This document shows, piece by piece, positions 1 to 35,718 of a stretch of DNA of 35,718 bases; position 1 is the stretch's first letter; the number at the start of each line of letters is the position of its first letter. A model generated the notes under the pieces. The model saw only the letters and a program-made list of their open reading frames with translations, was not told the DNA's origin and did no database searches. Made by a program: the position numbers and the translations under genes. Source of the DNA: a virus; the IMG/VR virus record IMGVR_UViG_3300022928_000068, positions 1 through 35,718 of that record; one strand, given 5' to 3'.

Positions 1-32
1 ATAATATAAGATAAAACCTTTTAAACTCATAC

Positions 33-3000
33 ATGGCTAAAGACGTAAGAATAGTACCACAACCCACAGGAACTACACTTCCTTATATTTTATTTGAAAA
101 TGCAAATGGTGATGTTATGTCACTTAATGTTAGTGATGATGGTCGCATAGTATTTTCAGGTGCCACTCATGGTAATAATTTAGTAACCATAGATAGTGAC
201 CGTGTTAATATTAAAGGCTCAATACATATGGGTAATGACATGGGATTCAACGGGGTTATGACTATTACCGATACTGGAGGGTGGAAAGGTAGTACAGTCG
301 GATTAAAAGGTAATAAAGGTACTGTAGGACCAACAGGTCCAAAAGGACATCAAGGACCAACAGGCCCCGCAGGTGCAAGAGGGACAACCGTTAAAGGTGA
401 AAGTGGTGATAAAGGAAGAAAAGGTCTTAAAGGTCTTAAAGGGCTTAAAGGTAATATTGGTACCAGTAGAATATTTTATAATGATGGAGATAAAGGGTTA
501 AAAGGAAAACAAGGACCACAATCAACTGATAAAGGAGATAAAGGACTTAAAGGTCTTAGAGGTGTTAAAGGCGAAATAGGTCAATTAGGTCCAATAGGTA
601 TACAAGGACCACAAGGCCCTGTGGGTTTAAAAGGAATTAACTCAGATAAAGGTATAGTTGGTGATAAAGGGGATAAAGGATTAAAAGGTCTAAAAGGTTT
701 AAAAGGGTTAAAGGGTCCTGTCGGATTAAAAGGTAAAAAAGGTATTTTGGGACCACAAGGTCCTATTTCTCAAGCCGGTAATGTTGCGGATAAAGGAACA
801 AAAGGTCCAAAAGGGCCACAAGGTCAAAAGGGACCAAAAGGAATTCAAGGACCACAAGGTACAAAAGGGTTAACCGCAAACACAGGAGGTCAAGGACCAA
901 TAGGGCCTAAAGGGCCAACAGGGAGTAAAGGTATTAAAGGACTTCGTGGTAACAAAGGGGTTAAGGGACTTAAAGGACTTAAGGGGCTTAAAGGTCGTAA
1001 AGGTCTTATTGCGGTAACTGGTGATAATGGTCAACAAGGCCCAATCGGTCAACAAGGTCCCATTGGTTTTAAAGGTGATAAAGGACTTAAAGGTTTAGAA
1101 GGACCAAAAGGACCAAAAGGTATCAAAGGTCCTCAAGCCGAAACAACCGTTCAAGGACCACAAGGTTCACAAGGACTACAAGGAAATACTTCTACCGATA
1201 AAGGTATCAAAGGTCAGAAGGGATTAAAAGGTAATAAAGGTATAAAAGGATTAAAACCTAATAGTGGTGAAAGAGGGAATATAGGAGAAACAGGACCTAA
1301 TGGGACTCAAGGTATTCAAGGTCCGAAAGGAGATGATAAAGGTCAAAAAGGTTTTAAAGGTATAAAAGGTAAAAAAGGAGTTAAAGGAGCCATAGGTCCA
1401 CAAGGTGAAATTGGTAATCAAGGTAATATTGCTACCACTGGTGATAAAGGTCTTAAAGGATTATTCGGTCCAACAGCATTTAAAGGATTAAAAGGGTTAA
1501 AAGGTAATAAAGGATTAAAAGGTCCAAAAAATATTCAAGGACCACAAGGACCTGTCGGGTTGGATGCGGATAGAGGTTCGATAGGTAATCAAGGACTTCA
1601 ATCGACCGATAAAGGATTAAAAGGTCCAAAAGGTACAAAAGGAATTAAAGGATTAAAAGGTTTAAAACCTGGAAGAGGACCCCAACCTAGTGTAGGGTCG
1701 AGGGGAGTTCAAGGACCACAAGGACCACAAGGACCGCAAGGGCCTACATCAGCAGATAAAGGATTTAAGGGACTTAAGGGACTTAAAGGTATTACAGGTG
1801 TAAGAGGAGAACAAGGTATAGGTGGACAAAGAGGAACTCAAGGGACACAAGGACCAACAGGAAATAGAGGTAATACAGGTACTAGCTCAGATAAAGGAAA
1901 TAGAGGTCCCCAAAGTACTGAAAAAGGATTAAAAGGACCTGACGGAGGTAGAGGACCTCAATCGACCGATAAAGGACAAAAGGGACCTCAAGGAAGTAGA
2001 GGGGCAAAGGCCTCAACAGGTGACCAAGGACCAACCAGTACTGATAGAGGGAATCAGGGTGAAACCGGTCCTAATGGGCCAAATTCAACTGATAAGGGAC
2101 AAAAAGGACCTAGAGGAGGAATAGGTACTCAAGGACCTAAAGGTTATAAAGGACCACAAGGACCTGCTAACAATGACAGAGGCCCGGTAGGTGATAAAGG
2201 TTTTAAAGGACCAAAAGGAAATAGAGGTGCTATCGGTGGACAAGGTTCAGTGGGTAACACTTCTACCGTTAAGGGTTCTATAGGTCCCTCTAATACTACA
2301 AAAGGTCTTAAAGGAATTAAAGGTAGAAAGGGTAGTGAAGGTCCAAGAGGACCAGAAGGCCCTCAAGGACCAAGAGGTACAGCATCTACAGTTAAAGGAT
2401 ATAAAGGACCTAGTAATAGTGTTAAAGGTATTAAAGGGTTAAAAGGTTTAAAAGGTTTAAAGGGCCCAAGAGGACCACAAGGTCCAAGAGGACCACAAGG
2501 TAGTACATCTACAGTTAAAGGTTCTATAGGAAATCCTAATAACTTGCAGGGTTTAAAAGGTTCAAAAGGTTTAAAAGGTCTAAAAGGTAGTACAGGACCA
2601 AGAGGTCCACAAGGGGCGAGAGGTAATGTGTCGACAGTTAAAGGATATAAAGGTTTAGCCAATAATACAAAAGGAAATACAGGAGAAACGGGACCTCAAG
2701 GTTTAAAAGGTCGACAAGGTAGTCAAGGACCACAAGGTCCAAGAGGAACGGCTTCTACTGTTAAAGGACCAAAAGGATTGACAAATACAACTAAAGGTCC
2801 AAAAGGTCTTAAAGGGTTAAAAGGACTTAAAGGAACCAAAGGTCGAAAAGGAGACAAAGGGTTAATAGGTAATCAGTCCACAGTCAAAGGATATAAAGGA
2901 CCTAATAATACTACAAAAGGACCTAAAGGACCTAAAGGGTTAAAAGGGTTAAAAGGAAATTTTGGACCTGCAGGATTTAAAGGATTTAAAGGTCCACAAT

Positions 3001-3893
3001 CAACAGTCAAAGGTGCTATAGGTGAACAAGGAGTTAAAGGACTAAAAGGAATAAAAGGATATAAAGGACCTGACGGAGGTAGAGGACCTCAAGGAAATAA
3101 AGGTGTAAAAGGTCCTGTTGGAAGACCTGGACCTACCGGACCAACAAATACAACTAAAGGTTTAAAAGGACCAACAGGCCCAAATGGACCTCAAGGACCG
3201 AGAGGAGGAATAGGACCACAAGGTATTAAAGGTCAGAGAGCCCAACAAGGACCATTAGGAGATGTTGGTGATGAGTATGGTCCAAAAGGTCGTAAAGGTG
3301 CTATAGGACCTACCAATACAGATAAAGGTCCAAAAGGACCTATCGGTCGTGATAATCTAACTAAAGGTGCGAAAGGACCTAAAGGTGATATAGGTCCTGT
3401 CCTCGTAAAAAATGGACCTGGTGACCAAGGACCAACAGGTCCAAGAGGAAATAAAGGACCCAAAGGTCCGATAGGTAGAACGGGACCAACAGGACCTATA
3501 GGGGGTACAGGACCACAAGGTCCACAAGGTCCAAGAGGGGCTCAAGGGGTACAAGGACCTCAAGGACCTGCTTCAGATAAGAGAGTTAAAAATAATATTA
3601 AGTCTTTAAAGGGTAATTTATCTAAATTAAAAAATATTAGAGGTGTTAAATTTACATGGAAGGGTGGAATAAATCACAGATTTAATATAAAAGGAAATGA
3701 TATCGGTTTTATCGCTCAAGAAATTGATAAAGTTATACCTGACGTGGTATTTACTGGTGAAGACGGATTCTTAAAATTAGAATACGGTAAGTTAGTTGCT
3801 ATTGGGATTGGTTCAATACAAGAGCAACATACACGTATAACTCAACTTAAGGAGAGAATTAACATATTGAAATCAAAAGTTTTAAATGGGTAG
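33..3893 (+). CDS. Collagen-like phage fibre protein 1 with C-terminal S74 chaperone domain
   Basis: A 1286-residue virion fibre candidate. Residues 1-90 form a non-collagenous head related to the heads of the next two genes (I-x-PxG-T start, ending with G-x-W-K-G). Residues about 90-1178 are Gly-X-Y triplets rich in GLK, GPK, GPQ and DKG, which should form a trimeric collagen triple helix with many Lys side chains. The triplets are broken repeatedly by one-residue insertions (G-x6-G) such as STDKG or STVKG. Residues 1181-1286 are a peptidase S74 intramolecular chaperone: the SDKRVK motif supplies the Ser1181/Lys1186 dyad known in that family to self-cleave, and GFIAQE is also typical. Inference: a tail fibre or capsid fibre that trimerises through its C-terminus and then loses it. 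The start ATG has an A/T-rich leader at the window edge. The stop overlaps the next gene by 8 bases (ATGGGTAG), indicating co-translation. Confidence 0.9.
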   Translation: MAKDVRIVPQPTGTTLPYILFENANGDVMSLNVSDDGRIVFSGATHGNNLVTIDSDRVNIKGSIHMGNDMGFNGVMTITDTGGWKGSTVGLKGNKGTVGPTGPKGHQGPTGPAGARGTTVKGESGDKGRKGLKGLKGLKGNIGTSRIFYNDGDKGLKGKQGPQSTDKGDKGLKGLRGVKGEIGQLGPIGIQGPQGPVGLKGINSDKGIVGDKGDKGLKGLKGLKGLKGPVGLKGKKGILGPQGPISQAGNVADKGTKGPKGPQGQKGPKGIQGPQGTKGLTANTGGQGPIGPKGPTGSKGIKGLRGNKGVKGLKGLKGLKGRKGLIAVTGDNGQQGPIGQQGPIGFKGDKGLKGLEGPKGPKGIKGPQAETTVQGPQGSQGLQGNTSTDKGIKGQKGLKGNKGIKGLKPNSGERGNIGETGPNGTQGIQGPKGDDKGQKGFKGIKGKKGVKGAIGPQGEIGNQGNIATTGDKGLKGLFGPTAFKGLKGLKGNKGLKGPKNIQGPQGPVGLDADRGSIGNQGLQSTDKGLKGPKGTKGIKGLKGLKPGRGPQPSVGSRGVQGPQGPQGPQGPTSADKGFKGLKGLKGITGVRGEQGIGGQRGTQGTQGPTGNRGNTGTSSDKGNRGPQSTEKGLKGPDGGRGPQSTDKGQKGPQGSRGAKASTGDQGPTSTDRGNQGETGPNGPNSTDKGQKGPRGGIGTQGPKGYKGPQGPANNDRGPVGDKGFKGPKGNRGAIGGQGSVGNTSTVKGSIGPSNTTKGLKGIKGRKGSEGPRGPEGPQGPRGTASTVKGYKGPSNSVKGIKGLKGLKGLKGPRGPQGPRGPQGSTSTVKGSIGNPNNLQGLKGSKGLKGLKGSTGPRGPQGARGNVSTVKGYKGLANNTKGNTGETGPQGLKGRQGSQGPQGPRGTASTVKGPKGLTNTTKGPKGLKGLKGLKGTKGRKGDKGLIGNQSTVKGYKGPNNTTKGPKGPKGLKGLKGNFGPAGFKGFKGPQSTVKGAIGEQGVKGLKGIKGYKGPDGGRGPQGNKGVKGPVGRPGPTGPTNTTKGLKGPTGPNGPQGPRGGIGPQGIKGQRAQQGPLGDVGDEYGPKGRKGAIGPTNTDKGPKGPIGRDNLTKGAKGPKGDIGPVLVKNGPGDQGPTGPRGNKGPKGPIGRTGPTGPIGGTGPQGPQGPRGAQGVQGPQGPASDKRVKNNIKSLKGNLSKLKNIRGVKFTWKGGINHRFNIKGNDIGFIAQEIDKVIPDVVFTGEDGFLKLEYGKLVAIGIGSIQEQHTRITQLKERINILKSKVLNG
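2262..3002 (+). repeat. Exact 123-bp (41-residue) tandem superrepeat inside fibre 1
   Basis: Within the collagen region of fibre 1, the codons for the Ser of S-T-V-K-G lie at 2262, 2385, 2508, 2631, 2754, 2877 and 3000, exactly 123 bases apart each time. Each 41-residue unit contains two one-residue breaks of the Gly-X-Y register: STVKG at unit positions 1-5, and an N-x-x-K-G element (NTTKG, NSVKG, NNTKG, NNLQG) at positions 11-15. The unit is therefore 13 triplets plus two extra residues. The sequence between breaks varies, so the period is conserved more strictly than the residues. Confidence 0.88.
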
Positions 3894-6800
3894 AGATATT
3901 AACATAAATCCAACAGGTGGTACAATTCATTTTTCAGGTCAATCAAATACTAAGATTGATGTGAAATATACTAGCGGTGAATTAAATTTTAATACTCACT
4001 TAGGTAACGACTTTAAAATAACGAATCATTTAGAACTTGATAGTTTAAAATTTATGGCTGAAACCTCAGTTGTAAAAAATAATAGTGATGAATTAATTGA
4101 CGACCGTGGTAACTGGAAAGGGCATGCAATGAATATGGGAGGGCCAACAGGACCAACAGGGCCACAAGGACCTGTAGGGGCAAAAGGTGATGAACCATCT
4201 GCAGGTCAAAGAGGTGCAAAAGGTGAAAAAGGTATTAAAGGACAGACTTCATTAGAACAAGGACCTACGGGTGACGTTGGACCAAAAGGTCTTAAAGGTA
4301 TTAAAGGTGAGAAAGCCTCCCAAGGACCACAAGGACCTGCAGGGGTAAAAGGTTTAATTGGACCACAAGGTTCTGAAGGACCAGCTGGACCTGCCGCGAT
4401 TAAAGGGGATATTGGGACACAAGGACCTAAAGGGTTAAAAGGTTTACAAGGTATTAAAGGTTCAATAGGTAATTCAATTAAAGGTCCTATAGGTGCAGAT
4501 GCAGATAAAGGTAATACAGGACCTACCGGTAATAATAAAGGAGATATTGGACCTAAAGGTATTGTTGGGGATAAAGGTCCACAAGGACCAATTGGTCTTA
4601 CAGCAAATTTAGATGTTTATGTTTTCTATGATGCAACATCAATGCCAAGTGATAAGGCTAAAGAGGCTTCTCAAAGTGTTAGAGATTGGTTCCAAACGGT
4701 AAACGGTAATGGTGACATTAACAAATTATACGAGGGTGTAATCGGTAAAAACAATGTTAATGGTGAAAACTGGTTATGGTGGGCATCTTATCCATATCTT
4801 GGTTCACTTAGTGGTGGTACGTTGAGTAACGGAACACAGTTGAGTGAATTTAATAGTGCGGTACCTAACGCCACTTATGATTCCGATTATTGTAAATCTA
4901 ATTCGGGTGGTAATTGTGTACCAAGAAATTCACAATTTAATGATGGTCTAACCACATATAGAAGAATTAACAGAGGTCTTAATTTAGATACTGGTGCTGT
5001 AGAAAATATTTCTCAAGGGGTTCCTTTTGACCATAGTAATTTAAATAATACAGAAACATCGGGACAGGGTTCATTCGGTGGTGATAATACTAATTATTTA
5101 GTTATCATAGTCGCCGATGAGTCAGATGGTATTGTTGGTTTATATCATGGACAGTTAGGTGGGACACCAACCAACGCTACTAAGAGTGATTTATATAATA
5201 AACCATTTGAACTGAATGGTGATTATTGGAATAATAGTGCCGGTACTGAATATACTAATAGATATTTACACGACTACTGTGCATATATACAAGTTTATGA
5301 AGACATTATATCTAATAGACAAGGAAATGCAAGAGGTTTAATATATCCTGTAGTAAATCCACTTAGAGGTACCGCCACATATGCATTTGTTCAACATGCG
5401 GTTGGTGCTGTTGAAGGTGAAACCATTACTACTCAAGAATTTTTAAATAGTTACGGAGACCAAATGGATTCAGTTGGTCCTGAAAATTTAAATTTAACTG
5501 CATTAACACATACTAATGTATATTCAGCTTTAGCTTCTGAAAATTGTTATACGAGTTTAAATGTAGATTTTAAAAATGGGGCGGGGTTAAAACACTTTGG
5601 TTTTGGAGTTGACCCAACCGTAGATAATTTTACTGAAGAGGTGGTAACAAATGCGTTAACATCATTTTTACGTCAACAAGGTGATACAGGTGACCAAGGT
5701 AATAAAGGTATTACAGGTGATGATAAAGGAACAAAAGGTCTTAAAGGTATAAAGGGACTAAAAGGTATTAAAGGACAAAGAGGTCCTAATACGGATTCAG
5801 GTTTAAAAGGTGCGATAGGTGACCAAGGACCTGTTGGTATTGACGGTCCAATAGGTAACTTAAAAGGACCCAAAGGTGAAGTAGGTGTTGTTGGGCCAAA
5901 AGGTTTAAAAGGTCCTGATGGTAGTATAGGTGATTCACCAAAAGGTGCTGTTGGGTTAACAGGTGACCAAGGACCTACAGGTGGTAGAGGTGAAACATCG
6001 ACAGATAAGGGTCAAAAAGGTATTAAAGGACAAAGAGGTGTTAAGGGATTAAAAGGATTAAAAGGTATCAAAGGGTTAATAGCAGTTCAAGGGGATGTAG
6101 GACCAACAGGACCTCAATCAGATAAAGGAATTGTTGGTGATAAAGGTAATAAAGGGCTTAAAGGTTTAAAAGGATATAAAGGTATCAAAGGAATTAAAGG
6201 TCCTATTGGTATAATTGCCGACCAAGGAGATACAGGACCCGTTTCTCAAAACGGTGAAGGTGCAGACAAAGGATTCAAAGGACTTAAAGGTATAAAAGGA
6301 TTAAAAGGTAAGAAGGGTATTGAAGGACCTAAAGGACCTACAGGTACATCTTCGGAAGAAGGTACTGTTGGACCTACAGGTGAAAAAGGAGAAAGAGGAC
6401 CACAAGGAGATAAAGGTAATAAAGGTTTAAAAGGTCTTAAAGGTAAAAAAGGTATAAAAGGTACTAAAGGACTTAAAGGTTTAATTGCCAGTCAAGGAGA
6501 TAAAGGACCACAAGGGCCAATTGGTGTTAAAGGTGAGCAAGGAAATAAAGGGGACAAAGGACTTAAAGGTATTAAAGGTCAAAAAGGTTATAAAGGATTA
6601 ACCGGTCCTCAAGGTAACAAAGGTTTAATGGCTTCTCAAGGAGATACAGGACCACAAGGACCGGCAAGTATTAAAGGTCAAAAAGGACTTAAAGGTATTA
6701 AAGGTCAAAAAGGATATAAAGGGTTAAGAGGTAATAAAGGTCCAAAAGGTTATAAGGGATTAAAAGGTATTACAGGTGATAAAGGATTTATTAGTACAGT

Positions 6801-9069
6801 TACCGGAGATAAAGGTATTAAAGGTCAAAAAGGGTTTAGAGCAACCGATGGAGATAAAGGTATAAAAGGGCAAAAAGGTTATAAAGGTAATCAAGGTCCA
6901 AGAGGAACTGCATCTACAGTAAAAGGTTTAAAAGGTCGTAAAGGTTTTAAAGGTAATAGGGCTACTGATGGTGTAAAAGGATTTAAAGGATTTAAAGGAT
7001 TAAAAGGGTTACGAGGACCTTTGGGACCACAAGGTAGTCAGGAGGGCCCAAAAGGATTAATAGGTGCAGAAGGCCCTATAGGTCCTACTGCCGATAAAGG
7101 TTTAAAAGGATTAAAAGGTATTAAAGGACCCAAAGGACCTAAAGGACCTAAAGGATTAAGGGCAGGTGCAGTTGGACCAACAGGACCTAAAGGACCAATC
7201 GGACCTACTGCAGAAAAAGGATTTAAAGGTCTAAAAGGTCCAAAAGGTTATAAGGGACCTAAAGGACCTACAGGTTCCACAACAGGTGCTGAAGGAGATA
7301 CAGGACCACAAGGTCCAACAGGTCCTACCGCTTACAAAGGGTTTAAAGGGATAAAAGGATATAAAGGTCCTAAGGGTCCAAAAGGACCTCTTGGTTTGAC
7401 AACAGGACCTAAAGGGTTAAAAGGACCTATAGGTCAAACAGGACCAACTGCGAATAAAGGCCAAAAAGGATATAAAGGACCAAAAGGATATAAAGGACCT
7501 AAGGGTCCACTTGGACCGACTACAGGGGATAAAGGACAAAAAGGTAAGAAAGGTTCGATAGGTGATAGTGCAAATAAAGGATTAAAAGGTCCAAAAGGGC
7601 CTAAAGGTTATAAGGGGCCTAAAGGAGAAAAAGGTCCTCATTCAAACAATAAAGGACCCGTAGGACCTCAAGGACCACTCGGACCTACCGCTGATAAAGG
7701 TGAACAAGGACCTAAAGGACCAATTGGAAATAAAGGACCTAAAGGACCAAAAGGAAGTGCAACCGGTGATAAAGGGCAACAAGGAGAGACAGGACCACAA
7801 GGACCTCTTGGAAAATCAGGACCAACTGGAGGTGTTGGAGATAAAGGTCCGAAAGGTGCCAAAGGTCCTCAAGGGTTAAATGGGATACAGTCAGGACCTA
7901 CAGGACCACAAGGACCTGTTAATAACACAAAAGGACAAAAAGGATATAAGGGACCTGAAGGTCCAATAGGTATACAAGGTCCCGAAGGAGAAATCGGTAA
8001 TACGGAGGGAGCTCAAGGACCTAAAGGTAGTGTAAGTACGGTTAAAGGTCCTAAAGGACCTAAAGGTTATAAAGGACTGAAAGGATTATACGGTCCCAAA
8101 GGTTTAAAGGGTAGACAAGGACCGACTGATATTAAAAAATTTATTGGTCAACAAGGTGATAAAGGACCAAGAGGAACAGATTCTACAGTTAAAGGACCGA
8201 CAGGTCCACAAGGGGCTAAAGGGCCAAAAGGACCCATAGGACCTAAAGGAGCTAGAAAAACTCAAGGACCGACAGGTCCACAAGGGGCTAAAGGGCCAAA
8301 AGGTTACAAAGGACCTACAGGGCCACAAGGTCCAAGAGGTCAAAAAGGACGTGTAGGTGCAAGTGGACTTAGTGGTCCACAAGGGGAAAAAGGATTTAAA
8401 GGTAGGAAAGGACCTGCGGGACCTTCAGGTGTATCGTGTTATTCACACGATGTTGCACTTATAAGTGATAAAGCATTACCATGTAGCTTTTGTGATAGAG
8501 ATGCGCCACCGTGTGGTGAGGAACCCAACGTTACAGTATATTCTCCTAATTCAGGGGCATTAAGTGCGGGTAATTTTGTTTATACTGACTCAAATTGTAC
8601 CGAATGTAGAACACCGAGACCTGGTTGTTTTGATGATAAGTCAGGCCAATTTACATTATGGGACGCTGACCATAATAATAGTTCTATACATACTTGGGAT
8701 TTACAATTTTGTGGATTATTAAAGTGTGCGGATTGTTCCTTCTCAGATGAAAGACTTAAAACTGGTATTAGAACAATATCTAATTCATTAGAATCCTTAT
8801 TAAACATTCAAGTTACTGAGTACGATTGGAATGAGAAATATTCGGGTTACGATTTCTTAAAAGAAAGACAAAAACTTCACTCTATTGGTATGATTGCACA
8901 AGATATCCAAAAAATATTTCCTGAAGTAGTTTACAAAAGAAGTGATGGTTACTACGCTATTAAATATTTCAAATTAAATGCACTAATAATAGAATCGATT
9001 AAGTCTCACCAAGTATTTATAGATGATATTGATGAACAAATAAAATGGTTAAAAACACAAATTAATTAA
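3886..9069 (+). CDS. Collagen-like phage fibre protein 2 with inserted vWA-like domain, Cys-rich knob and S74 domain
   Basis: A 1727-residue fibre, the largest protein in the window. Residues 1-90 are an N-terminal domain of the same type as in fibres 1 and 3 ([11 protein letters not shown], ending GNWKG). Collagen Gly-X-Y runs cover about 91-240 and 598-1500. Residues about 241-597 form a globular insertion that starts [15 protein letters not shown] and contains [12 protein letters not shown]; the hydrophobic strand plus D-x-T-S and the later acidic strand end resemble a von Willebrand factor A fold, although the MIDAS motif is not canonical. After the second collagen region comes a knob with ten cysteines, then an S74 chaperone with Ser1620 and Lys1625 in SDERLK and GMIAQD. 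It overlaps fibre 1 by 8 bases and fibre 3 by one base (TAATG). Inference: a receptor-binding or surface-adhesion fibre. The collagen and S74 calls are firm; the vWA call is tentative. Confidence 0.88.
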
Positions 9070-12000
9070 TGGCTAATATTATTATATACCCTACAGGGAG
9101 TACTACTAATAGTAATCCTCACATTATATTTACAGGTTCAGGTAGTAATGATTATACTATTGAAATAGATACTAGTGGTGATTTAATATTTAAGTCGTCT
9201 AGCAATATTTTTAAAATTAAAGATAGTGCTCAACCATTTCAATTTGACGGTGAAGTAGATGTGGTTAATAGTGAATTATATGTGGGTAGTACTATGGTTG
9301 TTGATTCAAATGGTAATTGGGTTGGAGTATTATCAGGATTAAAAGGAATACAAGGACCAATTGGTGCAAAAGGAAGAGTTGGTGACCAAGGACCTAAAGG
9401 TGCAAAAGGTCAAGAAGGTCCTGTTGGTGAGCAAGGAGATAAAGGTAATCTAGGTATTAAAGGAAGAATAGGTTCTACAGGAATTAAAGGTGCAAAAGGA
9501 CCTATTTCAGTTAAAGGTGATAAAGGTAATAGAGGGCCTCAAGGGGAAGACGGAGCGGTAGGACCTAAAGGTTTAAAAGGTGTAAGACCTTCAGACAGTA
9601 GTAAAGGTATAAAAGGACCAAAAGGTTTAAAAGGAGAAACATCTAACGATAAAGGTTTAAAAGGACCTATAGGTTTTAAAGGTATTAAAGGTAATAAAGG
9701 ACCGAAACAAGTTACAGGACCCCAAGGGTCTCAAGGAGGTATTTCGCCAAAAGGACCTATTGGGTTACAAGGTCCGACAAGTACTGACAAGGGTCAAAAA
9801 GGACCTAAAGGTATTAAAGGAGTAAAAGGTCAGAAAGGTATTGACGGTAATAAAGGTCCTGAAGGTGATAAAGGTTTAAGATATACTGATGGGGACCAGG
9901 GGCCACAAGGACCTACCGGTCCTACTGCAGACAAAGGTATTAAAGGTAACAAAGGTGTTAAGGGGTTATTAGGTCCACAGGGAATACAAGGACCTGATGG
10001 TACTGTTGGTACTCAAGGACCACAAGGACCCTTAGGACCACAGGGTGTACAATCTTCAGATAAGGGAGATAAAGGTATTAAAGGTATTAAAGGTAGGAAA
10101 GGAATTAAAGGTCCTAAACAAGTACGTGGTAATATTGGTATACAAGGTGATAAAGGTTTTATAGGGCCACAAGGACCTGAAGGACCAGCAGGACCTGCAG
10201 CCGTTAAAGGACCTATAGGTCCACAAGGGCCGATTGGGCCAAAAGGTTTGGAAGGGAACCGAGGGCCACAAGGTTCATCATTAAAAGGACCAACAGGTTC
10301 GGGAGGTGAGAAAGGTCCGCAAGGTGATAATAGTACAGATAAAGGTCCTATAGGTATAAAAGGACCGATAGGTATAAAAGGTTTTAAAGGACCTAGAGGA
10401 CCACAATCAGAAGTAAGTGTTGGTGATAAAGGTAATACTGGACCCATAGGACCACAAGGACCGGCTAGTTCCGATAAAGGACTAAAAGGGCCTCAAGGGT
10501 TTAAAGGGTTAAAAGGTAAGAGAGGACCACAAGGACCACAAGGAAATAATGAAAAAGGATTTATAGGTGATGGTGCACAAGGGGGAGATATAGGTCCAAC
10601 AAATACTGATAAAGGACACCAAGGACCAACTGGACCTGTCGGACCAAAAGGTTTTGTAGGTACTAAAGGTAGTATAGGTACGTCTCCTCAAGGTGATGTA
10701 GGAGATGGTGGTGACCAAGGACCTACTGCAAGTCAAGGGCCAGCAAGTACCGATAAAGGACTAAAAGGTTTAAAAGGATTTAAAGGGCCAAAAGGGTTTA
10801 CAGGCCCTCAAGGAGGTATAGGACCTAGAATTACAGGACCAACAGGACCTAATGGACCTACCGGACCAACAAATACAGATAAAGGTTTAAAGGGTTTTCA
10901 AGGACCAACAGGTCCTACTAATACGGATAAAGGCACACAAGGGTCTAAGGGGCCAAGAGGACCTCAAGGTGGTCAAGGACCAACAGGACCTAACGGACCT
11001 AAAGGTATAACAGGAGGTCAAGGACCTCAAGGACCTACTAGTACTGATAAAGGTGTTAAAGGTCAAAAAGGATATAAAGGACCTGAAGGGCCAACAGGAG
11101 AAAAGGGACCATTAGGACCAAAAGGATTACAAAATAATACACAAGGAGACCAAGGACCCGTATCAAGTGATAGGGGTGATAAAGGGCCTAAAGGTATTAA
11201 AGGTATCAAAGGTGTTAAAGGACCTAGAGGTGAACAAGGAGCCAAGAATATTACAGGAGCAAAAGGACCAACAGGACCCCAAGGACCTGCTGGAAATAAT
11301 AAAGGACCAATTGGACAATTAGGACCCATAGGGTTTACAGGTCCACAAGGTTTAAAAGGTAGTACAAGTGATATAGGTAATAAAGGTCCGATAGGACCAC
11401 AAGGACCCGCGAGTACGGATAGAGGGGTACAAGGTAATATAGGTGCATTTATTGGACAAGGCCCCCAAGGACCTCAAGGACCAAATAGTTCAACAGGTCT
11501 TGTTGGTGCTCAAGGACCAATAGGACCTGCGGGTAACAATAAAGGACCAATCGGCCCTCAAGGTAATAGAGCGGATAAAGGACCTATCGGTCCTGTAGGG
11601 GAGAAGAATAATACTGGTGGACAAGGACCAACCGGCCCACAAGGACCGGCTAGTAGTGATAGAGGACCCCAAGGACCCCAAGGTAATAAGGCACAAACAG
11701 GTGACCAAGGACCAATAGGTCCGCAAAATATAGTAGGTGCTCAGGGACCCATAGGACCACAAGGGCCGGCTAGTTCAGACAAAGGACCAAAAGGACCATT
11801 AGGACCTATAGGACCTATAGGACCACAAGGCTCTATAGGTTCCAAGAATGCGACTGGTGGTGTTGGTGATAGAGGACTTCAAGGAGACCAAGGACAAAAT
11901 AGAGGACCTCAAGGAGACCAAGGACCAATACAGTCAGGAGGTTCTCAAGGTATACAAGGACTAAAAGGGTTAAAAGGACTAAAAGGAGGTAGAGGTACTC

Positions 12001-12908
12001 AAGGTCCAAATAGTTCTGATAAAGGACCAATAGGTCAAAAAGGGCCTAGAGGTCCACAAGGACCAAGAGGAGGAAATGGTATACCAGGACCACAGGGTCC
12101 AACAGGACCTAACGGACCGATTGGACCTGAAGGTAATAAAGGTATTAAAGGAATAAAAGGTTTTATAGGACCTAAAGGTCCCAAAGGACCACAAGGCCCA
12201 CAAGGCCCAACCGGCCCACAAGGACCACTAGGACCGTTAGGGTCAAGTAGTACAGATAAAGGAGAAAAAGGTTCAAAAGGACGTAAAGGACCGATAGGGA
12301 TAACAGGAGCTAAAGGGCCAAAAGGTTACAAAGGACCTAAAGGTTCAATAGGTCTTGATGGTGCGAATGCAGATAAAGGTATTAAAGGTCTAAAGGGTCC
12401 TTTACAACTTAAGGGACGTAAAGGTCCTATTGGACCACAGGGTCCCACAGGCCCTAAAGGGTCACAAGGATTAATTGGACCTAAAGGTTATAAAGGTCCT
12501 ACAGGTGGTGGAGGACTTCAAGGAGCCACAGGACCTCAAGGACCTGCCGGAGCACAAGGACCAGCAGGAGGACCATCTGACAAAAGATTAAAAGAAAATA
12601 TTGTTACCATTGATGAAGCACTTAAAAAAGTATTGAAATTAAGAGGAGTAGAATTTATATGGAGAAAAGAAGGTATTAATGGTGAAATCATTGATGAGGG
12701 TGGTAGAAAAGATATTGGTGTTATTGCACAAGAAGTTAAAGAGGTTTTACCTGAATTAATTCTTGGTGACGAAGAAAGTGCTTATAGAGTAAGATACGGT
12801 GAAATGATATCAATATTATTTGAGGCTATTAAAGAACAAGAATCAATACTAGATTTAAAAGAAGATGAGTTAGAAGAGTTAGAGAGAAAATTTAAAGATA
12901 ATCAGTAA
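9069..12908 (+). CDS. Collagen-like phage fibre protein 3 with C-terminal S74 chaperone domain
   Basis: A 1279-residue paralogue of the two preceding genes. Residues 1-95 are the shared head domain ([10 protein letters not shown] at the start, GNWVG at its end). Residues about 95-1165 are Gly-X-Y repeats, here richer in GPQ, GPI and GPT than the GLK-rich fibres 1 and 2, with frequent S-S/T-D-K-G register breaks. Residues 1170-1279 form an S74 chaperone with Ser1170 and Lys1175 in SDKRLK and GVIAQE. The last 30 residues are highly charged and helical-looking, as expected for a trimerising tail. Translation is probably coupled to fibre 2 through the TAATG overlap. The 3' end overlaps the convergent minus-strand gene by 17 bases, with no visible terminator between them. 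Confidence 0.9.
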
Positions 12909-13947
12909 TCATATCGTTAAGATATTGAGAAACCAAAGTATGGTCGGCATAATCATAATAACTTCTACTCATTGACGCACCTTCAATTACTTCCTCAGAA
13001 ATCATTTCTTTAGTCAGGTCTTCAAAGTCACCATAATACTCAAATACATTTCTGTAATCATCTAACTGATAGTCATCATTAAAAATTGAACTAAATAAAT
13101 AAGGTATGAATTTGGTAACTTCTATAATGTAGTTGTAAATTGTTTTTTCTTCACCATTACTAGTTTTTACGGTCTTAGATTCCCAATCACCACTATTATC
13201 TATTTCCAATAGATGTTTAATCTCATTTATTATTTCATTATACTTTTCATCAGTATATGCGGTGTTATATGAGTGATGGTGAAGTGAATATAAATTACCT
13301 GAAACTTCAGAAGCCTCATCTAATAAGACTTTAGTAGATTTTTCATCTTCTTCTAAAATATCCATTACTAATAAAGGGTCTTTAACTTCAACATAATTAG
13401 GGTGACCTTGGTCTTGAGCGATATTTTCTAATAACTCAGTTTCGGGTGAAATTTGAGTTCCTGATAATTCTTCAGATATTGATTTGGCAAGTAAGAATTT
13501 ATTTTTTTCATTTAACTCTTCAATAACATCGGTGTATAAATTTTGAGTAACATCTTGAAATGGTTCGAACCAATCATCTTCACCTAAAATATTTTCAACC
13601 ATTTCTGATGATGACATTTCACGATGACCGTCATCTGATTTAAAAAAAGTACTTAAGTCTGACCTTTCCCCAAGAGTTAAAAAATATTTATCACCTTTTT
13701 TACTTATATCACTATAGGTGGAAACAATGTTATCGATAGTTTTTTTACGGTCATCAATATAACTCTTTCTTAGATAAGTCATTGGAAACATTTCAATAAC
13801 ACTTTCGTATGTGTCGGAGTTTTGAAGTAATCCGAACCTTTCTAGTAAATCAAAAAAACTATCCTTATCACCATTGAGATAACGGTTGATAAAGTCTTCA
13901 ACCTCACCTGAACCTCCTTGTAGTATACTGATAATTTTTTCTTTCAT
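12892..13947 (-). CDS. Acidic protein of unknown function (351 aa)
   Basis: Not recognised. The 351-residue product is strongly acidic (many Glu/Asp) and looks mainly helical, with no signal peptide or membrane segment. It contains a histidine cluster (LHHHSYNT) and a tyrosine/aspartate-rich end ([11 protein letters not shown]). On the minus strand the ATG is preceded by TATATTTATAAG at 13972-13961, the motif found ahead of other probably late genes in this window, and by a terminator that ends the upstream small gene, so it is likely transcribed alone. Its 3' end overlaps the end of fibre 3 by 17 bases. A late or virion-associated role is inference from the promoter motif and the neighbourhood only. 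Confidence 0.75.
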
Positions 13948-13954
13948 AACATGT

Positions 13955-13975
13955 TATTTACTTATAAATATAAAA
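13955..13975 (-). promoter_or_regulatory. Late-promoter-like motif ahead of the 351-residue gene
   Basis: The minus strand reads TATATTTATAAGTAAATAAC, ending 8 bases before the ATG at 13947. It matches the ATATTTAT-nnn-TAAAA pattern seen ahead of at least six other genes in the window. Confidence 0.5.
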
Positions 13976-13976
13976 A

Positions 13977-14001
13977 AAGGTGAGTTTTACCTCACCTTAG
14001 A
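13977..14001 (-). terminator. Intrinsic terminator of the 43-residue minus-strand gene
   Basis: Read on the minus strand, AAGGTGAG (complement of 13993-14000) pairs with CTCACCTT and is followed by a run of seven T. It lies just after the stop codon of the small gene at 14024 and just before the promoter-like motif of the 351-residue gene. Confidence 0.75.
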
Positions 14002-14023
14002 TTAATCCGCTAAAAATAATTAG

Positions 14024-14155
14024 TTATTTTTTTTCGTAATACTTTTCTACTGTTTTCTTAATTGCCTCTTTTACAGTTTGAGTATTGGCATTTCTTACAG
14101 TTTGAGTAGTTTTCTTTTGTTGGTTTTTGTTTTTATTTTTACAGCCGCATCCCAT
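14024..14155 (-). CDS. Small lysine-rich protein, MGCGCK N-terminus (43 aa)
   Basis: A 43-residue reading frame beginning MGCGCKNKNKNQQKK and ending EKYYEKK. The product is very basic, with a Cys-Gly-Cys start followed by a Lys/Asn-rich stretch and a probable C-terminal helix (VKEAIKKTVEKYY). Function is unknown; the two close cysteines could bind a metal or be modified, but this is speculation. Support for its reality: its own ATATATTTAT-type motif about 40 bases upstream, an intrinsic terminator 20 bases after the stop, and clean protein-like composition. It is divergent from the gene at 14258, with both promoters in the 100-base gap between them. Confidence 0.65.
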   Translation of the reverse strand: MGCGCKNKNKNQQKKTTQTVRNANTQTVKEAIKKTVEKYYEKK

Positions 14156-14175
14156 AGTTGATATTTTTTTGATAA

Positions 14176-14198
14176 AGTTTATAATAATAAATATATGT
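14176..14198 (-). promoter_or_regulatory. Late-promoter-like motif ahead of the 43-residue gene
   Basis: The minus strand reads CATATATTTATTATTATAAA here, matching the ATATTTAT motif. It sits farther from its ATG (about 20-40 bases) than the other copies. Confidence 0.4.
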
Positions 14199-14230
14199 AA
14201 CCATGAATTAATGTAATAATTGGTTTTTAA

Positions 14231-14248
14231 TTATATTTATGATAAAAG
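14231..14248 (+). promoter_or_regulatory. Late-promoter-like motif ahead of the 537-residue gene
   Basis: TATATTTATGATAAAAG ends 9 bases before the ATG at 14258. It is one of the clearest copies of the ATATTTAT-nnn-TAAAA motif. Confidence 0.5.
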
Positions 14249-14257
14249 TACAATATT

Positions 14258-15871
14258 ATGAGTCTTAGTCAAGTTTTAACTGAAAGTAGGAAAGATGATT
14301 TTTTGAGAAAATTTAAAAGTAAGTTTTCACCTGAACAACTTAAGAAAGTGTTTAGTCTTTCAAGAAGTTTAGCACCTAATCAAAAATTCCTAATGTTTTT
14401 AGGTAATGTAATATCTTCAGAAAATTTTGATGAGAATCTAAGTAAGGCTGAAAAAGTAGTAGAAAAGTTTATAAAATATCAACAAGCATTAGAACAAAAA
14501 GATATTAATCAGTATAGAACTTTAGAAGACATAATAACTACAATTAATAATCATGAAAATAAAGTAAGACGTACAGTTAAATCAGTAGACGGTGCAGATG
14601 TCGTATATGAAAATGATAGATTTACAGTAGTAACACCTCAGACACATAAGGCAAGTTGTTACTATGGGGCTGGAACTAAATGGTGTACGGCCTCTTTAAA
14701 TGGTTCTACACATTTTGATAATTATAATGTTGATGGTAAACTTTTTTATATTCTAGATAAAAAGGCTAAAAGTAATGACCGTTTTTATAAAGTGGCGGTT
14801 TTACAAAAATATGATGGAGATAAGACTTTTTATGATGCACCAGATAAATCATTCAAAGACGGATGGATATTAGGTACTCCTGAGTATGATGAAATACAGA
14901 AGAGTATTGATGAGTATATTGAAACTAACTACCAACGAGAAATTAAAATTTTCAAAGATAAAGAAGCCGCTCGTTTAGAAAGAGAAAGATTAAGAAAGAT
15001 AGCTGAAAGACGTAGAATTGCTCAAATGTTAGCTGATGCGGAAGAAAGAAAAGAAAACGATGAATGGAATTTAGAAAACACTGATGTTGATGGTGAAAAG
15101 GCTAATGCAGTTTTTGAAGTTTTAGTTGATGAATATGGTGTTAATGTTAATGAAGAAGAAGGAGAATCTATCTACAATTTAGTTCCTTCACAATATTCCC
15201 ATTATGATTTACAAACGTTTGAATGGACAGGAGAAGACGAACAAGGATTAATACTCGCTGTTGGAGATTGGGATGAGGTATGGCAGGCGGCTAAGGAATA
15301 TTATGAGGGTTTATGGGACGATATGGGTGCTGATGGTTGGAATAGAGGTTTTGTTGAATCATATATTGATGAAAGTGAAGTCAGAGATTGGTTTTATGAT
15401 ATGTTTGAAGAAGATGTAAATAATAATTATGAGGTTTACTTTGATGATGACTTACCTCTGTCTGATGAACAGGAATCTCAAATCGCCAAATTAAAAGAAG
15501 AACAAGAAGAGTTAGATGAAATAACTGCTAATCTTGACGATGAATATACTGATGATGAAGTAGAATTAGCTGAAGATAGATGGAATGAAATTGATGATGA
15601 AATAACTGATATTGAAAGTGACCCTCAAGGAGAACCCACAGTTGGACAGATAGAAGATATGGTTAATTCAAGAGTAGACGATGTAATGTATGATATGGTA
15701 AGGTCTATGGAAGATTACGGATTAGATTTAAATGACTATGTGGATACTGATGCTTTATTTGAGGCGGCTATTGATGCTGATGGTGTTGGTAATGCCTTGA
15801 ATAGTTATGACGGTGCTGAATATGAGTCATCAATCAATGGAACTTGGTATCATGTAGTTAGAACAGAATAA
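14258..15871 (+). CDS. YGxGTKWCTA-core phage protein A (537 aa)
   Basis: Exact function unknown. Residues 1-20 (MSLSQVLTESRKDDFLRKF) hold an L-T-E step resembling a prohead-protease site. Residues about 85-230 form a core with QKDINQYRTLEDI, then VYENDRFTVVTP, then CYYGAGTKWCTAS, then a YN-x-x-GKLFYILDK strand. I recall this motif set from hypothetical proteins of large phages but cannot name a biochemical activity. A charged helix rich in Arg/Glu follows (about 235-270), and the remaining 270 residues are extremely acidic (Asp/Glu-rich, tryptophan-containing), perhaps a nucleic-acid-mimicking or scaffold-like tail. It is a paralogue of the next gene, whose ATG overlaps its stop (TAATG). A late promoter-like motif lies directly upstream. 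Packaging into the capsid is an inference. Confidence 0.8.
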   Translation: MSLSQVLTESRKDDFLRKFKSKFSPEQLKKVFSLSRSLAPNQKFLMFLGNVISSENFDENLSKAEKVVEKFIKYQQALEQKDINQYRTLEDIITTINNHENKVRRTVKSVDGADVVYENDRFTVVTPQTHKASCYYGAGTKWCTASLNGSTHFDNYNVDGKLFYILDKKAKSNDRFYKVAVLQKYDGDKTFYDAPDKSFKDGWILGTPEYDEIQKSIDEYIETNYQREIKIFKDKEAARLERERLRKIAERRRIAQMLADAEERKENDEWNLENTDVDGEKANAVFEVLVDEYGVNVNEEEGESIYNLVPSQYSHYDLQTFEWTGEDEQGLILAVGDWDEVWQAAKEYYEGLWDDMGADGWNRGFVESYIDESEVRDWFYDMFEEDVNNNYEVYFDDDLPLSDEQESQIAKLKEEQEELDEITANLDDEYTDDEVELAEDRWNEIDDEITDIESDPQGEPTVGQIEDMVNSRVDDVMYDMVRSMEDYGLDLNDYVDTDALFEAAIDADGVGNALNSYDGAEYESSINGTWYHVVRTE

Positions 15872-17571
15872 TGACAAACATAAAAACATACAAGATTGGA
15901 GATAAATGGTCAGATGATTTCGATTACAATGGTATGTTGAAATCAGGATTAAAAGTAAGCCTAAAAACTCCAATAAAAAAAATGGAAGATTTGTTAAAAT
16001 CTTTTACAGATGTTAACTACCATTCAGAGGGAGGACATTTATCACACCTTATTAAAATGGTAAAGTCAGGTAATAATAAAGATGCGGAAAAACACCTTAA
16101 AGACTTTAAAGACTCAATTAATAAAACCTTACATAATTTATCAGAAGGTCAGAATCCACACAGAAAAAAATATGTAGACGTTATAAGTGAGGGTAGAAGA
16201 GAAGATATTTTAAATAGGTTTAATGAAAATCCTGAGTTACAAAAAACAGTAGAGGAATTCTTGGATAACGAATTTAACAAAAGAACTAATTACAAATATG
16301 TAAATTGGGTCCTCAAAAAAAACTTTGATGATTTTGGTAATACTTTTATTTCTTTAGATAGTGTAATTAATTGGCTTGAGAAATTTGATAGAGTAAGAAA
16401 AAACTTACAATACAAAGATATTAATCAATATAAAAATATTCATGACCTTATAGATACATTAGAGGTTTATGGTGATACAAAAAGTCAACAAAGGTCAAAA
16501 TTAAAGGAAGGTACTGAAAGGATATATGAAGACGATAGAATATTAGTGGTAAAACCATTAACCAAAGATTCTTCATGTTATTATGGGTCAGGTACCAGAT
16601 GGTGTACAGCATCAACACAGTTCGGTAATAGATTTGAACAATACAATTCAAAGGGTCCATTGTATTATTTAATAAATAAAAATATGCAACCTACTAATGA
16701 TTATTATAAAATTGCAATTCATTATGATAGTCAAAATAATAGAATGACTCTATATGATGCTAAGGATGTTGTCAATGAAAATCTTTTAGGTTTAATTAAG
16801 ACACTTCCGGCCTTTGATGCTATTCAAAATGACATTACTCAAAATCATAAATGGGATAGGAGTGTGAACATTATTGATATGTTCCGTAAAATATTTAGTG
16901 GTGATTCTAAACTTACTCAAAATCTTAATTTTAAAAGATATAGTTACATGATAGATGGTAAACCACTTAGATTACAAGGTTTTACATCTGGTAAACTAAT
17001 AGGTACATGGGGAGTGAGAGAGTTTGTATTAACTGTCAAAGATGATGATTTTGTATTTTATGCGACCAAGAGTAATGTTTTAGATGAAAGACCAATATAT
17101 GAGGCTATTGAATATGTAGAAAACAAAACAGGTCAAGAGATAAGTCCTGATAGAGTGGATAAATCATTATTTACATATGTTTTGTATAAAATTGTGGACT
17201 TATTCGTAGAAGAAAACTCACAGTTCATGACTGTCGGTAATGACGAGATAACATATTGGAGACCTAAAAATAGTCATTCAAATTATAGGTTTGCTAGTGT
17301 GAATCCAGACAATGCTTACATCAGATTTTTAGAATATATTAGAGATAAAGAATCTCAAAATGAACCAGCCAGTAAAAGAGATTTTTTAATTAATGTTTTA
17401 GAAAAAGACCCTGAAAAGATAGTTTTATCAGGATATCTCTCAACAATGTTCAGTTCAATGAAAGATGCTGGACTCGTTAGTCTTTACAGAGCCAAAGATT
17501 ACCCTTATTTTAGGTACAAGATTGGACCCAACTACAATCTTTGGAAACAAGGAAGACTAGAGAGAATATGA
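15871..17571 (+). CDS. YGxGTKWCTA-core phage protein B (566 aa), with N-terminal extension
   Basis: A paralogue of the preceding gene. Homology begins at residue about 102 (VDVISEGRREDILNRF aligns with SQVLTESRKDDFLRKF) and continues through QYKDINQYKNIHDLI, RIYEDDRILVVKP and CYYGSGTRWCTAS (about residues 230-245), then YYLINK. Residues 1-100 are an extra Lys-rich helical region absent from paralogue A, possibly a separate small protein fused in front. An I-S-E step at residues 105-107 lies exactly where paralogue A has L-T-E, so processing there would give both proteins equivalent ends. The C-terminal half (about 310-566) is not acidic like A and is not recognised; it ends with a helix-turn-helix-like stretch (NVLEKDPEKIVLSGYLSTMF). 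The overlaps with neighbours (TAATG before, ATGA after) indicate an operon. Confidence 0.8.
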   Translation: MTNIKTYKIGDKWSDDFDYNGMLKSGLKVSLKTPIKKMEDLLKSFTDVNYHSEGGHLSHLIKMVKSGNNKDAEKHLKDFKDSINKTLHNLSEGQNPHRKKYVDVISEGRREDILNRFNENPELQKTVEEFLDNEFNKRTNYKYVNWVLKKNFDDFGNTFISLDSVINWLEKFDRVRKNLQYKDINQYKNIHDLIDTLEVYGDTKSQQRSKLKEGTERIYEDDRILVVKPLTKDSSCYYGSGTRWCTASTQFGNRFEQYNSKGPLYYLINKNMQPTNDYYKIAIHYDSQNNRMTLYDAKDVVNENLLGLIKTLPAFDAIQNDITQNHKWDRSVNIIDMFRKIFSGDSKLTQNLNFKRYSYMIDGKPLRLQGFTSGKLIGTWGVREFVLTVKDDDFVFYATKSNVLDERPIYEAIEYVENKTGQEISPDRVDKSLFTYVLYKIVDLFVEENSQFMTVGNDEITYWRPKNSHSNYRFASVNPDNAYIRFLEYIRDKESQNEPASKRDFLINVLEKDPEKIVLSGYLSTMFSSMKDAGLVSLYRAKDYPYFRYKIGPNYNLWKQGRLERI

Positions 17572-18344
17572 GATTAAATACAGACTGGATTTTACAAGAA
17601 CCTATAGATTTAGAACACAAACAATATGTTCTATTAGACTACATGGCCAAAGTCAATGAAGACTTTGATAACTTCGTATTATACCCATCTTTTCAAGAAC
17701 TAGCACTACATTTAGCGAGTATAGGTTCTTTAAAAGAGAGAGGACAGTACCTTATTTTAAATAGAGAACCTGAAGATATTGACGATGAAATATTATTAAG
17801 TGATTTAAACTATAAAAAGTTAATTAGTACTAAAGAAAATATTGATGAAATATTCAAAATAGTCGAATACTCAAAAGATAAATTAACCGATTTATTTCTT
17901 ATTGGTAAGTCTATTTATTCTTTAATTTATGATGCTACATTGGTGAGTGTTGTTTTTAATGGGGATAAAATAAAAACTGAAAAACCAGGTAGAGGTTTCA
18001 TTTACTTCAATTACAAAGGTAAAGGTTATATTTACCAATACTTTATTAGGTTATTATCAGATAAATCAGGAGAAAACAAATGTGATATAAGTAAAATATA
18101 TGAAGGAGATATTATAGGTGAAAATTTAGAAGATGTTATATCATTAATAAAACAAAATCACCAATTAAAAGATGGTCCTAGATATCAACCACATGAAAAA
18201 ATAGATAAAAGACTACCAATATTTAGAGTTAAATTTGAACAAGAATATGATTTAGAAGGTGGTTTACTTGCGATTATAAAAAGAAAGGTAATGAATTATA
18301 TTTTTCAGACAATAAAAATTCAAGAACTAAAAAATGACGACTAA
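17568..18344 (+). CDS. Phage protein of unknown function (258 aa)
   Basis: Not recognised. I chose the ATG at 17568, which overlaps the preceding stop as ATGA and gives MRLNTDWILQEPIDLEHK; a start 27 bases upstream is possible but less economical. The product is soluble with mixed charge. It begins with a conserved-looking LNTDW-x-x-x-EPIDxEHKxYxLLDY segment, and the C-terminal part (residues 225-250) is a basic amphipathic stretch (AIIKRKVMNYIFQTIKI). It overlaps the next gene by 11 bases. Its position in a run of translationally coupled genes with the two YGxGTKWCTA paralogues suggests a shared expression programme. Confidence 0.75.
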   Translation: MRLNTDWILQEPIDLEHKQYVLLDYMAKVNEDFDNFVLYPSFQELALHLASIGSLKERGQYLILNREPEDIDDEILLSDLNYKKLISTKENIDEIFKIVEYSKDKLTDLFLIGKSIYSLIYDATLVSVVFNGDKIKTEKPGRGFIYFNYKGKGYIYQYFIRLLSDKSGENKCDISKIYEGDIIGENLEDVISLIKQNHQLKDGPRYQPHEKIDKRLPIFRVKFEQEYDLEGGLLAIIKRKVMNYIFQTIKIQELKNDD

Positions 18345-18747
18345 AATTAAAAAACCTGACCATATAGTTTGGGATGAAGAAAATCAAAAATATCATGCGA
18401 ATATTTTACCTTATGGTAGTAGTGTTTCTGCACCTGTTATTAAGATAGAAGATATATCTTCATATAAACAAAGAAATGTTCAAAAAATACAAACTAAATT
18501 CAATAAGAAATATCAAGAGTTAGTTGATGAATATAATAATTTAGTTGATGAAGTTAAGTTAAACCAAATAGTGTATGAATCTGATTTCTCATTTGAGCCT
18601 GTGATAGGTAATACTTATCATTTATACTATAGAGAAAATGGAAAATATTTTTTATCTTTAATTGAACCTGAAATGTGGAATCAAGAATATGTTTTAAGTG
18701 TAGAATTAAATTCTGAACATAAATGGGTTTTAATTAAAGAGGTATAA
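18334..18747 (+). CDS. DUF2452-like protein (137 aa)
   Basis: A 137-residue soluble protein. The N-terminal part (PDHIVWDEENQKYHANILPY, then APVIKIED) and the C-terminal part (FEPVIGNTYHLYYRENGKY, then LSLIEPEMWNQ) match my memory of DUF2452, a short family with a central coiled region and a final F-x-P-x-x-G-x-x-Y-x-L-Y element. The middle (about 48-78) is a charged coiled-coil-like helix (QTKFNKKYQELVDEYNNLVDE). The biochemical role of the family is unknown. It overlaps the previous gene by 11 bases and lies 2 bases from the glycosyltransferase gene that follows. Confidence 0.6.
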   Translation: MTTKIKKPDHIVWDEENQKYHANILPYGSSVSAPVIKIEDISSYKQRNVQKIQTKFNKKYQELVDEYNNLVDEVKLNQIVYESDFSFEPVIGNTYHLYYRENGKYFLSLIEPEMWNQEYVLSVELNSEHKWVLIKEV

Positions 18748-18749
18748 AT

Positions 18750-19682
18750 ATGAGTTTACAAAATCCAAAAGACGTAAATGTTACTAACAATACCATATCC
18801 ACTGTATTAGCTGGAGGATTAGGTAATATGATGTTCCAAACAGCTACACTAATGGTTTACGCAAAAGAAACGGGTTATGACCCCTTAGTTGGGTATTGGA
18901 CAACTCATCAATCCGAAAGTTCTAAATTTAATAAACATCTCAATAGAAACGGTAGAAATATACACTTTGACCCATGGGGAGGACACATACTTAAAGACCC
19001 ACATATTTCTTTTGGTGATGTATATCCTAATATACCTTGGTTCGATAGTCGACCTAATGCATTTCAATGGTGGTTCGACCAAAGTTTAGCGTGGGACATC
19101 GATACTGGAGAAGGTGGAGTTTATTACGATTTAAAACAAAAAGTTAAACCACCTTATCTATTTCAGGGATATTTTTTCAATAAATTATATTGGCATCATG
19201 AAAGAGATTATATTTTAGAATTATTTACACCCGATAAAAATATTAGTGATTATATTGAATATAACTATGGTAACTTATTTGATAAAAGTATTTCTTTACA
19301 TTTGAGAATGGGTGGAGGAAGACAAGATAATTTTTTTGATATTAAATTAATTCCAGATGAATGGGTAAGTAAAATTTTAAAAGAAGAAGGTGATGGACAT
19401 AAAGTACTTGTATTTTCTGATAACCTAAATTCAGCCAAATCATTTGTAAATAAATTAGGATTTCCCAAAGAAAAATTTGTTTATATTGACGAAGACCCGT
19501 ATATTGCGGTTCATATGATGAGTATGTGTGATAAACATATTCTATCTAATTCAACTTTATCATTTTGGGGTGCATACCTTGATAAAAAACAAGAAAATGA
19601 ATATACTTTTATACATGAAAGTTTTTTCGAAAGACACCCTTATAGTATGATACCTTACGATAAATGGAAAATTAATTATTAA
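18750..19682 (+). CDS. GT11-type glycosyltransferase (fucosyltransferase-like)
   Basis: A 310-residue glycosyltransferase resembling family GT11 (alpha-1,2-fucosyltransferases and relatives, GDP-sugar dependent). Family marks in order: GGLGNMMFQTA at residues 22-32 (family G-G-L-G-N-Q-x-F-Q), SLHLRMGGG at 182-190 (family HxRRGDY, here with Met-Gly in place of the usual Arg-Gly-Asp), VFSDN near 222, and LSNSTLSFWGAYL near 267-279 (family SNSSFSWWGA). No signal peptide or membrane anchor. The altered HxRRGD loop suggests a changed donor or substrate. Inference: it may modify a virion component or a host glycan. It lies 2 bases after the DUF2452-like gene and 11 bases before the next. Confidence 0.78.
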   Translation: MSLQNPKDVNVTNNTISTVLAGGLGNMMFQTATLMVYAKETGYDPLVGYWTTHQSESSKFNKHLNRNGRNIHFDPWGGHILKDPHISFGDVYPNIPWFDSRPNAFQWWFDQSLAWDIDTGEGGVYYDLKQKVKPPYLFQGYFFNKLYWHHERDYILELFTPDKNISDYIEYNYGNLFDKSISLHLRMGGGRQDNFFDIKLIPDEWVSKILKEEGDGHKVLVFSDNLNSAKSFVNKLGFPKEKFVYIDEDPYIAVHMMSMCDKHILSNSTLSFWGAYLDKKQENEYTFIHESFFERHPYSMIPYDKWKINY

Positions 19683-19693
19683 ATTATATTATT

Positions 19694-19909
19694 ATGAGTG
19701 AACAAATTGAAATAACAAAAACAATGATGAATAAATTGAATGGTAAACTTAGAGTTCCAATTCACATTAGTTATATAGCTAATTACATCTTAAAAGATTC
19801 TGTAGAAAAAACTAGAAAAGTTATGAACAAACTTGTAGAAGATGGTATGGTAGTAGAAAGTAAGATTGCAAAAGATTATTACGTATTAAATAAAAGTAAA
19901 AATGAATAA
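19694..19909 (+). CDS. Small winged-helix-like protein (71 aa)
   Basis: A 71-residue protein shaped like a winged helix-turn-helix: helix (TKTMMNKLNG), a short turn (VPIHISYIANYI), a recognition-type helix (SVEKTRKVMNKLVEDG) and a two-strand wing (MVVESKIAKDYYVL). Inference: a small DNA-binding regulator. The fold call rests on pattern only. The leader is A/T-rich (TATTATTATGAG) without Shine-Dalgarno. The stop overlaps the next gene by 8 bases. Confidence 0.6.
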   Translation: MSEQIEITKTMMNKLNGKLRVPIHISYIANYILKDSVEKTRKVMNKLVEDGMVVESKIAKDYYVLNKSKNE

Positions 19910-20135
19910 AGAGTTAGTCACACATCCAACACATTATGGTGGAAAAGACAATCCATATGAAGTTATAAAAATAGCGGAAGCAACAGGATTAGATAAGGAT
20001 GCTTATCTTTTTAACGTACTTAAGTATATTGTTAGAAGTGGTAAAAAAGATGATAATCCCCCTGTACAAGATTTAAAAAAAGCGTTATTTTATTTGGATA
20101 GAAGAATAAAAATAATAGAGAAGAATGGAGAATAA
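19902..20135 (+). CDS. DUF3310 protein (77 aa)
   Basis: A 77-residue protein matching DUF3310, a common small phage family sometimes labelled nucleotide kinase-like. Signature elements: THPTHYGG near the start, YEVIKIAEATGLDKDAYLFN, the central NVLKYIVRSGKK, and DLKKALFYLDRRIK at the end. The role in phage biology is not established. It overlaps the gene before by 8 bases and the DNA methyltransferase after it by 11 bases, so all three are probably translated together. Confidence 0.85.
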   Translation: MNKELVTHPTHYGGKDNPYEVIKIAEATGLDKDAYLFNVLKYIVRSGKKDDNPPVQDLKKALFYLDRRIKIIEKNGE

Positions 20136-20994
20136 TAAAATTTATTGCGGTGATGGCCGTAAACTTATGGCTGAAATGCCTGAGAAGACGATTGACTTAG
20201 TTGTTACAAGTCCACCTTATGGGGTAGGAATCGATTATGATAGTTGGGATGACGATAAAGAAATTGCTGAGTATTGGAAATTTACTAGAGAATGGTTAAG
20301 AGAGACTTATAGAGTCCTCAAAGATGATGGACGTATTGCCTTGAATATTCCTTATGAAATTAACCGACAGAAAAAAGGTGGTAGAATATATTTCTCAGCT
20401 GAGTTGTGGATGATAATGAAAGAGATTGGATTTGGTTTTTTCGGTATTGTGGACTTAGAAGAAAGTTCACCACACCGTAGTAAAACTACCGCATGGGGAA
20501 GTTGGATGAGTCCGTCTTCACCATACATATATAACCCTAAAGAATGTGTAATACTAGCCTACAAAAAGAAACACAAAAAGGATGTTAAAGGAACACCCCA
20601 ATGGAAAGGAGAGTATCAAATGGTACCTAACGAAAAGATTGAGGGTGAGTTTAGAAAGAAGTTAGTGTATGAAGATAAAGACAAAAAAGATTTTATGTCT
20701 TTAGTTTTTGGTCAATGGAATTATTTTGCGGATACTCAACAAAAGACCAAAGCGACATTTTCATTAGATATTCCATATCGAGCAATTAAAATTCTTTCTT
20801 ACAAAGAAGATTTGATAATGGACCCATTCAACGGAAGTGGGACAACATGTTTAGCGGCGGAAATGTTAGGTAGGCCATGGATTGGTATTGATATCAGTAA
20901 AAACTATTGTGAGGTTGCTAAAAATAGGATAAAAGAATATCAGACAGAACAAAAACAACTCAAATTAGTTTTAGATGAACATACGAGAAATTAA
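20125..20994 (+). CDS. DNA adenine-N6 or cytosine-N4 methyltransferase
   Basis: A 289-residue S-adenosylmethionine-dependent DNA methyltransferase of the amino-MTase class. The catalytic motif IV is TSPPYG at residues 28-33 and precedes the AdoMet-binding motif I (MDPFNGSGTTCLAAE, from residue 232), followed by GIDIS; this order is the beta-type arrangement. TSPPY is often, but not exclusively, linked to cytosine-N4 methylation, so the base cannot be decided. The length is typical for a solitary enzyme, and no restriction nuclease gene is nearby. Likely role: protection of phage DNA from host restriction, or a regulatory mark. The end overlaps a 56-residue gene by 20 bases. Confidence 0.9.
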   Translation: MENNKIYCGDGRKLMAEMPEKTIDLVVTSPPYGVGIDYDSWDDDKEIAEYWKFTREWLRETYRVLKDDGRIALNIPYEINRQKKGGRIYFSAELWMIMKEIGFGFFGIVDLEESSPHRSKTTAWGSWMSPSSPYIYNPKECVILAYKKKHKKDVKGTPQWKGEYQMVPNEKIEGEFRKKLVYEDKDKKDFMSLVFGQWNYFADTQQKTKATFSLDIPYRAIKILSYKEDLIMDPFNGSGTTCLAAEMLGRPWIGIDISKNYCEVAKNRIKEYQTEQKQLKLVLDEHTRN

Positions 20995-21145
20995 AATGAT
21001 TAGTCATGATTATATAACTATAGTTACCACCGATAATCACGTAAAAACATTTAAAAAGGAAAAACTAACACCAACACAAAAGGTATGGTTTGAGAATATA
21101 ATTGCATGTTCTTTATCATTAATCACCGAAACCCCTACAAAGTAA
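20975..21145 (+). CDS. Small protein of unknown function (56 aa)
   Basis: A 56-residue frame starting MNIREIKMISHDYITIV and ending LSLITETPTK. It looks like a small beta-rich protein with a helical end (TPTQKVWFENIIACSLSL). It overlaps the methyltransferase 3' end by 20 bases in another frame. Its stop codon lies inside the loop of the intrinsic terminator at 21130-21156, which suits the last gene of the methyltransferase operon. Function unknown. Confidence 0.6.
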   Translation: MNIREIKMISHDYITIVTTDNHVKTFKKEKLTPTQKVWFENIIACSLSLITETPTK

Positions 21146-21156
21146 GGGGTTTTTTG
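21130..21156 (+). terminator. Intrinsic terminator after the methyltransferase operon
   Basis: AACCCCT at 21130-21136 pairs with AGGGGTT at 21145-21151, followed by a T run to 21156. The stop codon of the 56-residue gene is at the 3' edge of the loop. It separates the methyltransferase operon from the lysozyme gene. Confidence 0.8.
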
Positions 21157-21164
21157 TTATTCAG

Positions 21165-21182
21165 GATATTTATTAATAAAAC
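21165..21182 (+). promoter_or_regulatory. Late-promoter-like motif ahead of the lysozyme gene
   Basis: GATATTTATTAATAAAAC lies between the terminator at 21130-21156 and the lysozyme ATG at 21187. It matches the ATATTTAT-nnn-TAAAA motif and supports transcription starting here. Confidence 0.55.
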
Positions 21183-21186
21183 TTTT

Positions 21187-21756
21187 ATGTCACGTATTAT
21201 ATTAAAAGAAGAAGAAAAACATTATATACAAAAACTGTATTTACTTGAAAATGATACGGTAAGGAAAGATGGTACTAAAATGAGGGCTAGTCAAAACTTT
21301 TGGGATTTTATAAAATTCGAAGAAGGTGACCCTAAGAAACCTGTGGGTTCTATCAAAGAACCTGTACTTAAAGCTTACAAAGACACTAGTGGTATTTGGA
21401 CTATAGGTTATGGTCACACAGGAAGTGATGTTAAAGAAGGGTTAGTTATAACTAAACAACAGGCACTTAAATTATTATACTCCGACGCAACTATTTCCGC
21501 AGATTGTGTTAGAAGATTTTTAAGTGAATGGAAAGATAAAGGTTTAAAAACTTATATGTTAACACAAGGAGAATTTGATTCATTGGTTTCATTAGTTTTT
21601 AATTCAGGATGTGATTCAGTGAGGATGTCAAGATTTATTCAATACCTTAAATCGGGTCAAAATAAAAAAGCGGGAGAAGCTATTCTAAAATACAAAGCCA
21701 ATAATTCTGGTTTAAAGAATAGAAGAGAAAAAGAAAGTAATATGTTTTTATCATGA
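21187..21756 (+). CDS. T4-type lysozyme (GH24 muramidase)
   Basis: A 189-residue glycoside hydrolase family 24 endolysin that hydrolyses the MurNAc-GlcNAc bond of peptidoglycan. The catalytic triad of T4 lysozyme is recognisable: Glu46 in FEEG, Asp66 in YKDTSG and Thr72 in WTIGYGH. The C-terminal GLKNRREKE is also typical. The Glu-Asp spacing is longer than in T4. I chose ATG 21187 because the longer frame starting at 21106 runs through an intrinsic terminator and the promoter-like motif. The first 36 residues precede the enzyme domain and contain I-L-K-E and L-L-E steps resembling prohead-protease sites; there is no signal peptide. It overlaps the next wall-hydrolase gene by 4 bases (ATGA), forming a lysis or wall-entry module. 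It could be a virion lysozyme rather than the lysis enzyme. Confidence 0.88.
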   Translation: MSRIILKEEEKHYIQKLYLLENDTVRKDGTKMRASQNFWDFIKFEEGDPKKPVGSIKEPVLKAYKDTSGIWTIGYGHTGSDVKEGLVITKQQALKLLYSDATISADCVRRFLSEWKDKGLKTYMLTQGEFDSLVSLVFNSGCDSVRMSRFIQYLKSGQNKKAGEAILKYKANNSGLKNRREKESNMFLS

Positions 21757-24008
21757 AAAAATTAATTAAAGAATCGGGACTAAGGAATATGAAGGCGTTA
21801 GCCGACAGATATAAAAAGGCTAAAATTTATTTCCACCAAGATTTAGACGGTGTTACAACTGCCTTAGCTATGAAAAATTATTTAGAAGATAACGGAATTA
21901 AAGTTGTTGATTCTGAGATAATACAGTATGGTGATAAAGAGTTCACTGTTAAAAAACAAGACGCTCAAGGAGATACTATGCCGGTTTTAGTTGACTTCGC
22001 CCACGGTAAACCAATGTTTGTTGTCCACACGGACCACCATGATAGTCAAACAGGTGTTGAAGATGAGACTTCAACTTCTTTCAGGTCATCAAGGTCTAAT
22101 GTTGAAACCTTATCGCAGATAATGTCTCCAAAAGATATTTTTACTTCTGATGATATAAGGTTAATATCTACAGTTGATTCTGCAGATTTTGCGAAGTACG
22201 GATTAAAACCTAAAGATATTATGAATTTTGTTTTTAAACTTCAAAAAGACGAATCATTACAAAAAAATAAAACAGCTTTAGGATTGGCGACTAACAAATT
22301 AATGTTAGCCTATAAGAATAAACCTGGATTTATGGAGGAATTAGTTATGACTTCTAACCCATCGTTGTTAAATATATTTCAAAATATTAATAGAATCGCG
22401 GCGGAGAGAGGATATGCCCTTCCTGATGAAATGGATTTAAATCAAAAAGATTACATTCAAAAACAAAAAGAAAGTGAAAAAGTATATGTGGACGATAATA
22501 TTATAGTTCAATATGGTGGAGGTTCAATGTTTAAACCAGGTTCTTATGATAGATACACACCATTTGAAAATAACCCTGACGCTGATTTCTTAGTTATTGC
22601 TTGGCCTATGGGATTAGTACAAGCATCTTGTAACCCATTTAAAAAAGAAAGAGAACTAAAAGGTGTTAATTTAGGTGAGATTGCTCAAGAAGTGTTAAGT
22701 AAATGGGAGAGTCAATTAAAGGATAAAATAATTCCATTATCTACAATAAAGTGGATATCTGAAGGTAACAAACAATTTGGTGATGAATCAGTTGGTTTTA
22801 CAAATGCAGATTTAGAAGCATTTTATGGTGATAAAGTACGTTCTATTGATGGTGGTGATGAATATATGGAAAAGTTAAAAGACATCATGGATACACCTTC
22901 AACTCAATTAACGGAAGACCAGTGGGCAATATTAGACAAATTAGGTGTACCTGCGTGGGAAATGATTCAAGCAAACTCAGGAGGACATAAATGTATTACT
23001 AATATATCAGCACTTAATTATTTCGGTAGAGGTAAGAGAAAACCTGAAGGTAAATATAAATACAATAAAGATAAAGGTGACTCACCTTATGTTAAGTTTA
23101 CTAAAATGATTCAAAATGAATTTGTTAGAAAACTTAAAGAAAAGATTAATGAATCTAAAAATTTAAATGAATCGGTTTTAAATGAAGCAATAGGTTTTAT
23201 ATTTCCAATTGGTAATGAAGAATTCAATGTTGGTTATGATTCCTCAGGATTAGGTAGAGGTAAGAAAAAAGTATTAGATAAAGACGAGGCGATTCATAAT
23301 AGTGATTATGGGGCGGGTGACGCTAAACATCAACACAGAGGAGGACATTTAGGAATTGATATATTTGCACCTAAGGGTACTCCAATTATTTCAGCTACGG
23401 ATGGAGAAGTGATTAAAGTTAGAAGAAAAGATAGAACTACTGGTGGTAAGACAGTTAGTGTATTATTAAATGGTATAGTTTATTATTATGCACACTTAGA
23501 CCAAGTATCTGATAATATAAGTAAAGGTGACGATATTAAAAAAGGCACATTCATAGGTACAGTTGGTGATACAGGAAACGCTAAAGGAACCCATCCACAC
23601 TTACACTTTTCGATGTATGAGAAAAGAGGTGGGTATAAAAGAGGAACTATTGACCCATGGCCATTTTTAAAAGATAGTCTTGATGGGGGAGATTTAATTG
23701 TTATTGAACCAGGACAAGTTGTTGATAAAGTTGAGGGAAAAATTGCACGTGAAGATTTAAGTATTACGGATATTGTTAACAACGGTGATAACTCTGAATT
23801 AATATCAATGGGTTCACAAGGTAAAGGAGTTGAAGAAATCCAAACAATTTTAGATAAAGAAGGTTACGATTTAGGGGATGCTGGGATTGATGGAATCTAT
23901 GGTCCTTATACAATGAGAGCGGTTAAGAAGTTCCAAAAAGATAATGGTTTAAATTTGATTGACGGAATTGTTGGTATTGAAACGTCAACAGAATTCAAGA
24001 AACACTAA
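21753..24008 (+). CDS. DHH phosphoesterase - M23 peptidase - peptidoglycan-binding fusion protein
   Basis: A 751-residue multidomain protein. Residues about 20-460 resemble a DHH-family phosphoesterase (RecJ/nanoRNase superfamily): HQDLDG with Asp30 and Asp32, DHH at 94-96, and an SGGH element at 409-412 like the DHHA1 substrate-binding motif. Residues about 480-640 are an M23/LytM zinc metallopeptidase with H532-x3-D536 in GHLGID and H616-L-H618 in THPHLHF, the usual zinc ligands and catalytic His. Residues about 685-750 match a PG_binding_1 domain (QGKGVEEIQTIL, then DGIYGPYTMRAVKKFQ). The linker (465-479) carries three I/L-N-E steps. The N-terminus MKKLIKESG has an I-K-E step. The M23 and binding domains indicate peptidoglycan attack; the DHH half acts on phosphodiesters or small oligonucleotides in known relatives. 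The combination is odd, and cleavage in the linker is plausible but unproven. Confidence 0.85.
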   Translation: MKKLIKESGLRNMKALADRYKKAKIYFHQDLDGVTTALAMKNYLEDNGIKVVDSEIIQYGDKEFTVKKQDAQGDTMPVLVDFAHGKPMFVVHTDHHDSQTGVEDETSTSFRSSRSNVETLSQIMSPKDIFTSDDIRLISTVDSADFAKYGLKPKDIMNFVFKLQKDESLQKNKTALGLATNKLMLAYKNKPGFMEELVMTSNPSLLNIFQNINRIAAERGYALPDEMDLNQKDYIQKQKESEKVYVDDNIIVQYGGGSMFKPGSYDRYTPFENNPDADFLVIAWPMGLVQASCNPFKKERELKGVNLGEIAQEVLSKWESQLKDKIIPLSTIKWISEGNKQFGDESVGFTNADLEAFYGDKVRSIDGGDEYMEKLKDIMDTPSTQLTEDQWAILDKLGVPAWEMIQANSGGHKCITNISALNYFGRGKRKPEGKYKYNKDKGDSPYVKFTKMIQNEFVRKLKEKINESKNLNESVLNEAIGFIFPIGNEEFNVGYDSSGLGRGKKKVLDKDEAIHNSDYGAGDAKHQHRGGHLGIDIFAPKGTPIISATDGEVIKVRRKDRTTGGKTVSVLLNGIVYYYAHLDQVSDNISKGDDIKKGTFIGTVGDTGNAKGTHPHLHFSMYEKRGGYKRGTIDPWPFLKDSLDGGDLIVIEPGQVVDKVEGKIAREDLSITDIVNNGDNSELISMGSQGKGVEEIQTILDKEGYDLGDAGIDGIYGPYTMRAVKKFQKDNGLNLIDGIVGIETSTEFKKH

Positions 24009-24014
24009 ATTATA

Positions 24015-24371
24015 TTAAATCAAAGAAAAGGAGACATTGTCTCCTTTTTTTATGCCGTGATTTTTACAGTATCTACCTTCAACTTCTAAAACTGTATTAC
24101 CAAAACCTTGATATGACTCACAATTTTTATTATCATTACACGGTTGACAGTTGGAATGGATTTCAGTTATTTCTGTTCCGTTAATAAAAATGATATCTAA
24201 TGGTATTATACAGTTATACATCCAAAAACTTTGTTCAGTGGTGTTTGGCATAAAAAATAACATACCATCAAAAGATTCGTCAAACTTTTTACCCATCATT
24301 CCTTTAGAAATGGAATCTGGAGTGGCAGAAACTTTGACTTTTAAAATATTATCATTTATTATTACTTTCAT
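24015..24371 (-). CDS. DUF192 family protein (118 aa)
   Basis: A 118-residue DUF192 protein, a small beta-barrel family of unknown activity found in bacteria, archaea and many phages. Signature: GMMGKKFDESFDGMLFFMP, then SFWMYNCIIPLDIIFING, then TVLEVEGRYCKNHGIKKGD. I chose ATG 24371; the longer in-frame extension would cover the divergent NUDIX gene and has no family similarity. A cysteine-rich insertion (NCQPCNDNKNCE) in the middle is unusual for the family and could form disulfides or bind metal. There is no signal peptide, whereas many bacterial members are exported. The promoter-like TATATTTATTAG ends 2 bases before the ATG, so the transcript may be nearly leaderless. Confidence 0.85.
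   Translation of the reverse strand: MKVIINDNILKVKVSATPDSISKGMMGKKFDESFDGMLFFMPNTTEQSFWMYNCIIPLDIIFINGTEITEIHSNCQPCNDNKNCESYQGFGNTVLEVEGRYCKNHGIKKGDNVSFSLI
24027..24051 (+). terminator. Intrinsic terminator after the DHH-M23 gene, inside the antisense DUF192 gene
   Basis: AAAGGAGAC at 24027-24035 pairs with GTCTCCTTT at 24039-24047 and is followed by T to 24051. It ends + strand transcription 20 bases after the fusion gene, while its bases also encode the last codons of the minus-strand DUF192 gene. Confidence 0.8.
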
Positions 24372-24385
24372 ACTAATAAATATAC
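24370..24385 (-). promoter_or_regulatory. Late-promoter-like motif at the DUF192 start
   Basis: The minus strand reads TTGTATATTTATTAGT immediately before the ATG, a copy of the ATATTTAT motif. Its closeness to the start codon is unusual. Confidence 0.4.
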
Positions 24386-24399
24386 AATAAAAAGAATAT

Positions 24400-24807
24400 A
24401 TGAAAAAATACGCAGGTATAATTGTAAGGTGTAACAATAAGGTTCTACTTTGCAAAAGAAATTCGGACACGACATTACCAGGGTTTTGGTCATGTCCTGC
24501 AGGAAGTGTAGAAGATGATGAGCCAGTTAAAGACGCGGCCATTAGAGAATTTATTGAAGAGACTGATTTACCTGTCATGGGTGATATAGATTTTGCTGCA
24601 GTCATAAAACGATATAATAGAGATGGTACAAAGGTTAAAGGTATGTTATATACCTATCTTATGGATGTTGAAGAAGAAATGTTTCCGGATTTAGAGAACG
24701 CTCACGATGGTGATGAGCATACAGAGTGTGGTTATTTTGGTAAAGATGAACTACCTGAACCAATGACCAAACAATTTAATAAACTTATAAATATAATTTT
24801 AAAATGA
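24400..24807 (+). CDS. NUDIX hydrolase
   Basis: A 135-residue NUDIX-fold pyrophosphohydrolase that would split nucleoside diphosphates linked to another moiety, using Mg2+. The NUDIX box runs from Gly35 (GSVEDDE, then R49-E50-F-I-E53-E54-T-D-L): all the metal-binding acids are present, and the usual Gly near the end is Asp56. The preceding SCPAG and strand CNNKVLLCKRN fit the MutT-like subgroup. Substrate unknown; candidates include oxidised or unusual dNTPs, mRNA caps or NAD-type compounds. It is divergent from the DUF192 gene with only 28 bases between, and overlaps the following small gene by 4 bases (ATGA). Confidence 0.88.
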   Translation: MKKYAGIIVRCNNKVLLCKRNSDTTLPGFWSCPAGSVEDDEPVKDAAIREFIEETDLPVMGDIDFAAVIKRYNRDGTKVKGMLYTYLMDVEEEMFPDLENAHDGDEHTECGYFGKDELPEPMTKQFNKLINIILK

Positions 24808-25013
24808 ACGAACAATTATTTAACATGTTGATGAAATCTGCTGAGGCAGATAGAGCAAAGGCTTTATTATCTTTAGAATTACTTGGTAATAAAGCAGTGG
24901 GGATTGGAGACCATTCAACAGAAGACTTCTACAAAAATGCTGAAGAAGCACTTACTACTTTAGTGGATGCAGATGATAGAATCGCAGCATTAACTAAGTA
25001 TTTTAATAAGTAA
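24804..25013 (+). CDS. Small phage protein of unknown function (69 aa)
   Basis: A 69-residue acidic, helical protein with the segments AEADRAKALLSLELL, GIGDHSTEDFYKNAEEAL and DADDRIAALTKYF. I have a memory of similar short proteins in T4-like marine phages but no functional knowledge. It is translated with the NUDIX hydrolase (ATGA overlap) and is the last gene before the ncRNA region. Confidence 0.65.
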   Translation: MNEQLFNMLMKSAEADRAKALLSLELLGNKAVGIGDHSTEDFYKNAEEALTTLVDADDRIAALTKYFNK

Positions 25014-25037
25014 ATTCAAAAAAATTGGTCAAAGAGC

Positions 25038-25067
25038 TTGTCTGAGAGTAATTTTTTTGTATCTTTG
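25038..25067 (+). promoter_or_regulatory. Bacteroidetes-type promoter, upstream copy
   Basis: TTG at 25038-25040 and TATCTTTG at 25060-25067 fit the Bacteroidetes -33/-7 consensus (TTG, TAnnTTTG) with a 22-base offset. It lies 25 bases after the 69-residue gene and about 105 bases ahead of the second, stronger promoter. Confidence 0.6.
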
Positions 25068-25142
25068 TATAACTTTTAAAGAAAACGGGCATATTTATAT
25101 TTTACCCTACTGATTATTTCAGAAATTTTTTTTAAAAAGTAT

Positions 25143-25173
25143 TTGACAGATTGAAAATTTTGTTGTAAGTTTG
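25143..25173 (+). promoter_or_regulatory. Bacteroidetes-type promoter of the large ncRNA
   Basis: TTGACA at 25143-25148 and TAAGTTTG at 25166-25173 match the Bacteroidetes TTG / TAnnTTTG promoter with a 23-base offset, identical to the spacing of the promoters at 26107 and 32722. A start near 25180 is predicted, immediately upstream of the boxA-like element and the structured RNA region. Confidence 0.72.
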
Positions 25174-25202
25174 TCAAACAAATCAGTAAGAGTACTGAAG
25201 AC

Positions 25203-25213
25203 GTTCTTTGAAA
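25203..25213 (+). promoter_or_regulatory. boxA-like antitermination element in the ncRNA leader
   Basis: GTTCTTTGAAA, about 25 bases after the predicted transcription start, resembles the boxA (NusB/S10 binding site) of Bacteroidetes rRNA leaders, which as I recall read GTTCTTTGA followed by an A/T-rich tract. It would protect a long untranslated transcript from Rho-type termination. Confidence 0.45.
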
Positions 25214-26063
25214 ATATTAATAAGTGTCTAATTTGACCATCACAGTTTGTGAAAGAAATACAAAAAGATTAACCCCTTTTTTCTACAACGGTTAAAATAA
25301 GACATTTGACGGCGGTTTAGCGTCGTTAGATAACCCCAGTAATGGGACTAAAGGGATTGAAACGGGAATAGTACACCGTGAATGTCCGCAGTCGTGAGGC
25401 TGACAACTAAACAAAGTGGCTACAATCAAGACCCTAAGGGCAACTGCTAAAGGGACGAGATTACTCTGAATCCGTGGAATATCAGAGTTGAGATAGTGAT
25501 ATCAATAGGAAAAGCTACAGGTGACGGTTCGACACATCCTGTCAGATGTTGTAGGGCTGGGTACCAGTACGAAGGGATTCCGAGACGATAAGTTAACGTA
25601 TTCCTGAAGTACCGTAAGTTGACAGACTTACAGAGAGGTGTGAAGCATTTTGTTTCCAAAAGAAACGAACCTTCTCCCGAAGCACATCTTTCATTATCCC
25701 ACAGTTGCTATACTAACTAACAATTAGAAAGCAAAAGTTCTTCGGGCGTTGACAACGAAAGGTGTCTAACACTTCGAGTCATAGACTAACGAAGTCATTG
25801 GTAAGACCGCAAGTCTTCTGATGTCGATTACCAAATACCTGGTGGGACGGCCATCCCTTCGTAAACTCGCAAGGTTTAACAGAGTAAAGTAGTAGTTGAG
25901 TAGTTGTTAACGAGAAGAGTGGTTCACTCAAATAACCGACACTGACTTGATACTCTCGGCAACGATAGTGGATAAGTGAGCAACCGACATAGGGTAATCT
26001 CACTAAAGACAGGTCACATAAACGTGTAATCTCAGCGTTCTATACTTTATATATATCTTCCTT

Positions 26064-26096
26064 AACCTCAGTTCTAACCAACTGAGGTTTTTTTTT
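26064..26096 (+). terminator. Intrinsic terminator of the large ncRNA
   Basis: AACCTCAGTT at 26064-26073 pairs perfectly with AACTGAGGTT at 26080-26089 (10 bp, six-base loop) and is followed by T to 26096. It is the strongest terminator in the window. Confidence 0.88.
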
Positions 26097-26106
26097 ACCT
26101 AATAAT

Positions 26107-26137
26107 TTGTGAGTTAGAATAATATTCCTTATATTTG
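26107..26137 (+). promoter_or_regulatory. Bacteroidetes-type promoter of the small-gene operon
   Basis: TTG at 26107-26109 and TATATTTG at 26130-26137, offset 23 bases, lie between the ncRNA terminator and the ATG at 26158. The leader would be short and A-rich with no Shine-Dalgarno. Confidence 0.7.
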
Positions 26138-26157
26138 TAATACTAAAAAAAAATATT

Positions 26158-26466
26158 ATGGAAGGAATTATCACATTAATCATTATCGGTTTCATTTTAA
26201 CATTTGGTTCACAATTACTAAAAGGTATTGGAAACATCTTCGCAGCTTCAGGTAGAGTGGGAGGATGGATTTTAGGAATTATTTTAGTTCTATTTCTTTT
26301 AAAGACCATTGTATTCTCACCTAAACCTACAGAACCAGGTTCACTATCTCATGCAGAGGAAGTATTTGGAGGTAAAATTACTAAGGAAGGTGAATTTTTT
26401 ATAGACGTATACGGTGATAAGTACAGATGGAATGATACTGAAGAGGATTACGAATGGGTTCAGTAA
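26158..26466 (+). CDS. Small two-pass membrane protein (102 aa)
   Basis: Residues about 3-24 (IITLIIIGFILTFGSQLL) and 34-56 (VGGWILGIILVLFLLKTIVF) are hydrophobic segments; the remaining 45 residues form a soluble acidic tail with aromatic residues (GEFFIDVYGDKYRWND). It is probably an inner-membrane protein with unknown function, possibly an early host-takeover or exclusion factor, since it is driven by a host-type promoter directly after the ncRNA. The ATG is preceded by AAAAAAAAATATT. Confidence 0.75.
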   Translation: MEGIITLIIIGFILTFGSQLLKGIGNIFAASGRVGGWILGIILVLFLLKTIVFSPKPTEPGSLSHAEEVFGGKITKEGEFFIDVYGDKYRWNDTEEDYEWVQ

Positions 26467-26504
26467 AATCACTCAAATTATTAGGTCAAGTCATTAATTT
26501 TAAT

Positions 26505-26512
26505 TATATTTG
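26505..26512 (+). promoter_or_regulatory. Possible internal -7 promoter element
   Basis: TATATTTG matches the Bacteroidetes -7 box, 4 bases before the ATG at 26517, but no TTG lies at the expected distance upstream. If used, the transcript would be almost leaderless. Confidence 0.35.
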
Positions 26513-26516
26513 TTAT

Positions 26517-26765
26517 ATGGAAAAAGGAGATAAAATAAAAGATATCAGAGACAATAGTATTCACATCGTTGAGTCAGTAGATGTATATGATGAAGTTACA
26601 CTTATTTATACAGAAGGTAAAAAATACATACCAATCGAGTCAGTTGAATTACTTAGTAAAGTGATTGAAAAAATAAAAAGTTTAATTTTTAACTTAGTTA
26701 AACCCAAAAACGAAAAGATACTAACCGTTAAAGAATTTGAAAAAAAATATTATGAAAATAGTTAA
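26517..26765 (+). CDS. Small phage protein of unknown function (82 aa)
   Basis: I chose ATG 26517 (MEKGDKIKDIRDNSIHIVES), because the longer frame from 26454 adds 21 residues that cover the preceding gene's end and a -7 promoter box. The first 50 residues resemble a small beta-barrel of the kind often found in phage accessory proteins (GDKIKDI, then VTLIYTEGKKYIPIESVELL). The remainder is a basic helix and tail. Similar in layout to the 63-residue gene at 27370, which also starts with a V/I-GD-x-V/I type strand and ends in Lys-rich helix. Function unknown. Confidence 0.62.
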   Translation: MEKGDKIKDIRDNSIHIVESVDVYDEVTLIYTEGKKYIPIESVELLSKVIEKIKSLIFNLVKPKNEKILTVKEFEKKYYENS

Positions 26766-27009
26766 AATTATACATCCTACATTTGGTAATCTACAAGAGA
26801 AAGTTTTTGAGGATTCTATACAATTTAAGATTTACCTTAAAATGGTACATTCTTGTTTGGAATTAAAACAAGACCTCACAACATCTAATGGGAATGATTT
26901 TCTTCTCCATATTCCTTACGATGTTCTTAAATGTTCGATTATTATGGGAGAGGCACAAACAGTAAGTTTGGCTGAATATGCAATTCAAAAATCTAAAATG
27001 GAAAAATAA
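26752..27009 (+). CDS. Small phage protein of unknown function (85 aa)
   Basis: I prefer ATG 26752 (MKIVKIIHPTFGNLQEKVF), which has the TATTATG start context common in this genome; an ATG 15 bases earlier is in frame. The product is soluble with mixed composition and no motif I recognise. It overlaps the upstream gene by 14 bases and the downstream gene by one base (TAATG), so it belongs to the same operon. Confidence 0.6.
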   Translation: MKIVKIIHPTFGNLQEKVFEDSIQFKIYLKMVHSCLELKQDLTTSNGNDFLLHIPYDVLKCSIIMGEAQTVSLAEYAIQKSKMEK

Positions 27010-27377
27010 TGGTAAAAATAATTAATAATTTATGGAGTATGATTAAAATGATTATCGTTTTAATCTTTATGTTAGTAGGTGTTCACTTTGTAGGAACTGA
27101 GAAACTTGTAGAAGTGGGTCTTATTTGTCTTGGATTCTATCTTACATATAAACTCATAGATTTAGGTTATTTGTACCTTAAAAATAAGATAAACGGTTTT
27201 AAAACGAAAGAAACTAAAGATTCTAAAACTGTTAAGGTTAAAGAAGAAATTAATCCTGAAATTAAATATATTGAAGGACTGATTAATGATATAAAAAAGA
27301 AAACTAAAAAGAGTGTAAAAGATAAAAATACTTTAGACCTTTTAGGTATTAAACTAAAACAATTAAAGCGTGTATAA
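27009..27377 (+). CDS. Membrane protein with cytoplasmic Lys-rich tail (122 aa)
   Basis: Two hydrophobic segments, residues about 12-28 (MIKMIIVLIFMLVGVHFV) and 35-56 (VGLICLGFYLTYKLIDLGYLY), precede a tail of about 65 residues that is rich in lysine and helical (INDIKKKTKKSVKDKN). By the positive-inside rule the tail should be cytoplasmic. Function unknown. It overlaps the preceding gene by one base and the following one by 8 bases. Confidence 0.68.
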   Translation: MVKIINNLWSMIKMIIVLIFMLVGVHFVGTEKLVEVGLICLGFYLTYKLIDLGYLYLKNKINGFKTKETKDSKTVKVKEEINPEIKYIEGLINDIKKKTKKSVKDKNTLDLLGIKLKQLKRV

Positions 27378-27561
27378 AGTTGGGGATTATGTAATACCAA
27401 AAGATAGTAAGACTATCAAGGTAATACAGGAGATAGAGGAGATTGAAAATCAAGTAATCATTTACATGACTGATAATAGTTCTTATCATATTAGTCAAAT
27501 ATTAACCTTAGATGAGGTAGTAAAAAAAGATAAACATTATAAAGAAAGTTTTAAAATATGA
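27370..27561 (+). CDS. Small phage protein with GTG start (63 aa)
   Basis: A 63-residue product read from GTG at 27370, with YKVGDYVIPKDSKTIKVIQEI, a strand pair (NQVIIYMTDNSSYHIS) and a short charged tail. The pattern suggests a small SH3-like barrel. It overlaps both neighbours by 4-8 bases. Function unknown. Confidence 0.58.
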   Translation: MYKVGDYVIPKDSKTIKVIQEIEEIENQVIIYMTDNSSYHISQILTLDEVVKKDKHYKESFKI

Positions 27562-28037
27562 GTGAAAAAAAAGAAATAGTAGGATTTACTGCGGGTAATT
27601 TCGATTTGATACACCCTGGTTACATTTACACATTTGAGAGCGCTAAAAAACATTGTGATAAATTTATTGTATTCTTACAAAGAGACCCATCACTTCATAG
27701 AAAATCTAAGTATAAACCAGTGGTTCCTTTATATGAAAGGTATAGAACATTAATGGCTATTGAATATATTGATGAGGTTTATGTTTACCAAACTGAAGAA
27801 GAGTTGTATGAGTTAATTAAATTTTTTAAACCTGATGTGAGAATTTTAGGTGAGGATTATATTGGTAAATCTTTTACGGGGGACGACTTACCTCCCAAAG
27901 TAGTCTATACTACACGAGCACACGGATGGTCGACTACCAGAATGAAAGACATGATTGCGATGCAGACAATCAAACAAAACCCCGAAGTAATCAAAGATGC
28001 AAATTATTTTGAACGTAAATTAGGAATGGATGATTAA
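27558..28037 (+). CDS. Cytidylyltransferase-like nucleotidyltransferase (HPGY variant)
   Basis: A 159-residue member of the HxGH nucleotidyltransferase superfamily (glycerol-3-phosphate cytidylyltransferase/TagD-like), enzymes that activate a phosphorylated substrate with CTP or ATP. GNFDLIHPGYIYTFESAK at residues 13-30 is the signature loop, but the second His of HxGH is Tyr22. WSTTRMKD at 124-131 corresponds to the family STTxIKxR element. The central VVPLYERYRTLMAIEYIDEVY and RILGEDYIGK segments also fit. Loss of one His could lower or alter catalysis. Inference: supplies an activated sugar or polyol for surface or DNA modification, perhaps with the GT11-like transferase. It overlaps both neighbours by 4-8 bases. 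Confidence 0.8.
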   Translation: MSEKKEIVGFTAGNFDLIHPGYIYTFESAKKHCDKFIVFLQRDPSLHRKSKYKPVVPLYERYRTLMAIEYIDEVYVYQTEEELYELIKFFKPDVRILGEDYIGKSFTGDDLPPKVVYTTRAHGWSTTRMKDMIAMQTIKQNPEVIKDANYFERKLGMDD

Positions 28038-28236
28038 AAAAGTATTAAGTTCAAGTAAAGTAGAGGTTAGTGATGACATTAAACACATGCCCAATCAAAA
28101 ATGGCATAGAATTATAAGTTTTATTAAATCAGGGATTAGAATTATTGGTTACGGATTTATACCCTTTAACTTGACAGTCGCGTGTTTCATACTTATTATT
28201 AGTGAAGTTATAGGAATCATTGAAGAAATGGTTTAG
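28030..28236 (+). CDS. Small membrane-anchored protein (68 aa)
   Basis: A 68-residue protein with a basic N-terminal half (KHMPNQKWHRIISFIKSG) and one or two hydrophobic stretches at residues about 36-66 (IRIIGYGFIPFNLTVACFIL, ISEVIGIIEEMV). Probably anchored in the inner membrane. It overlaps the nucleotidyltransferase gene by 8 bases. Function unknown. Confidence 0.6.
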   Translation: MIKKVLSSSKVEVSDDIKHMPNQKWHRIISFIKSGIRIIGYGFIPFNLTVACFILIISEVIGIIEEMV

Positions 28237-28278
28237 AGGTAAAGGAAAGATAGATTTTCCTATTAGATTAAATAGGAT

Positions 28279-28338
28279 GGTGGAGTAGTCCGATAGCCAA
28301 AGTCGGTCCCTAAAGGTGGAGGAAACTCCACCTTTTTT
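28279..28338 (+). terminator. Intrinsic terminator with an upstream competing stem arm
   Basis: AAGGTGGAG (28313-28321), a GAAA tetraloop and CTCCACCTT (28326-28334) followed by T form a strong terminator. A second GGTGGAG at 28279-28285 could pair with the same CTCCACC arm, and CCGA/TCGG (28290-28306) makes a small hairpin between them. The terminator call is firm; an attenuator-like switch is speculative. Confidence 0.75.
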
Positions 28339-28366
28339 AGTTTTGAAACTACAATTTTATTAACAT

Positions 28367-28386
28367 TCATATATTTATAATAAAAC
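28367..28386 (+). promoter_or_regulatory. Late-promoter-like motif ahead of the 99-residue gene
   Basis: ATATATTTATAATAAAAC ends 10 bases before the ATG at 28397 and follows the terminator at 28313-28338. It is a clean copy of the ATATTTAT-nnn-TAAAA motif. Confidence 0.55.
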
Positions 28387-28396
28387 ACCAAAAGAT

Positions 28397-28696
28397 ATGT
28401 CAAATATAATAATAACAGAATCTCAGTTACGTAGATTAAAATCAAATATCAAAGAAGGGTCTCATGAAGGTTCTTATATGGCCAAACAACAGTTATTTAC
28501 TATTGCAACATTAGCCTATAAAATGTGGGAACAAATGGAAGATGGTGAACAACTTGAAGATTGGATGGAAAGTAAAATAGCACAATCTGAACAAGGTTTA
28601 GTGTCTGTTGTAAAATCTTTTATGTACGATGAGGCTGAGGAAGAGCTAAAAGGTATGGAAAAACTAAATTATGATGATTTAGTTATAGGTACTTAA
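28397..28696 (+). CDS. Small acidic protein with IITES N-terminus (99 aa)
   Basis: The product starts MSNIIITESQLRRLKSNIKEG, with I-T-E and I-K-E steps like the N-termini of other probably late genes here, followed by a helical acidic body (YKMWEQMEDGEQLEDWMESK). Inference: may carry a capsid-targeting peptide that the prohead protease removes, making it an internal virion protein. No known domain recognised. It is a single-gene unit with its own promoter-like motif and a terminator at 28722-28756. Confidence 0.68.
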   Translation: MSNIIITESQLRRLKSNIKEGSHEGSYMAKQQLFTIATLAYKMWEQMEDGEQLEDWMESKIAQSEQGLVSVVKSFMYDEAEEELKGMEKLNYDDLVIGT

Positions 28697-28709
28697 TCAA
28701 AATAATTTA

Positions 28710-28740
28710 TTGACAAATAGTAACCTTTCTTCTATTTTAG
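28710..28740 (+). promoter_or_regulatory. Possible Bacteroidetes promoter overlapping a terminator
   Basis: TTGACA at 28710-28715 and TATTTTAG at 28733-28740 (one mismatch to TAnnTTTG) are offset 23 bases, as in the better promoters here. The -7 box lies in the loop of the terminator hairpin. It may drive the 70-residue gene and thymidylate synthase. Confidence 0.45.
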
Positions 28741-28756
28741 GAGAAAGGTTTTTTTA
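28722..28756 (+). terminator. Intrinsic terminator after the 99-residue gene
   Basis: AACCTTTCT at 28722-28730 pairs with AGAAAGGTT at 28742-28750, followed by T to 28756. It closes the unit of the 99-residue gene. Confidence 0.78.
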
Positions 28757-28777
28757 TACCTTAAAAAAAATAATACT

Positions 28778-28990
28778 ATGATAAAATTAACATTTAACAC
28801 AAAAAAACACACGATGGTTTTTAAACCAGATACTGATAAAAACTATGTGATGGAATATCCTAATGTGACAACCATAAAGGATGAGGATAAGTACTATGAA
28901 GTTAGACAAAAACAAGAACCTACTGGTCCTAGTGTCCCAATTCTCAGAGTACCTATACAATCAACTATAATTGAATATATACATTCTTAA
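28778..28990 (+). CDS. Small phage protein of unknown function (70 aa)
   Basis: A 70-residue protein that looks beta-rich (IKLTFNTKKHTMVFKP, YYEVRQKQE, ILRVPIQSTIIEYI). No motif recognised. It lies 2 bases ahead of thymidylate synthase, so it is probably co-expressed with it. The start is preceded by AAAAAAAATAATACT, typical of this genome. Confidence 0.6.
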   Translation: MIKLTFNTKKHTMVFKPDTDKNYVMEYPNVTTIKDEDKYYEVRQKQEPTGPSVPILRVPIQSTIIEYIHS

Positions 28991-28992
28991 AA

Positions 28993-30051
28993 ATGAATAA
29001 ATTAGACGAACAGTATAGAGATTTATTATTAACTATCTTAGAACACGGTGTTAATAAATCAGACAGGACTGGTACAGGTACTAAGTCTATTTTTGGTTAT
29101 ACGATTCGACATAACATGAAAGACGGGTTCCCACTATTAACCACAAAGAAGATGGCAGTCAAAACTATGATGACTGAATTGAAGTGGTTCTTAAAAGGAG
29201 ATACCAACATCAAGTATTTGGTTGATAACGGATGTAATATCTGGAACGGTGATGCTTTCAAAAACTATATTAGTAAGACTAATGAGTATAAAGGTAATTG
29301 GCCTGATACTATGGATGAGTTTATTGAACGAATCAAAACCGATGATGAGTTTGCTAAGAAGTGGGGGGAGTTAGGTCCTATCTATGGAGCACAATGGAGA
29401 AATTGGTTTCAAGAGGGAGAACAAATTTTTGAAGGTGAAACATTACAAGGTTATACTGAAAATAGTGTAGACCAGATTAAAAATTTAATTGAACAGTTAA
29501 AAACTAATCCTGATTCAAGAAGATTGATGGTTAGTGCTTGGAATGTTGGGGAATTAGATTTAATGACTCTACCTCCATGTCATTACGGATTTCAATTATA
29601 TACTAGACTTCTAACCGATGAAGAACGATATAATATATGGTTTACAAACAATTATATGACGGGTATGGAGAGATTCTTTGACCCTAATAATCTACCTGAC
29701 TTCGATGAAAAATATTATGAACCAACACCTAAACGAGCAATATCACTTATGTGGAATCAAAGGTCGGTTGATACTTTTTTAGGTTTACCTTTTAACATTG
29801 CCTCATACGCAACTTTACTTGAGTTAATTGCTAACGAAGTGTTTATGGTTCCTGACCAACTGATAGGTAATTTAGGTGATGTTCATCTTTATAATAATCA
29901 TTTAGAGCAGGCAAAAGAACAAATAAAAAGAAAGGGATATAAGTTACCTTCAATCCATCTTAAAAATATAAATCTACTAAAGGGAGAATTTAATTATAAT
30001 ATAGATAATTATGAGTATCACCCAACAATAAAAGCACCATTAAGTAATTAA
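28993..30051 (+). CDS. thyA: Thymidylate synthase (ThyA type)
   Basis: A 352-residue thymidylate synthase converting dUMP and methylene-tetrahydrofolate to dTMP, to boost dNTP supply in infection. Signature elements: SDRTGTGTKSIFG near residue 23, FPLLTTKK, ELKWFLKGDTNI, GPIYGAQWR, DPDSRR-type loop (NPDSRRLM), the catalytic Cys196 in LPPCHYGFQLY, NQRSVDTFLGLPFNIA and LGDVHLYNNH. Asn268 in GLPFN points to dUMP rather than dCMP, so it is unlikely to be the T4-type dCMP hydroxymethylase. It is longer than the usual about 264 residues, with extra residues after the catalytic Cys region (TGMERFFDPNNLPDFDEKYY) and before GPIYG. A dUMP hydroxymethylase is a less likely alternative. Confidence 0.95.
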   Translation: MNKLDEQYRDLLLTILEHGVNKSDRTGTGTKSIFGYTIRHNMKDGFPLLTTKKMAVKTMMTELKWFLKGDTNIKYLVDNGCNIWNGDAFKNYISKTNEYKGNWPDTMDEFIERIKTDDEFAKKWGELGPIYGAQWRNWFQEGEQIFEGETLQGYTENSVDQIKNLIEQLKTNPDSRRLMVSAWNVGELDLMTLPPCHYGFQLYTRLLTDEERYNIWFTNNYMTGMERFFDPNNLPDFDEKYYEPTPKRAISLMWNQRSVDTFLGLPFNIASYATLLELIANEVFMVPDQLIGNLGDVHLYNNHLEQAKEQIKRKGYKLPSIHLKNINLLKGEFNYNIDNYEYHPTIKAPLSN

Positions 30052-30053
30052 AA

Positions 30054-30557
30054 ATGAAATACGCAGGAATTGAATTAACAGAAGAACAAATTAAAGAAAG
30101 AAGAAGAAAATCTGATAAATACTTTGATTCATTAGGGATAAACCCTGATACTAAAGGTAATATGCACACTGAACGTATATTAGATAAAAAACCAATATAC
30201 AGACCTGAGGGTCCAATCATTAATGCAGATGCAATGATTGAAATAGATTGTTATCTTTTTTATACACATATTGAAATAACCATGCAGGTAGGTGATGATA
30301 CATATGTTTTTTATGGTAACTCAGGAGGTGTAGGATTTCCAGGTGGGATGACACAGGTTGGAGATGTTACATATTCAGATTTGGATACTTTACTTGCAAC
30401 AACTACCTTTGGAGTCTTCTTTGGTGGAGACGTTGGAGGTGGAGTTGAGGTTACATGGGGAAGTCACGGTAATTGTGTTGGAGGAGGTACTGCTGATTGT
30501 TTCCCATGTTGTGCAGGTTCTTTTGGTGGTAGCGGTAATTGGGTTAAGAAAAATTAA
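30054..30557 (+). CDS. Glycine-rich protein, VapA-like C-terminal fold possible (167 aa)
   Basis: The first 50 residues are helical and charged (ELTEEQIKERRRKSDKYFDS). Residues about 75-167 are a Gly-rich, hydrophobic beta region (YVFYGNSGGVGFPGG, GVFFGGDVGGGVEVTWGS) ending in a cysteine cluster (NCVGGGTADCFPCCAG). The YGNSGG and GGG spacing recalls VapA-type eight-strand folds, but I hold that only weakly. Function unknown. It begins 2 bases after thymidylate synthase. Confidence 0.6.
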   Translation: MKYAGIELTEEQIKERRRKSDKYFDSLGINPDTKGNMHTERILDKKPIYRPEGPIINADAMIEIDCYLFYTHIEITMQVGDDTYVFYGNSGGVGFPGGMTQVGDVTYSDLDTLLATTTFGVFFGGDVGGGVEVTWGSHGNCVGGGTADCFPCCAGSFGGSGNWVKKN

Positions 30558-30583
30558 TGAACTAAGAAACCAAAAATAGTATT

Positions 30584-30766
30584 ATGACTAAAAATAGACT
30601 TATTGAGAATATTGAAAGAGAAGATGTTTGGGACAGTGCTAAACATAATTACGCTGACACCTTACTCGAAAAATATGACAGTAAGGGAGTTAGAGATTAT
30701 CTAACCAATAAATTCAAAGAGACTGGTGATTACTATTACATCTCTATAGTTAAGAATAAGACATAA
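30584..30766 (+). CDS. Small phage protein of unknown function (60 aa)
   Basis: A 60-residue charged protein (NIEREDVWDSAKHNYADTLL, KGVRDYLTNKFKETGDYYYI) with no recognised domain. The start has the TATTATG context. The TAATG overlap with the next gene indicates an operon. Confidence 0.6.
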   Translation: MTKNRLIENIEREDVWDSAKHNYADTLLEKYDSKGVRDYLTNKFKETGDYYYISIVKNKT

Positions 30767-31158
30767 TGGAAAAAAATATAATTGATTTCATTCAAAGGTT
30801 TTATGTGATAGAGAGGAACTATAAAAATGAACTTTATATTAGGGATATTTTTGAAGATAGTATTCAAAATTACGTTATAGAGATTACACCAAAAGTTAAG
30901 TTTATATGGGGTAAAGCACAAAACGTAACAGGTGTCAATTTATGGAATAAAGAATATAGTCATATACAAAAAATAATAAGAGAAGTTTTTAGAGATAAAC
31001 AGAGTATTGGTTTTTATAAATTTATTATTGACGAGGCACATCAAGAAGATTATAAAAATATAACCATACCTCTTAAAATGGTTAAAAATGAGTTTCCAAA
31101 TCTGTATGGTGAAGAATTAGAAAAAATAATAACTGAAAATATTAAAAAAAATGAGTAA
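30766..31158 (+). CDS. Phage protein of unknown function (130 aa)
   Basis: A 130-residue soluble protein, mostly basic-acidic helices, with FIQRFYVIERNYKNELYIRD near the start and MVKNEFPNLYGEELEKIITE at the end. No motif recognised. It overlaps the 60-residue gene before it by one base and the DUF6356-like gene after it by 8 bases. Confidence 0.62.
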   Translation: MEKNIIDFIQRFYVIERNYKNELYIRDIFEDSIQNYVIEITPKVKFIWGKAQNVTGVNLWNKEYSHIQKIIREVFRDKQSIGFYKFIIDEAHQEDYKNITIPLKMVKNEFPNLYGEELEKIITENIKKNE

Positions 31159-31294
31159 CCATTTAAAAGAAACTAATATGACGTATTGGAAACATTGGAA
31201 GATAGCAATGAGTTCAGGTATTGCACTAATAATACACGCTTGGTTTCCTAATATTTTAAAGGACTACGCAAGTAATAAAATTTGTAAAAAATGA
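31151..31294 (+). CDS. DUF6356-like peptide (47 aa)
   Basis: A 47-residue protein: SNHLKETNMTYWKHWKIAMS, then a hydrophobic segment (SGIALIIHAWFPNIL) and a basic end with A-S-N-K-I. The order H-L-x-E-T-x-M-T-Y-x-x-H, then hydrophobic with H-A-x-x-P, then A-S-x-x-I, matches my memory of DUF6356, a short probable membrane family of unknown role. It overlaps the P-loop-like gene by 4 bases (ATGA) and the preceding gene by 8 bases. Confidence 0.62.
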   Translation: MSNHLKETNMTYWKHWKIAMSSGIALIIHAWFPNILKDYASNKICKK

Positions 31295-31881
31295 ATAGAG
31301 ATTATAATAGTTTAAAAGATGTTATTGGTAAATTCAATAAGATTATTGTAACAGGACCACATGGGGCTGGAAATAAAATAACCACCAAAGTAATTGCTCA
31401 TGATTTTAACTTACCTGAATTAAGAGGTGAATTTGCTTGGTCTTTAGATGAATATGAGTCAGAAGATGGAATCGTAACCTTTCATAATAAACATAAAAAC
31501 TCAAAGTATTCTTCATTTGGTCCATCACAATCTTGTCATCTACATCGAATACCTGAACAGTTAAAAGATGTTCTAGTTGTTTTTATGTATAAAGACATGA
31601 ATAGTATTGAAAGGTATTCAGATAGAAATCCTTTTGTTAAAGACCAAAGCCATCGTTATGAGTGGCAAGTCTATAGACAAATGGTTATGGAAGATTTTCC
31701 TGAAAGTGCAAACTATCTTAATAAAAGTATAGAACAACTAACGTACCATATATGGGAAAACCATCAAAGAAAATTAGTACCTAATTGGGTTGAGATTAAT
31801 CATAGTTCTTTAGAAGGTCATGAACTATGGATTAGTAAGGAGGATAGAAAGAATTTTAAAGAGTGGCAAACTACTTTTTAG
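31291..31881 (+). CDS. P-loop-like protein (196 aa)
   Basis: A 196-residue protein with an N-terminal IIVTGPHGAGNKITTKVIAH at residues 18-37. This resembles a Walker A loop, though the usual G-K-S/T order is altered to G-N-K-I-T; related phage proteins with GPQRSG-type loops resemble sulfotransferase or kinase folds. The rest has a strand VLVVFMYKDMNSIERY and a C-terminal tryptophan-rich part. A nucleotide- or PAPS-dependent enzyme is possible. The ATG overlaps the stop of the DUF6356-like gene. Confidence 0.6.
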   Translation: MNRDYNSLKDVIGKFNKIIVTGPHGAGNKITTKVIAHDFNLPELRGEFAWSLDEYESEDGIVTFHNKHKNSKYSSFGPSQSCHLHRIPEQLKDVLVVFMYKDMNSIERYSDRNPFVKDQSHRYEWQVYRQMVMEDFPESANYLNKSIEQLTYHIWENHQRKLVPNWVEINHSSLEGHELWISKEDRKNFKEWQTTF

Positions 31882-31894
31882 ATATATTTATCTA
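31879..31894 (+). promoter_or_regulatory. Late-promoter-like motif ahead of the 274-residue gene
   Basis: TAGATATATTTATCTA directly precedes the ATG at 31897 and overlaps the stop codon of the P-loop-like gene. It is a shorter copy of the ATATTTAT motif. Confidence 0.4.
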
Positions 31895-31896
31895 TA

Positions 31897-32721
31897 ATGA
31901 AACTACTTAAACTTTTAGAAAATATGGTTCACGAGCAATATACCGGTGTTGACGTTAAAATGTTTGCATTATTTTCTGATGTATTCAGTGAACTTATAAA
32001 AGGGTTAGAGTTAGGTATGATGGATGAGGTTTACGAAGATTTACGAATTAAGTATAAGGACACTAAAAAACTAATACCCTTAAATTATTTCTATGAGTTT
32101 TTAATTAAAAACGGAGACTATTTTTTACGTGATTCTGAACAATTAAGTGAAAATGACCAAACAAAATCAACACTATTTAAATATTGGGACGATAAAGGTA
32201 TTGAAGCCAAACCTATTTATCATTATCTAAATTTAGATGATAGTAATAAGGATGACCGTAAAAAGATATTATCTTACAAAATAGAATATTTTGGTGGGAT
32301 TGGGAAATTGTTTGATTTAATAAAACAAAAACTCAATATAGGTAAACCAGTTATAATTACTTCAGGAGGTTATGAAATGGAGGTATTTTTGAATGAGGTT
32401 AATATGGATATATATACCGGAAACACTAATCATCCTCTTTTCGATAATGATACATCTTATCTTGCTTATTATGATGTTGAATTTATAATTAATGAAGATA
32501 ATTCACAAGTTACACTAATGACTGACGGTGAAACTTATGATTTCAACGAATTAGGTAAAAATCCTGAACTAGCTGATTCTGTGGTTGATGAAATAGGATA
32601 TGAGATTGGTGATGTATTAAGAAATTACGTAGACGAAATAACACACCCTTATGGTTTGGATAGTGATTCTGTAGATTTTAAAGGTGTTAGTGAGGAAGAC
32701 TTCAATAGGTTAAAAAAATAG
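31897..32721 (+). CDS. Phage protein of unknown function (274 aa), LLE N-terminus
   Basis: Begins MKLLKLLENMVHEQYTG, with an L-L-E step like the other N-termini proposed as prohead-protease sites. The rest is acidic and mixed: helical in the first half, with YEFLIKNGDYFLR and KKILSYKIEYFGGIGKLFDL, and beta-rich in the middle (VIITSGGYEMEVFLNEV, DVEFIINEDNSQVTLM). No domain recognised. A late motif lies immediately upstream. Virion packaging is inference. Confidence 0.68.
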   Translation: MKLLKLLENMVHEQYTGVDVKMFALFSDVFSELIKGLELGMMDEVYEDLRIKYKDTKKLIPLNYFYEFLIKNGDYFLRDSEQLSENDQTKSTLFKYWDDKGIEAKPIYHYLNLDDSNKDDRKKILSYKIEYFGGIGKLFDLIKQKLNIGKPVIITSGGYEMEVFLNEVNMDIYTGNTNHPLFDNDTSYLAYYDVEFIINEDNSQVTLMTDGETYDFNELGKNPELADSVVDEIGYEIGDVLRNYVDEITHPYGLDSDSVDFKGVSEEDFNRLKK

Positions 32722-32752
32722 TTGATTAATCAAAATTTTTATTTTAAGTTTG
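32722..32752 (+). promoter_or_regulatory. Bacteroidetes-type promoter ahead of the 134-residue gene
   Basis: TTG at 32722-32724 and TAAGTTTG at 32745-32752, offset exactly 23 bases, fit the Bacteroidetes consensus. The ATG is 18 bases downstream. Confidence 0.7.
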
Positions 32753-32770
32753 TATAAATAAAATAACATT

Positions 32771-33175
32771 ATGCAAATTACAGAAAAAATATTTCAATAC
32801 CTACAAACTTGCACCTATCCTTTTGAAACTGTAAAAGTTGGTGATACTTCAGTATTAAGGAGTTACCCTGATATGGAAGACGTTCTAAGTTGGTTACGTA
32901 ATCAACATGTTTATATCACAGCGCTTCCATTTCGTGATGCGGATGATGGTCCTGAACTTTCATATTATTATTCGGTAATAGACCTAAATGATTTTGGGCA
33001 AGAAGAAGATATTCTCTGTGATGAAACTAACTTAGGTGTTTCTGATTTGGATTATGATACCTATGAAAATGCATTAATTTCGGGTGTTGAGAGTTACCTC
33101 AGTTATAAATCCAAAGATTTGAAATGGAAACGTGAGTTAATGTTTGGTGATAAAATTGGTGAAAAATTAACTTAA
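32771..33175 (+). CDS. Phage protein of unknown function (134 aa)
   Basis: An acidic soluble protein with YPDMEDVLSWLRNQHVYITA, LSYYYSVIDLNDFGQEEDI and a C-terminal basic end (KDLKWKRELMFGDKIG). No motif recognised. It has its own host-type promoter and overlaps the convergent minus-strand gene by 4 bases with no visible terminator. An early gene role is inference from the promoter. Confidence 0.68.
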   Translation: MQITEKIFQYLQTCTYPFETVKVGDTSVLRSYPDMEDVLSWLRNQHVYITALPFRDADDGPELSYYYSVIDLNDFGQEEDILCDETNLGVSDLDYDTYENALISGVESYLSYKSKDLKWKRELMFGDKIGEKLT

Positions 33176-33840
33176 AATTTCTCAGTTGAAATTAATTCTC
33201 TTGCTTGTTCTTCAGTATTATAAGCAAATTCCCATATGATAATACGTCTGTGTGGGTCAAATGTGAATACGGAATAAGAACCTTCATTGATTTCCCATCC
33301 TGGATGTTGACTTAATAACCTGTAACAAACATCTGACATTTGTTCTGATGTTTGAATAGTTTTACCATTCACATCATCATTTTCGTCATGGACCCATCCA
33401 CTATCACCACCAGCATCTACATTGACTTCTAAGATATCAGAGCCAACCTCTTCTAAATAATCAAAGATAGGTTTTAATTCATCAGGCTCTTCATCTTGGT
33501 CTATTACAGTTTCATTAATTTCTTCAGTATCATAAACAGTGTAAGTCCCAAATATTTCAACACTTCTAAATTCTGAGTTAATTTCAAGTTCGTAAGTATA
33601 ATACTCTGAACCCGTCTCTTCATGCCATGTGTTATCACCAACATATTCTTCTACATATTCACTTAGTTCACGTTCAACAGGAACTAAAAATGATATACGT
33701 TTACCATTCATATGATTACAGTAATAACCATCTTGATATGGGCTAAATCCCTCATCAAATTCCATTGTGGCTTTTTTACAGTTGGATTTTAAAAGTGCGG
33801 GATTAATTAAATTAAATAATACTTTATATTTCTGTTCCAT
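33172..33840 (-). CDS. Acidic phage protein of unknown function (222 aa)
   Basis: A 222-residue acidic, beta-rich protein with YYCNHMNGKRISFLVPVER, SEYYTYELEINSEFRSVEIF and VNVDAGGDSGWVHDENDD. No family recognised. A motif AATATTTATTAATAAAAG lies 5 bases upstream of the ATG on the minus strand, so it is probably late-expressed. It converges on the 134-residue gene. Confidence 0.68.
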   Translation of the reverse strand: MEQKYKVLFNLINPALLKSNCKKATMEFDEGFSPYQDGYYCNHMNGKRISFLVPVERELSEYVEEYVGDNTWHEETGSEYYTYELEINSEFRSVEIFGTYTVYDTEEINETVIDQDEEPDELKPIFDYLEEVGSDILEVNVDAGGDSGWVHDENDDVNGKTIQTSEQMSDVCYRLLSQHPGWEINEGSYSVFTFDPHRRIIIWEFAYNTEEQARELISTEKF

Positions 33841-33845
33841 AATTC

Positions 33846-33864
33846 TTTTATTAATAAATATTAG
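33846..33864 (-). promoter_or_regulatory. Late-promoter-like motif ahead of the 222-residue gene
   Basis: The minus strand reads AATATTTATTAATAAAAG, nearly identical to the copy ahead of the lysozyme gene, and overlaps the 3' end of the DUF6915-like gene. Confidence 0.52.
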
Positions 33865-34214
33865 TCAGTGAACTTTAGTTTCATTGTTTTCATCATCCAT
33901 ATAGGTTTTTCATTATTATTTAATGCATCGACCCATTCTTTTGCGGATGGAATATAGTTGTTACAATCTTCCCTAACGTGTTGTTCTCCGACATAACGAA
34001 CAAAAACTTCTTTACCGTCAGAGTTTCTAAACGACTCACCAAAGACTTTTTCACACTCAAATATACCTTCAGAATGATGTCTAAATACTCTATGAAAGGA
34101 TGTACCTATCCAAGATTTAGTTTCATCAAACCAATTGTGTATGTGTAAATAGTCTTCAGGTTTTCCACCAAATTGTTTAGCTGAAGATTTACAATGTAAA
34201 ATAGGGTGTGCCAT
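33861..34214 (-). CDS. DUF6915-like protein (117 aa)
   Basis: A 117-residue protein with MAHPILHCKSSAKQFGGKPE, DYLHIHNWFDETKSW, FHRVFRHHSEGIFECEKVFG and VRYVGEQHVREDCNNYIPSA. This order, with its HHSEGIF and GEQHVRED blocks, matches my memory of DUF6915, a small His-rich bacterial and phage family of unknown function; the histidines could bind a metal. It is transcribed on the minus strand, ahead of the 222-residue gene, 20 bases apart. Confidence 0.78.
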   Translation of the reverse strand: MAHPILHCKSSAKQFGGKPEDYLHIHNWFDETKSWIGTSFHRVFRHHSEGIFECEKVFGESFRNSDGKEVFVRYVGEQHVREDCNNYIPSAKEWVDALNNNEKPIWMMKTMKLKFTD

Positions 34215-34227
34215 AGGCTTTAATGTT

Positions 34228-34248
34228 AGTTCTTAATATATATAAATA
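34228..34248 (-). promoter_or_regulatory. Degenerate late-promoter-like motif ahead of the DUF6915-like gene
   Basis: The minus strand reads TATTTATATATATTAAGAAC, a looser copy of the ATATTTAT motif, about 14 bases from the ATG. Confidence 0.32.
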
Positions 34249-34307
34249 AATAATTAACTATACACTAAAATATCTCATTTAGTACTTTTAAAAAAAAACA
34301 ATAACTT

Positions 34308-34436
34308 ATGATTGTAGTTAAGGTAATTTTGGGAACCCTTTTAATTTCATGGGTATTTATAATCTATGAAATCATAACTGCACCTGTATGTGACGAGTAC
34401 GGTAACATAATAAATAAAAATAAAACAAAAAAATAA
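34308..34436 (+). CDS. Small single-pass membrane protein (42 aa)
   Basis: A 42-residue frame: MIVVKVILGTLLISWVFIIY is one transmembrane helix, followed by a short tail EIITAPVCDEYGNI and a Lys/Asn-rich end (INKNKTKK). The Cys and acidic cluster would face the outside or periplasm if the N-terminus is in. An A-rich leader (AAAAAAAAACAATAACTT) precedes the ATG. It lies 7 bases ahead of the first lipoprotein, suggesting a three-gene envelope operon. Function unknown. Confidence 0.6.
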   Translation: MIVVKVILGTLLISWVFIIYEIITAPVCDEYGNIINKNKTKK

Positions 34437-34443
34437 GAAAAAT

Positions 34444-35118
34444 ATGTCAAAACCACATTTTAAAATTAAAAGTATATTATTAACAATTACAGCAACCTTA
34501 ATGTTATTAGGTTGTAATAAAAATGATGAAAATCATAATAGAGATAGAGGTGTGTTAAGAATACACAATGGAGTATACGCTTTCTGTGGAGCGTCAAGTG
34601 CGGTACCTACTGGTAAAAAAGTTGTAATACAAGGTAAAGAGTTTGATGAAGGCTGTGCAATTTGCCCGGTATTAACAGGACCTTCTATTTCTAGTTTGGC
34701 AATGAATGGGAATGGTTCCTTAGGAGAATTTAATGCTAATGATAACTTTCAAACTCCAGATGGAACAGATTCCACAGTATGGTCTTTATTTTGGTATTTT
34801 TCACCATCAGATACAATTCCTCAGTTTAACCCTGAAACTAAAGAATGGGAATTATTACCTCCAGTGAACCGTGCATTCACAATAGATTTAAGTTCTCCTA
34901 GTACTAGTGAAAGTGATATGTTCCAAATGCCTTGTGAAATAATAGATACTCTTGACAATGGTATTATCTTATCTAAGTGTTATGGACCTCTTAATCACAT
35001 GGCAGTTCCACTTCGTCACCCTCGACCAACTAAAAACGGACAAACATCGGTTACGGCGGCTAAAGAAGGTTCACCGTATCCAGTGGGTACACCAATTCCT
35101 GAAGGTGGTGATAAATAA
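34444..35118 (+). CDS. Lipoprotein of unknown function (224 aa)
   Basis: A lipoprotein signal peptide covers residues 1-23: basic start (SKPHFKIKS), hydrophobic core (ILLTITATLMLLG) and lipobox L-L-G-C, followed by NKNDE, an acidic +2/+3 region. The mature part has paired cysteines (YAFCGASS, EGCAICPV, MPCEIID, SKCYGP) and a Pro-rich end. No domain recognised. Likely exposed on an envelope membrane of the infected cell; superinfection exclusion or surface modification is possible. Followed 27 bases later by a second lipoprotein gene. Confidence 0.75.
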   Translation: MSKPHFKIKSILLTITATLMLLGCNKNDENHNRDRGVLRIHNGVYAFCGASSAVPTGKKVVIQGKEFDEGCAICPVLTGPSISSLAMNGNGSLGEFNANDNFQTPDGTDSTVWSLFWYFSPSDTIPQFNPETKEWELLPPVNRAFTIDLSSPSTSESDMFQMPCEIIDTLDNGIILSKCYGPLNHMAVPLRHPRPTKNGQTSVTAAKEGSPYPVGTPIPEGGDK

Positions 35119-35145
35119 AAATAAAATAAAAAATCAAACAAAAAA

Positions 35146-35718
35146 ATGAAAAAAACATTATTAACATTAATTACGGGATTACTCTTAATGGGTTGTTCCA
35201 ACACGGAAAAACTCACATTTAATGAAATGGTTGAGAAGACTGAAGAAGTAGCTTTAGGTATTGATAAGACCGCACTTTTTTATGAATCTAGCGCAACTAA
35301 AGAATTAAATGGAGTAAAATCAGTTTTTGCTGGTAAAAATAATACAACTATTGAAGTATTATGTACTTCTAACGGATTAACCAAATCTATAGTTATCAAT
35401 GAACCCTTTTTAGAGGATGAGGTTATTAATTTACCTGTTAAACTCACATTAGAGGAGGCTGAAGAATTATTATTAGAAGCAGGTTATGGTACGGGAGTTG
35501 AAGGTGAGGCGGATTGGTCTGTGGTAGTTTTAAGAAGACCATTAGGGCCAGATTTTGAATTCGCACAATACATTTTTACGACTAGTAAAGGTTTTGTAAG
35601 TGTGGATGCTACCACAGGTAAAGTCACACCTGTAGGTTTAGAAGGTTGTCCATGTCCTTTTAAAGACCCATGTATATGTCCTGAAAGTAACTTGTCAACT
35701 ATGTCTAATCAAACATGG
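35146..35718 (+). CDS. Second lipoprotein, 3' end beyond the window (at least 191 aa)
   Basis: An open frame from ATG 35146 to the window edge. The signal peptide (MKKTLLTLITGLLLMGCSNT) has a lipobox L-M-G-C with Cys at residue 17. The mature region is acidic with a helical part (LTLEEAEELLLEAGYGTG) and a Cys/Pro-rich segment near the visible end (GCPCPFKDPCICPE). It follows the first lipoprotein after 27 bases with an A-rich leader. Partial; function unknown. Confidence 0.75.
   Translation, partial: MKKTLLTLITGLLLMGCSNTEKLTFNEMVEKTEEVALGIDKTALFYESSATKELNGVKSVFAGKNNTTIEVLCTSNGLTKSIVINEPFLEDEVINLPVKLTLEEAEELLLEAGYGTGVEGEADWSVVVLRRPLGPDFEFAQYIFTTSKGFVSVDATTGKVTPVGLEGCPCPFKDPCICPESNLSTMSNQTW

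Follow-up and report, generated by a model that had tools for sequence, protein, structure and literature searches.

GOLLD genes are often located near tRNA genes, an arrangement that is usual without being defining, and expression of the RNA increases during lysis. The cages formed by GOLLD are large RNA-only assemblies, and for the env-38 member cryo-EM shows a homo-14-mer cage (PMC12286853). ROOL (RF03087) is likewise a giant cage-forming phage RNA, and a further giant phage RNA, the 0.8-kb noncoding RNA of ICP1, lies beside the lysis cluster without neighboring tRNAs, as described in PMC7567579. On the side of transcription, rRNA operon leaders are described as running in the order boxB hairpin, boxA, boxC (PMC10250234), and, according to PMC4807359, the E. 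coli boxA binds NusB–NusE and relieves Rho-dependent termination of long untranslated RNA in reporters; the paper argues that, at E. coli rRNA, the Nus complex acts mainly in maturation and not in antitermination. Such elements also precede long noncoding RNAs and CRISPR arrays (PMC7862264, which gives GTTCTTTAAAA as a Legionella boxA).

Here, we describe a locus that, judged from its sequence, is a complete, two-domain GOLLD gene of a distinct 5′ clade, opening with a leader of the rRNA type. It lies in a stretch of viral DNA of 35,718 nucleotides, which was analyzed whole and is referred to in what follows as the window. A preliminary description had claimed a noncoding unit of about 0.9 kb at window 25180–26096, with its own host-type promoter and a 10-bp intrinsic terminator, and our analysis bears this out (Table 1): the interval is one unit with a promoter of the Bacteroidota type and a terminator followed by a T-run, the stem of which is altered in relatives with compensation, such that pairing is kept (by eye). 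We take the arrangement of TTTG, 20 nt and TAAGTTTG to fit the Bacteroidota promoter consensus; the output of a sigma-70 promoter scan of the window does not include this promoter. From its position, transcription would start near 25180. There is no gene-sized plus-strand open reading frame within window 25014–26157, and the two minus-strand frames inside the interval (70 and 74 aa) are unconserved, with in-frame stops in 12/15 and 13/15 of the aligned sequences, respectively; a conserved coding frame, which we looked for as evidence against an RNA gene, is thus rejected. The fold of the whole transcript has an energy z-score of −3.53 against 20 dinucleotide shuffles, none of which was as good. 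The G+C content is indeed higher than in the flanks (0.434 at 25501–26000, compared to 0.334 and 0.312 in the adjoining 500-base windows), but it is not diagnostic, because the tail-fiber genes of the same phage reach 0.49. Two details on the GNRA-capped hairpins that had been singled out need correction: the GTGA loop at 25394–25397 is not retained in relatives, and the stem of the GCAA hairpin at 25959–25962, described as perfect, has a C–U mismatch.

Table 1. Features of the GOLLD locus in the window, and sites of GTTCTTTGA on the 169-kb contig of the same phage.
Feature	Position	Strand	Details
Bacteroidota-type promoter	25142–25173	+	TTTG 25142–25145, 20 nt, TAAGTTTG 25166–25173; direct reading
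boxB-like leader hairpin TCAGTA-AGAG-TACTGA	25183–25198	+	6-bp stem
boxA element GTTCTTTGA	25203–25211	+	only plus-strand copy in the window
Variable leader, boxA to structured core	25212–25310	+	aligns poorly among relatives; unpaired in consensus
GOLLD 5′ domain (taken, by analogy, as the cap domain)	25311–25632	+	conserved, covarying in 15 sequences
Closing helix, 5′ strand	25325–25331	+	pairs with 26029–26036; 7 pairs, all kept in alignment
GOLLD 3′ domain, Rfam RF02032	25633–26038	+	301.6 bits, gathering score 150, model 1–416 of 416
Hairpin with palindromic GGCC loop	25844–25857	+	loop 25848–25853; central GC in 15/15 sequences
Intrinsic terminator	26064–26096	+	26064–26089: 10-bp stem, 6-nt loop; then T-run
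boxA site	contig 73075		heads GOLLD
boxA site	contig 121573		directly after tRNA-Tyr inside the array; small protein genes precede the next tRNA
boxA site	contig 122798		46 nt before first gene of 8-tRNA array
boxA site	contig 150604		heads phage tmRNA (150206–150589; RF00023, 77.7 bits)
Two remaining boxA sites	169-kb contig		both within open frames (221 and 138 codons), on the opposite strand

Membership in the GOLLD family, which had been suggested along with other possibilities, follows from the match to RF02032 at twice the gathering score and over the full model. The layout is also that of a GOLLD, with a leader and, at 25311–26038, a variable 5′ domain and a conserved 3′ domain, a size of about 800 nt or more (boxA and the 3′ end being approximately 835 nt apart), and a carrier that is a virus record with tail fibers, an endolysin and a thymidylate synthase. 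With env-38 (PMC12286853), the RNA shares the 3′ domain over the whole model, the two-domain layout, the phage location and a candidate palindromic loop; it differs from known GOLLDs in its distinct 5′ clade, its hairpin–boxA leader and the distance to tRNA genes, as there is no tRNA in the window, and the sole tRNA array found on a 169-kb contig that belongs to this phage (see below) lies about 47 kb from GOLLD. A BLAST comparison of the window RNA with named phages gave no match. The ICP1 RNA resembles it in being a giant phage RNA next to lysis genes and with no tRNA neighbors, and differs in its host phylum (PMC7567579).

The phage itself is large and tailed, and encodes collagen-like fibers, an endolysin, a NUDIX hydrolase and a thymidylate synthase that shares 51% identity with its counterpart in Flavobacterium phage immuto, which carries no GOLLD. 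From the style of the promoter and this gene similarity, the host is probably a Bacteroidota bacterium. The gene order at the locus (methyltransferase, endolysin, M23 peptidase, a gene between the M23 peptidase and NUDIX genes that we presume to be DUF192-like, NUDIX, GOLLD) is wholly or partly kept in those clade members that have flanks. Elsewhere in the window, three giant collagen-like tail-fiber proteins (1286, 1727 and 1279 aa) stand in a row at 33–12908; two tandem proteins at 14258–17571, which match the same PHROGs of unknown function (17056 and 28193), are probably paralogues; and a 751-aa protein at 21753–24008 seems to combine an M23-type peptidase and a domain for peptidoglycan binding with an N-terminus that, by eye, is DHH-like.

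The most informative feature of the locus is the hairpin–boxA leader, to which the preliminary description makes no reference. To assess how often it recurs, GOLLD loci were grouped into 43 clusters at 85% identity over 500 nt, which are therefore not fully independent, with at least 1 kb of upstream sequence required, and the interval 700–1000 nt before the GOLLD 3′ end motif was searched. Among the matches listed, GTTCTTTGA stands at the expected place in 26/43 clusters, where 300 shuffles average 0.1 and reach 2 at most, and 25 of these 26 are confirmed as GOLLD by Rfam, the remaining one (L289) having been left out of the scan. We note that the motif was named after the first comparison, and that an unsupervised 9-mer count and a reverse scan were made to offset this; in the former, GTTCTTTGA is the joint top 9-mer of the 43 clusters without prior choice. 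Five further clusters, two of them L267 and L268, carry GTTCTTTAA or GTTCTTTAC at the same place. Upstream, a TAnnTTTG element ends 15–40 nt before boxA in 25 of the 31 GOLLD leaders inspected, and 53 of 65 distinct promoter–boxA spacers (some of which lead tRNA arrays) contain a stem that has 5 bp or more and ends no further than 6 nt upstream of boxA, where single-base shuffles give an expectation of 2.8. These stems have 21 different sequences, and, while each pairs with itself by construction, the arms of one stem pair with those of another in just 5/270 combinations, which indicates that the hairpin persists through changes of its sequence. Two other routes to relatives were abandoned: a first, degenerate GOLLD pattern returned 67 loci, with an Rfam GOLLD in the records of only 4, all of them the identical GOLLD, and a collection based on a neighboring protein (79 loci, L069–L147) consisted mostly of phages with just that small gene in common, any other neighbor gene being present only in L069–L072 and L079 and GOLLD only in L069–L071 and L079.

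The same 9-mer is found in the rRNA leaders of Bacteroidota. Out of 61 genomes searched, 23 gave a 16S match and 17 had readable leaders, and exact GTTCTTTGA occurs within 450 nt upstream of 16S in 11 of these 17 (12/22 loci, one leader being counted twice), at 83–218 nt from the rRNA; in the leaders read from the other 6 genomes, the exact 9-mer is absent. In several cases, boxA is again preceded by a hairpin (by eye). On sequence grounds, we take GTTCTTTGA to be the boxA of Bacteroidota rRNA operons, with the match being to Bacteroidota leaders in general rather than to those of an identified host of this phage. The leader of the window thus resembles an rRNA operon leader in having a hairpin and then boxA after the promoter and before a long RNA that is closed by an end-to-end helix, and the 9-mer is identical; it differs in that boxA leads a phage cage-RNA gene and not rRNA. 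Host tmRNA genes carry the exact motif in only 2/24 readable leaders (30 loci, Bacteroidota genomes), standing directly before the gene in both (L468 and L471), so that boxA at host tmRNA is a minority trait.

Within the phage, boxA is not confined to GOLLD. A viral contig of 169,337 bases is 99.93–99.99% identical over all 35,718 bases of the window, and hence represents the same phage; it has six GTTCTTTGA sites (Table 1), and all three stable-RNA loci found on it are boxA-led, as the sites head GOLLD, the tRNA array and a tmRNA. The tmRNA was found after its boxA; ARAGORN covered all nine contig pieces, and Rfam all but L457 and L459. The site inside the tRNA array recalls the second boxA of rRNA operons. 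A reverse scan, which looked for the promoter element together with boxA, whatever lay downstream (although its pattern holds TTTGTAAAACA, which is typical of GOLLD leaders), returned at least 65 sites in 62 new loci. Among the matches listed, 51 sites have at least 900 nt downstream, and these are followed by GOLLD in 39 cases and by tRNA arrays in 5 (2 of them intron-bearing), with the other 7 being antisense in open frames of 192–859 codons. Taking the viral loci used as a whole (6.8 Mb, both strands), 200 distinct GTTCTTTGA sites are found among the matches listed, 85 of which are GOLLD leaders and 18 of which lie within 150 nt of a tRNA. The huge phage LR745206 has both arrangements, with boxA before a tRNA and a second hairpin–boxA between tRNA-Met and GOLLD.

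Phage tmRNA leaders selected without regard to boxA are more mixed: among five in representative GOLLD loci, one has the exact boxA, one has GTTCTTTAA and three have neither, including that of L206, which is one mismatch away, and among seven distinct leaders of tmRNAs found by ARAGORN, one is exact, three have GTTCTTTAA, one has a single mismatch and two lack the motif (L299, L290 and L237 recur among these sets). As a separate observation, in all nine of the loci scanned for it (L377, L395, L416, L223, L222, L188, L194, L255 and L237), a tmRNA lies on the opposite strand, facing GOLLD at 0.1–2.4 kb; eight of the nine were picked for unexplained boxA sites, so that the share with a tmRNA should not be read as a frequency. 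Another 27 loci, picked otherwise, have a tmRNA in 5, with 2 facing GOLLD (L206 and L238) and 3 on the same strand. At L206, a group I intron match (7035–7258) adjoins and slightly overlaps the tmRNA match (7231–7637, minus strand).

A competing reading is that GTTCTTTGA is no Nus site but a DNA element of Bacteroidota promoters, either initially transcribed or promoter-proximal, which would leave GOLLD as already known. Phage tmRNA leaders and loci L169 and L202 fit such a reading, as the motif lies there 5–18 nt after the −7 element, and hence near +1. Across GOLLD leaders, however, the distance to the −7 element varies between 5 and 40 nt (it is 29 nt from TAAGTTTG in the window; two more leaders, at 54–55 nt, may reflect false promoters), and the motif also occurs directly after promoterless tRNA genes and far upstream of 16S rRNA, at the distances given above. 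We therefore consider a DNA element unlikely; the variable spacing and the promoterless sites after tRNAs suggest instead that boxA acts at the level of RNA.

The 9-mer could alternatively be a structural part of GOLLD, through base-pairing or a cage contact, rather than a transcription signal. Its place at the 5′ end of the RNA in many GOLLDs is what such a role would predict, but RNAalifold leaves it unpaired, it heads tRNA arrays, tmRNA and 16S rRNA, all without GOLLD structure, and it is missing from many true GOLLDs. Among the matches listed, the exact motif is absent from the tested interval in 17/43 clusters, and 15 of these 17 are Rfam-confirmed GOLLDs (14 of the 16 scanned, plus L260, where a boxA motif lies further upstream than the interval); L267 and L268, which carry GTTCTTTAA, fall below the Rfam score. 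Three Streptococcus GOLLDs, three Acinetobacter-phage GOLLDs and that of the huge phage LR756502 also have no boxA. These cases make a structural role very unlikely, and the many confirmed GOLLDs without the exact motif show that boxA is no general requirement of the family. Several of the boxA-negative GOLLDs sit among tRNA genes, where they could be transcribed by read-through from another promoter.

The GOLLDs of the Acinetobacter phages are unannotated: in AM24 (KY000079 25213–25581) and YMC13/03/R2096 (KM672662 16682–17048), they lie among annotated tRNA genes, and in Ab15 (PP763259 26332–26697) hypothetical proteins are annotated over the RNA. At L207, a Pistol ribozyme (837–912, minus strand, 69.4 bits) lies near the expected 5′ end of the GOLLD (94–475, minus strand), and may for this reason trim it. 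A pattern scan of genome contigs gave 25 loci, 18 of which were scanned with Rfam and 5 of which reached the GOLLD score, namely, the three from Streptococcus and L314, all without boxA, and L319 (a Bacteroidales MAG), with GTTCTTTAA. A search for GOLLD in 99 Bacteroidota genomes, with strict filters and without a positive control, gave 0 matches, and is therefore uninformative as to its occurrence there.

The body of the RNA was examined in an alignment from boxA to the 3′ end of the window and 14 relatives, chosen from clade loci among those obtained by two GOLLD-specific pattern scans of viral contigs (5′-half identity down to 71% among the matches listed). The consensus structure of these 15 sequences has 193 base pairs, 84 of which change on both sides, a number matched by 0/500 shuffles, with the structure having been derived from the same alignment; covariation among homologues, which had been proposed as a check, is therefore present. 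Counted by cell, 98.3% are paired, compared to at most 43.7% when the partners are slid. The closing helix escapes this test, because 6 of its 7 pairs never vary. Compensatory change that keeps the structure over 15 sequences, a leader and terminator that are kept in relatives, and a largely kept gene order all speak against a degenerate GOLLD relic or a functionless chance fold, which we regard as highly improbable, even though one Lactobacillus prophage reportedly does not require GOLLD for its production (work cited in PMC7567579).

RF02032 covers the 3′ domain only, and the region of approximately 25311–25632 is unmatched by any Rfam model. A profile of the clade 5′ domain does, however, recognize the 5′ regions of other GOLLDs in register, if only weakly (E of 7e-7 at best outside the clade), and it is for this reason that we regard the gene as complete, with both GOLLD domains, and assign it to a separate 5′ clade. 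The term “divergent” used in the preliminary description is thus apt for the 5′ domain, with its weak sequence homology to others, and not for the 3′ domain, which is typical. Given the full-length GOLLD match, this 5′ homology and the lack of any ROOL covariance-model match at E ≤ 1 in 25000–26150, the further suggestions of a new class of giant RNA, for which only the Rfam-unmatched 5′ half would speak, or of a ROOL member have a negligible probability and are rejected.

Assembly of the window RNA into a cage is expected by homology to the solved env-38 14-mer, and the hairpin with the GGCC loop (Table 1) is a putative counterpart of L21a, which with L21b makes up the symmetric self-kissing loops of that cage (PMC12286853). 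In six other GOLLDs (L210, L245, L250, L200, L314 and L319), a tRNA lies inside the 3′ domain match, and is probably located in a linker that the published structure places within the cage.

Taking these observations together, we think it likely that the GOLLD RNA is made, with phage tRNAs and tmRNA, by transcription of the host rRNA type: as the GOLLD gene opens with an rRNA-type boxA, the virus probably borrows the host machinery for rRNA transcription, and, as the tRNA array and the tmRNA carry the same boxA, GOLLD would belong to a set of phage stable RNAs made like host rRNA. In such a scheme, host RNA polymerase would start near 25180, and the small hairpin and boxA, transcribed first, would bind host NusB–S10 and other Nus factors. 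These would make the polymerase processive along an untranslated RNA of 0.9 kb that, without them, is expected to be open to Rho, and would probably assist the folding of the RNA. The RNA would then fold into its 5′ and 3′ domains, closed by the end-to-end helix, and end at the 26064 terminator, and the folded RNA would be expected to form a homo-oligomeric cage of the kind solved for env-38. Nus binding, antitermination and expression of the window GOLLD are predictions of this scheme. A precedent is the boxA of CRISPR arrays (Stringer et al., as described in PMC7862264), which is similarly located outside rRNA and serves a long noncoding RNA, and from which the present phage differs in using boxA for GOLLD, tRNA arrays and tmRNA. 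No boxA leader on GOLLD or on phage stable RNAs was found, by title, among the open-licence papers listed.

A more far-reaching version, which we put forward tentatively and consider rather doubtful, is that Bacteroidota phages have a stable-RNA regulon that relies on host antitermination, in which the boxA-tethered polymerase serves as a platform for assembly of the cage, similar to the cotranscriptional platform proposed for the 30S subunit, and NusB/S10 is drawn away from rRNA. If true, titration of NusB and S10 by abundant boxA leaders would shut down ribosome synthesis during infection.

The RNA itself is a new member of the known GOLLD family, and its rRNA-type leader, common to tRNA arrays and tmRNA, is a variant that the open-licence papers listed do not, by title, describe. 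This leader offers a concrete handle on the transcription of a GOLLD cage RNA inside the cell, and perhaps on its folding there, and it ties the cage RNA to the phage tRNAs and tmRNA as one coproduced set, suggesting that the cage is produced together with the translation-related RNAs of the phage. It further suggests that antitermination of the rRNA type, known for rRNA and CRISPR arrays, serves the stable RNAs of phages in Bacteroidota.
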